From Gyromitra esculenta (taxonomy: Eukaryota; Ascomycota; Pezizomycetes; Pezizales; Discinaceae), in NCBI GenBank assembly GCA_038503075.1, contig JBCAML010000009.1:1364001-1428000 (forward strand): a stretch of 64,000 bases of DNA, read 5' to 3'. A model generated the notes under the pieces. That model did not search any database, was not told the origin of the DNA, and saw nothing but the letters and a program-made list of their open reading frames with translations. Below, one piece after another: positions 1 through 64,000 of the stretch (within the stretch, counting starts at the first letter, position 1; each line of letters begins with the position of its first letter). Position numbers and translations under genes: made by a program.

Positions 1-919
1 TCCAGCCTCCTCGATATTATCTTCAGCGTGACAATTTATTCTGGCTGATAAACCATGAATACCCTCGAAAAGTCTCACGGATCTAACCTCGATATAGTAC
101 TTATATTGGCCTTCTAGCTGAATTAACAATCTCAAGAGTCCCGCTTTAGTTAGACCTAAGGGTTTTAAGTAGTTGGTGGACGGAAGATACGACGCCACTA
201 GGTGCTAGGAGGTTCACCGCCCTCATGTAGTGCAGTTTTGTTGGGGTTGCTAGGATAAATGTTTGGTTTATTTCCCCGTATTTCTAGGAGATTTCTCATG
301 CTCGCCTAAATCGCAGCCTCAAGGAACTGCTGGGAGCACGGTTAGAGTTTGAAAATGCGAGGCTTCCAGTGGCTGTAAATCTTGAATAGTTGAAAGTTAA
401 ATATGATGAGTTAAATCTCCTAAATATTCACGACTGAGGGGAGGTCTTGAAAGTGCCTGGAATTCACGATTATAGCTAACCAACTGCATTCAAGGGAGTT
501 CATGTTCCTGTGTTTTCTTTACAGAAGTTGCCATGTGTCGTTGACTCCAAGTGAGAGTAGCAGCTGCCTCGTCACTTATATTGCCCTCCATCCTGCCTGA
601 CCGTCCATTCAAAAACTACATGTATCTGAGGGGTCATTCGTCACGAGATATTCCCCCCCCTTTCCCTCCATTCATCGGCTTCCATTCTGGCTCACCCTCA
701 CATACTTTTTTCGAATTTCTCCACTACCATCCACCGTGCTATCCATCATCTATACCTTGAAACTTCCCCTTCTTGCGGTTCGCGCTCCTCCCACCTCTTC
801 CTACTCACTTCCTACTCACTTCCTACCCCTTCCTACCCCCCCAACTCACTTCTCTTACTCCATTCTTGATCTGTTCAAACTCGGTATCCCCGCTTCAACG
901 CCCTCCCTGAGTTGCAGAT
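1..919. other. intergenic, no gene recognised
   Basis: No convincing coding region is seen. From about 550 to 910 the plus strand is strongly pyrimidine-rich (runs of C and TTCCTACC-type repeats). That is typical of a fungal promoter or 5' leader and would suit the small ORF beginning at 920. Confidence 0.4.
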
Positions 920-1318
920 ATGGTGGAACTGTTTTCAGCGAAGGGAGAGCGCGTGATTTTCACTCGCAGGAAACGAGCCGGGAAGAGCACAGTTATCTTT
1001 CACTGTAGTGCAAGTGGTCACAAAGACAGAATCGCCATCGTCGGTGCCTCCGATGGTGCTCTTCCGAGAGTGAGCGCGTCCCACACTAAGGCTAGACATA
1101 AGTATATGTTCTTTGAATCTTTGAAGACGTATCAAAGAAGCCATGCGTACGTAACACACCAGCGCAATGATATCGTCAGGTTCGATGACCATCTCTATCT
1201 TGTGCGCCTTCCCTTCGTGAGACTCAGGTTTTGGGCTCCGACTAGAGAAGAGGCTGATATTCTCCTCTTTGCCTGTAGGTCTATGAAATTGATTGCTTCC
1301 TCCACACCAGAGATATAG
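920..1318 (+). CDS. hypothetical protein, 132 aa
   Basis: This is an ATG-initiated ORF directly after a pyrimidine-rich leader. The product is basic, with many Arg, Lys and His residues in the first 80 positions, and has no membrane segment or signal peptide. An AGKST string near residue 21 resembles part of a P-loop, but no other nucleotide-binding motif accompanies it, so I give no function. It could be a real orphan gene, an exon of a larger one, or chance. Confidence 0.3.
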   Translation: MVELFSAKGERVIFTRRKRAGKSTVIFHCSASGHKDRIAIVGASDGALPRVSASHTKARHKYMFFESLKTYQRSHAYVTHQRNDIVRFDDHLYLVRLPFVRLRFWAPTREEADILLFACRSMKLIASSTPEI

Positions 1319-2173
1319 CTAACCTTACTTCAGCGGGGATGTATACCCTCCCTAACTATTGAGTGAAAGTTCTGGACAGGAGTTCTTGTCGGATGGGTTT
1401 TAGAATGGGAGTTTGGGTTTCTGCTCTTTCTTAATACCATAACATTTGCTCTTTTTATCGCTGGTTTCTTTTTCTTTTTCCTTTACATATTTCTTATTTG
1501 GAGCAAGGGCTTCTATAATTTATCGTATCCGTATGTATCGTAGGTGTTGGATCTGCATACATGAATCAGCTCGAACTGAGACGCGAATTATAAAAAGAAA
1601 AAAGGGTTCGCGAAAATTGGTATTTATTGCAAATATATTTTAGGCAAACCTCACATATTTTCCCCACATGTTCTTTCATGATATCTTTGGCTCTTTTTGC
1701 AGACATGCGAAGCGATTTATGCCATGTTATTTCGAAGAGTTTTATTTGAGATTCATATGCGAGCTCAGGACTGTTCCATGGACCAGATATAAACTTTTGA
1801 TCTCTGAAATATATACTATAAAGAGTTCACGTGTGACTTATGTCGGCCAGCGAATCGTACGTAAACTATTCCTACGCAACGTAAAACATCGATATAAACT
1901 ACAGGTTTGAAGTATCTGAAAGAGTAGCTGTCCAAAAAAAAAGTAGTTTCTATTGGTCTGGCGTTGGACATATGTGATCGGTAGTCTGCTATCAATAAGC
2001 ATATAAAAAAGAACTGTACTAAGTAACAAAATTCAAATGTACTTTAACATGCACTGAGAAGCTTTTAGTATTAATGTCTATGGCTTTTGATATTGATGTC
2101 TATGATCTAATGTTCGTATATACCTCATTTACACCATCCGAAGCTTCTAGCTGGTCTTATATTTATCTATCCG
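1319..2173. other. AT-rich intergenic stretch
   Basis: I see only short open frames without recognisable motifs. It lies downstream of the minus-strand TACO1-like gene and probably holds its 3' UTR and terminator. Confidence 0.4.
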
Positions 2174-3228
2174 TTAGTGAAAGCGCCCTGATACTGGGAA
2201 TAAGTAGAGCATACCGATGAGTTTTGTCAAATGTTCTTCCTCTTTGCTGCCCTCCGCTATTTCTACTAATGTGTCCTCATTCGGGACCCAGGCAATGACA
2301 GTATTCACAACCTGTACCTCTGGTAATCGAGCTTTCAATTCTTCCGCTACAGCAGAGGTCTTACTCGGGTCCGTAGTGATTTCAACACCTTTTCCGTCCT
2401 CATCCTCAAACTCCTCTACATCTTCCGCGCCATCTATTTCCAAGCTCGACTCGAGAATGGTATCGAAATTCGTGTTACCAGGCGAGATGCGAATTAGTCC
2501 CCTTTTCGTGAAGAGATACGAAGTGGGCGTGGTAGTGGCACCGCACTTGGTGATGATAGACTTCGTTTCCTGAAGCGTACGTAGCTTATTGTCTGTAACG
2601 CATTCACTATACCGGTTGCCCCGTTAGCATCCCAGACGCTTGGCTAATATATTAAAGTAGGCTATTGTGCAACTTACATTACCAATGCCACTGAACCAGG
2701 TCCTAAACATTCCATTATGAGTGTTTCCAGTGCTACGCCTGCCGGAGAGATGCCTTGACCGCGCTTGACCGCGCCCTCTATCCGTTCCTTCGGCATTCCA
2801 ACTACGGATCAATCTTCTCGTTAGTTTTTGTAGAGAAGTTCGATAAGCTCGATTAGGCGACGCAGGGGAATCTCACACCCTTCTTTGCCGCTGCGATTGC
2901 CGCCGTTAAACGTAGATTTCCCTCAACCCCGCCAGCTAAAAACGTGTTAATCAAAATCCGCCCCAAAACAGGAAGGCACCTTAGGGAGAAGTGAGGTACT
3001 TTTTGACGCCATACTGATCTCCTGAGAAAGTTTTGAGAAGGCAGAACCCCTTTTCGCATCATTGGCGCCTTTGTCATGCCGAATCTTGCTCCATCTATTG
3101 TGGCCTGATTGCGAGGAGCTCGATGTAGAGAAAAAGCATGGGTAGAGGCGAGTGCTTAATTGTGATGTTCGCGAGGAATTTGCGCATTTGAGAGATTGAC
3201 GAAGGAGAGCAATAGATTGGGACCGCAT
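2174..3228 (-). CDS. YebC/TACO1-family mitochondrial translational activator
   Basis: The gene has four exons. The first (from 3228) encodes a Ser/Arg-rich presequence followed by the YebC hallmark [27 protein letters not shown]...TTTTAG intron at about 2937-3000 joins it to [18 protein letters not shown], the conserved N-P-R-L-x-x-A-I-x-x-A-K block. A third exon begins near [13 protein letters not shown] (about 2790), and a fourth with [15 protein letters not shown] runs through an acidic stretch to the stop. The family binds mitochondrial ribosomes and supports synthesis of mitochondrially encoded proteins (human TACO1, yeast Dpc29). The Arg-rich N-terminus fits matrix import. The full length of roughly 290 residues matches the family. 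It shares a 256-bp divergent promoter with the HEATR5-like gene. The family call is firm; exact splice sites are inferred by eye. Confidence 0.9.
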
Positions 3229-3484
3229 TTTGGGTGATATTAATTGATTGGGGCGGCATGTAAAACTGTCAATGATTTTTTGAGATAAACCGCATCATGG
3301 TTGTAGGAGCCGCAGTGAGAAATTACCCGGTCTAGTGAAATGTGTGCCAAGCCCGATATTGTGTGCTTCCAACCAACTGTCGACTTGGTGGGTGCAACCC
3401 CTAAAGAGCCACCGTCGAAAGCGACACCCTCCCCGACAGCATCAATAATCTCGCAAAAAGCTGACCAGGGCATCAAAATTCACT
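3229..3484. promoter_or_regulatory. divergent promoter region
   Basis: These 256 bp separate the start codons of the minus-strand YebC/TACO1-like gene and the plus-strand HEATR5-like gene, so they must carry both promoters. No clear TATA box stands out. Confidence 0.5.
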
Positions 3485-6400
3485 ATGGCTGAAGACGCCT
3501 CTGCTGCTGTCGAGGCTGTTCAGCTCGATATGACCAAACTGCGAGCAATCACCGAAGAGCCCCAACAGCAGCTCTACGTCATGTCCTTCCTCAATAATCT
3601 CGAGAAGTTGGTGGATCAACTGGATGAGGATGGAGCTTCGGCATACCAGCTATATGTTAAAAAGGAGCTGTTTAAAGTTATTGCGTTGTCTACTCCAGCA
3701 CCTACGAGGCTCGTGAGGAATCAGGCTGGACGCTGCTTCGTTGGGATCTTCGAAAAGGGAGATAGGAAGCTATTGTACGACACTATCAACGAGTTAGTAG
3801 GGATTGTGAATACGGGGAAGTCGGATAAGGATCTGAAGATACGCCAGTGAGTTTTAACTGAGAGCTCTAGGGAGGGAGAGGTTTAGGTAGAAGGATAGAG
3901 CTGACCGGGGGTGTAGTGCGGCTGTACATTGCCTCGGAGAAGTCTACAGAGCAGCTGGGGATAGCGTACGTGTCTCTCAGTTATCCCATCTTGGCGAATT
4001 AATAGCAGGTTGGCATCTTCATTGACGGGAGTGCTGACATAGTTGAATACAGGCTATGTCATTATCTACCATGACTTGTACCTCTTTGATTAGACTCCTC
4101 AAAGGTGCCCAAAATGTTTGTTCGAGTTTCGTTGATGATTATTTGTTATGATCGGACTGACAGCTACTAGCATTGTGGGCTGAGAAGTTCGATCTTCAGA
4201 GCTTTGGGGAAAATCGCCAGAATGATTGGAGGTATGACGGACGAATCCGTGGCTCGAGAAGTATGGAAACAGGCGAGAAATGTTGCTACTAGTGATAAGT
4301 CAGCTGTGGTTCAAACAAGCGCATTACAGGTGGGAAGAATAAAGAGTGAAGGTCTCTATGGGAGTAGCTAAAAAGCTAACTTAAGCACCAATAGTGTCTC
4401 GAGGAGTTGTTACAAGCAACTCAATTCTTTAGTAGTCACCAAGAATTCGAAAAATTGATGTCTTCGGTTATGAAGGCTTTTGATTCTTCTTCAGCACCGA
4501 TACGGAAGGCAGCCGCATCTTGTTTAGCAGCAGCTCTCGTACAAGCATATTCGACCGAAGCTCCCGAATTGAAGATGACAAAGAAGCCTAAGAAGAACAA
4601 GAGACAATCAATGGCTATTACTGACGAAGATGGTGTGGGCATTGAAAGACCCGGATCTCCAGGCCCAAGCGGAAAAAAGGCCGTTGTTAGGATGACATTA
4701 ACATTGGATGAAATATTACGACAGCTATCTTCGCATTACACAAAACCATCTACATCTGCTAAAGTTCGAGCCGGAATCGCACAGTGTTACTCCGAGGTCT
4801 TTACTAGGCTGGGATCAGTGATCGTTGAGAATAACTATAGTGCCATAGCTACTCATTTACTTACTGAGATCCAATCGAACCAGGTAATAATTATGAATAG
4901 GTTCCGCCTTCTAACCACACGAAAGTATGTGAGGATACTACTGGAAGATGTAATAGGTCAGGGCTTGCTCGGGGAAACCGGACAGCTGAACGCCGTGAAG
5001 ACTCTTGTCAACGATATTATCAAAAATTACCCCCAAGTCATCAAAGAAAAAGCCGAGCCTAGCAAATATGCGTTGACAGGAGCCTTACATGCATTATCGT
5101 CTCTCATCAAATCGCTAGGAGCTGCTGTGACCAGCGCTCAGGACTCGCTTCGAGATGGCCTACTTCAGGTTTTGCAGCATCCGAGTTATACTGTTCAAGT
5201 GGCGACCAGTTGGTGTCTACGAGTGTTCGTCATTGCGGCCCCAGCACAACTTCTACCGATTATTACAATTTGCATGAACAATGTAAATCGTGAGCTCACA
5301 CAGATGACCGCAAGGCGGCCTACTACGACAGAGGCGCTCCGAAGATGTGTAGGATATGCCAATGGTCTTGCAGCAGCTATCAGCACGGCACCTTTGCAGC
5401 CTCTATACGCCTCAGTGGATGTTACTTCAAGAATATTAACCCTTGCAACATCATTGCTAAAATCTAGTGGGGACTATGATCTTCGGATCTCGAGCACTCA
5501 GATTCAAGTGGCTTGGATCTTGATTGGTGGGCTGATGGCTTTGGGGCCAAACTTTGTCAAAATACATCTCTCACAGTTACTCTTGCTCTGGAAAAACGCT
5601 CTCCCTAAGCCTCTAGCAAAAGATTCGAACATGGAGCGGTCATTGTTGGAACTTTCTTTCCTCGCTCACGTCCGGGAGTGTGCTCTCGGTTCAATCTTGT
5701 CGTTCCTCGAATTCAACTCCAGACTCTTGACTACTGATGTCTCGAAACGTATTACAGCCATGCTTCAAAACTCGACACTATTTCTTAATACGCTTCCCAG
5801 CAAGAAATCTACAGACGATGTCTCTCAACGTCTGTCTCCATCGCTACAATTACTCGACTTCGACCTCATGGTTCGTCGGCGAGTTCTTCAATGTTATGTA
5901 AAGCTCGTGAAACTTTCTCACGGAGAAGCTCTGCAAGCGAATTTGCTCACCATTGCAGTGAGCTTATTTGCGGATCCCGATAAATACACGCCGTCGTCCC
6001 TTAGCACGGCTATTGCCTCCAGTGCTGGGACCTTTGAGTCCTTGTGGGAGATTGGGGATAACTATGCATATGGTGTGTGTGGGTTTGTAAATGGGTTTGA
6101 TGTGGATTCGTTTTCATTTGAGGCACATGGTAGTAGACCAACTATTGCGCATTGGATGACGAGGGATAGTCCGGAGGCAAGGATAAACGCAACGGTTAGT
6201 TATTTTCATTCACTCTGTCTGTAATTTATTAGGATATGGGTAGTTGATTTTTTTTCGTTTGGACAAATAAAGTTATATACACCTATTATTGGATCCATTG
6301 AGCACGATTCTGTTTCTCTGTACGTCACAAATAGTTCGAGCAACATGGATGAACCCAATCCGGCCCCACCAGCTACAGCTGTTGTAACATCGGCAATTGA

Positions 6401-9400
6401 TCTATTTACTATCCTTCTTCCAATCCAGCCACCGAAGGTTCAAGAGAGTATCTTGGAACAGATTGCTACCTTTTTGGCGTCGAACAGCCTCCAACGAGAT
6501 CCTGGTAGAAAAGCTGCAATGATCGTGAATGTTGCGGTTGCGTTGCTAGGAACATTGAAGGCCACTATTGGAGATAGTTTGCCTTCGGCTAGTTTAGGCA
6601 CTCCGAGTGTTTTGAAAATTATCCAGGAACTTCTGCAGGTGTGTTAAATGAATTGATGTGTTAGAGGGCTTTTGTGTAATACTGATAGATTTAAGGGTTT
6701 TATTATCCATCCCGACCCATTTGTGCGAAACGTGGCGTATGAAGCCTTAGGCCGCTTGTGCAGCATCGGTGGCAACTCCTTCACTGGTAATATGATCCAA
6801 TGGCTTGTCGATACAATTGTCAGCAATCGAGAACCGAATGCCAGAGCTGGCTGTGCTGTGGCTCTAGGCTGCATACATTCCTATGTTGGGGGCATGGCAG
6901 CAGGATTCCACCTCAAAACCATAATCGGGATATTAATGTCTCTAAGCAATGACCCTCACCCGACAGTACACTTTTGGGCCTTGGATGGGCTGGCTAGAAC
7001 GATTGATTCTGCTGGTCTTACATTTTCGGGATATGTCACCAGTACTCTAGGCATGCTTTCTCAGCTGTACGTAGCGGAGACTCATAATGATGAGGTTTCA
7101 ACCGTGGCTACATCAAATCTAGAGCTAGAACTTCCGACGTTGAGTATTATTGTTCGATGCATCGATTCGCTGATCGGCGTCCTTGGTCCCGATTTACAGG
7201 ACATGACCAAGGCGCGAGAATTGATTTTGACCATGGTTGGACAATTTTTGAAGGAGTCAGATTATACTGCCCAACTAGAGGCCCTGAGATGTCTAGAGCA
7301 TCTATCGCTTTTTGCAGCAAGTCATGTGGACATGGGGGGTTATGTCAAACGGCTGCAAAAGGAACTGGGGTCACCTTATGGGGAACTGAAGGATGTTGCT
7401 GTGGATGGGTTGTACCAACTCATGAAAAGTGATGCGGAAAGAATTATCAATGCTGCAAATCCAGGTCTAGAAGAGCAGTTGTGGATCGCGTTGGATGCTA
7501 ATCCTGATCACGAAGGGATTAGGAATATCGTAAGGAACTGGTTGAGTCAGACTGGAATTGATGACGCGGGCAAATGGGTAGATAAATGCCAAATGGTTAT
7601 GACGAAAACCGTAGAGCGTCGGGGCGGAAGGCAACAGGAGGAAAAATCGGTAGCTGCCGCAGTACCTACGGATTTAAACGATGATGAAGTCGCATCTTTT
7701 GCTGCCGCGGGAGGTGCACCCGGGGAGAAAGAAGGTTCGCAACCAAGTGGACAGGAGCCGTTAAGATGGCAGGTTAGAACATTCGCGATGAACTGTCTCT
7801 GGGAGTTATTGGCAATGTCAGCAAAGGAAATGCAAGCAAATTCAGAGCACCCGGTCGAAGACAAGTTAGTAGTAAAAATCGCAGACATCATTCGGATGGC
7901 ATTTTCGGCGAGTACGGCCAACGTGGTGCAATTGAGGCTAGGGGGGTTAAAAATCATCGATCAGGTTTTGAAGATGTTCGGTCATACACCGGATCCTGAC
8001 TTCCCTGAGGCGACGTTGCTGGAGCAGTATCAAGCGCAGATTGGGTCTGCACTCACACCGGCATTTGCGACAGACTCAAGCCCAGAGTTAGCGAGTGAAG
8101 CAGTAAACGTTTGCGCAGGATTTATCGCAACCGGGATTGTGAAGGATGTCGACAGGATGGGGAGGATATTGAGGCTTCTTACATCAGCCTTAGACAACTT
8201 CTCTAGTAAGTCATGTGGCAAAGTGTCCGCAGTAGTTCTTAGAGCATGAACTGATTTCAATAGGTGAATCTGAGATTGCCTCTATTGGTGACTTGAAGGG
8301 ACTTAGTTCCAACGCTCAGGTTATGGTCAAAATGGCAGTGCTTAGAGGCTGGGCCGAGCTGCAGGTTGCCAGTAAAGAACAAGGCTATCTCGTTGATGTC
8401 GTCAAACCACACATTGCCACTTTGGCGCCCTTGTGGCTTTCTTCTTTGCGTGAATTTGCGAGGCTGCGATTTGAGCCCGACATTTCGACCAATGCAGCAG
8501 GGGCCACATCTTTAGGGGGATCAATTGATACAATTTATTCGGCACTGAACCGGGAAACTTTATTGCGGGTAAGTAAATATATTACTGCTTTTTAGCTATT
8601 CGCCTTTTTAATACTAATCTCGATGCGAATTAACAGTTTTACCAAGAATCCTGGTTGAGTCTGGTCGATGCAATCGCCAGTTTAATTGAACAGGACAGTC
8701 AATTCGTGTTTGACGCATTAGATGGTAAAGCTTCTTCAACTGGGGAAGTTAACGGAAATGGCGTAGGCCATGATATCAATTACCGGGACGAGCCTGTGGC
8801 GTTCTTTTTTGTGCTGTTCGGCATTGCCTTTGAAGCGCTTGTGGGGCGTCCAGGTGGAGTCGACAGTCTGGCCACTAAAGAGCAGACTCTTGAGATTTTG
8901 CTAGCGCTGAAGAAAATTCTACACCCATCGGTTTGTGGCCACGCAATTTACCAGGGTGTAATATTTTCGGAAGCAATGGATCTTCTGGATAGGTTGGTCC
9001 TCACGGAAGGCTTGGCGGTTCAATCGGCAATCGTCGATATTGCCAGAAGTTTGTGCGTCGCGCATCCTACTGCCAGGTCTAACTCTGGATCACAACCGGA
9101 GAACCTTACGGAAGACATTGATCAACTTTTTGAGTTGACGAGGCTAATTGTTTTAGTCTTGGCTGGATTGCTACCGAATCTAGTGGATCCGAAAACGCTA
9201 GGTATGTTTCGCCGAAATTCATTGAAAATAAGAGTTGCTCACATTTTTACCTGGGTATTATAGTTCGACATCAGCTTTCGGAGGAAGCAGTAAATTTGGT
9301 CAAGGTTTCTCTTGATGCTTTGGTTGATGCCGCAGAGGTTTTCCCTGCAGTAATTAGAATGGACCTCTACGCGTCAATCCTTCATATCTTCACGAGTATG

Positions 9401-10355
9401 GTCCCTTGGCCTACCATGTTTGTGGGGAATGAGCTAATTTTTTTCTTAAGCTATTTTTGCCACGGGTGTCTGCCAGTCAGAAGTTGTCCCTCGCTCCTTA
9501 CCGATATTTAAACGATTCATTCATATTATCACAAAGACTGGAGGCGGGAATGATGGCGAGCTTGTCGTGATGCAGGTCCGAAGTTGTTTGAGCACCATCT
9601 CAAGAGTCCTAGAAAATGCAAAGTATAACATATATTCCAATCTATGTGCCTTTTTAAATACTAACTTCTTAAAAGGATAAGAGGAGAAGCTGCATTGCCT
9701 TGCATTAAGAATTGCTTGATGGCTTCAACGATCGTTATTACTGCCGGAGTAAACGTGTTACCTCCGAGCGATGATCAAGTGCCTAGGCTCTGTGATAGTA
9801 TTCTAGAGTCATTATCAGACTCAACTGTAAGTCTCAATCCTCCCAGTATTTTGTGTGGTTTACATATAACTAATTACGACTATCCCCTAGACTATGAAAA
9901 TGGCCGTTCAGTGCTGCCGCTCGATCTTGATGGTCACCCCTAAAACCGCGTGCGACCAGGAGATCGTGCGTTACATAGTTCCTCGACTAGTCACTTTTGC
10001 TACTACTATCAACGAAGATCCAGAAAATGCGAAAGGACTCGTCTGCCATATTTTGACATCCTTTGTATCCACTCTCTTCGGCGACCAAATCCAAATTGCC
10101 ATGGCTATTTTCATACCTACACTCCTCTCCCGAGCAGCTTCAAACCCACATTCATACCACGAAACCGCGGCCCGGTTGCTTGAGCTGGTTGCACTCAACC
10201 AGGTAGCGTTTAGGAATATCGTGGCGAACCTTAATCCCTCACAGCGCATTTTCATGGAAGAGATTCTACGATCAAACGCTAGGATGGCGGAGGGAGCTGC
10301 CAGAAAAGAATCAAATGCCCCAACCATTGCGTTGAAGATGAATTTTGGAGCATGA
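3485..10355 (+). CDS. HEATR5/Laa1-family HEAT-repeat protein (AP-1 trafficking cofactor)
   Basis: This very long, intron-rich gene has about twelve exons: approximately 3485-3846, 3917-3965, 4171-4329, 4395-6194, about 6333-6640, 6689-8205, 8264-8568, 8637-9201, 9264-9395, 9451-9622, 9676-9826 and 9891-10355. Most junctions have GTRAGT/AG signals; those near 6194-6335 and 6640-6689 are not fully resolved. The product of about 1,950 residues is close to the roughly 2,000 of human HEATR5B and yeast Laa1. It is almost entirely alpha-helical HEAT-like repeats, with helix pairs such as IRKAAASCLAAAL and VRNVAYEALGRLCSIGG. It lacks membrane segments and has a low-complexity charged linker around 7600-7760. 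Family members bind the AP-1 clathrin adaptor and act in Golgi/endosome transport. Assignment rests on architecture, length and repeat style. Confidence 0.8.
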
Positions 10356-10792
10356 GTAAAGTTGATGACACTGATTGTATTGTTCTACAAGAGACTTCTG
10401 TACATATAGACAGCTGGTCGTAATTATTTTAGAAGTATTTCTGATATCCACTGTGTTCTTTTTATTTTCCAAGGAGGTAGACGTCCTGAATTCGATTTCT
10501 AGAAATTTGTTGGAGAAGCTTCCTAATACGGGGTGCCTCCACGGGTGTGGCTTCGGAGTCGGAAATGATTGAGAGACAGGTACCCGAGCACACGGGTACT
10601 CGGGCACCCAAAGAGCTATTTAGATAGGGGCCGTATGCCCACCTCAAGCAAGCTAAGCAATACAAGCAATCGAGTCCTCTATTCCTCCCTACGCACCCCA
10701 ATATCACAACAAAATTAGTCTCAACAAACCCGAGTGATAATCGATGAATATTTTGAATTATCAATTTCCAATGCGACAACAAATATGTAGTT
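10356..10792. other. intergenic, 3' UTR of HEATR5-like gene
   Basis: Only short overlapping frames occur, with no motif and no consistent start. A short direct repeat of a CACGGGT/CCCGAGCAC theme is seen around 10540-10605. No gene is supported. Confidence 0.35.
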
Positions 10793-10905
10793 GGAAGGAT
10801 GACCGAGTGGTTAAGGTGTGTGACTCAAGCAATTCTGCTTTCTTGCTTATAAAGCGAGGTTTCTCATGGGCCTAGCCCGCGGGGGTTCGAATCCCCCTCC
10901 TTTCA
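10793..10905 (+). tRNA. tRNA-Leu (CAA) with intron
   Basis: The 7-bp acceptor stem GGAAGGA/TCCTTTC (one G-T pair) and discriminator A at 10905 bracket a type II tRNA. The D-arm is ACCGAGTGGTTAAGGT. The anticodon-loop segment CTCAAG gives anticodon CAA. There is an intron of about 30 nt after the base 3' of the anticodon, a variable-arm stem GGGC-CTA-GCCC, and a perfect T-arm GGGGG-TTCGAAT-CCCCC. Within the intron TTGCTT can pair with AAGCAA around the anticodon, the usual pre-tRNA fold. The anticodon stem has one mismatch. Introns are common in fungal tRNA-Leu(CAA). Confidence 0.85.
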
Positions 10906-10911
10906 TACATA

Positions 10912-10918
10912 TTTTTTT
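10912..10918 (+). terminator. RNA polymerase III T-run terminator
   Basis: A run of seven T residues begins seven bases after the tRNA discriminator base, as expected for Pol III termination. Confidence 0.75.
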
Positions 10919-11973
10919 GCTGCCCAACCAATGCCGTTAGTACATATTAGTGATAATGAACGACCAAGATGGTAGGTCCTATACTTCTCGTTCGAGACTG
11001 TGGCTTCCGAAATTTTGTAGTACTAGTCTACGATATACCGTATTCTCAGGATATTCCCCAAATAGCGGACAAAGATGGATAAAACCACCAGCCCCAGTCA
11101 CTTTCCTCAGCTTCTCATCACCTTCCACAGTGTACGCCCTTCCAAGTCCATCAAATTTTAACACCGCAGCATTCTATCATAGCTTCAGTGAATGCGCATT
11201 GGTAGGAACTAGAAAGGGACTATTGGTCACACCGCCCAAGAGTGATTGAGACTATAGGATGTAAAATTTTCTGCAGTGTCTAAGGCCTTTCTATTTGTGT
11301 CGAAGAAATAGTTTCGTGCTTTAGAAGCGTTGTTTAAATAGAAGCCTAGAATAGAAACACTCGCGAGGATCCACGTGCTTCTTGGCAGGTAATTTCCTCG
11401 AAGCCGATAATCATGTGTTATCACTCGGTCACTTGTTCCCTCATAATGTTGGATTTGTTGTCGTTATTGTTTTTTATTCGTTAGGTACATTCAACCCGGA
11501 GGTTATAGTACTTCATAATGTTGGGTATGTGTATAATATATATAGGCTTCCAAGGTTCGTGTTCTCCGGCGGGATAGCGGTTCGGCAGGAGCTTTAGCTA
11601 CTATGGCTTTCTTGAAGTATATATATAGGGGCTTGATGCCCCGTCTTTGGTTTTCCTTTCTCATATCTTCTTCTACCGCGCTGCGTAGATATACAGATGT
11701 ATTCATTATCTCCAACACATAAGTTCCAATTTCCTAGTGATGTGTAGAAGGTCTTAGTATGTTTTAAACTGGTATCATAATAACCGGACAAATGCATATG
11801 CAAACAACTGATACCTTCCTCTCTTTTCTCATAACTTTCGTAACTCAGTACATTATGAAATTCGCTCAAATAGGAAAAAAAGAAATCTAGTATGGCATAC
11901 TCGCATACTTTAATTCTATAGTTTTGCCCCATAAAGCAGATATCACGTTAACAATCCCCATACTAGCGATCTT
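10919..11973. other. intergenic, no gene supported
   Basis: AT-rich sequence with short open frames on both strands (around 10950-11250 and 11380-11600) but no recognisable motif. It lies between the tRNA and the 3' end of the minus-strand ABC transporter. Confidence 0.35.
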
Positions 11974-14900
11974 CTACTCCTTGCTTTCCGCGATTTCCAT
12001 TAACTCATCGAACTCCCCGCTCTTCTCAGCCAAGTTGCGGAGTACACCGCCTTGCTTTCCGAGGAGATTTAGTGGCGTATCGAATTCGACCACTTCGCCC
12101 CCCTTTCCGAGGTTGTCAAGCACAACGATACGATCCATGTACATAACGGTTCCTAGTAATACCGCGTTATCAATATTATTTCAAGAAACGTTGCCACAAA
12201 GTAAAAAGAGGAACGGACTTAATCTGTGCGCAATCACAATGAGTGACGAGTCCGGGAAACTAGTTCGTAGTGTCTGTCGTATTCGTTCGTCCCTATACGA
12301 CTACTGTCAGCATTCATTCAATCCGAAACTAACCGAGGGCAAACTCACGTTGAATAATCTGTTGAACTCGTCGCCTCGTCCAGTAACACTAATTTACTCC
12401 TCCTCACTAGCGCCCTCGCAAATGCCAACAATTGTCGTTGGCCTTGTGATAGATTATCACCCCCTGCAGTAATTAGTGTATCAAGTCCAATCTTCTTAGT
12501 TCTTGCTGCGATCGGTAACTCTGGTATTCCTTCCGCCGACGTAAATGCTGGTGTTGTCGTCCCAGAGCTCGACGCGCTATCCCCCGCCAACCCGCTTCCC
12601 TCCAGCGCTGCTTGCAGTTCTGAGTCATCTACCTCACCGAACGGATCCAGATTCGTGCGAATTGTCCCGGACAGTAGGACTGGGTCCTGCGGGATGATCG
12701 TGATCCGTCGACGTAGTGCCTCGAGGTTGACGTCTTGGATGTCAATGCCGTTGATTGAGATGCTGCCGTTTGTCACATGTGTGAAACGAAGTAAAGAGAG
12801 TGCGAGTGAGGATTTGCCGGCACCGGTGCGGCCGACAATGCCTACACGTTCCCGCGGCTTAACATCGAAGGAGACTTTATTAAGGACCTCAGGACCTTCA
12901 GCGTAATATTTTACGGAGAGGTCCTTGACGATGCAGGAGCCTTCGGTTGGCCAGGCTGCCGGGGGTTCTTTTGAGGATATCTTCTCTGGTTCTTGAGGGA
13001 GAGTAACGTATTCGTTCACACGTTCGAAGCTATTCAGTTCAACCTCAAGCATAGTGAAGTATTTTACCGTATACAGGATACTCGATGAAAACGCGAGTGC
13101 ATTCGCGAGAGAGAAACCGATGAGGCCAGGGGAATACTCCTTAGTTGACAGTGCAATAACACCCGCTGCAAGCCCGATGGCAGCGGTACACCAGCTGATC
13201 CTAACACCGATCCATCTGTTCAAGCTATAGAGCGCTTCGCTTGGCTGGCTGTAATCATCGACCCTCTTCAAATTCTCCTCCAAGAAGCGATCTTGTGCGC
13301 CGAACCCTCTGATGGTTACAATACCTGATATCGTATCTCCGAAGTGCGAGAAAAGTGGTGACTCCTTCACGGATACGATCCGCTTCACACCCATCTGGGC
13401 ACGCACGTATAGCTGTCCAAACGCAATACCAACAGCTGAAACCACAACTGTTGGGATAAAGAACGCTGGGATGAGCGCCGACATGACAACGAGCCGGAAC
13501 AAGCACTCGAGTGTCTGTTGGAGAACCTGCTGCAAGTATGGACCAAGACTGTTATCTACAGACTTAACATCGGTAGAAAGCCGGTTGATAATGCGTCCAA
13601 GAGGTGTGGTATCGAAGAAGCGAATCGGTGAGTACAGAACACTCTTCACAAGTTTCTCATGAATGCGACGTGAGGCCATCCACTGAAAGGTAAACCATGT
13701 TCCGTACGTAACCGCCTCTAACAAGGTAGTTCCCATAAGAACCGCCGCGTACAAACCGAGCCATAGCCCCACATTCACATCATCCGGGTGCTTGTTATAC
13801 TGATCCGACCATAGACCAACAAAGTAAGAATTCGCCAGCCCACCCAACTGATCCGTCATGCTAAGCATAATAACAAAAACAACCGCAATAGGTCCGCCAA
13901 AGTTCTTCATGTATTTCCAGATTATCGATTTCGGGACACGGCCCTTTGCGCGCGCTTCTTCCTGAACAAGCTTACCAGTATCTTTTACCTTACCATTGGT
14001 TTGTGTCTTATCGGGGAGTTCGCCGGACAGTTTCGAGGAATCAATAATGTCGCCATCTACCTGCTGCGAGCTGGACGAGCTTGGGACGCCTTGAATTGCA
14101 ACTTCGCCAAGGAGGTTGATCGCGCTCTTGGTTAGGCCCTGCGACTCGTTGACAACCTTGCCATCATCTAGCAAAATGATTTTTTTTGCAGCGTCCGAGA
14201 CGAGACCGACATGGTGCGTCACTAGCACAATCGTTCTGCCGGCTAGGATCTCTCCCTTAATACATTTCTCGACCACTAACTTGCTCGTCGCTGCGTCTAG
14301 CGCACTCAACACATCATCCAAAAACACCGTCTGACTTGGGCTATAAACAGCTCTCGCAAGCGCAATACGTGCTTTTTGTCCGCCGCTCAAGGTGGTACCC
14401 CGTTCCCCGATCTCGGTCTCGTCGCCAGCCTCAAGGTTTGCTAGATCCGCCAGCAACCCACATGCCTCGACGGTCATTTCGTATCGTTTCGCCTCGAACG
14501 AAGACCCGAAAAGAATATTGTCCTTGATTGACGCATTCTGTAGCCATGAGGTTTGTGCAACATAAGAGATGCCATGGCGGCGCGGAAGATATATATCACC
14601 TTCAAGTACCCTCATTTCGCCAAGAAGCCCAAGGAGAAACGAAGACTTGCCAGATCCAACGCTACCAGCAATAACCGTAAGTCCGCCATAGGCACAATCG
14701 ATATTCAAGTTCGAAAGGCGGAAATTATTGTCTTCATCCGAGCCCGGTTTATTCCAGCTCAACGTCGCATTTTTATATCCCGGTGGTTTGTCCGCCGGCG
14801 TTGTATCAGCACCATCCGTCTTCATCTCCGTGAGCTCCTCCTCGCCGTTCAAGAACTTATCGATCCGGTCGAACGAGATAAACGCATATAGAACCTGCTG

Positions 14901-16925
14901 AGTGACGAAAGCGCACCATCCAAACTGACTACGGAGGATATCAAACAAGCTCATACTCGTAAAAGCAATACTTGCGCTCAACGGGCGGCCCATGACCTTG
15001 GTAAAGATGCCGAAAGTGACGATGATATTTACAATCGGAAGCAACCCGCTCACCGTGTGCAAACCGAGGTTATAGAACGCGCTCATGAAACTCAGTTTTA
15101 GCTCCTTTCCGCGCTTTTCTCGAATTCTCGCTAGGAATGCTTCTTCAAGTCCGAAGAACTTGATGATCCGTACGGCCGTTAGTGTTTCGCTCATGAGGCC
15201 AATACGTGCATCTGTTGCTTGTCGTAGCTGGCGTTGGACCTTTGCAATCATGCGCGCGAGGAGGATAGGGACAACCATTGTGACCATCATCATGCCAACG
15301 CCGACAAGGGAGGCCCACCCAAGGAGATCGTAGAGGAAGACCATTGCAATGATAATCTCAATGGGGACAGAGCCGACAAGAAGGAAGAACTCCCGCGCGT
15401 TGGTGAGTTGATCAAGATCCGTGGACATAAGGTTGTTGATCATACCGACTTTGGACTGATTGGGTGGAGCAGCCTCCTTCGGTTTTTTGGGGTCATCGTC
15501 TTTGGTGGGGGGGTTCTTTGGGTCGTCAGTTTTGTCTTTTGGAGAGTCGTAGACAAAGCGGGTTTTTAGGGTCTTTTGGAGGAGAGATTGTGTAAATGCT
15601 GCTTTCACTCTCACGACCAGTCTATATTACTCCGGTCAGCTTCGGTATAGAGGAGCCAAGGGGTGAGAAAGATACCTCGTAGCATTATAGACATATGCCT
15701 CCCAGATCAAACCATTCAACAATGGCCCAAAAAACAACCCAAACACAAACACCCATGGATTCACCACTGGCACTTTGCTCCCCTCCACATATGCTAGTAG
15801 CTCCCTCATACTCACGGGCCAAATAAACTGAAACACGCCAATTAGAAAGCTGCAAATCGTCATATAGAGAACATCCCAACGCATGCATGCAAAGAATGTC
15901 TTGAATGTCGTAGACTTCTTATTATTCTCCACCTTCTTGCTCCACAGTCTCGCACGATCATAGTCAGGCAGGGTTGGCAGGTCTTCAGGTTCCACATCTC
16001 GCCACCATGCCACTTGCACTAGACTTCCAATCCACGAGTACGAACCAATGTAGCTCATCAACGACGCGGTCTGTTCGGGAGAGGCGGTGTAGTTGGAATA
16101 TGGGTCTACGGGGTACCAGAGGCGAGGGGTCAAGAGTGCACATAGCTCGATGGACACAGCGAGACTGATACGGGCATAGATGGACCATCCAGTGCGAGCA
16201 TCATGAGCCTTTTCGGGAGAAGGATGGTAGAGGACTTTAGGCCACAGGTCGCGCTGGAGGGTGAGAATGGGTGGAACTATGCACCAGAGGGCCACGATGA
16301 AAAACAGTAATGGTCTATATGGCGTTGGGTAGAAACGAAATGCGAATAGTAGAATCAACAAAAGCCAGTAGCCCAATTCGATTACTGTATCACAGTGTTA
16401 CCACAGATACAAATTGCAAGCTCGAGGAACAAAACCAACCTTCCTCGATGAAATTCTGACCGTTGGCAGCTCTGGTGGCTAGGATGATACCGTCCACGAC
16501 CACGAGCCCCGTTAAACACAGTAACTGTGCCCACGCCCATCCGAGACGACTCCCTATGTACTTTCTTAGCCACCATCTCTCTCAACAAGACTGAATCTAG
16601 ATAACACACCCTCAAGCGGTTCAATTGGGGTCTGTGACGGAGCCTCATCTTCGGGATAGAGATGCAGGAATTCTTTCTTATTGTACACCGTGAAACTACG
16701 GTAATTTTTAGGCTGAAAAAACGATACACCTGTAGTCAAACGTTGAACAAGTAGCACCAACACAGCAGCGAATGCAGCAGAAACTAAGATTATTATTCGG
16801 GCGCGACCCTCAGGCTCGCTGGGGAAACTAGGACCATGCTTGGTGAACACATAGTGTCTCCAAACGCCGCTGAGAGAGTCCCCTTGCACAAAAAACGGGG
16901 TGTCCATGAGGACGGATATTTCCAA
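11974..16925 (-). CDS. ABCC/MRP-type ABC exporter (full-size)
   Basis: Six or more exons encode roughly 1,580 residues arranged TMD0-TMD1-NBD1-TMD2-NBD2. An N-terminal hydrophobic region comes from about 16925-16440 and more membrane helices from 16376-15660. NBD1 has Walker A GSVGSGKSS, signature LSGGQKARIALARA, Walker B VFLDDVLSALD and an H-loop in LVTHHVG. The LDD in place of LDE is the usual weak first site of ABCC proteins. NBD2 has Walker A GRTGAGKSS, signature LSQGQRQLLAFARAL, Walker B LVLLDEATSS and, after two short introns near 12348 and 12215, VIAHRL and VVEFDTPLNLL. The stop is at 11974. These proteins export organic anions, conjugates or peptides at plasma or vacuolar membrane. 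One oddity is that the frame shifts by two bases at a GAGAGAGA run near 16570. The gene is divergent from a UstYa-like gene and could export that cluster's product (inference). Confidence 0.9.
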
Positions 16926-17637
16926 GAGCTAGGCCACCACTACCAGTATTGGCTGCGGGGGAGGGCAGATGGTAACAAGTTATCGGTGATGTCCAGATGT
17001 AGCAAGCGATGGAAGGCTGGAGGTGGAGTGGAGACAATCAGAAGTAAACAGAAGAAGCGTTTCCCGGTGAATCTACAGCTACAGCCCTATATATCCATTG
17101 GTGTGTAGTTGCCTAAGGCGAGATAACGCGTTGCGGAAGGGATTGGCACAAGCACACCTTCCGTTTCTAAGCTCGCGCCCGGTCCAGCACAGTCACTTTT
17201 GGCAACGGCGAGCAGAGGGAGCCATTGAATAGCTTCCAGCCGAGCCTCAATAATTCCCTGTTTGGACCCCTGTCCGTCGTTGCCCCAGTCGAGTCGTTGC
17301 CCAGGAATGGCTGTTCCCGTTCCGAGTGCCGCTACCCGATGATGTGTCAGTGATTGGAATAACACGATTTTGCAGTAATCACCAGACAAACCATAAGCAG
17401 AGATTTGATGCACAGTTACAGCCGTGCGAGAAAAGTCTTGGCATTTAACCTAACTAGCGAGACTTTTCTTACACAGCTGTTCAGGTAATGAAATAAGCCC
17501 TAATTCGCCGATCTCTGCTTCTACTTGTACATATTCTACTTGCTCGCTGCTTACCAGACTGCTCTTTGAAAACTCGAGAAGGCCCAGTACACCCACCACA
17601 AAAACCATTATCCAAGGTCAAACTCCTACTCTACAAT
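16926..17637. promoter_or_regulatory. divergent promoter between ABC exporter and UstYa-like gene
   Basis: No coding region is convincing in these 712 bp, which separate the start codons of two outward-facing genes. A shared promoter would allow joint control of exporter and oxidase. I could not identify a specific activator site. Confidence 0.45.
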
Positions 17638-18580
17638 ATGGGGTTTGAACAAGAGAGTAGCTTCAGCCTTTTAGGAAGCGCCGGAAGTGATACCGAGGTA
17701 GACACTAAGGGCTTAGTTTTCCGTCGTGACCTCCGCGATTTCCAGAAGAAGCTAAAGCGACTCCAAATATTCGCAGCAGTATTGGGGGCTCTTGCTCTTC
17801 TCTCGTTCATATTTTCTACAGCATTGTATTACAGATCGAAGGGTAGTCGACATGCTCCCTTGATCCCATCGGCTGCCCTGGTTCCTGAATGTAAGTGCCA
17901 CGAGTCAATGGTTCTTAGTTATGTCAAAACTTCCATTTTTCTTAACATTCACACCCACCTCTCCAGTCCCCCACCGCCCCATAACATTCGAAGAGAATTC
18001 AATCTACAGCGAAGCACCTTCAAACAAATCAAACGAAGCTTGGGGCCGCCTCATCCCAAGTAAGTCTCGAACCTAAACCCATCAAAAAAAAAAACTAATC
18101 CATAACCCCCCCCTCCCCAGAGGGCCGCGGCTACATCTACGTAACGGAACCCGAAAAATATTACCTCCACCAAGGCCTCGCCAACTCTCGCAACGACGGT
18201 TCTCAAAGCTATGTAATCTCCATGTACCACCAACTTCACTGCATTGTAAGCCTTCCTTCCTCCCTTCCTCCCTTCTTAACAAACTCTGATTCCTCTTCTT
18301 CTTCCTTTCGTAGGACATACTCCGCCTCGGCTATTACGCTGCACTCGAGGGTAAAACTACATTACATACGCACGGCAATCATCTCGCGCACTGCTTCGAC
18401 TACCTGAGACAGGCCGTTATGTGTGCTGGCGACCTAACGCTGGAGTGGCCGCGTGTGGAGAATGATGGGAGCCGCGTAGGCGCTGATGGGTGGGGAGTGA
18501 CTCACGAATGTGTGGATTACGATAGGGTGTTTATGTGGACAGAGGAGCGGCGGGGTGACGAAAGAACGAGTATTTTGTAG
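17638..18580 (+). CDS. UstYa-like (DUF3328) oxidase, first copy
   Basis: Four exons (17638-17890, 17967-18059, 18121-18245, 18314-18580) with clean GTAAG/AG borders encode about 245 residues. A cytosolic head of about 55 residues precedes one membrane helix (around residues 45-68, ending LSFIFSTALYY), so this is a type II membrane protein with a lumenal catalytic domain. Both family motifs are present: YHQLHC, interrupted just after by an intron, and HCFDYLRQAVMC, the HCxDxLRQ motif. A tail with THECVDYDRV follows. UstYa proteins oxidise and cyclise ribosomal peptides in the secretory pathway of filamentous fungi. It lies 0.7 kb from the repeat-peptide precursor, which faces it tail to tail. 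Related DUF3328 enzymes act in some other pathways, so the family is certain and the substrate inferred. Confidence 0.93.
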
Positions 18581-19284
18581 GGGTGGATTGGGGGGGGAGG
18601 GGTCGCGACATGTAAAAGTGGCTGTGTTTATTTAAGCGAAAATCTTGAATTCTTGGAGCGATATCGGACATTTAAATCAAGTGCACGTGGGTGGGCAGAG
18701 TACCTATTAGCTACATGTGCCTTTGCAACACGAACGCGAATTATCCTCTTAATTCCCTGCAGTACATCGCAAATATTTCCTAGCTTCCCTTAAGGCTACA
18801 TGTATGTCTTTCAGCTTCATGCACTTCAGCTATCCAATTAGCCAATCCAAGAAAACACCACGGGGCCCACTAACTGCCACTGCCACTGCCACCGCCTCAA
18901 CAGCATCCAGTCACAAAATATCACTCGCAATTTCCAACCTCTCCACAAAATTCACTCGATAGATAGATAGATTTAATCATACACGCACAAAATTCACTCG
19001 AGGAGGGGGATTTTTTTTTTAAACACATTGATTATAACTAGCACTTAACAGAATCCACACGAGAGTAATGCACATGAATTAAGAGCCTCTTCAATAACTT
19101 CATTTCATTTCATAGCTAACAAAAAAACCTATATCCACCAAAAACTATCCTTCTCTCCCCACCCCCCCGCATCCAATTCATACATATAACCATCCTGCGC
19201 CCAAACCCGGTTTCTCGAAGATAGACTATAGCTAGTTAGTATATAATAATTGAAAATCAAGGACTAAGGTTCTCACTCCACCGT
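18581..19284. other. convergent intergenic region
   Basis: This 704-bp stretch between the 3' ends of the UstYa-like gene and the precursor gene contains AT-rich sequence and a short GATA run near 18960. No coding region is seen; it likely holds both 3' UTRs. Confidence 0.4.
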
Positions 19285-20003
19285 TTAATAGCTCTGGTGA
19301 GAGTCGGCGTCAGCCTCGCTGCGCTTGTAGCTCTGGTGAGAGTCGGCGTCGGCCTCAGAGCGCTTGTAGGATTGATGGGAATCGGCATCGGCCTCGCTGC
19401 GTGCGTATGACTGATGGGAATCGGCATCAGCTTCGCTGCGTGCATAGGACTGGTGGGAGTCAGCATCGGCTTCTCCACGCCTGTAGCTCTGGTGGGAATC
19501 GGCGTCCGCCTCGCTGCGCTTGTAGGACTGGTGAGAATCGGCATCGGCTTCTCCACGCTTGTAGCTTTGGTGAGAATCGGCATCGGCTTCGCTGCGCGCA
19601 TAGGACTGGTGAGAGTCTGCGTCGGCTTCGCTACGTCTGTAGCTTTGATGAGAATCGGCATCGGCCTCTCCACGTCTGTAGGACTGGTGAGAATCGGCAT
19701 CGGCCTCTCCATGCTTGTAGCTCTGGTGAGAGTCCGCATCAGCTTCAGAGCGTCTATAGCTCTGATGAGAATCTGCGTCAAGCTCCGAACGCTTGTAACT
19801 CTGATGACTATCAGCATCCGCCTCCGAGCGTTTATAACTCTGGTGACTATCAGCATCAAGTTCTCCGGGGTCTATTCTATCGTAAGTATCTCGTTATCCA
19901 AAGATATTAAGGTTGGGAGATGCGTACTGGCTTTAGGGATGGCAGCAGCCGAAATCCCCATTGAGAGGAGGGGAAGAGCGAGGAAGATGCTTTGGAAACG
20001 CAT
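19285..20003 (-). CDS. Kex2-processed repeat precursor peptide (candidate dikaritin-like RiPP)
   Basis: Exon 1 (20003-19928) encodes MRFQSIFLALPLLSMGISAA, a textbook signal peptide. A 56-nt intron (19927-19872; donor GTACGC, branch-like CTTAC, acceptor ATAG) joins it in frame to exon 2 (19871-19285). The spliced product is 220 residues. Exon 2 is fifteen tandem 13-residue units: an 11-residue segment S/G-E-A/L-DADSHQSY followed by a two-residue linker. The linker is KR in seven places, RR or AR in six and KH in one. SHQSY is invariant in all fifteen although its codons vary. The stop follows the last Tyr directly, so the mature C-terminus is probably Tyr. Secretory entry, Kex2 cleavage at dibasic sites and modification by UstYa enzymes fit the dikaritin class. 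No Trp/Cys/Pro-Gly core typical of alpha-factor pheromones is present. Activity is unknown. Confidence 0.85.
19288..19866 (-). repeat. 39-bp tandem coding repeat, 15 copies
   Basis: The array encodes the precursor repeats. Copies differ mainly at third codon positions and at the linker codons, which shows selection on the peptide rather than simple recent minisatellite expansion. All three minus-strand frames and some plus frames stay open because the unit length is divisible by three. Confidence 0.95.
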
Positions 20004-21043
20004 TTTTAAGGATGGTATGTATATAGATTGAGTAGAAAGGTTTGAGGTGTAGGTTGATTGTGTTTGATTGAATGGAACTGTTTGATGATTATTATTTTTT
20101 TGAAATGAGGTGACAATTGCACCGGGCTTTATTCACAATTTCTCTCTTTGAAGGTTTCTCAATTTTGAGTTGTATTTAGAGTGCTGCGCTCCCCCCCCTT
20201 GGCATATTCTTGGAGTATTGAGAATATGATTACTGGATGTTCATCTTTCTGCAGATGATGTTTTTCTCATCACAGATTCCGCTATCAATTACCCCTCCTC
20301 TTTCGCGGTCCCTACCGCCAAGGTATTGGTGTTTGTTGGCCAGGAATTGCTTAACGCCCGGACATGATACTCCTAAAGGTATGGTATAGAATTAGATAGA
20401 AAACTCATTAGCTCCCCCGGGCTTGCTGAGGGTGTTGATCCCGTCTCTTGGGAGTAAGCATTCCAAATTCCCCAAGGTCACGTTAGTTTGTCTAATTGCC
20501 TTCGATCGATCTTGTTGGAGATATCAAAATTGGAAGGCGGTTTATAGGATGGAGAAGTCCGAACCTAAGATAACTGGGCGTACGACACCGGAATCTAGGA
20601 TACAGATACTGAAAAAAGGAATATGTGGCGATGAGTTTGATCTCTATCGCAGCACTGTAAGGTAAACTTCCGTCACTTCTGATGTCAAGAACCTAATAGA
20701 AATGAATCCGGTGCAATTGATGACTTCGTGCTGAAACATGTCGCTGATGGGTGGCAGGCCTGCCTGGTATGTCTTGATTTGGCGGCTACCTTTGTTGATT
20801 TTGGTCCACTGTGCCTTGTATGAGGCTTCTTCGGGGCTCACAGCTAGCTTTCTTGGTGCCCCAAAACGGAAATCAAAATACAGCGATTTATTAGCTTGTA
20901 TTGGGAAACCAGTTAGAGTGCCATGCCCTGTATGACAAAGAACCCCGCATAATTCCCAGTTTTCTATTCGCTTCAAAAATAATTACATGTACACATAAGC
21001 TTTAAGGCTAAAGCAATTTAGGGTAAAGAAACCCGATATCCCA
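20004..21043. other. upstream region of precursor gene
   Basis: It probably carries the precursor promoter. A 110-codon open frame lies on the minus strand at about 20644-20976 but starts at TTG and has no motif I recognise; it may be a decayed gene. Nothing else is supported. Confidence 0.35.
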
Positions 21044-21347
21044 AATGAGTCGTGACCAGGACACTGTAGTACTTGGTGAAATTCACTCCGACGCTAGCGA
21101 GTAAGACGTGCATTTAACTTGCTAATACCCCACACTTATAATCTCACCAGGAAGGTTCCAACGGAAGCCAACACGCCCTATCGATGTTTTACCTCCTAGC
21201 GCCGGAAAGGATTCCACAAAGTACCACGGTACTTGTCGTCGATACGAAGCCCATCGTGATGCGCAGCGTTGTTGTGTAAGTAAGTTTCGATTGATTAGTC
21301 GACAACCTTAATGTGATCTGCAGCCCTATGGAATCTTTCGCATCTAA
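21044..21347 (+). CDS. possible small spliced gene, about 60-65 aa
   Basis: An ATG at 21044 opens a short exon ending before GTAAGA (about 21101). The intron has a CTAAT branch-like site. A second exon ends at TGTTGT before GTAAGT (about 21276), and a third starts after CTGCAG (21323). With these borders a frame runs to TAA at 21345-21347. The product is basic with clustered Cys near the end. I do not recognise it. It lies inside the UstYa/precursor block, so it is worth keeping, but the model depends on a non-obvious AAG acceptor. Confidence 0.22.
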
Positions 21348-21989
21348 GATCAAGACCAGGATCAGGATCTAGTTTGCATTCTTCAGCGTGGTTGCCACTC
21401 AGATCCGTGACACCCTAGTAAGTCCCAATACTTCACCCCTAACCCGAGCACATGTACTATCGCACAACCTCGCCCACCGTAGGATGAATACCCCTAAGGA
21501 TCTATCCCTTTCTGTTAGTTAGTTTGCTTTCAGAATAAGCTCGGATTTTAGGAAAAGTAGCTCACCCGCCCACCCGCCACTGGGAAGGAAATGTAACTTC
21601 GCTGGACTCCGTGAGCTCCCATTACGGTCAGGAGATGCGCTCGTTGAGGAACCTCGGGTAATAAGCTTACCAACCGCTATTTACCGCTCAGGAGATTCTT
21701 TTCGCAAGGTCAGATATGGCGATGTGATTGGATGCCTGGCCTATCGAACATGTTCAAATTGAAATGTATCAAAGATTCGTTTTTTGTAAAGTAATCATTG
21801 ATGACAAAGTGGCGGAGGAGAAACAGAGATCTTCAAGGTTAGTCGCAAACATCATAGCTGGAAGAATTGCATATACGTTCTAATGATGAGTTATCACTAT
21901 TACTCTCTTAACTGAACTTCGCACAGCGATTTTGTCAGTAGGATAGTTAGGCCATATCATCTACATTGTTAACTCTTCTAGTCTCGTCT
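21348..21989. other. promoter region of second UstYa-like gene
   Basis: No coding sequence is seen. It leads into the ATG at 21990 and should contain that gene's promoter. Confidence 0.4.
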
Positions 21990-23154
21990 ATGTCCCACAT
22001 CAACCACGCAATGGGTTTTACCTCAACAGACCGCCTGTCTCTCGAAGAAACTGTTTCCTCAGAGGATAGGCTGCTCGAACATGCCAGCGATTTCAGAGAT
22101 GCTTCGCTCCAGGATGAACGCAGCTTCGAGAACGCTTCACTTGAGAAAGGGAACCACCAAAAGTCTCGAAAACGACGGCTCTTTGGGGAAATATGCACGC
22201 CTACTGTAGTCATTCATCTATCAATAATTTCGTTATATACTTTTATCTTCTTCTTTGCGCTATGGACTAAATTACCTCCCCAAAATGATCATGGACCTGG
22301 CCTCATTTATTGTAAGCGAGTTTAATTCCTTCTAACCACTCCAACAAATTATTTGTCTGACTATTGTTTTGCAGCGCCCGCAAGAGATGCGGTCAAATTC
22401 GAACGAGTAACGTTTCATGGCTCTTTGAACGCCACAAACCCATACAAAGGACCACCAAGTCCAGAAATCGATGCTGCCTGGCATGACCTACTAGCGTACA
22501 CCGCAATTCGTGTTTCTAGCGATACTCTGAAAAAGATCAATCGAGAATCTGTACCACTAGGTGATGGGAATGGGTATTTTGCTACGCTGGGTAAGTTTGC
22601 AGAAACCCATCTCTCCCGTAATCTATGCTAACTTTCCTAGACGTTTACCACCAGCTCCATTGTCTGGTATACTCCAATAATTCAGATTTAATGGCTTAAC
22701 CTAATTTGCATATAGAAATATATCCGCCACTACGTTCACCCCGAATACTACAACATCACAGAACCCAATGTATCCCAGCATCTCGGTAAAGAAACCCCAA
22801 CTCCCCTCGAACCTACTTTTTGTTTCTAACCCCCTAATAGAGCATTGCCTCGACCTGCTACGACAGTATGTCATGTGCAAAGCAGATATCTCAGTAAACA
22901 CATACGACTGGATCCCCAATTTCCCGAAACCGTGGCCAAACTTTGAAACTGAGCACGAGTGTGCCAATTGGGATAGCATCCATGATTGGGCGAGGAAACA
23001 TTCTTTCGATGGGTTAGATCCGGCGTTGATTTCGCATCCGGATTATCATCCGGAACTACGTAAGCTAGATTCTCCCGGCCGACGATATATGGAGACTTTA
23101 CTAATGGTTTTTGTTTTTGTTGTAAAAGCACCACCGTTTGAACACGATGATTGA
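21990..23154 (+). CDS. UstYa-like (DUF3328) oxidase, second copy
   Basis: Five or six exons. Exon 1 (21990-22311) has an acidic cytosolic head and one membrane helix (VVIHLSIISLYTFIFFFALW). Later exons give PPSPEIDAAWHDLL, the family's Trp-containing block, then VYHQLHC and, after two short introns, EHCLDLLRQYVMC. Both catalytic motifs are therefore intact. The tail has HECANWDSIHDWA, matching family C-termini. A last intron (GTAAGC, TACTAATG, AAAAG, about 23058-23121) is likely; splicing it leaves the same TGA stop. N-glycosylation sites NAT, NIT and NVS support a lumenal domain. It is clearly diverged from the first copy. Paired UstYa/UstYb enzymes are usual in ustiloxin-type clusters, which supports a joint role on the precursor encoded 2 kb away. 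Confidence 0.93.
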
Positions 23155-24692
23155 TAGGCGGGAACTTGATAGTAGATAACAGTGCGAGATGGATGATATC
23201 ATGAGGGCGTTGGTTTTCTTTGTATAGTGTTTAAGAGTTCAATGTAAAAAATTATCCCTTAGACCGTCACCGGCCCGTGCGGGCCCGGTTTTTCTGACTT
23301 TTGACTTCAATTGACTACCTTGCAGCCACCAACCACCAATTACCCTATCTTATTATATTCATGAAAAAGAACTGAAGATATAGAGTATTCCATAAAAAGA
23401 GGGAATTTTATAAAAAACTATAGTTGGACAGAGTGGCTCTTAAATAAAGTCACTCAAATATGCCAAGCCAAGAGGATTTGTATGTGATTTGGGTCCATGT
23501 CAACTGTTCAAGAGGCTATCAAAAATCAACTGGTTAGATTTTATCATGGACAATTTGTTACATGGAAATTTAGTGAGTTAAATCACTTTATCTTCTATCT
23601 TATCGGTTATTGATTTGTTCTGCAGATGCAAGATTAAAATAGAAAAACCGGTCAATTTTTGGTGTCAGTATGGAGAATACACAGTGTTACATAAAGATAG
23701 GAACTAGAAATCTGATTCACAATCACTCACTCACTCATTTGAGGTTTTTAATGAATTACACATCCAACTAGGCAAAACGCGGCTTGTGCTCAGGCTAGGC
23801 ACATACTTATACACCTTTCAATATGATCCTAGGTTTTCTATGCCTAGTATATCATACAGTGGAAGTGGATGCATGTTACTTTTTATGTTAGGTTTAAAAA
23901 TTGCGCCAAGCCTAACAAAAAACCGACACCATTAAGTCAGGTTTCCTTATTTAGACACAAGAACTTAAAATATGATAGACCTATATGTTAAATAACATGT
24001 GAAAAAAAATCGGAATCTATTTCTTTATTGTGGTTGAACTATACTAGTTTAGAAAATGGGGACAATTTGGGCCCAAAACCGCTTGACGGTTTAGGGGATA
24101 GCTATTTTGCTGCTGCTGTTCAAAAATCTCTTTACTCTTTACTTTCCTATACCGAAAAAGACGTGACTGTGCACAGACCCGATGTGAATGGTGATTTATA
24201 ATGAATCCTTGCAAAGTTACATCAGAAGCATGAAGTTATGGCAAACTTCAACTAGATAATATCTGGGTTATCTCGTCTTTACTCTGCCTAACGACATCCT
24301 GACGGTATGGTACCGAGAATTTGGTCCCTTGGCGTCACTAAATGGGCTCTTCTGACCATTTTTTGGTCTCTTACCCCCACACGCTCTCTTATGGCTGCAA
24401 GGTTGTGTGTGACTAACCAGCCATCCACCTCAACCACTGCAAGGCGATGCCGTGCACTTCAACCACTGCAAGGCAATTCAAATCTGCCTGTTGCTTTTCT
24501 CGCAAATGAAGATGAGCGTGATAATCTTAATTTGCAATGATAGTTTCCCCAACTCTGCGGTACCAGCTGAGGTTGAGCGGAGAGCTTATAAGTCAAGACG
24601 ATGGCCACCTTCAGGAACCCTTTCTTCACAACAAACAGTATAGCGACGAAATTTAGTATTACACCACTCACGCGAAATTCTTTGCCACAATC
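23155..24692. other. AT-rich intergenic region with a GC-rich hairpin
   Basis: No gene is supported over these 1.5 kb. A short open frame (about 24307-24540) has a locally repeated CAACCACTGCAAGGC motif. A GC-rich imperfect palindrome at 23269-23289 stands out from the AT-rich surroundings. Confidence 0.35.
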
Positions 24693-26909
24693 ATGGAAAA
24701 TACATGCGAATACGAAGATTTATGGCAGCAATTGGAGAGCGATTCAACGAAGGTACACGGAGTGTCTCTGGCACCTTCCACTGAGAAAGGAGTTCAAGAT
24801 TTTCGCAACTGGTGGAAAAGGTTCAAATCTCCCTACGTGAAATTGGATTTCGAAATACTAACACTTGTATTCATGCAGATTTAATAACGACGTCCTACGG
24901 AAGCGCCATCCCCGTACTGCAGAAGAAGCGCTCAGAAGCGTTGGTGCCACCGAGATCCAGTTATATCTCTACTATCGACTCAAAAACTCTCGATTCATCA
25001 AACTAGGGAAACGGGTGCATCGCTCAACAGTTTTTGGGTTCTACAAAACTTTCCAGATGGTTTATTCCCTCGACACCGGTGATCGGCTCAAAAAGAGCAT
25101 CAACGATACTCTCAATACGGTAAAGCTGAAATCACGCGATTCAAAAGTGCGTTGCTAATAATCTGACAGTATATCGAAAACAATCTCACCAGGCAATTCG
25201 ATCTCGTCATGGAGATGAAAGACAAGGCCACATGCTCCGTTAATGACCTGTTTAATCTTTTGCATTATCACTGGTGTCAGGATAATGACACAACTGGCCA
25301 TGGGCGATATCGAATACAGATGGCCTTTCTCATGCAACTCTTTGCTTATACATCTTCTCGCCCTGGAGCGATCATTGAAGCCAATTGTTACAAAGGCCGT
25401 AGACAAGTGTTAAAGTATAAGGTATGCGTTTATCTGAAACGAAGACAATTTATACTTAATCTGACTGCTGAAGGATATGAATTTATCTCTATTACGAGAT
25501 CCTGTTGAAGGTGGAACGATTCTTGTTCTAGAAGTGACTACTACGTTTCTCAAAGGGAAACGGAATAAGTGTGAACCGTAAGTGAAGGTAGTTCTTATGA
25601 GGGAACATATTCTATAAACTGACACGTATTCGATAGAGTAACATATATTCTTTATGAGCGACGTGATAATCCAATATTCTGTCCAATCATGAATCTGTTA
25701 GGTCTTGCATTCGCGGACAGTGCGTTTAAGGAGGGTGGTATACGTCGAGTTGAAGACATCTATAACCTTAAAATTCCAGATTTTAAGGAATGTTTATCAA
25801 TACAATGGAGGCCGGATATCCGTGAGACACCGATATTTCGTCGCCAAATGGGGAACGATATATGCTCCAGCACACCTCTAGGATATTCAGATTTCAATTA
25901 TTTTCTGAAACGGCTTGGTGTTCTTTCCGGATATCCGCAAGTATTGACCAGCTATATACTGCGTCGTAGTGCTGCGAATGCGATTGATAGTAAGTTGCGC
26001 AAATCAAGCCTCGAAAGTATGCAACTGACTTTTTCAGACCCTGATGTCACAGACGTCCAGAGAAATCAGATAATGGGCCATGCCAGAGCCGATGTTTTTC
26101 GTCGCCATTATCTAAGCCAGACCGTAAAGATTGACACTCAAAGCGCATATCTTGGGACTATCGACCGCCGCGATCTCGTGAAGAATATTGGATTGATGAG
26201 TGCCAAACGCGATCCTCGAGCACCTGTCAAAATTAGTCTAAGCGATACCCAGCTGGAGAATAACCCAGAGTATGCAAATCTGCGAGTGGAGAAAAATCGC
26301 CTATGGGACGTAATAAAAGGGATATATCCTACGATTATTGCAGCCAAGGCGGACAACTCTACACTGCATGACGAATATACTGCTGCCAGAAATAAGCTTA
26401 ATGCTTGCAAACGTCGGCTCAATCGGAGTGGCTTGGAAGAGCTGAGAAGCGAATGGTTTGAACAGGTGGACCATGAAGAAATCAAACAGCAACTAGGGGG
26501 TGAGGCTCCTTCTATATTCTCGTACCCAGTACCTGACTTTGATTGTCCGCTGAGATCTCTAATCGCTTCATTCCACAACTGTTCGAAGGATTCTGTGGCA
26601 TGGGCTGACGCTGTTCGAGCGCTGGCGAGTCTCTCCCAGCAAAAGCCTCCGCTAATCACCAAGAGGGTAACGGGAGACAGCAAAGATAACCAGTGCCCGT
26701 TTTGTTTGATGGATGAAAATTTGCGACTCACAGATCGATTTCATTCATATCATCGAATTGACACCCTCAAGAAACATATCTCGAGAAGGCATCCTGTTGT
26801 ATCCTCAATTGGGCCGGTGGAGTGCCCGTTTCAGGAATGTACATCCGGGTTGAATAATGGGGATCATCTTAAAAATCATTTGGCAACTGTGCATGGCATC
26901 AATCTGTAG
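24693..26909 (+). CDS. DUF3435 tyrosine-recombinase-like protein with C-terminal C2H2 zinc fingers
   Basis: Five exons, with introns near 24819-24878 (junction uncertain), 25120-25169, 25422-25471 and 25579-25635, give roughly 640 residues. The core follows the DUF3435 plan: FYKTFQMVY, then an R-x-R...QLFAYTSSRPGAI block with the first catalytic Arg, LKYKDMNLSLLRDP, and CPIMNLLGLAFAD. The C-terminal half holds YILRRSAANAID (second Arg) and QIMGHARADVFRRHYLS (His and candidate nucleophile Tyr). After a charged coiled segment come two zinc fingers, CPFC...H...H and CPFQEC...H...H (residues about 590-635). DUF3435 proteins include the captain recombinases of Starship elements and related domesticated copies. 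The gene looks intact. No element ends were identified, so mobility is inference. Confidence 0.82.
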
Positions 26910-26940
26910 AGTAGTATTTCTGCGTTCAAAATTTCGTCTC

Positions 26941-27043
26941 CGTTTCTCCCATTTCTTTGGTTTTTTAATGTGTTAGGTTACTGCGCAATATTTTTTCTTC
27001 CGTCTTTCTTGCATATTTCCGGGAACACCCCGTTTCTCCCATT
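26941..27043 (-). repeat. about 92-bp repeat unit, single copy, inverted relative to 38.7 kb
   Basis: The reverse complement contains TGTTCCCGGAAATATGCAAG, ATATTGCGCAG and AACCTAACACAT, the same order as two tandem units at 38720-38896. It begins 32 bp after the DUF3435 stop codon. Confidence 0.85.
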
Positions 27044-28157
27044 ATAGGTTTTTTTCTTTTACTATTCCTATTTAACCTGTTTATTGTAGTAAATTTTTAT
27101 CAATGTAGTTGGAAAGAGTACGTCGTTCGCCTAATGTAGCAATATAAGCAATATATTGGGAATTATGAAAACACGCATCTGTTTCACTGAGCTCGGTATT
27201 TCGACAGCAGTGTATGAATTAAATTATTATCTGACTCAAAATCATAGTAATAGTACTAACTTTATGTATACTCACGAAAATGAAACTGACTATTGCTTGG
27301 TGGGTAAAAGCATTAGATGGTGCATAAATTTCTCATGCCTTGTGATTAAATTTATAGAGATAATTCCTTACATACGATGAGACTTTGGTTGCAGACTGAA
27401 ATACCCTGAAAAATCGACACCGGACTTAACAGATTATGCACGTAGTAAATCAAGAGATCATTAGTTACACAAGCACGTGGAATCTATTATTATTTTCAAA
27501 TTCTTTTTCGAGTCAGGCAAATTCAGTAGCCTGCGGCGTATCGATTTTTACACCATGAGACATAACGCTGATAACGCTAATTTTGCTATTATTGAGATCG
27601 CCCTTGCATATGCTGATAGAGCACAGTAGGATGTTTCAGGGACCCTGTTAATTGTAGTGTAAACTTGCATTAGTTGTCCTAGGAATTGAAAGTGCCTCCT
27701 CACAATTTAAATCTGCCGTCGTGGCTATGTGCATAGGCGCCTTCACAGTCAACCCGTCACCCATACAGCCGGGCGCATGATCATTGGTTAGTATTTAGTG
27801 CGAATTTCTTGCTTGAACAGGACAGAAGCCGGTCGAAACGCTAGAAATTTTCCGATTTTAGTTAGCTGTCCGGGTGAGGGGGTGGAGGTGTCTCAGGAAC
27901 ACAATGCGGTCGTGCAAACGTGCATGAAATTTCTTTCTTTTCTAGGCAAGTATAACGGCTAACCATATTTAGCAATACAGTGATTCTTCACGATCATGTG
28001 GACAACCTCGATTAAACACATGCATAGGTTGAAAACATAGTGGTGGAAACGTGTGTCTGGCACGAAAACTTTTGGGTCTAACGTAATCGAAGAGCAACTC
28101 CCGTGTCCTTAATAACCCTTGGATTTCCCTTATACAACTCAAAATCCAGTTGCGAAA
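27044..28157. other. intergenic, no gene supported
   Basis: AT-rich sequence. A 74-codon frame at 27156-27380 lacks an ATG context or motif and is probably chance. It should include the promoter of the MADS-like ORF. Confidence 0.35.
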
Positions 28158-28403
28158 ATGTCAACCGCTGAAACCGAACTTAAAAAGGTTATCGAGACAA
28201 GAAGAATGAAAGCGAAAGCCGTAAGACGCCAGTACATACGCCGAAAAGACAACCTTGTAAAGAAAGCTCACGAAATGAGCCAACTTTGCGGCTCGAAGGT
28301 GTGCTTAGTCATACAAGATGGCAAAACCAAACGATTTGAAGTGTACCTGTCAACAAAGCACTTTTGGCCACCGAGTCTCCAAGAAATTGTGAATCAGCCA
28401 TAA
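28158..28403 (+). CDS. small MADS-box-like protein
   Basis: From ATG at 28158 the 81-residue product contains RRQYIRRKDNLVKKAHEMSQ and LCGSKVCLVIQDG. These parallel the SRF-type MADS box pattern (x-R-R-x-x-L-x-K-K-A-x-E-L-x-x-L-C-x-x-x-V-x-x-x-I). MADS domains bind CArG DNA sites as dimers. Here only the box is present; the start is less conserved and there is no SAM extension or activation domain. It may be a truncated paralogue, a miniature regulator, or have further exons downstream that I cannot define. The MADS similarity is seen in sequence; function is inferred. Confidence 0.55.
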   Translation: MSTAETELKKVIETRRMKAKAVRRQYIRRKDNLVKKAHEMSQLCGSKVCLVIQDGKTKRFEVYLSTKHFWPPSLQEIVNQP

Positions 28404-28819
28404 CCGTTCCACTTGACATGTGCTAACAATAACGTAGAATGAGACATATCCGTTACCAAAGATCACATATGCCAACGACAATGACACTGAAACCGATGAA
28501 GGACCGAAATCAATTACTCAAAAGAGCGAATTTACCTTGATGTCTCCTCCAAAACTGCGTTGTTTGAAGGATCGATAGATATTAAGCACGTGTATTGTTG
28601 TCATTTTTTTCATTTTCATTAGAAAATATAATTAGATTGAGCTTTAAGAGCACATTGCGCAATATGAGGCAAGGATGCGACCCTGAGGTTGTGACAGCCT
28701 TGCGGTCGCTCCAGTGCGCACCGCAAGGATAGTGCTACCCTGCCGGAATATACCGCCCGGCCATATAAACCAGGCGGAGACCCAGACTCGCAACTACAAC
28801 AAAATTCGCAACAGCAAAC
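28404..28819. other. intergenic promoter region
   Basis: No gene is seen. A GC-rich patch (28680-28760) and CATATAAA near 28763 precede the zinc-finger ORF starting at 28820, consistent with its promoter. Confidence 0.4.
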
Positions 28820-29233
28820 ATGTCGTCTCCAACCCCACCACCAGACTGCACGGCACAGCGCCTTGATATTCTAGAAAATATCATACGTCGTTTCCTCCCT
28901 CATGATCTCGACTCTGTCACCCAAGGGCTACTTGCGGAGCTTGATGCCCTTAGATCGCCACGGGAAGCGAGTTTAGCAGGTTTTCCTTGTCCTGTTTGCA
29001 ACAGTATTCTTACTAGCAAGAAAGGTTTACGTTTTCCTTATCCTATTTGCAACAGTATTCTTACTAGCGAAAAAGGTTTACGAGCGCATATAATGAGAAT
29101 GAAAGAGAAGGATGAAGGACACAGCGCAGAGGCGAAGGAGCGGTCTAAATTGCATTGTTCTCGGTGTAAGAAACAATATAAGGACAGGACGTCAGTAACG
29201 AAGCATGAAAAGGAAGAAACATGCAGTGTGTAA
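28820..29233 (+). pseudogene. zinc-finger protein gene truncated by retrotransposon E4
   Basis: The 137-residue ORF starts at an ATG about 50 bp after a TATA-like site. It has two adjacent near-identical blocks, CNSILTS(K/E)KGLR, from a 51-bp tandem duplication (about 28978-29080), and a C-terminal C-x2-C...H-x5-C finger (CSRCKKQYKDRTSVTKHEKEETC). The duplication has left the first block without its His residues and the second without its first Cys. The last codons and the TAA stop come from the LTR of E4. Across the element the frame continues from 37330 to a TGA at 37395-37397, about 22 more codons. The target duplication CAGTG (29224-29228, 37325-37329) proves the split. The truncated product may still be made. 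Confidence 0.7.
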
Positions 29234-30177
29234 GACCGGTACTTCTTACCGCACAGGAAATCTCCAAGAAGCTTTAGATAACAATCTAGACGCTATAACC
29301 TGCCCGGTTGCTATCCGCAACACAATACACAGGCGCAAGTCCTAACTGCTTCTTATGAACCGCTAAAAGATAACCGTAGGGTTCAAAGTAGGGATCGAGC
29401 AAAGTTCCGTGAAGAACTTCCAATAGTAAGGTTTTAATAACTAATCGCTGAAGGGCCAAGGCCTTGCTAAGCGAGATAAAAGTAATTCACAAGTAAAAGA
29501 GTAAATTGCACGGAAGTAATTTTGCTAGAAACAATATAATATTGATAAGGCTCGTTCTTCGTCGCTAATGATCCGACTCAGAGTTTACATCCACTGCGAG
29601 AGTATTTATAATGCCTCCTCTCTACTATGTTTGGGTATAGTGTGGTGTAGAGGCGCTAACTACTATGACAACATGAAACCACTTCGCCTTATCTCCATAC
29701 CCGATACCCCATTGAGTTCCCTGGCCCCGATCCGCGATTCTCCGAGCAGTATGCATGTCGGTAACACGGGAGTTACGTATTCGTCTTCATTGCGTTCGTC
29801 TCTTCGAGACGATCATTTCGCCTATCCGAATCGTCGCGTAGCATTGCGTTCCCTTATCTTTGTCAGTCTGTAACTCCGCCAGTTTTGGTCCGATTCGCAA
29901 TCTGTTTGAACCACAGCGAAGCCAGACACTTTCCCTACATACCCTCCGGGTCCCATTCCGCCGGACGGTTTTGCTTGACGGCCTAGGGGTTACTTTTGCC
30001 CTCCGGGACAGGTCTTTTCTGGTGCTGTCCCCCCTTCTCCAAATACTATACCTACTGGAAGGATTGGAGGCAGGGTAACAGGCTCCAGTCCCGATCCGGA
30101 AGGTGCTAAAGTAGGGTAACTCCAAAGATAGGGTAACTCCAGGGCCAGGAACTCCTTCAAAAGGTACAGGTATAACA
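29229..30177 (-). repeat. 3' LTR of E4 (family B)
   Basis: It is near-identical to 36383-37324, with the same TGTTATACCTG start and GGTCTTACA end read on the minus strand. Open frames in it recur in every LTR copy and are not genes. Confidence 0.95.
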
Positions 30178-30388
30178 GTATCCCCCTCCTAGGTTAGTCG
30201 TCCTCGTCTAACTATAATACAAAATAATTAACTGATTACAAAGTGGTTCTATAGCATCTTGGGTACGTAAAAACCATCGCGTTTACTTGGCCACGATGGA
30301 AAATTTTCCCCTCAGCTAGTTTCTTTTTAGTAGTAAAACATTTTATACATATTCTAAACGCAAGGAAAGAATACAAATGTGAAACAGC

Positions 30389-32107
30389 TTATGGCTTAGG
30401 CTGTTGTGGGTAAAGACTGTGAAATTCGGCAATTGCTTCGGCTGCGTTGGCTAATCCTCCTTCGTCGGCAGGTTCCCATGAGTTCTCATCTTCCGGGTAT
30501 CCCACCCATTTGATGAAATAGAACATCCGGCTGATCGTTCGTCGTCCCACTTTGGTTTCTCTCTTCTCGCTTTTGACGATGTATTCCACCTCGTACTCAT
30601 TGTCACCTTCAATGTCGTCAGGCGGCGGTCGGTCTTGTTTTCGGGTTTCCCTGACGCTTGTCCGGTATGGCTCGAGCAAGGATACATGGAAGGTGGGGAA
30701 TATCCTCCAGCGACCTCCTGTATCTAAAGTGCAAGCTCTAGTACCGACTCGTGTAATCGGGAAGGGTCCGTATGACTTAGGGGCTAACTTTTTCGTTGGA
30801 CGCTTGGTTCTAATGTTTCTGGCGTCGAGCATTACTAAATCTCCGACCTTAAAGGATGGTTCCGCCTGTCGTTTCTTGTCAAAATATTTGGACATGTTTT
30901 CTCGGGTGGCTTTGAGCGAGGTAGTGGCAAAATCGTTTACTTTCTGAAGCCAATGTGCGTATAACTTTGACGCTGGATTCTTGACTTCGGTATCAATCGT
31001 CCAAGCTGTTCTGGGATGGAAACCATGATTGGCATAGAAGGGGCTGATTCCAGTGGCTGTGGCTTCGGCATTGTTGTAAGCGAACTCCGCTAACGGCAGT
31101 AGGTCGTACCAGTCATCTTGGTCGTAGTTGACGAAGTTTCTTAGGTAGGCTTCTAGGACTTGATTAACCCTTTCGGTTTGTCCGTCGGTCTCAGGATGGA
31201 ATGCGGTAGATTTGCTGGACTTAATGTCTAGAAGTTTGCATAATGAGGTCCAGAATTCCCCTGTGAACTTAGCATCTCGGTCTGAAACAATTTCTTTTGG
31301 AAGCCCGTGAAGTTTCCAAACTTTGTCAACAAAAGCCTTTGCCACATCACTTGCTGTAGCTCTTTCTATTAGTGGGATGAAGTGCGCCATCTTGGTAAAC
31401 CTGTCAACTACTACACATATTTGGGTGAATCCTCTCGACTCGGGTAACTGGACGATGAAGTCTGTTGATATCGACATCCATGGAGCGTATGGGGTCTCTA
31501 GCGGTTGCAGGAGTCCATATTTCTTATGACGCACGGATTTGTTATGTTGGCATGGATCGCATGAGCGGACGTAATCTGTAATCCACTCGGTCATATGAGG
31601 CCAGTAGAAGTTCCGCTGAACAAGTTCCGTGGTTTTGTCCATGCCAAAGTGCCCTGCTATCTTGGAGTCGTGTTCATTTTCTAAAATGGTAGTTTTGATT
31701 TCATCATCGTTAGGGATTGTTAGCCTGTTTTTCCAATAGAGGAGTTCCTCCATCACTGTGTAGTGTTGTAGCCTCTTGATTTCGCTGCCAGCTTTAACTA
31801 AGTCTCGAATTTCCTTATAGTCTTCGTCAGACTCGACCTTCCTTTTAACCTGCTCCAAAAAGTCCGAATTAAATTTAAGGACTTGAAGCGCTTTGAGGGA
31901 TGCTGATGAAATAAGTAGCTCCTCGTGTGTTGTATTAGGATTAAAATTATAATGGTGATGATTGCCGTTTGAGTCCAGCTCGGTAAAGTGTAACGGGTCA
32001 TCGTTTTGGTTTTGTACAATTGTGTTATCGTCTTTTCTATGAATTAAGGATATAACGATTGACTTACTGGGACGGCCAGTCATATCGACTTGGCCGCTTC
32101 GGAACAT
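30389..32107 (-). pseudogene. E4 pol, integrase and chromodomain part
   Basis: The 572-codon frame has an HHCC-type zinc domain (GHFGMDKTTELV...CDPCQ) and the integrase catalytic Asp-Asp-Glu in STDFIVQLP, SDRDAKFTG and TDGQTERVNQVLE. A basic C-terminal domain is followed by a chromodomain (YEVEYIVKSEK...FIKWVGYPEDENSWEPADE). It overlaps the upstream pol frame at 32080-32107 in another phase, so one base has been gained or lost. Chromodomains steer integration towards particular histone marks in this group. Confidence 0.9.
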
Positions 32108-34226
32108 GGCTTCTGTAGGCTGTGTTGTATCCCCTCCTTAGGACGATACTCCGGTCGTCTTGATAATGCATCTGGCTTTCCTCCCGCTGATCCAGGTCGA
32201 TATATGATTTTAAAGTCGAATGACGATAAATATTCCGCCCATCTAGCCTGTCGTCGATTTAGGATCCTTGTCTCCTTCATGAAATATTCGAGATTTTTAT
32301 GGTCCGTATAGACGATCGCTTGGTGCTTGCTTCCTTCTAGGTAATGTCGCCATTCCTTGAAGGCGGTTACTATCGCGAGTAGTTCTTTATCGTGCACCTC
32401 GTAGTTAAGTTCGGCTTTATTAAATTTTCTGGAATGGAATGCTACGGGATGTAGCTTGCTATCGATGATCTGCGAGAGGACGCAACCTAGCGCATAGTCT
32501 GAGGCGTCGGTTTCTACCACAGTCTGCCGTTCCGGCGCAAAGTGACAAAGGATAGGTGCTGTCGTGAAGGCAACTTTTAGGTACTCGAAGGGTATCGCTT
32601 GACGGTCACCCCATTGGAATTTCTTGGGGTCCCCTTTGGTTAACTCGGTTAAGGGGCTTGCAACTTGGGAGAAATTTTCGATGAACCGTCGGTAAAAATT
32701 GGCGAATCCAATGAATACCTGAACATCGCGTATGCTCTTCGGGGTTTCCCATGAAAGGATTGACTCGACCTTCTTCATTGACATAGACACGCCTTTGTCA
32801 GAAATTATGTACCCTAAAAACTCAACTTCCCGCAAGTGAAAGTAGCTTTTCTTAATGGATACTGCCAAACCCTCGTCCTCCAACCGCTGCAGGACTCTGG
32901 TCACCAAGGCCTCATGTTCCTCGAGGGTCTTTGAGTAGATGAGGATGTCGTCAATATAAACCACAACCCCTTGGTCCAGAAATTCGCGGAGCACCTGATG
33001 CATCATATCTTGAAAGGTTGCGGGGGCGTTTGCCAAGCCGAAAGGCATGACTGTGTACTCGAAATGACCATATCTTGTACGAAACGCTGTTTTCCACTCA
33101 TCGCCTTCTTTGATACGGATCTGGTGAAAACCGTCTTTGAGGTCCAGTTTGGTAAAGATCGAAGCCCCATTGACTCTATCACGCAATTCGGACATTAGCG
33201 GCAGAGGGTATCGGTTCTTTACTGTCACCTTGTTCAAACCACGGTAATCTACGCATAGTCGTAGCCCTCCGTCTGGTTTCGGCGCGAATAATATGGGCGA
33301 CCCGGCAGGTGACTTGCTTGGCCGTATCTTCCCTTCGGCCACCATTTTGTCCAAGTACTTCCGGAGAATCTCAAGTTCTTTTTCCGAAAGTTTATAGATT
33401 GGACCCCACGGGGCGGTTGTCCCATGCTCGAGATCAATAGCGTGATCGAATGGCCTTCGTTCTGGCAAGGATTCCTGGATGGGAGTGCCAAATAGACTGA
33501 CAAATCGGTGGTATGCTCCCGGGAGAGTCTTCAGAAGTTCGGTTTCTTCGTCATCGATTGCACGCACCATGCCAATTATTCGAGCATTCTCGTCCAGGCC
33601 CAGCCATTCGTCATATTCGATATCGTTCTCGGTATTAAGAGGAGCAGTCGTCACAGAGCACTGGTTACAGCAACCAGGAGATTCGAACTTCCAGTTTGCG
33701 TGGTCGTAAGGGTTTTCCAACCGGTGACTCGTCAACCACCAACCCCCTGGCACTATCAAGTCTAACCCAGCCTCGACTGGCCCAATCTCGCAAGATACAT
33801 TAGATGTATGATTATTCCCTATGATCATAGTAATAGGGTTAGTAAAGGCTTGTCCCGCCCCAACCACTTCTTCACCTGTGAAGTTTCTAATGGTTAACGG
33901 GACGTCTCTTTGCACCTTTGGGACCGACCATTTCTTAACAAACAAAGGGGACAAGAGAAAAACATTAGCTCCAGAATCTAGCAATACATTGACTACCACC
34001 TTCCTTCTATTGATTACCAGTAGCGCTTGCCCTCGGGGCCGCTCGTATACGGTGGGTTCTGTATGTTGTTTTTTGTTGGACGATTCCGAAGAGTCGTCCT
34101 CCTTTCTTTTTCGTTTGTTTTTGTATTTTTCGGTCTCAAGGATTGAGACAATTCTTTCTTCGATTGCCAGGGTTTCGAATGTTTGGTTAACGTCTGCTAC
34201 CTCCTGGCCCGCCGGTAGTCGACCTA
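32080..34226 (-). pseudogene. E4 pol, protease-RT-RNase H part
   Basis: The frame is open from just before the gag stop. It contains an aspartic protease motif LLDSGANVF, reverse transcriptase with KLDLKDGFHQIRI and the YIDDILIYS catalytic box, and RNase H beginning VETDASDYALG. It ends at the frameshift near 32090. It lies in the minus-1 phase relative to gag, but no canonical slippery heptamer is visible at the junction. Confidence 0.88.
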
Positions 34227-36377
34227 GTGAAAATTCTCTGACATTTCTTCGTCAGAATTTGTATTTGCATAAAGATTAACAGGGGTCCTGGAGATCCGCC
34301 CCTTTGGAGCGGTAACTCCGCTCACGGCCCCCTTTGCAGGTGGCGCTGTCGCGGCCCTCGTCTTGGGCGCTAGCTTCAAACGCTTCTCCAATGCATCCCC
34401 AGCACTTTGCTCATTCTTTTCGGGTTTGACCCATTTTCGTTCACGACTGGCGCCGGCTTGCGCGGATGATACCGTTCGGGGTTCCTTCGCGTCGCACGTC
34501 TTCCAATGACAGTCGGGTCGACCACACCTAGTGCAGTGTTTCGCCCGCCTGCGTCGATCAACTAGGTCCTGACTTACCCCTTCATGGGCAGCCTTCCAAC
34601 CCGAGGCATCTCCTGTGCTGTTAGTGGGGGGAGGGGCATCTTTCTTAGGGGTATCCTCCTTGGCATTACTTTTTGAGTCCTTTTTGACTCTGCTTTTGAA
34701 CCCCTTTTCCCGACGTTCCTCCTGCTTTTTCTCCTCCTTTTTCCCACGACCATCCGTGGCTGGGAGACCTCTATTCTCCAGTTTCTGGTGATACAAATAC
34801 TCCTCCCACAACCTTCCTCTTGATCGTAAGGCCTCTAGCCATTGCACATCGTCATCAAACGGGCCACACCCTACCATCAACTCTCGTATCTTGAGAGGGA
34901 TCTTCGCTTCGACCTTCATCCTCCACAGTGTCCCAGCCATTCCAACCTTTATGTTTAGGTTGCTCATTTTGAGGATATATTCCTCAACGGTTGTGTAAGG
35001 TACACGATCCATGGCATATATGGCATCGCGTTTTTCGTCCGGAGAGCAGAATACTTCCTTCATCTTTAGTGAGAAGGTTGCCCAATAGGCGTACTCTGGT
35101 TCCTGGATTTGTCCTTCGGCTCCGTCCATCTTGTTGGTATACATAACAACATATGGTCGAGCCTTGTTTCCTTCACAACGGCTGGCGGCATAGTGGATTT
35201 TGTGTCGGTCGCTGGTCCAAAGCCACTCATTCATCTCAAAATATACTTCGCAGCTTCGGATCCATGCTCTGAGATCCTGGTTTGTGGCAGCAGTGAATTT
35301 TTCTGGTTCACCGATCGGGATCTTGTGGTGTCGTGATGACGGTGACGCTTGGGGGTACCTGTGATCAATGGTGATTACCATCTCACCAGGGTTATTTTGG
35401 GGGGGTGGCGGTGGAGGAGCATTACTTGGTGCCCTCCGCCGCCGGTTTTCTCTTTCTCTTCTTCTGCTGGCCAGCCATCGATTGGTATCTTCGATGTTCT
35501 TCCTGGCCCTTTCTTCCTCCGAATCATCCGATGACGATCCGTCACCTGATCCTGGGGCGCCAGCACCAACACGGTAATTGGGTCCATGTGGGGGCTGCCC
35601 ACCATTACCCCCGTGTGCTCCAGAGGGTTCACCTCGTTCACTTTGGGCTGGTTCCTTTCCTTTTTCGCTTCTAGTGGGAGGCAGTTGGGGTGCATGAATA
35701 GAGCCGCTGAGGCCTGCTTCTGATCGGGCTGGTAGTTCTGACTGAGCACGAATATGTTGAGTGATCTGGCTGAGTAACACTCCCTGATCGTTAAGCTGAC
35801 TTCGTTGTCTTTGCATTTCTCCTACTGTTTCCCCCACTATAGCTTCGACTACCGTTTCCACCCTTCCAATGCGCTGGTGTGCCTCATGTCCTTGCTGTTG
35901 CAGGGCCAGGCCAATGTTATTACCAAGACCGTGAACCAGTACTTCGATACGGGCGAGTTCTTCGGCCGAGAACTCCTGTTGGTCTGCCATGCGCTGCTGG
36001 ATATGGGTTAGGCTTAGATATTGAGTTTGAGCCTGTGAGTTAAGTTGGTTTAGGGCAACGGTGTTTCCTGCCTGAGCCTCTTCTTGCCTTAGTACAACGT
36101 GTCTAAAGGCTTCGTTTAGCGTAAGCATGAGATTATCACGCTGTGCATGAACATCCTCAATTTGAGCACTGCTCCGTAGGAATTGCGGATGAGGCGTGAA
36201 GTGTTTTGGAATGAAGGGCTTAGGAGCGGGTGTGAGATGGGTAGTTCTTCGACGGGCCAAGGAGTTCCTCGAAGAGTGTCTCGAGATGGGAACCTCGTAA
36301 CCGTCGACATGTCTGTATCCATCACAAATACATCCGCCATTATAGTTGAATAACCAAAGTATTGATATGCCTATCAA
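34224..36377 (-). pseudogene. E4 gag
   Basis: The frame is about 700 codons with a long coiled N-terminal region, a Pro/Gly-rich linker, a gag core (HKIPIGEPEKFTAATNQDLRAWI) and a zinc-knuckle-like cluster (CTRCGRPDCHWKTC). The ATG expected from copy E5 (complement of about 36338-36340) is in another phase, because one T is missing about 40 bases after it (near 36304-36308). The copy is therefore frameshifted at its start. Confidence 0.85.
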
Positions 36378-36382
36378 TATAC

Positions 36383-37324
36383 TGTAAGACCGGTACTTCT
36401 TACCGCACAGGAAATCTCCAAGAAGCTTTAGATAACAATCTAGACGCTATAACCTGCCCGGTTGCTATCCGCAACACAATACACAGGCGCAAGTCCTAAC
36501 TGCTTCTTATGAACCGCTAAAAGATAACCGTAGGGTTCAAAGTAGGGACGAGCAAAGTTCCGTGAAGAACTTCCAATAGTAAGGTTTTAATAACTAATCG
36601 CCGGCCAAGGCCTTGCTAAGCGAGATAAAAGTAATTCACAAGTAAAAGAGTAAATTGCACGGAAGTAATTTTGCTAGAAACAATATAATATTGATAAGGC
36701 TCGTTCTTCGTCGCTAATGATCCGACTCAGAGTTTACATCCACTGCGAGAGTATTTATAATGCCTCCTCTCTACTATGTTTGGGTATAGTGTGGTGTAGA
36801 GGCGCTAACTACTATGACAACATGAAACCACTTCGCCTTATCTCCATACCCGATACCCCATCGAGTTCCTCGCCCGATCCGCGATTCTCCGAGCAGTATG
36901 CATGTCGGTAACACGGGAGTTACGTATTCGTCTTCATTGCGTTCGTCTCTTCGAGACGATCATTTCGCCTATCCGAATCGTCGCGTAGCATTGCGTTCCC
37001 TTATCTTTGTCAGTCTGTAACTCCGCCAGTTTTGGTCCGATTCGCAATCTGTTTGAACCACAGCGAAGCCAGACACTTCCCCTACATACCCTCCGGGTCC
37101 CATTCCGCCGGACGGTTTTGCTTGACGGCCTAGGGGTTACTTTTGCCCTCCGGGACAGGTCTTTTCTGGTGCTGTCCCCCCTTCTCCAAATACTATACCT
37201 ACTGGAAGGATTGGAGGCAGGGTAACAGGCTCCAGTCCCGATCCGGAAGGTGCTAAAGTAGGGTAACTCCAAAGATAGGGTAACTCCAGGGCCAGGAACT
37301 CCTTCAAAAGGTACAGGTATAACA
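36383..37324 (-). repeat. 5' LTR of E4 (family B)
   Basis: 942-bp LTR, TG...CA on the minus strand, matching 29229-30177 apart from a few small deletions. It is followed on the gag side by a perfect 8-bp hairpin at 36360-36379. Confidence 0.95.
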
Positions 37325-37329
37325 CAGTG

Positions 37330-37397
37330 AGTTTGCCACCAGTGTGATTTCAATGGGAATAGCAACTGATCATTTTAGGTTTTGTAGATTTTTCTGA
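37330..37397 (+). pseudogene. severed 3' end of zinc-finger gene
   Basis: Continues the frame of the ORF at 28820 after one copy of CAGTG and ends at TGA 37395-37397. It is now separated from its start by 8.1 kb of E4. Confidence 0.6.
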
Positions 37398-37659
37398 GGA
37401 AAATCCTTAGGAGCCGCTGGCAACGGTTATATTTTTGTCCCTGGTCCTGTAATAATGTTTCGAATTAGCAATTGAAACAGACTATTTGGCGCCGTATATA
37501 AATAATGTTTAATTGGTATGATGCAAAAATAGATGCTTTGTAGGCCCAACTACTATTTAAGACCCGTTACCTGCAGCACTTTCGAGATGTATTCCAAGCA
37601 ACTACTTCAATACATCTACATCTCATCCTCCGACTCATACAATTTTACCATAATTAAAT

Positions 37660-38331
37660 ATGTTTGCATTCTATCTATTCATTGGTTATTGCTACGCGTT
37701 TCAAGTCAATGTTTTGCTGGCCGAACCCATTGAGGCTTTTATTTCTGTGTCAATTAGAACGGATGGCCCTGCCCACTCCGTACCCACGACTTTGGTCACG
37801 TCAATCTTATCGCTTACGTCAGAGCCACTGCATGCGACCACGTCGACACATGCCTGGAGCACTGCATACATGACACCTGCATCCACTCCAGCTCTCTCGC
37901 ATAACTGGACCGCCACGTCTGAGAAAAATCTTACTGCAAACAGCACTACGGCAACGATGCCGACATCTCTCACTACCAACTACACCACGATCAGTACGCC
38001 AATTCCGCTGCAAGGCTGGAACACTACCTTTAACACCACGTCGCTCGAGATGCACAACTGGAATCATACGTCGACTGCTTCGCTACTCGTTAGTACAACT
38101 GAACTAAGTCCACCAATTTATATGACGCAAACTTGTGGAGTTTTTTGGCCAATCCCTTCAGGCAATACTCCGGCTTGCAAAAATGCGCCTCTCTCGGCAG
38201 TTAATTCTTCCATTGCTCTTCCTTCCACTTCGAGCGTCTCGCCAAATTCTGTCTCCCGCGTCTCCAGTGTCCAGAGCTCCAGCTTTGGCTCTTTTCTTGC
38301 GTTACATATCGCGATGTATCTTTTCATCTAA
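37660..38331 (+). CDS. secreted Ser/Thr-rich glycoprotein, probable GPI anchor
   Basis: The 223-residue ORF begins with a hydrophobic signal (MFAFYLFIGYCYAFQVNVLL). The body is Thr/Ser-rich with many N-glycosylation sequons (NWT, NLT, NST, NYT, NTT, NHT, NSS). Only two Cys residues occur, around residues 159-171 (TCGVFWP and ACKNAP). The end is Ser-rich then hydrophobic (SSSFGSFLALHIAMYLFI), as in a GPI-attachment signal. The likely site is the cell wall or outer face of the plasma membrane. No enzyme domain is seen; an adhesin-like or wall protein is possible. Confidence 0.6.
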   Translation: MFAFYLFIGYCYAFQVNVLLAEPIEAFISVSIRTDGPAHSVPTTLVTSILSLTSEPLHATTSTHAWSTAYMTPASTPALSHNWTATSEKNLTANSTTATMPTSLTTNYTTISTPIPLQGWNTTFNTTSLEMHNWNHTSTASLLVSTTELSPPIYMTQTCGVFWPIPSGNTPACKNAPLSAVNSSIALPSTSSVSPNSVSRVSSVQSSSFGSFLALHIAMYLFI

Positions 38332-38435
38332 AAATTGGGACCCTATTGCCGGAGAGAGTGATAACTACTCGCTGAAGTTCTTGTACCCGGAACCGAATTG
38401 TTATACTTGAATTGTCTCTGTCGCATTAATCTCTC

Positions 38436-38676
38436 AGAATTGTCTGAATTGTTTGAATTGTCTGAATTGTTTGAATTGTCTGAATTGTTTGAATTGTCTG
38501 AATTGTTTGAATTGTCTGAACTGTTTGAATTGTCTGAATTGTTTGAATTGTCTGAATTGTTTGAATTGTTTGAACTGTTTGAAATGTCTAAATTGTTTGA
38601 ATTGTTTGAATTGTTTGAATTGTTTGAATTGTTTGAATTGTTTGAATTATCTAAATTGTTTGAATTGTTTGAATTG
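38436..38676. repeat. minisatellite of 10-bp TGAATTGTYT units
   Basis: About 24 tandem units alternate TGAATTGTCT and TGAATTGTTT in the left half and become TGAATTGTTT-only in the right half. Frames through it stay open (FELSELFELSE or NCLNCL patterns), but these are consequences of the repeat and not genes. Confidence 0.95.
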
Positions 38677-38719
38677 ATACAACACGCTCATATTCGATAA
38701 CTATTGATATATACATTTG

Positions 38720-38896
38720 TGGGATGTTCCCGGAAATATGCAAGAAAGACGTAAGAAAAAATATTGCGCAGTAACCTAACACATAAACAAACCAAAGAAA
38801 TGGGAGAAACGGGATGTTCCCGGAAATATGCAAGAAAGACGAAAGAAAAAATATTGCGCAGAAACCTAACACATAAAAAAACCAAAGAAATGGGAA
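38720..38896 (+). repeat. two tandem about 92-bp units, inverted relative to 26941-27043
   Basis: Each unit carries GATGTTCCCGGAAATATGCA, ATATTGCGCAG, AACCTAACACATAAA and CCAAAGAAATGGGA. The two copies differ at few positions. They lie just after the minisatellite. Confidence 0.88.
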
Positions 38897-39885
38897 ACAT
38901 TGCATTTTCAATCGTGTATATGAAAAAAAAAAAAAATCCTACTCAACATCCGAAAATCCTTCAGCAGCATTCTCGCCCTCATCGTCTGAATCAGAATACA
39001 TCAGACGGTCTTCCTGTATCGCGCTTTTATTACTATTTTTCTTGACAGGCTCAGCCACTGAAAGGCCTGCTCTCCAGGCCACTTGTATGGCCTTGGATCG
39101 TGAGATGGAACTACTGGATTCACTTGTATGTCAAGCAGTACCACAGGGAGGGATGATGCCAATATCACGTTGTTTCGCAAAATAGTAAATCTCCCAATCG
39201 CCCACCTGGGCTCCCCTAGTCGCGGCCCAATCAGATCTGGTCTCAAAGGTGCTGAACGACTCTTTGGTGAGATCGATGCGCTTCAGGAGTTCTTTGTCGC
39301 ATAATTCTTCGGCAAATTGTGTTCGCCAGCTGACTTCCACCATACAATCACCTATTCGTCGACCATGCTTCTTGGCACTCAGCCTATTAAGCGTATGATA
39401 CCCCTTATGTGCCACTCCAATGATACCAATCAGAGCTTGTAGAAGCTTTGTCTTGAAGGCGTACGGACGTTCCTTAATCCGGTGGAGAAGTCTATTGGTA
39501 ACTTTTGTCGAGTTATAAACAGCGCTATTGGATTCCAGCGATTCTCTTGTTTCGAAGAGCTGATCGCCAAGGGATATCAATTTATACGATCCAGGACTGA
39601 TCATCAGGGCGAGAAGATTTCCCCGAAAAGCGACAATTTTGTTACTGGTTGGTACTAAAACCGGTGAGGACAGAAACGGGGTAACGACGACTTGGGTGGG
39701 TGTTCGGCGAATTAAGCTGAACTGTTCCTTCACACGGTTGAGTTGGCTCACTGTTAGCTGCACCTTCGGAGCCTCGCCGCCCTTAAGAGGTTCACCAAGT
39801 CCATCGTCGATAAATCGAAAAAATGTATCATTGTTCTCGTCATTGGCCGAAATAGACAAGTTGTCATGAGACCACTCGAGGAAAG

Positions 39886-40336
39886 TTTCACGGATTAATT
39901 CAGAAGATGAATTGTGGGTTGATTAGGCGATTGTTTTGTTATTGGATGGTTGTTTAGTTTCTTTGTTGTTCGGCTATATTCAGGGTTGTTGGAATAATGT
40001 CTTTGTGTTTCGGTTGTTGTCGGGATGTTGTCGGTGTTACCGAAAAGCGGGGTATTTAAGGAAGGATTTCGGTCGCTTTTGTTTCTACTTCTCTTTTCTC
40101 CTTAAGCAACGTTCTCGTTTACCTTCTTCGGTACTCATTAAGAAATACTACCTCGATTCTATCTCAGAATCCTCGCTGTCGCTGTTCATCTCGCTGCACT
40201 TATCTCGCCTTGAGATAGACCCATCGTAGAACCTGTAGAAACACTGCACTCTTCAAAAACGCGTTGATACCTCATTAAGTAGCACTGCTCACCTTCAGGG
40301 ATACTGAAGGGCTTAACGAGGGACTCGACCGTGAGA
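39886..40336 (+). repeat. 5' LTR of E1
   Basis: Contains a TATA box (GGTATTTAAGG near 40050), the self-priming segment AAGCAACGT at 40104-40112, and hairpins at 40155-40171 and about 40275-40317. The short inverted ends are TTTCACGG/CCGTGAGA. Confidence 0.93.
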
Positions 40337-40350
40337 TTACGTTGCTTCCG
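40337..40350 (+). promoter_or_regulatory. primer-binding site of E1, complementary to its own 5' leader
   Basis: TTACGTTGCTTCC follows the LTR directly. ACGTTGCTT (40339-40347) is the exact reverse complement of AAGCAACGT at 40104-40112. It does not start with TGG as a tRNA-primed site would. Confidence 0.65.
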
Positions 40351-40405
40351 ACATCTACACCTTCTACCACTCTACCATTACCAGCACACCTGACACTCCT
40401 CCACC

Positions 40406-41698
40406 ATGGAAGGAGCCGCTGTCGCCGCAAAACGCTTTCCCACTAGAGAAGCTTTTGCTCAGGCCTACCGAGACGACCCTGCGGAGCTATACAATGAACT
40501 CAGGGAATTAAACCAAGCCCTGGAAGACCAAATTGACGCCCTCCAGGAAAGCGAACGGGAAAACGAGGTAAAACTCAATACTGCCCAGATCCAAACTGAT
40601 AATGCCCTCCGTCACGCAACCGAACAAGACCAACGGGTTACCGAAGCCGCCAGCCTAATTGCTCGACTTCGACAAGAACGGAACGAAGCTCGATCCGCCA
40701 CCCAAGCACCCCCCGCTCCACCCAACCTTACAGCTACCCCTCCCCCGCCGTCAAACACCCACCGGTCAGAACGCATGCCGGATCCAGAAAAATTCGATGG
40801 ATCCCGAGCAAAACTCCCCGGTTTTATTCTCCAATTACGCTCCAAGTTAACCGTCAACCGAGACCGCTTTGCAAATGAAACCACGATGATACTTTACACT
40901 ATCAATCGACTGGAAGGAGCGGCCCTGGAACAAGTCCGTCATACGGTTCTCCCCTCAGGCCTCACCACTTGGAATAACGCAGAGGAACTCATCGCCGCCC
41001 TGGAAACTGCATTTGGAGACCCGGACCCAACTGGAACTGCTCGACGAGAACTCCACCAGTTACGCCAGGGGAAACGTGATTTCTCGGCCTACTTGGCCGA
41101 CTTTCAAAGAATAATGGGCCAGTTAAATTTTGACGAGAACTCGAAGATGGACGCATTGGAACACGGCATGTCCGAAGAGTTAAAAGAAGCCATGGTGTTT
41201 GCCCCGATCGCCCCTGCTAACCTACCGGAGATGATTCTCACCCTCACCCGACTGGATAACCGTATCCGAGCTCGCAAGGCAGAAAAACGAGGAAACGCCA
41301 GAGACAATATGGGTCAATTCAATGCCCCCGCCGCCTTCACCCCTGCCTCCTCCTTTACCCCAGGAGGATTAGCCCCTATGGACCTATCTTTCGGACGAAC
41401 CAGCAATCTCTCTCGCCCTCCTCAAGACCAACGATACACGATGGTTAATGGACGAAGAAAACTCTCGGAAGAAGAGAAACAATGGCGCCGCGCCACCGGA
41501 AAGTGCATGTTCTGTGCCGCCCCGGATCATTCTTACGCCAATTGCCCCTCTGCCCCCAAGAAACCTACGATGAGAGGAGCCCTCACCGCACCACCCGCTA
41601 ACCGCACACCTCCGGCCTCCTCTCTACCACCACCACCTCTTCCCCCTCAGTTTTTTGCCCTAGAGTCCGCAAACGCCTCGAATGAGGATTTAAACTAG
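40406..41698 (+). CDS. E1 gag (capsid/nucleocapsid)
   Basis: 430 residues from an ATG in good context (CCACCATGG). An N-terminal coiled coil (about 30-100) and a Pro-rich linker precede the gag core RSERMPDPEKFDGSRAKLPG with the retrotransposon-gag helices (about 120-270). A classic zinc knuckle C-x2-C-x4-H-x4-C (CMFCAAPDHSYANC) sits near residue 370. The stop codon directly follows a U-UUA-AAC heptamer. It assembles virus-like particles and packages element RNA in the cytoplasm. Confidence 0.95.
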   Translation: MEGAAVAAKRFPTREAFAQAYRDDPAELYNELRELNQALEDQIDALQESERENEVKLNTAQIQTDNALRHATEQDQRVTEAASLIARLRQERNEARSATQAPPAPPNLTATPPPPSNTHRSERMPDPEKFDGSRAKLPGFILQLRSKLTVNRDRFANETTMILYTINRLEGAALEQVRHTVLPSGLTTWNNAEELIAALETAFGDPDPTGTARRELHQLRQGKRDFSAYLADFQRIMGQLNFDENSKMDALEHGMSEELKEAMVFAPIAPANLPEMILTLTRLDNRIRARKAEKRGNARDNMGQFNAPAAFTPASSFTPGGLAPMDLSFGRTSNLSRPPQDQRYTMVNGRRKLSEEEKQWRRATGKCMFCAAPDHSYANCPSAPKKPTMRGALTAPPANRTPPASSLPPPPLPPQFFALESANASNEDLN

Positions 41699-41733
41699 TC
41701 CAACCAAGGTCGATCAGTGACCCTACCTTGGTT
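41689..41733 (+). promoter_or_regulatory. programmed -1 frameshift signal of E1
   Basis: TTTAAAC (41689-41695) is in the X-XXY-YYZ phase of gag immediately before the TAG stop. After a 6-nt spacer there is a perfect 9-bp hairpin, AACCAAGGT (41702-41710) with ACCTTGGTT (41725-41733). The loop contains GTGACCC. Slipping back one base enters the pol frame at CTA (41695). Confidence 0.8.
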
Positions 41734-44700
41734 TCAAATTTCTTACCTTTATCTGCATTTTCTATTTCAGGGTTTTCGGTTTCCGGTATAAGCGTGGAGG
41801 ATCAATTGGATGGGGAACACTTTGTAGTAGCATGCAAGATTTCCCATAGCAATAAAGTTATAAACACACACGCTTTGCTAGACACCGGAGCCTCCGGGTT
41901 TGCATTTATTGACAAGAAATTCGCGAGTCACCATTCTCTTCCCCTTACCCTCCTAAAAACACCCCGACAACTTGAAGTTATCGATGGACGCCCTGTTGCC
42001 TCCGGAGATATCACCCATATCGCAAAACTCAATCTATCCATTGGTAACCATCAAGAACAAGCGCCCTGTTTTGTAACTCAATTAGGTCACTACCCCTTGG
42101 TCTTGGGAATACCATGGATGAAACATCACGACGTACATCTCCAGTTCGCCGATAAACGCATCGAGTTTAACTCTAAACTCTGTACCACCCACTGCGCCCC
42201 TCACTCCCCCGTCGTCATCTCCCCATCAATCCCTGCTCCCCCCAGACTAAACATGTCCTTTATCGGCGCTGCCAGCTTTAGGACTCTTGCTAGGAAACGC
42301 ACTCACCAAGCCTACGCCATGTCCCTCTATGAGATAAACAAGCTTATAGACAATACGACAACCAAGGAGGAATGGAAATCTAGGATCCCCGCTGAGTATC
42401 ATGACTTCCTAGACATGTTCGACAAAGCAAAAGCACAAGGACTACCCCCACACCGCCCCTACGACCATAAAATACAATTAATGGAAGGGAAAGATGCACC
42501 ATTTGGACCACTCTATGGGATGTCAAGAGAGGAACTCATTGTTCTTAAGAAGTACATTGAAGACAACCTAGAGAAAGGTTTTATTCGCGCTAGCTCCTCT
42601 CCCGCCGGCTCCCCTGTATTGTTCGTGAAAAAAGCAGACGGCTCCCTCCGACTATGTGTTGACTATAGAGGCCTAAACGCCATTACCGTCAAGGATCGAT
42701 ACACTTCCCCTCTTATACGAGAGACTCTGGACCGATTAGCAAAAGCGCAATGGTATACCAAACTCGACCTCCGCGACGGTTATCATCAAATTCGAATCGC
42801 TGAAGGAGAGGAATGGAAAACCGCTTTCCGAACCCGCTATGGTCTCTACGAATATCAGGTGATGCCCTTTGGACTGACCAATGCTCCCGGCACCTTCCAA
42901 CGCTTCGTGAATGACTGCCTCACCGAATACCTAGATATCTTTTGCACTGCATACCTAGACGACATTCTCATTTACAGTGACACCTTCGACGAACACCAAA
43001 CTCATGTTCGAAAGGTTCTACAGACGCTAAAGGATAATAACATTCTCCTTAAGCCCGAGAAATGTGAGTTTGAAGTACAGACGACAAAATACCTAGGCCT
43101 AATCCTTACTCCCGACGGCATCAAGATGGACGAAGAGAAATTAAAAGCCGTTCGAGAGTGGGGAACTCCAAAAAGTGTTAAGGATGTGCAAGCATTCTTA
43201 GGATTTGCTAATTTTTACCGCCGGTTTATCCTGGGATTCTCGAAACTCGCTTCACCTCTTACTGCCCTTACGAGGAAAGGCATCAACTTCGAATGGACCG
43301 TCGAAGCCGACATCGCCTTCGAAAACCTAAAATACGCATTCACCACCGCCCCTATCCTCATCCACTTTGATCCTGATAAAAAAATCATTGTGGAAACCGA
43401 CGCTTCAGACTTTGTATCAGGCGGAGTCTTATCGCAGTACGATGACGCAGGAATCCTACATCCCGTAGCCTTCTTTTCAAAGAAGCATTCACCTGCGGAA
43501 TGTAACTACGAAATCTACGACAAGGAACTACTTGCCATTATCCGAGTCTTTGAAGAATGGCGTCCAGAATTGGAAGGTTCAAAACACCCAATCGACGTCA
43601 TCAGCGATCACAAAAACCTTGAGTATTTCATGAGCACTAAACAACTCAACCGGCGCCAAGCCAGATGGGCTGAATACCTATCTCGTTTTGATTTTGTGAT
43701 CACCTACAGACCGGGAAGTCAAGGAGGAAAGCCGGATGCGTTAACCAGGAGATCAGGAGATCTCCCCAAGGAAGGGGATGAACGGTTAGCACACCAGAGC
43801 CAGGTGGTGCTAAAGAAGGAGAACATTGATCCCAAGATAAGTTTGTTGTCGGCTTCTTTATCAAATGAAGCCGCTGAACTGGACGTCCCTCTGAAAAAAC
43901 TCTTCCTAGAAGGGTATATCGCTGACAAGTTCCCAGAAAAAATACTTTTAGCGTTAAAGAATAAGGACCGACAATCAAAGGAGATCACTTTAAGTGAATG
44001 CACGGAGGAAAATAACCGATTATACTATCGGGAGAAACTCTATGTGCCCGATTTTGACCCTCTTCGCCTAGAGCTTATTAGGAGACATAATGACGCCCCC
44101 GCTGCAGGACACCCTGGACGAGATAAAACCTTCGAACTAATAAGTAGAAGTTTTTACTGGCCAAAGATGAGGGAAACTATCGGCCGCTATGTACGTAACT
44201 GCCATATATGCCAAAAAGCAAAACCAGTTACCCAACGCACCCAAGGAGTTCTCCGCCCGTTGCCTATCCCAAACCGTCCTTGGCAAGAGATCTCGATGGA
44301 CTTCGTTACAAGCCTCCCAGAATCCGAGGGTTATGATGCTATCTTGGTTATTGTAGACCGCTTATCAAAAATGCGCCACTTAATCCCTTGTAACACTACG
44401 GTCAACTCTCGAGACGTCGCCGATTTATATCTTCAACACGTATGGAAACTCCATGGGCTACCTACGTACGTTACTTCCGACCGAGGCACCCAGTTTACAG
44501 CCCACTTCTGGAAAGAGCTCTGTAAACGCTTAGGAATCCAGGCCCGAATGTCTACTGCATTCCACCCGGAAACCGATGGACAAACGGAACGACTGAACGC
44601 AGTCATGGAACAATACCTGCGCTCATACGTGTCCTATCAACAAGGGGACTGGAGCAAATGGCTAGCCATGGTGGAATTCTCAGCTAATAACCAAGAATCG

Positions 44701-45390
44701 GCTACTACTAAAGTTTCGCCCTTTTTTGCAAATTACGGTTACCATCCCCGCTTTGACACTTCTATTGTTCCTTCAACAGCCATTGCCCAAAGCCTAGACT
44801 CCTCTAACTTCGCGACCACGATGCAAAACCTATATGACTACCTTACGGTTCAAATTCGGGCAGCCCAAGATATCCAGGAGATCTCTACTAATAGACATCG
44901 AACTCCCGCCCCAGCCTATCAAGTCAATGACCAGGTATTCGTGTCAATGAAGAACATTAGAACAGTCCGTAACGCACGGAAACTCGACTGGAAATGGATG
45001 GGACCGTACCCAGTAAAGAAGATAGTCTCACCTTTTGCATATGAGATTGATCTTCCTTCTTCAGTCAAGTACCATCCTGTTTTTCATGTGTCGCTCCTTA
45101 AGCCCGCTGCCGACGATCCTCTTCCAGGACAAGTCCTACCTCCTCCACCTCCAATTATCGTTAACCAGCAGGAGGAATATTTCATTGAGAAAATCCTCGA
45201 ACAACGAATACACCGTGGACGACAACAATACCTCGTCGAATGGACCGGTTATGCTCACCCTACCTGGGAACCCGCTGAAGATCTCGTAGACACGTCGGCG
45301 CTAAAAGAATTCTTAACCATCCCGACCTCGGTTACTCCTAGTGTTCGCAGGAGCTCACGCTTGAAGAGGGGAGCTACTTTCATGGATTAA
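41695..45390 (+). CDS. E1 pol polyprotein (protease, RT, RNase H, integrase, chromodomain)
   Basis: About 1,230 codons entered by frameshift. In order: protease LLDTGASGFAF (about residue 60); RT with KLDLRDGYHQIRI and YLDDILIYSD (about 420); RNase H from VETDASDFVSGG (about 565); integrase zinc domain GHPGRDKTFELI...CHICQ (about 800-840); catalytic Asp, Asp, Glu in SMDFVTSLP, SDRGTQF and TDGQTERLN; GPY-type domain; chromodomain EEYFIEKILEQR...LVEWTGYAHPTWEPAED (about 1160-1205). All catalytic residues are present. The last codons run into the 3' LTR, which starts at 45378. Confidence 0.96.
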   Translation, partial: LVQPRSISDPTLVSNFLPLSAFSISGFSVSGISVEDQLDGEHFVVACKISHSNKVINTHALLDTGASGFAFIDKKFASHHSLPLTLLKTPRQLEVIDGRPVASGDITHIAKLNLSIGNHQEQAPCFVTQLGHYPLVLGIPWMKHHDVHLQFADKRIEFNSKLCTTHCAPHSPVVISPSIPAPPRLNMSFIGAASFRTLARKRTHQAYAMSLYEINKLIDNTTTKEEWKSRIPAEYHDFLDMFDKAKAQGLPPHRPYDHKIQLMEGKDAPFGPLYGMSREELIVLKKYIEDNLEKGFIRASSSPAGSPVLFVKKADGSLRLCVDYRGLNAITVKDRYTSPLIRETLDRLAKAQWYTKLDLRDGYHQIRIAEGEEWKTAFRTRYGLYEYQVMPFGLTNAPGTFQRFVNDCLTEYLDIFCTAYLDDILIYSDTFDEHQTHVRKVLQTLKDNNILLKPEKCEFEVQTTKYLGLILTPDGIKMDEEKLKAVREWGTPKSVKDVQAFLGFANFYRRFILGFSKLASPLTALTRKGINFEWTVEADIAFENLKYAFTTAPILIHFDPDKKIIVETDASDFVSGGVLSQYDDAGILHPVAFFSKKHSPAECNYEIYDKELLAIIRVFEEWRPELEGSKHPIDVISDHKNLEYFMSTKQLNRRQARWAEYLSRFDFVITYRPGSQGGKPDALTRRSGDLPKEGDERLAHQSQVVLKKENIDPKISLLSASLSNEAAELDVPLKKLFLEGYIADKFPEKILLALKNKDRQSKEITLSECTEENNRLYYREKLYVPDFDPLRLELIRRHNDAPAAGHPGRDKTFELISRSFYWPKMRETIGRYVRNCHICQKAKPVTQRTQGVLRPLPIPNRPWQEISMDFVTSLPESEGYDAILVIVDRLSKMRHLIPCNTTVNSRDVADLYLQHVWKLHGLPTYVTSDRGTQFTAHFWKELCKRLGIQARMSTAFHPETDGQTERLNAVMEQYLRSYVSYQQGDWSKWLAMVEFSANNQESATTKVSPFFANYGYHPRFDTSIVPSTAIAQSLDSSNFATTMQNLYDYLTVQIRAAQDIQEISTNRHRTPAPAYQVNDQVFVSMKNIRTVRNARKLDWKWMGPYPVKKIVSPFAYEIDLPSSVKYHPVFHVSLLKPAADDPLPGQVLPPPPPIIVNQQEEYFIEKILEQRIHRGRQQYLVEWTGYAHPTWEPAEDLVDTSALKEFLTIPTSVTPSVRRSSRLKRGATFMD

Positions 45391-45828
45391 TTTAGAAGAT
45401 GAATTGTGGGTTGATTAAGCGATTGTTTTGATTGTTTGAATGGTTATTTAATCTCTTTGTTGTTCGGTTATATTTAAGGCTGTTGGAACAATGTCTTTGT
45501 GTTTCGGTTGCTGTCGGGTTGTTGTTGGTGTTACCGAAAAGCGGGGTATTTAAGGAAGGGTTTTGGTCGTTGTTGTTTTTACTTCTTTTCTCTCCTTAAG
45601 CAACGTTCTCGTTTACCTTCTTCGGTACTGGTTAAGAAATACTACCTCGATTCTATCTTAGAATCCTCGCTGTCGCTGTCCATCTCGCTGCACTTATCTC
45701 GCCTTGAGATAGACCCCTCGTAGAACCTGTAGAAACGCTGCACTCTTTGAACGCGTTGATACCTCATTAAGTAGCACTGCTCACCTTCAGGGATACTGAA
45801 GGGCTTAACGAGGGACTCGACCGTGAGA
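45378..45828 (+). repeat. 3' LTR of E1
   Basis: 451 bp, preceded by the polypurine tract GAAGAGGGGAG. It differs from the 5' LTR mostly by transitions. Confidence 0.95.
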
Positions 45829-46701
45829 GAAAGCTGCTCGTATCGTGTTGAACTTGTCACTAGCCGTTTTGGCCGCAGCAGTTGAATTCGGCAGCGTTAG
45901 TGATCCTGCAGGTTCTTCCACAAGTGCTTTGCCCGCCTTTATGTGTTCTTCCGTGGCGTCCAGGTATGGCTGTAACTTCTGAATGAAAGATTTTGGGGAA
46001 TCTTTGTCGATTACCTTTCGAGGAATGGGAGTTGGATTCGCGGACAGGGCGAAAGCTAGGCGAAGATAGTCTCGATGCAAAGTATGGGCCAATGTCGCAG
46101 CTTCATGCATCTTCGATTCTGTTGAAGGGAGATAATTCCACTGGTCATGAACGTAACGTGCAACTGTATCTCGCTGTCGCTCTATGAGCTTCATCGCTTT
46201 TGACATTGCAGGGTCCTTATCAATATCAGCCATTTCGGCGTCGGATTTGGAATCGAGATCAACCGTGTCGTCGTCGTCGTTGTCGTTGTCACCATCGTCA
46301 CCGTCGTTGTCGGAAATCACATGAACCATTGCCTCGCCCTTGAATTTGGGAAAATGTCGGGAGCTTATGAAACGATCATCGCTGTACGTTTGCGCTTTAT
46401 CGAGAGCTTCTTTGAGATCAGTCTTCAACGAGGCTTTTCTTCTGGCTGTTGCACTGTTCGCCAATTTTTGTTTGATAATGTCGACTTCGTCGTCTTTCTT
46501 TGCCATTTTGATCCTGAAAGCAGTATGGGCTCTATGGGTGGCGATTTTCGGAGGAAAAGGGGTTCCCTGTTTCTGAGCAAGCTGAATGGCCTTCATAACC
46601 GCTTTTTTCCTATCATTTGTAGGTTTCTTGTGATAGGCAGCGACGAGAGAGTTCGTTTCCTTTGCTGGGACAGCGGCGGCGGCGGTACTGGAAGAAGCCA
46701 T

Positions 46702-47076
46702 GTATGCGATGAATATGGTTTAATGGTTTAAATCAAGAATGTAGAGTACGGGAGTGATTTGAGAGCTAATTGTTGGGCGGTGAAAGCTACGCCTTTTTAT
46801 ACGGATAAAAGAGAATATATTGATAAACAATAAGTGTGTTAACTGCCGGTAATCAATTGCTGCATTTTGCATAATGCAATGTTTTCTTGATATGGAAATA
46901 ACACGGAGAAACAATCAAGTCATTTTAAGAAAACAGCCGCGTCAGATTGGGAAAATGCTAAGAACAACATATGTGACCCCACAAATCCAACTAGAACTCA
47001 TGCACATTCTTTGCCCTTTTTGGACTTGGACGCCTGTCCTTCCTCCTCGGAAGATTCGGTGCATGATCTTTTGCGC
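46702..47076. other. intergenic, promoter of the split gene
   Basis: AT-rich, with no supported gene. It lies upstream of the ATG at 46701. Confidence 0.35.
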
Positions 47077-47748
47077 TTATTGAATCGCATATGCTCTATT
47101 TGGCCTAGGGGAGGTTCTTTGTGAGAAATTAGCAACAAGTTTCTCCAGGGGCTTGTCAAAATTCCCATGAATAAGAGTGCGATAGAAAGTCATCAATAAA
47201 TCGTAAAGAGAGGGAGTGTACGAGTTACCTTCAGTGTCCTGGGTGGCTGCTGCTGCTGCTGCTGGTATAGTGTCGGCTCTCTCCGAAGAAAGGGGTGTCA
47301 GAGGACTCTCTGCACTCTCAGCAGACGGGGTTGGGGAATTGCCAGTAGTACAAAAAGACAGAAGAGTCAATACACTTCCGGTGTTCTCAGCAGCAGAGGG
47401 TGACGAGGAACAGTCTAGAGGGATAACTGTCAGGGATGTTGTACCCTGATTGTCATCTGATTGAGAGGACCTCGGCGAGCCGCCAACAGCTGCAAACGAC
47501 AGTGGCGGAAACATTTCCTCTGTTGCATCGGAATAAACACTGTCGTTTGAGATTGAAGACGGCGATTGTAATCTCCGTCCTATAGGGGACGTGGTGATCG
47601 AAGAAACACGACTGTTATTCGGAGGGACGGCTCCTGCACGGCGATACAGAACGAGCCAATCTTGCAGTTTAGACACAAATTCCCTCAGAAGCTGCGTGGT
47701 TAAAGTGATGTGAAAGTAGTCGAGATCAGTTGTATAAGATTCGTCCAT
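47077..47748 (-). CDS. hypothetical Ser-rich protein, about 223 aa
   Basis: From the ATG at 47748 the product starts MDESYTTDLDYFHITLTTQL. A helical segment of about 45 residues follows, then a long low-complexity Ser/Thr/Pro-rich middle with an Ala run, and a final helical segment ending in YAIQ. No signal peptide, membrane helix or known motif is seen. An upstream open frame (47790-48026) could be another exon, but the intron borders do not keep phase cleanly. Confidence 0.4.
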   Translation of the reverse strand: MDESYTTDLDYFHITLTTQLLREFVSKLQDWLVLYRRAGAVPPNNSRVSSITTSPIGRRLQSPSSISNDSVYSDATEEMFPPLSFAAVGGSPRSSQSDDNQGTTSLTVIPLDCSSSPSAAENTGSVLTLLSFCTTGNSPTPSAESAESPLTPLSSERADTIPAAAAAATQDTEGNSYTPSLYDLLMTFYRTLIHGNFDKPLEKLVANFSQRTSPRPNRAYAIQ

Positions 47749-48773
47749 AAGGAACAGTCTAGAGGGACGACCATTAGTAAAAATAAAGATTACAGGGGAT
47801 AGCAACAAACATTATCTCCCCAAAACTCGGTGTGATCGCGTCCATTGGATAAGAGCGAATGTAGTTTGTCCTGGCGGATGTTAGTAAAATTCCATACTGC
47901 GGATATGCGGGACGCACTTGATAGTATTAATACCTTCCGCAGATCCGGCAAAAGGTAGGTTCCTGGCAGGCATACTGAAAACGATGGTGAGCCGATTTGG
48001 GGAAAAAATGGAAGAGGGGTGGTCAAAAGAGGAGTGTCAGGAAGAGGATGATACTACTGTGGTAGAGAGGAAATAATAGTTTAGGTCGACAGAAGGATCA
48101 TTATAAATACTTGAGATGCCTTTTGGATTGCATGTGTTTGCTTGTTCGTGGAGGGATAGGAGTACAATTTGTGATGTAAAACACTATCTGATTAAGTGGA
48201 TTAATGCAACTGCGGTTGGTAATTTGTGCGGGATATAAACCCTGCCACTGCGCGGCTGCCGGGCCCAACTGGCATTTCTTTCAGTGCGGACGGGCCCACT
48301 TACTGATTTCAGAGACATGACCCTGTTCGCTGTTCGCGGCTACCGGGCTCAATTAGCCTTCGATGTGTGTGCTGACGGGCCCATTTACTTGTTACAGAAC
48401 GCACGATCCCTTTCGCAGTTTAATGCAACTGTGCGCCTGTCGGGCTCACCGCTCTTGTTGGCTTACGATTGAGCGGGCTTCATTCCTCCGTGTCCAAGAC
48501 CCGCTTGTCTGTTGGTAGTTGGGGGTGTCATCTGGTCTAGACTCATGCCAATGCACCCGCTTCGTGGCAGTGGCAAAATTGGTGCGGGCTTGCAAGCCTG
48601 TGATTTCGTGGTGCATCGGGCCTAGTAGTGGCGTTTAAACTGAGTGTCTTCCAGTCTGCCCTTGAATGAGGGAAATAGCGGCATATTGCGGGGCGAGCCA
48701 GCTTGGAATACCAGAAACAGGATAGTCGTTCGCGGAGAAAATTCTCGGGTACCCCAAATGGTAGTACTTCCGG
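47749..48773. other. intergenic with a degenerate tandem repeat
   Basis: No gene is supported. From about 48250 to 48450, roughly 85-bp units sharing CGGCTRCCGGGCYCAA and a downstream GACGGGCCCA block occur about two and a half times with many C/T and G/A differences. Confidence 0.4.
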
Positions 48774-49183
48774 TCTCAAGGGGCGAGGTTTATCTTCAAG
48801 CTCTCAGGTATCCCCCGAGATGAGCAGTGCTACTTGAAGGGAAAACTAAGCGACGAGAGTGTTTACGAGATTCCACAGGCTCTACGGGGTGTTCAAGTAT
48901 AGAGGACTTGAGGACGGCGACAGCGAAAGGTTTATAAGGTAAACCGAGGTTTGTATTGTGAAATACAAGAGTGTACGATAGAAGACGTTGCTTAAGAAGA
49001 GAAGAAGAAAAAGTACAACAAGAGGGGAAAGCCCTTCGCTTATATACCCATAATCCATCTCTTTGATGACAAACGCATGACTCATTGTAAATGAAAACCA
49101 AGGAAAACGTAACGAACAATAACAAAGCAACGCAATCAAACAACCATACCATCCATTAAACAACCTAACAACCATCCATGAAA
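48774..49183 (-). repeat. 3' LTR of E3
   Basis: 410 bp; begins TTTCATGG and ends TTGAGA on the minus strand. Contains TATA (GGTATATAAGC), the AAGCAACGT segment and the two conserved hairpins. Confidence 0.93.
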
Positions 49184-49194
49184 GTACCCCCCCC

Positions 49195-52152
49195 TTACAG
49201 CCGTGAGCTCCTGCGAACACTAGCTAGATCTTCCTTAGGTTTGTTCGGATAACGTTGGTGAAAGAGATCTACTGCCTCAGTTTCTCTGTGATATTCCGAA
49301 GGTTCCCAGGTGGGCAAGGCATATCCTGTCCATTCAACCAAGTATTGGAGTTTTCCTCGGTAAAGGCGTGAGTCTAATATACTCTCGATGAGATATTCCT
49401 CATGGTCGTTAACTTGGACAGGGGGAGGTGGTGGAATAGTTTGACTAGGGAGTGGGTCGGTAGGAGCTGCTTTGAGCAATGAAACGTGGAATACCGGATG
49501 GTATTTCATCGATACCGGTAGATCTATTTCATATGCATGCGCCGAGATTATTTTCTTCACCGAAAAGGGGCCACTCCATTTCCAGTCCAACTTCCTCGAG
49601 TTTCTAGTTGTTCTCATATTTTTCATTGATATGAAAACCTGGTCATTAACTTTGAATGAGGGGGCAGGGGTACGGTGCTTGTTACTACTGGTCTCGTAGA
49701 TATCCTGAGCCGTTTTCATCTGTACTCGAAGGAAGTCTCTAAGTTCTTCCATTTTCAGAGCAAAGAGGTTGGCGTCAAGGGTTTGTGGGGAGCGATCATT
49801 AGGGACGACAGAAGTGTCAAAGCGAGGGTGGTAACCGTAATTGGCGAAGAAGGGGGTGGCCTTAGTGCTAGCTGATTCTTGATTGTTGGCCGCAAATTCT
49901 GCAATTGGCAACCATTTTACCCAGTCGTCTTGTTGATACGAAACATAGCAACGAAGATACTGTTCCATAGTGGCATTGAGACGCTCCGTTTGGCCGTCTG
50001 TTTCCGGGTGAAAGGACATTGACATGCGGGCGGAGATATTTAAACGCTGGCAAAGGTGTTTCCAAAACTTAGCGGTAAACTACGTTCCCCTATCGGAAGT
50101 GATGTAGGAAGGTAGTCCGTAGAGCTTCCAAACATTCTTGAGGTAGAGTTCTGCCGTGTTTTCAGCATTGACAGTAGTATCACAGGGGATTAGGTGTCGC
50201 ATTTTCGATAACCTGTCTACTACGACCATTATTGCATTAAAGCCGTCGGATTCCGGGAGACCAGTAACAAAGTCCATCGATAGTTCTTCCCAAGGACGGT
50301 TAGGAATTGGAAGGGGCTTAAGGACGCCATGGGTGCCGAGTGTGTTAGGCTTCGCTCATCGGCAGGTATATACTCTCTCATTTTAGGCCAATAAAATTGT
50401 CTAGAGATGAGTTTGAAGGATTTTTCACGTCCTGGGTGGCCGGCAGAGGGGGCGTCGTGATATCTTTGCAAAATGAGGAGGCGAAGAGGGTCATAGTCGG
50501 GAACATACAGCTTTTGTCGGTAGAAAAGGTGGCCATTTGACTCGGTACAGTCGCCCAAGGTAATTTCCTTAGATTGTTGTTCGCCATTCTTAAGTGCTAA
50601 TAGGACTTTTTGTGGGAATGGGTCAGCAATATATCCGAGGTTGATCAAGGTTTCGAGGGGGGCATCCAATTCAGCGGGTTCATTTGACAAAGAACCCGAA
50701 AACAAACTTAGCTTAGGATCCAAATTCTTCTCCTTCAAGACTACCTGATGTTGGTGTTGCAGTCTTTCATCCCCTTCTTCAGGGAGATCTCCCGATCTCC
50801 GAGTCAGTGCGTCCGGCTTCCCTCCCTGTACTCCTGGTCGGTAAGTGATCACGAAGTCGAAGCGCGAGAGGTATTCTGCCCATCGGACTTGTCTTCGGTT
50901 GAGCTGTTTTGTTGTCATAAAATACTCCAAATTTTTATGATCAGTGATGACGGAGATGGGTAGTTCTGAGCCTTCGAGTTCTGGTCTCCATTCCTCGAAA
51001 CAACGGATGATAGCTAGGAGTTCCTTGTCATAAATTTCATAATTGCACTCAGCGGGTGAATGTTTTTTTGAAAAAAATGCCACGGGGTGAAGCACGCCAT
51101 TATCATCGAGTTGGGAGAGAACACCACCGGAGACGAAGTCAGATGCATCTGATTCCACAAAGATCTTCCTTCGGGGGTCGAAGTGGATGAGTACTGGGGC
51201 TTTAGTAAAGGCGTCCTTTAGATTTTCGAACGCGAGTTCAGCTTCAACCGTCCATTCGAAGGTGATGCCTTTTTTTGTAAAGGCAGTGAGAGGGGCAGCA
51301 AGGCGAGAAAATCCTAGAATAAACCTTCGGTAGAAGTTTGCGAACCCTAGGAAGGCTTGCACGTTTTTGACACATTTGGGTCGATTCCAGTCGCGCACCG
51401 CTTTGAGTTTGTCCTCGTCCATCTTGATTCCTTCAGGCGTAAGGATTAGGCCGAGGTATTTTATTGATTGGACATGGAATTCACACTTCTCAGGTTTGAG
51501 AAGGATGTTATTGGCTTTAAGGGCATTGAGGACTTGTCTGACGTGTACTTTGTGTTCTGCGAGGGTATCACTATAGATTAGGATATCGTCGAGATACGCT
51601 GTGCAGAATAGGTCCAAGTATTCTCGAAGGGAGTCGTTGACGAAGCGTTGGAAGGTTCCAGGGGCGTTGGTGAGGCCGAATGGCATTACCATGTATTCAT
51701 ACAAGCCATATCGGGTTCGAAAGGCTGTTTTCCATTCCTCTCCCTCGGCGATGCGAATTTGGTGAAAACCGTCACGGAGATCGAGTTTGGAGTACCACTG
51801 AGCTTTCGCAAGGCGATCCAAGGTTTCTTTAATCAGGGGGGAAGTATATCGGTCCTTAACCGTGAGAGCGTTAAGGCCACGGTAATCGACACAAAGGCGG
51901 AGGGAACCATCGGGTTTGGCGGCGAAGAGGACTGGGGAACCGGCGGAAGATGAACTGGCACGGATAAACCCTTTTTCTAAGTTGTCTTCGATATACTTCT
52001 TGAGAACTAGAAGTTCATCTCGTGACATACCATAGAGTGGGCCGAATGGTGGTTCCTTGCCTTCTTGCAGGGTGATCTTATGGTCATAGGGTCGTCGGGG
52101 GGGGAGTCCTTGAGCTTTAGCTTTATCGAACATATCCAGATATTCGTGGTAC
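49195..52152 (-). pseudogene. E3 pol, distal part (RT to chromodomain), broken
   Basis: Continues from FDKAKAQGLPPRRPYDH through RT (YLDDILIYSD), RNase H and the integrase zinc region. About 30 bases are missing near 50360, removing the CxxC half of the zinc domain and changing frame. A TAG stop replaces the Gln after SDRGT (50080). The C-terminal part with TDGQTERLN and the chromodomain (EEYLIESILDSR...WTGYALPTWEPSE) is otherwise well preserved. Confidence 0.9.
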
Positions 52153-52565
52153 TTTCACGGATGAAGCGAAATGATGGGTTAGGGTTCGAGAAGTAACGGT
52201 TGTAATGGATGAGGGTTTCTTTTATAATGTCTTTGTTGTTCGGTTGCGTTTCGGTTATTAGTCATGTGAAGGGTTGCGGGGTATATAAGGGATGGATTTC
52301 AGATGGTCGTTATGGTTTTCTTCTCTTTCTTTAAGCAACGTTCTTACTTTACTTCTGCTGTATTACTTTAAACACTATCTCGATTCTACCTCAGAATCCT
52401 CGCTGTCGCTGTCGCCGTGAGAACCTTCATACTTAACTCGCCTTGAGTTAGACCCCCGTAGGACCTGTAGAAACATCATGACTCTTGTCGATTGATCTCT
52501 CGCTTAAGTAGCACTGCTCACCTTCAGGGATACTGAAGGGCTTAACGAGGGATCGAACCGTGAGA
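52153..52565 (+). repeat. 5' LTR of E2
   Basis: TATA box GGTATATAAGG, then AAGCAACGT about 50 nt on. Ends CCGTGAGA, followed at once by TTACGTTGCTTCC as the primer-binding site. Confidence 0.94.
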
Positions 52566-52761
52566 TTACGTTGCTTCCTTCTCTACACCTCCTACTTTGA
52601 CGCCCCTTTATGGAACTCATTGCTTGGATTCACCAATCCATCTTGCAAGTTTTCCCCTGTCTAGCACCACGAAGACCCCAAACCATCGTCGAAATCACTC
52701 CTGAGTGGCTCGATCACCATTACTTACGCACCAATTCTCTCCCGTGCGACAAACCTAGATC

Positions 52762-54099
52762 ATGAGTGCTTCCGCCCCCGCCGCCTCCTCCTCTGAAGAA
52801 GCCATCGTCACCACCCCCCGCTTCCCTACAAAAGAAGCATTCGCCCAGGCCTATAGAGACGACCCCTTTGAGTTATATAATCGACTCCGGGAACTCAATC
52901 AGGCCCTCGAGGATCAGATCGACGTCCTACAAGAAGGAACACAGGAGCTTGAAATAAAGCTCAACACTGCTCAGATCCAAACGAACAACGCCAACCATCA
53001 CGCTCAACAACAAGATCAACGGGTCAATGACGCCTCAACGCTCATTGATCGACTACGTCGTGAACGAAACGAAGCCCGCGCAGCCCTCTCCCTTCCCCCG
53101 GCTCCACCAAATCTTACTGCCACTCCTCCACCACCATCAGCCACCACCCATCGCTCCGAACGAATGCCGGATCCAGAGAAATTCGACGGATCCAGAGCAA
53201 AACTCCCTGGTTTCATTCTCCAACTTCGATCAAAACTTGCAGTTAACCGAGACAGATTCGCTGATGAGAATACCATGATTCTCTATACAATCAACCGGTT
53301 GGAAGGAGCAGCCCTGGAACAAGTTCGACACACGGTCCTTCCCTCAGGCCTCACAACCTGGACCAACGCCGCCGCCCTCATCGCCGCTCTGGAAACCGCT
53401 TTTGGTGACCCCGACCCCACCGGTACAGCCCGCCGAGAACTGCATCAACTCAGACAAGGCAAACGAGACTTCTCCGCCTACCTGGCAGATTTCCAGCGCA
53501 TCATGGGGCAATTGAACTTTGATGAAAATTCGAAGACGGATGCCCTCGAACACGGTATGTCGGAAGAGCTAAAGGAAGCTATGGTCTTCGCCGCCGCTAC
53601 CCCCACAACCCTCGACAACATGGTTCTAGTTCTCACCCGAATGGACAACCGCATCCGAGCCCGCAAGGCAGAGAAACGGGGAAACAATCGAGAGAACATG
53701 GGACAATTCAGTGCCTCCACCAATGCAATAACCCCTTTTGTCCCCGCCTCATCATTCGTACCAGGCGGCCTAGCCCCTATGGATCTCTCCTTCGGACGTA
53801 CCAGTAACCTTTCGCGCCCCTCGCAGGACCAAAGATACACTATGGTCAACGGCAGGAGAAAGCTATCGGAAGAAGAGAAACAGTGGCGCCGCTCCACAGG
53901 CAAGTGTATGTTCTGCGCCGCTCCCGACCACTCTTACGCCAACTGCCCGTCAGCCCCCAAAAAACCCACGATGAGAGGAGCTCTCACCGCTCCCCCCGCC
54001 AACCGTACACCTCCCGCCTCTTCCCTACCACCACCACCTCTTCCTCCTCAGTTTTTCGCTCTGGAATCATCCAGCGCCTCCGAGGAGGCTTTAAACTAG
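52762..54099 (+). CDS. E2 gag
   Basis: 445 residues, closely similar to E1 gag throughout (RFPTKEAFAQAYRDDP start, RSERMPDPEKFDGSRAKLPG core, zinc knuckle CMFCAAPDHSYANC). The frame is intact and ends TTA-AAC-TAG. Confidence 0.95.
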   Translation: MSASAPAASSSEEAIVTTPRFPTKEAFAQAYRDDPFELYNRLRELNQALEDQIDVLQEGTQELEIKLNTAQIQTNNANHHAQQQDQRVNDASTLIDRLRRERNEARAALSLPPAPPNLTATPPPPSATTHRSERMPDPEKFDGSRAKLPGFILQLRSKLAVNRDRFADENTMILYTINRLEGAALEQVRHTVLPSGLTTWTNAAALIAALETAFGDPDPTGTARRELHQLRQGKRDFSAYLADFQRIMGQLNFDENSKTDALEHGMSEELKEAMVFAAATPTTLDNMVLVLTRMDNRIRARKAEKRGNNRENMGQFSASTNAITPFVPASSFVPGGLAPMDLSFGRTSNLSRPSQDQRYTMVNGRRKLSEEEKQWRRSTGKCMFCAAPDHSYANCPSAPKKPTMRGALTAPPANRTPPASSLPPPPLPPQFFALESSSASEEALN

Positions 54100-54133
54100 T
54101 TTCACCGAAGTTGACCAGTGACCCAACTCCGGT
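54090..54133 (+). promoter_or_regulatory. programmed -1 frameshift signal of E2
   Basis: TTTAAAC at 54090-54096 directly before TAG, then a 7-nt spacer and a 10-position stem (54104-54113 with 54124-54133; nine pairs, one mismatch). The stem sequence differs from E1 and E3 but pairing is kept. The loop again has GTGACCC. Confidence 0.78.
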
Positions 54134-56824
54134 TCCTTTTTCTTTACCTTTGTCTGCGTTTTCCATTTCGGGGTTTTCAGTGACGGATATGTGCGTGGAG
54201 GATGAATTAGATGGGGAACATTTTGTTATTTCTTGTAGCATTTCCCATAATAATAAAACTATCAAAACCCACGCACTATTGGACACTGGCGCCTCCGGAT
54301 ACGCTTTCATTGACAAAGAATTTGCGAGTCACCATTTGCTACCTCTTTCTCCCCTAAAAATACCAAGACAACTTGAGGTTATCGACGGCCGCCCCGTAGC
54401 CTCGGGAGATATTACTCACATTGCTAATCTCAACCTATCCATTCAACAACACCGAGAACGCCTTCCCTGCTTTGTCACCCGACTAGGACACTATCCCCTA
54501 GTTCTTGGAATCCCATGGATGAATCACCATGACGTACAACTCCATTTCGCCGATAAACGCATCGAGTTTAATTCTAAACTCTGCACGACTCATTGCGCCC
54601 CTCACTCCCCTGTCGTTTCCACGCCTTCGATACCTGCCCCCTCTAAGCTAAACATGTCATTCATTGGTGCCGCTAGTTTTAGAATGCTCACCAGAAAACG
54701 AACCTCCCAAGCATACGCTATGTCCCTCTATGAGATCAATAAAATCATAGACAACAAAACCAGCAAGGAGGAATGGAAATCACGTATCCCTACGAAATAC
54801 CACGATTTCCTTGACATGTTTGATAAAACTAAAGCCCAAGGCCTACCACCTCGCCGACCTTACGACCACCGGATACAACTGCAAGAAGGAAAAGACGCCC
54901 CGTTTGGACCACTGTACGGAATGTCCCGAGAAGAACTCATTGTCCTAAAGAAATATATTGAAGACAATCTAGAGAAAGGGTTCATCCGCGCTAGTTCTTC
55001 CCCGGCGGGATCCCCAGTCCTCTTTGTTAAAAAAGCTGATGGCTCTCTACGATTATGTGTTGACTACCGGGGCCTAAATGCTATTACAGTTAAGGACCGA
55101 TATACCTCTCCCCTCATCCGAGAAACGCTCGATCGGCTAGCAAAAGCGCAATGGTATACTAAGCTAGACCTTCGTGACGGTTACCACCAGGTACGCATCG
55201 CCGAGGGAGACGAATGGAAGACAGCCTTCCGCACCCGATACGGTCTATACGAGTATCAAGTCATGCCATTCGGCCTGACCAACGCCCCCGGTACATTCCA
55301 ACGCTTCGTGAACGACTGCCTTACCGAATACCTGGACATCTTCTGTACGGCCTACCTGGATGATATCCTTATTTATAGTGATACCTTCGCCGAACATCAG
55401 ACCCACGTACGAAAAGTTCTCCAAACACTCAAGGACAATGACATCCTGTTGAAGCCGGAAAAATGTGAATTTGAGGTACAAACTACGAAGTATTTGGGCC
55501 TCATCCTCACCCCCGATGGCATCAAGATGGACGAGGAAAAACTTAAGGCCGTCCGAGAATGGGGAACACCAAGAAGCGTTAAAGACATCCAAGCCTTCCT
55601 AGGTTTCGCCAACTTTTACCGTCGGTTTATCCTAGGATTCTCCAAGCTTGCCTCACCCCTTACAGCACTCACAAAAAAGGGGATAACTTTCGAATGGACG
55701 GTTGAGGCAGATATAGCCTTTGAGAACCTCAAATATGCCTTTACCACTGCCCCTATCCTCATCCATTTCGACCCCAATAAAAAGATCATTGTAGAAACAG
55801 ACGCCTCCGACTTTGTATCGGGAGGAATCCTATCTCAATATGATGATAAGGGTGTCTTACATCCAGTAGCTTTCTTCTCAAAAAAACATTCCCCCGCAGA
55901 ATGCAATTACGAGATTTATGATAAGAAACTGCTGGCAATCATCCGAGTCTTCGAGGAATGGCGCCCTGAATTAGAAGGATCCAAGCACCCCATCGACGTG
56001 ATCAGCGATCATAAAAACCTGGAGTACTTTATGAGTACTAAACAGTTAAATCGTCGCCAAGTACGATGGGCGGAATACCTCTCTCGCTTCGATTTCGTAA
56101 TTACGTATCGACCAGGTAGTCAAGGAGGAAAGCCCGACGCATTGACAAGGAGATCAGGAGATCTCCCCAAGGAAGGGGATGAAAGATTGGCGCATCAAAG
56201 CCAAGTGGTGTTAAAAAAGGAGAATATCGATCCCAAAATAAGTTTGTTGTCGGCTTCTTTGTCAAATGAAGCCGCTGAATTGGACGCCCCCCTTTTTAAA
56301 CTGTTTCAAGAAGGATACATTACTGATAAGTTCCCGAAAAAGATACTCGAGGCATTGAAGAATAAAGAACAACAATCCAAGGAAATTACCTTAAGTGAAT
56401 GCAGTAATAGAGATAATCTATTATGGTACCGTGATTGTCTCTATGTTCCCAACCTTGACTCTCTCCGACTTGAACTTATCCGAAGACACCATGACACCCC
56501 AGCAGCAGGCCATCCAGGGCGCGATAAAACATTTGAACTCCTAGCCCGGAACTTTTATTGGCCCAAGATGCGAGAATCAGTCAGCCGATATGTACGAAAC
56601 TGCCATACCTGCCAAAGAGCCAAACCAAACACCCAACGAACTCAAGGCGTCCTTCGCCCCCTACCAATTCCTAACCGCCCCTGGCAAGAGATTTCGATGG
56701 ACTTTGTCACTGGCCTTCCAGAATCTAACGGCTATGATGCGATTATGGTGGTTGTCGACCGATTATCCAAGATGCGACATCTAATCCCATGCAACACTAC
56801 GGTTAATTCTCGGGATGTAGCCGA

Positions 56825-57759
56825 TGTTATACCTGTACCTTTTGAAGGAGTTCCTGGCCCTGGAGTTACCCTATCTTTGGAGTTACCCTACTTTAGCACC
56901 TTCCGGATCGGGACTGGAGCCTGTTACCCTGCCTCCAATCCTTCCAGTAGGTATAGTATTTGGAGAAGGGGGGACAGCACCAGAAAAGACCTGTCCCGGA
57001 GGGCAAAAGTAACCCCTAGGTCGTCAAGCAAAACCGTCCGGCGGAATGGAACCCGGAAAGTATGTAGGGGAAGTGTCTGGCTTCGCTGTGATTCAAACGG
57101 ATTGCGAATCGGACCAAAACTGGCGGAGCTACAGACTGACAAAGATAAGGGAACGCAATGCTACGCGACGATTCGGATAGGCGAAATGATCGTCTCGAAG
57201 AGACGAACGCAATGAAGACGAATACGTAACTCCCGTGTTACCGACATGCATACTGCTCGGAGAATCACGGATCGGAACTCAATGGGGTATCGGGTATGGA
57301 GATAAGGCGAAGTGGTTTCATGTTGTCATAGTAGTTAGCTTCTACACCACACTATACCCAAACATAGTAGAGAGGAGGCATTATAAATACTCGCAGTGGA
57401 TGTAAACTCCGAATGGATCATTAATGACGAAGAACGAGCCTTATCAATATTATATTGTTTCTAGCAAAATTACTTCCGTGCAATTTACTCCTTTACTTGT
57501 GAATTACTTTTATCTCGCTTAGCAAGGCCTTGGCCCTTCAGCGTTAGCTATTAAAACCTTACTATTGGAAGTTCTTCACGGAACTTTGCTCGATCCCTAC
57601 TTTGAACCCTACGGTTATCTATTAGCGGTTCATAAGAAGCAGTTAGGACTTGCGCCTGTGTATTGTGTTGCGGATAGCAACCGGGCAGGTTATAGCGTCT
57701 AGATTGTTATCTAAAGCTTCTTGGAGATTTCCTGTGCGGTAAGAAGTACCGGTCTTACA
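56825..57759 (+). repeat. family B solo LTR 1, inside E2 integrase
   Basis: 935 bp, TGTTATACCTG...GGTCTTACA, flanked by GCCGA on both sides (56820-56824, 57760-57764). No internal gag or pol is left, so it arose by LTR-LTR recombination. Confidence 0.95.
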
Positions 57760-57903
57760 GCCGACCTCTACTTGCAACATATCTGGAAGCTACACGGATT
57801 GCCTACACATGTCACCTCCGATCGAGGCACCCAGTTCACGGCTCACTTTTGGAAGGACCTTTGTAAACGACTTGGAATTCAAACTCGGATGTCCACAGCC
57901 TTT

Positions 57904-58618
57904 TGTTATACCTATTGGTAGCTTAGTTGGTTACGACTTGAGTTCGCTTACGATGCACACATATGGACTAGCGTTCAATCCCCGACCATGTCGGTTATTA
58001 TTAATCTTGGTTGATTATTAATAAGATTCGGATTGGATGTTTGGTTTCCTTGTGTCATCAATGGCCGACTCTTTCGATCGACACTTCCCCGATTCGCTTA
58101 TACATTGCGTCGCCGGTTAATTCCGACAATCACGCCATACGATAATAAGAGGGGTAGGAGCGAAGGAAAGCGTTTCAGGGTCTATGGGATTTTTTCATGT
58201 TAGTTCATGTTATTACATAGCCTTTGTATTCGACGCTTGACTACTATAAGTAGTCCAGTGTTCCACCGTTGAGAAGGGTCTTTTTCCGGATCATTAGCGA
58301 CGAAGAACGAGCCTTATCAATATTATATTGTTTCTAGCAAAATTACTTCCGTGCAATTTACTCCTTTACTTGTGAATTACTTTTATCTCGCTTAGCAAGG
58401 CCTTGGCCCTTCAGCGTTAGCTATTAAAACCTTACTATTGGAAGTTCTTCACGGAACTTTGCTCGATCCCTACTTTGAACCCTACGGTTATCTATTAGCG
58501 GTTCATAAGAAGTAGCTTAGACTTGCGTCACAGTATTGTGCTGGATAGCAACCTATAAGTTATAGTCAGATTGTTATCTAAAGCCTTCTGAGATTTCCCA
58601 AGAAGTACCGGTCTTACA
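57904..58618 (+). repeat. family B variant solo LTR 2, inside E2 integrase
   Basis: 715 bp with TGTTATACC and GGTCTTACA ends and CCTTT duplications (57899-57903, 58619-58623). The last 325 bp match other family B LTRs, but the first 390 bp (57904 to about 58295) do not, which indicates a different U3. Confidence 0.92.
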
Positions 58619-59438
58619 CCTTTCACCCGGAAACAGATGGACAAACGGAACGACTGAACGCGGTTATGGAGCAATATTTACGCTCCTACGTCTCCTATCA
58701 ACAGGATGATTGGAGTAAATGGTTGCCAATGGCCGAGTTCTCCGCTAACAACCAGGAATCGGCTAGTACTAAGGTCTCCCCCTTTTTTGCCAACTACGGT
58801 TACCACCCTCGTTTTGATACTACCCTTCTACCTACTCGGAATACATCTCAAAGCTTAGACGCGGCTTCGTTCAGTCAAACCATGCAAGAGTTATATGATT
58901 ATCTACGGACGCAAATAAGAACAGCCCAAGATATCCAAGAAGTCGCAACGAATAAGCATCGAACCCCAGCCCCAAACTATCAAGTCGGCGATCAGGTCTT
59001 CGTTTCCATGAAGAATGTAAGGACCGTGCGTAACGCCAGAAAACTAGATTGGAAATGGATGGGGCCTTACTCGGTCAAGAAAATCGTATCCCCTTTTGCT
59101 TATGAGATTGATCTTCCTGTATCGGTCAAGTATCACCCTGTGTTTCACGTTTCCTTGTTGAAACCCGCTGCCAACGACTCTCTACCCGGACAAGTTATAC
59201 TCCCTCCTTCACCCGTGATAGTTAACGAACAAGAAGAATACTTCATTGAAAAGATTCTCGAACAAAGAACCTATCGCGGACGGCTACAATACCTTGTCGA
59301 GTGGACCGGATACGCCCATCCCACCTGGGAGCCTGCGGAAGATCTACAAGAGACCTCTGCTCTCGAGATGTTCTTGAACCAAACGACGGTCACCGCTCCT
59401 AGTATTCGCAGGAGCTCACGCTTAAGAGGGGGAGCTAC

Positions 59439-59851
59439 TTTCACGGATGAAGCGAAATGATGGGTTAGGGTTCGGGAAGTAACGGTTGTAATGGATGAGG
59501 GTTTCTTTTATAATGTCTTTGTTGTTCGGTTGCGTTTCGGTTATTAGTCATGTGAAGGGTTGCGGGGTATATAAGGGATGGATTTCAGATGGTCGTTATG
59601 GTTTTCTTCTCTTTCTTTAAGCAACGTTCTTACTTTACTTCTGCTGTATTACTTTAAACACTATCTCGATTCTACCTCAGAATCCTCGCTGTCGCTGTCG
59701 CCGTGAGAACCTTCATACTTAACTCGCCTTGAGTTAGACCCCCGTAGGACCTGTAGAAACATCGTGACTCTTGTCGATTGATCTCTCGCTTAAGTAGCAC
59801 TGCTCACCTTCAGGGATACTGAAGGGCTTAACGAAAGATCAAACCGTGAGA
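59439..59851 (+). repeat. 3' LTR of E2
   Basis: 413 bp, nearly identical to 52153-52565, preceded by the polypurine tract TTAAGAGGGGGAGC. Confidence 0.95.
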
Positions 59852-60560
59852 GGTACTCAGTAGGTATTCGTTGTTTCCACTCTTCTTTGGTAGTCTTGCT
59901 ATCAAGGACTTTATTAATTTCGTAGAGGGACATGGAATATACTTGGATACCCTTCTTTCTGGCGAGCAGGCGGAAGCTAGCTGCGCCGATAAAGGCGGCG
60001 TTCAGTTTGGCTGGAGGGGGAATGGCGGCGGCTGAGACGACAGATTGCTTGGGGGCACAGTGGGTGGTGCAGAATTCAGAATTGAATTCAATGCTTTTGT
60101 TCGCAAATTGGAGGTGAATGTCATGGAGGTTCATCCATGGGATACCGAGTACTAGGGGGTAGTGGCCTAGCTTGGTGACGAAGAAGGGGGCTTTTTCGGT
60201 ATGCTGTTGGATAGAAAGCCCTAAGTGGCAAAGATTTGTAATATCTCCCGAGGCAATTGTTCGGCCATCAATGACTTCCAATTGGCGAGAGGTTTTGAGG
60301 GGAGATAGGGGCAGGGAATGGTGACGCACAAAGTTTTCGTCGATGAAAGCGAACCCTGAGGCTCCAGTGTCAAGAAGTGCGTGTGTTTTTATAATTTTAT
60401 TTTGGTGGGAAAGGCTACATGAAATTACAAAATGTTCCCCATCCAAATTATCCTCCACACACACATCCGACACCGAAAACCCAGAAATAGAGAACGCTGA
60501 CAAAGGAGAAAGAGGAACCAGAGCAGGGTCACAAGGCGACTCTGGTTGAACTAGTTTAAA
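59852..60560 (-). pseudogene. E3 pol, proximal part (protease)
   Basis: Entered from gag by the frameshift site. Encodes the aspartic protease (LLDTGASGFAF) and the linker up to KEEWKQRIPTEY, where E2 interrupts it at GGTAC. The distal part resumes at 52152. Confidence 0.9.
60516..60560 (-). promoter_or_regulatory. programmed -1 frameshift signal of E3
   Basis: On the minus strand TTTAAAC (60560-60554) directly precedes the gag TAG. A 6-nt spacer is followed by a perfect 8-bp hairpin, AACCAGAG (60547-60540) with CTCTGGTT (60523-60516), whose loop contains GTGACCC. Confidence 0.78.
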
Positions 60561-61798
60561 GACTCAACTGAGTCTGCTGCGTCGGAGGCAGAAAAACGAG
60601 GTGGCAAGGGCGGCGGAAAAACAGAGGAAGCAGGAGGGGCGGCAGGGGCATTAGTGGCGGCTCCTCTCATGGCGGGGCGTTTTGAGGCAGAGGGGCAGTT
60701 GGAGAAGATATGTCCTTCTCCAGCACAGAACAGGCAACGGTTGTTGGTCTGTCTCCATGTCTTTTCTTCTGGCGATAACTTTCTTCTCCCGTTAACTTGA
60801 ACGTAACGTTGTTCGGGTGCAGGGCGGAAGGTAGAGGTACGGCCAAAAGAGAGATCCATGGGGGCCAGTCCTCCAGGGGCGAAGGAGGAGGAGGCGGGGG
60901 TAAAGGCGGCGGGGGCAGCGGCAGGGGCGGCGAACTGTCCCATGACATTGCGGGCAGCATTTTTCTTCTCCTCCCTTCTTGCTCGGATACGGTTGTCTAG
61001 GCGGAGGAGGAAGGCGCAGAGGGAGGTGAAGGTAGTGGGGAAGTCGGCAACAGTTACTACCGCTTCTTTTAACTCGTCTGACATACCGTATTCTAAGGCG
61101 TCGTTTTTGGCAGATTCGTCGTAATTGAGGCGCCCCATGATGCGCTGGAAGTCGGCGAGGTAGGCGGAGAAATCCCGCTTTCCTTGTCGGAGTTGGTGTA
61201 GTTCGCGGCGGGCGGTTCCGAGGGGGTCGGGGTCGCCAAAGGCTATTTCCAATGCTGTGATTAGGTCGGCAGCGGAGTTCCAGGTGGTGGTTCCGTCAGG
61301 AAGGACGGAGTGTCGAATTTGCTCGAGGGCAGCTCCTTCGAGGCGACTGATAGCATACAATATCATATTGTTGCTATTGGAGAAGCGGTCGGCGTTAACC
61401 GAGAGTTTTGAGCGCAGTTGCAAGACGAAGCCAGGAAGCTTGTCGCGAGCCCCATTGAACTTATCTGGGTCGGGCATTTTGTCCAAGCGACCTCCTTGTG
61501 TGTGGGCGGGGGGTGGTGGTGATGGTGCCGGGGGTGGTGGAGGGACGATGCTGCGGAGGCGAGCGACTTCTGCTTCGGCTGCCTGCAACTGGGATTGGCA
61601 AGTATTGAATCTTGCCGTCATATTGTTCCTCTCTTGCGTGACCTCTTCGAGTTGTAGGTCAGCGTAGGTGAGGTTTTCGATCCGCTGTTGGTAGTGGGAT
61701 CGAACCTCCTCGTAAGCGGAGGCGAGGTCAGCGTTGGCGGCGGCTTGGAAGTTCTCGAAAGTCGGGAAAGTCCAGGGGGCAGGAGCGGGGTTGCTCAT
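60551..61798 (-). CDS. E3 gag
   Basis: About 415 residues from the ATG at 61798. Same layout as E1/E2: coiled N-terminus, Pro-rich linker, MPDPDKFNGARDKLPGFVLQ core and zinc knuckle CLFCAGEGHIFSNC. The frame is intact. It is more diverged from E1 and E2 than they are from each other. Confidence 0.92.
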   Translation of the reverse strand: MSNPAPAPWTFPTFENFQAAANADLASAYEEVRSHYQQRIENLTYADLQLEEVTQERNNMTARFNTCQSQLQAAEAEVARLRSIVPPPPPAPSPPPPAHTQGGRLDKMPDPDKFNGARDKLPGFVLQLRSKLSVNADRFSNSNNMILYAISRLEGAALEQIRHSVLPDGTTTWNSAADLITALEIAFGDPDPLGTARRELHQLRQGKRDFSAYLADFQRIMGRLNYDESAKNDALEYGMSDELKEAVVTVADFPTTFTSLCAFLLRLDNRIRARREEKKNAARNVMGQFAAPAAAPAAFTPASSSFAPGGLAPMDLSFGRTSTFRPAPEQRYVQVNGRRKLSPEEKTWRQTNNRCLFCAGEGHIFSNCPSASKRPAMRGAATNAPAAPPASSVFPPPLPPRFSASDAADSVESLN

Positions 61799-61867
61799 GG
61801 CGGCGTCAATGGTTTTGTAGCAGCGTGAAAAGGCAGGGTAGAGGGTGTGGATGAGGAAGCAACGTAA

Positions 61868-62169
61868 TCTCAAGGGGCGAGGTTTATCTTCAAGCTCTCA
61901 GGTATCCCCTGAGATGAGCAGTGCTACTTGAAGGGAAAACTAAGCGACGAGAGTGTTTACGAGATTCCACAGGCTCTACGGGGTGTTCAAGTATAGAGGA
62001 CTTGAGGACGGCGACAGCGAAAGGTTTATAAGGTAAACCGAGGTTTGTATTGTGAAATACAAGAGTGTACGATAGAAGACGTTGCTTAAGAAGAGAAGAA
62101 GAAAAAGTACAACAAGAGGGGAAAGCCCTTCGCTTATATACCCATAATCCATCTCTTTGATGACAAACG
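61868..62169 (-). repeat. 5' LTR of E3, truncated by E5
   Basis: Matches 48774-49075 of the 3' LTR with one notable change in the GGATA hairpin region. Its U3 part should continue beyond E5, outside the window. Confidence 0.92.
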
Positions 62170-63118
62170 TGTTATACCTGTACCTTTTGAAGGAGTTCCT
62201 GGCCCTGGAGTTACCCTATCTTTGGAGTTACCCTACTTTAGCACCTTCCGGATCGGGACTGGAGCCTGTTACCCTGCCTCCAATCCTTCCAGTAGGTATA
62301 GTATTTGGAGAAGGGGGGACAGCACCAGAAAAGACCTGTCCCGGAGGGCAAAAGTAACCCCTAGGCCGTCAAGCAAAACCGTCCGGCGGAATGGGACCCG
62401 GAGGGTATGTAGGGGAAGTGTCTGGCTTCGCTGTGGTTCAAACAGATTGCGAATCGGACCAAAACTGGCGGAGTTACAGACTGACAAAGATAAGGGAACG
62501 CAATGCTACGCGACGATTCGGATAGGCGAAATGATCGTCTCGAAGAGACGAACGCAATGAAGACGAATACGTAACTCCCGTGTTACCGACATGCATACTG
62601 CTCGGAGAATCGCGGATCGGGGCCAGGGAACTCAATGGGGTATCGGGTATGGAGATAAGGCGAAGTGGTTTCATGTTGTCATAGTAGTTAGCGCCTCTAC
62701 ACCACACTATACCCAAACATAGTAGAGAGGAGGCATTATAAATACTCTCGCAGTGGATGTAAACTCTGAGTCGGATCATTAGCGACGAAGAACGAGCCTT
62801 ATCAATATTATATTGTTTCTAGCAAAATTACTTCCGTGCAATTTACTCTTTTACTTGTGAATTACTTTTATCTCGCTTAGCAAGGCCTTGGCCCTTCAGC
62901 GATTAGTTATTAAAACCTTACTATTGGAAGTTCTTCACGGAACTTTGCTCGATCCCTACTTTGAACCCTACGGTTATCTTTTAGCGGTTCATAAGAAGCA
63001 GTTAGGACTTGCGCCTGTGTATTGTGTTGCGGATAGCAACCGGGCAGGTTATAGCGTCTAGATTGTTATCTAAAGCTTCTTGGAGATTTCCTGTGCGGTA
63101 AGAAGTACCGGTCTTACA
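62170..63118 (+). repeat. 5' LTR of E5 (family B)
   Basis: 949 bp, near-identical to the E4 3' LTR. Followed by a perfect hairpin TATTGATA-GGCA-TATCAATA at 63122-63141, at the position of a primer-binding site. Confidence 0.95.
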
Positions 63119-63160
63119 GTATATTGATAGGCATATCAATACTTTGGTTATTCAACTATA

Positions 63161-64000
63161 ATGGCGGATGTATTTGTGATGGATACAGACATGTCTGACG
63201 GTTCTGAGGATCCCATCTCGAGACACTCTTCGAGGAACTCCTTGGCCCGTCGAAGAACTACCCATCTCACACCCGCTCCTAAGCCCTTCATTCCAAAACA
63301 CTTCACGCCTCATCCGCAATTCCTACGGAGCAGTGCTCAAATTGAGGATGTTCGTACAGCGTGATAATCTCATGCTTACGCTAAACGAAGCCTTTAGACA
63401 CGTTGTACTAAGGCAAGAAGAGGCTCAGGCAGGAAACACCGTTGCCCTAAACCAACTTAACTCACAGGCTCAAACTCAATATCTAAGCCTAACCCATATC
63501 CAGCAGCGCATGGCAGACCAACAGGAGTTCTCGGCCGAAGAACTCGCCCGTATCGAGGTACTGGTTCACGGTCTTGGTAATAGCATTGGCCTGGCCCTGC
63601 AACAGCAAGGACATGAGGCACACCAGCGCATTGGAAGGGTGGAAACAGTAGTCGAAGCTATAGTGGGGGAAACAGTAGGGGAAATGCAAAGACAACGAAG
63701 TCAGCTTAATGATCAGGGAGTGCTACTCAGTCAGATCACTCAACATATTCGTGCTCAGTCAGAATTACCAGCCCGATCAGAAGCAGGCCTCAACGGCTCT
63801 ATTCATGCACCCCAACTGCCTCTCACGAGAAGCGAGAAAGGAAAGGAACCAGCCCAAAGTGAACGAGGTGAACCCTCTGGAGCACACGGGGGTAATAGTG
63901 GGCAGCCCCCACATGGACCCAATTACCGTGTTGGTGCTGGCGCCCCAGGATCAGGTGACGGATCGTCATCGGATGATTCGGAGGAAGAAAGGGCCAGGAA
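63161..64000 (+). pseudogene. E5 gag, frameshifted and cut by the window end
   Basis: Starts MADVFVMDTDMSDGSEDPIS. The frame breaks after about 67 codons (near 63350) because two bases are missing relative to E4. The gag sequence then continues in another phase, matching E4 gag with few differences. Confidence 0.85.

Follow-up and report, generated by a model that had tools for sequence, protein, structure and literature searches.

In Gyromitra esculenta, a small gene trio likely represents a dikaritin-type RiPP pathway that is compact and has no clustered tyrosinase, an assignment drawn from gene content and protein sequence, from which we infer expression and peptide modification. The cluster probably yields a short cross-linked peptide cut from 15 copies carried in a single precursor. 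Two UstYa-family oxidase genes, A and B, on the forward strand flank the reverse-strand gene of a Kex2-processed repeat precursor (17638-23154). The window analysed is a stretch of 64,000 nucleotides (positions 1364001-1428000 of its contig) from a 47.1 Mb genome assembled in 23 contigs. The initial annotation had identified the same trio, with coordinates that proved correct (gene A start 17638, gene B stop 23154), and had called it the hallmark of ustiloxin-type pathways. The trio indeed fits the published gene-level description of dikaritins, a Kex2-repeat precursor together with one or more UstYa homologues (PMC10512285): UstYa-family genes lie beside the precursor gene, both oxidase motifs are present and the core contains Tyr. 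The features, in window coordinates, are as follows; the models of A, B, the precursor and a third UstY gene were placed by hand.

12345..16928, reverse strand: ABCC/MRP-type full ABC transporter (ABC_membrane, ABC_tran), divergent to gene A
17638..18580, forward strand: UstYa-family oxidase A, 245 aa (exons 17638-17890, 17967-18059, 18121-18245, 18314-18580)
20003..19285, reverse strand: putative Kex2-processed repeat precursor, 220 aa (exons 20003-19928, 19871-19285)
22011..23154, forward strand: UstYa-family oxidase B (UstYb-like), 285 aa, PF11807, motifs HQLHC and HCLDLLRQ (exons 22011-22311, 22375-22590, 22641-22666, 22716-22785, 22841-23059, 23129-23154)
30389..61897, both strands: Gypsy-type LTR retrotransposon ORF block, separating gene B from the third UstY gene
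81126..82025 (window-equivalent, outside the window): third UstY gene, same contig, about 58 kb downstream, hand model with uncertain C-terminus

UstY oxidases of the cluster and genome

Both flanking genes encode UstYa-family proteins (PF11807/DUF3328) with Pfam scores of 106.6 bits for A and 210.2 bits for B, far above the cut-off of 25. The initial annotation had claimed two DUF3328 genes with intact HxxHC and HCxDxLRQ motifs and had suggested an HMM search as a check; the Pfam scores and our motif reading (HQLHC and HCFDYLRQ in A, HQLHC and HCLDLLRQ in B) confirm the claim. Across 108 database matches, some of which are fragments, HxxHC is found in 106 and a relaxed version of the second motif in 85. 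All eight introns, three in A and five in B, are 49-76 nt long with GT..AG boundaries, and a single transmembrane segment near the N-terminus of A was read by eye. Translation of B could also start at an in-frame ATG located seven codons farther upstream. Relatives of B number 93 database matches, the best being a metagenome protein with 56% identity over 83% of B, and its named kin include proteins of Delitschia, Penicillium, Aspergillus flavus, Beauveria and Hyaloscypha. A has 15 database matches, the best at 42% identity.

The third UstY gene lies outside the window and hence beyond the view of the initial annotation. It shares 36% identity with A across 197 residues and 25% with B across 239. 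In six-frame searches of the whole genome, which may overlook intron-rich genes, PF11807 gave four exon matches, all from these three genes, and protein B as query returned, apart from B itself, just a weak match to A. A 97-row tree, built by a quick method with long branches flagged and 14 of the 108 matches left out as short, contains a deep branch (99% SH-aLRT) that splits A and the third gene from B. This separation suggests that A and B are two old UstY kinds brought together rather than recent duplicates, matching the expectation for a two-enzyme set.

The repeat precursor and its cleavage junctions

The precursor consists of a signal-peptide-like start, a short linker and 15 repeat units, and its gene contains one 56-nt intron (19927-19872). 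Its N-terminus, MRFQSIFLALPLLSMGISAAA, looks by eye like a typical signal peptide start. The pentapeptide SHQSY is present in 15 copies with a period of 13 residues in all 14 intervals (39 nt in the DNA) and, together with the three preceding residues, forms an 8-mer, DADSHQSY, that all 15 copies share unchanged, including an invariant Tyr. At the five flanking positions, Glu is constant and the other four residues vary (S/G, A/L, K/R/A, R/H). The final unit is SHQSY followed by the stop codon. As the precursor thus ends exactly at the 15th Tyr, this residue would be C-terminal in the released peptide after trimming of the basic pair. Tyr occurs in 65.6% of the repeated sequences of DUF3328-associated Kex2-repeat proteins compared with 38.2% of those of the rest (PMC7329392). 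No second repeat precursor was found on scanning the window and 40 kb flanks.

Within this one array, selection seems to act on the peptide itself. Codons in the 8-mer vary synonymously at all eight positions, with two to four codons each, and both Ser positions use both serine codon families. That the 8-mer stays constant while its codons differ synonymously argues that the peptide, rather than the DNA, is kept by selection. At least 13 extra codon types occur in the 8-mer, all of them synonymous where 17.4% of sites are synonymous, giving crude neutral odds of about 1e-10, and SHQSY alone has 8 extra codon types with odds of about 8e-7, both values being rough bounds only because array copies share history. 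A Fisher comparison of core and flank gave p = 0.007 for the 8-mer, the boundary of which was chosen from the same data, and p = 0.098 for SHQSY alone.

The 14 junctions between units comprise six KR, four RR, three AR and one KH. Where the initial annotation had described fifteen KR-type-spaced repeats, the 15 copies stand, but dibasic KR/RR spacing is found at just 10 of the 14 junctions; the non-dibasic ones had gone unreported. With four junctions of this kind, some copies may stay joined. Predicted cuts at KR and RR alone, after the presumed signal region, give 11 pieces, of which eight are single units and three are two or three units joined via KH or AR. Kex2-processed repeat proteins (KEPs) are defined by at least three repeats with KR, RR or KK sites between them (PMC6339444), and the repeats of the precursor, 15 in number and with such separators at 10 of 14 junctions, fit this definition; the N-terminal signal peptide also expected of KEPs is putative here. 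One match to a Kex2-type P-domain protease is present elsewhere in the genome.

Neighbouring genes, proposed pathway and alternatives

The transporter gene next to A encodes a possible exporter of the product. Its best PDB sequence matches are ABCC proteins, for example ABCC2, MRP1 and Ycf1. The main ORF spans 12345-15626, while the N-terminal part (ORFs to about 16928) gave no Pfam match and was assigned by position. Farther left lie housekeeping-type genes (Laa1/HEATR5-like, TACO1/YebC-like and actin-family), and to the right of gene B, DUF3435 ORFs are followed by the long Gypsy block. Pfam scans detected no S41 peptidase, methyltransferase, P450, monooxygenase, tyrosinase or isoflavone-reductase-like domain in 47 ORFs (35 of the 92 window ORFs of at least 100 aa and 12 in the flanks), a set that may miss small exons or intron-broken genes. 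No tyrosinase was found near the cluster, the nearest of 22 PF00264 exon matches in the genome being located about 81 kb left of A. The promoters of the three genes share two 8-mers compared with 0.5 expected, and 25 of 200 resampled controls reach two; the excess of shared upstream words over resampled controls is thus slight.

Biosynthesis of ustiloxin, asperipin-2a and phomopsin involves release of the repeat units by Kex2 and depends on UstY proteins for cyclisation (PMC7329392, PMC6514808). By analogy, and with asperipin-2a as the nearest working model for ring formation, the precursor described here would enter the secretory route and be cut by Kex2 after KR and RR. A Kex1-type carboxypeptidase would strip the basic pair to give mainly (S/G)EADADSHQSY, and an aminopeptidase may shorten this further in the direction of (D)SHQSY. 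Oxidation of the C-terminal Tyr would fall to A and B, perhaps joined by the third enzyme, and its phenol oxygen would be linked to Ser, His or Gln farther upstream to close the ring. The initial annotation had likewise proposed cross-linking through this Tyr. The product would then be exported, possibly via the ABCC transporter. A more specific and distinctly speculative version, which we regard as improbable, has the two- or three-enzyme UstY set, without a clustered tyrosinase, linking the C-terminal Tyr with the imidazole of the invariant His that precedes it by three residues (alternatively with Gln or Ser) to form a tiny ring, in a product that perhaps binds metal through Asp and His. 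We know of no dikaritin with such a Tyr-His, Tyr-Gln or Tyr-Ser ring bond.

The UstY enzymes could instead carry out other oxidations of the repeat peptides, for example desaturation, and close no ring. UstYa homologues of the phomopsin pathway are required for residue desaturation besides cyclisation (Sogahata 2021, as cited in PMC10512285). The invariant Tyr in each core nevertheless fits cyclisation, and a three-enzyme set could do both, making a pathway without ring formation unlikely.

The precursor resembles ascomycete alpha-pheromone precursors in its putative signal peptide, its Kex2 repeats and its acidic, Ala-rich spacer, the EADA stretch of which is reminiscent of their Ste13 signals, and the genome contains an STE2-type receptor gene and, elsewhere, two DPPIV-type genes. 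The precursor could consequently give rise to an unmodified linear signalling or pheromone-like peptide, with the UstY genes being chance neighbours or acting on another substrate. Alpha-pheromone precursors carry an XA or XP dipeptide right after the Kex2 site (PMC6339444), whereas in-register Ste13 dipeptides of this type are absent from all 14 units, in which SE/GE, AD/LD and AD are observed instead. Scans of the genome with two alpha-pheromone patterns, which fall short of covering all known pheromones, gave six matches against seven in the reversed control and 23 against 33. None of the matches read in context (three of the six and five of the 23) lies within a Kex2-spaced repeat; that these two scans revealed no alpha-pheromone repeat elsewhere in the genome speaks for a linear product. 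However, oxidase genes with intact motifs adjoin the precursor on both sides in a genome where only three UstY genes were found, and among pheromone-type precursors, DUF3328 genes are located near 0% of the 227 yeast-type and 1.4% of the 216 filamentous ones (PMC7329392). Taken with the missing dipeptides, this renders an unmodified linear product quite unlikely.

Decay or silencing of the cluster, with genes that look intact, lost expression and a third enzyme split off by retrotransposons, would fit the position of the Gypsy block, with gene B on one side and the third UstY gene on the other, and the four non-dibasic junctions. It is very unlikely, given that A, B and the precursor retain intact reading frames, splice sites and motifs and that 15 of 15 cores are unchanged while silent sites vary.

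Relation to known fungal peptide systems

The favoured reading of a cyclising, dikaritin-type pathway finds its closest counterpart in asperipin-2a of Aspergillus flavus (core FYYTGY; genes aprA, aprY, aprT and aprR), which, as described, shares a repeat precursor, UstY oxidation, a transporter, the absence of a tyrosinase among its four clustered genes and a core ending in Tyr (PMC6514808). The Gyromitra locus differs from it in its SHQSY core, in the number of its UstY genes (two or three, against one), in the ABCC type of its transporter and in the lack of an isoflavone-reductase-like domain in the 47 ORFs scanned. Ustiloxin B (ustA, ustYa, ustYb, ustQ and others) has in common with the locus a signal peptide, putative in our case, Kex2-spaced copies (16, against 15 in Gyromitra) and a pair of homologous UstY proteins (PMC6514808, PMC10512285). 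In contrast to ustiloxin B, no tyrosinase is located nearby, the core is not Y-X-I-G and no methyltransferase or monooxygenase domain is present in the ORFs scanned. Phomopsin similarly combines a Kex2-spaced repeat precursor with several UstY genes, but there are five of them, accompanied by a tyrosinase, and the core is YVIP (PMC7329392). Because ustiloxin and phomopsin have a Tyr-X-Ile ring that begins with Tyr, the C-terminal Tyr of the Gyromitra peptide rules out a ring of that kind. Tyrosinase is required for both of these compounds. Membership in the ustiloxin/phomopsin subgroup was rejected, with no tyrosinase found near the cluster and SHQSY in place of a Y-X-I core.

Overall, the kind of pathway is well known while the SHQSY peptide is new as far as searched. 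The initial annotation had considered the cluster a candidate undescribed one, and this holds for the core, of which no description was found in the literature searched (relevance judged by title, main texts rather than supplementary tables), as well as for the precursor, of which a protein search found no relative. DUF3328 genes are found within 15 genes of 1758 of 7878 fungal Kex2-repeat proteins (Umemura 2020, PMC7329392), and 987 RiPP clusters were predicted in 111 lichen-fungus genomes (PMC12048977). Because it is common and catalogued in this way, the arrangement is of modest interest. Set against those 1758 genes, few dikaritins are known, only five having been reported by 2022 according to a review (PMC10512285). 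Ordinary in other respects, the Gyromitra locus is small, lacks a clustered tyrosinase, encodes a single invariant core that ends in Tyr and brings together representatives of two distant UstY groups, and would thus allow a clean test of what two UstY enzymes can do alone.

Sequence flanking the cluster

An imperfect inverted repeat lies about 160 bases upstream of UstYa-family gene A and is possibly a regulator site. DUF3435, the domain of Starship 'captain' recombinases, is encoded immediately right of the cluster.

Window 17418-17480: imperfect inverted repeat, 30-nt, 77%
Window 25167-26909 (+): DUF3435 ORFs

A third UstY-family gene and Gypsy-type elements

A third UstY-family gene, nearer to gene A and less near to gene B, carries the motifs HQLHC and HCFDYIRQ and is separated from the trio by retrotransposons.

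G000:C9:1445126-1446025 in the whole genome (L006:7126-8025 in a stretch outside the window; window-equivalent 81126-82025): third UstY-family gene
Window 30389-61897, L005:2106-5110 (also outside the window) and L006:3449-4846: several ORFs of Gypsy-type LTR elements

Some of the Gypsy-type ORFs are open over long stretches (maximum 1234 aa stop to stop), suggesting recent insertions. The ORF at L006:3449-4846 looks gag-like when read by eye.

Pheromone receptor

The genome encodes an STE2-type pheromone receptor.

G000:C8:482952-483852: STE2-type pheromone receptor gene

Since this receptor is present but a genome scan with two alpha-pheromone patterns returned no clustered matches, Gyromitra esculenta may use a divergent pheromone.
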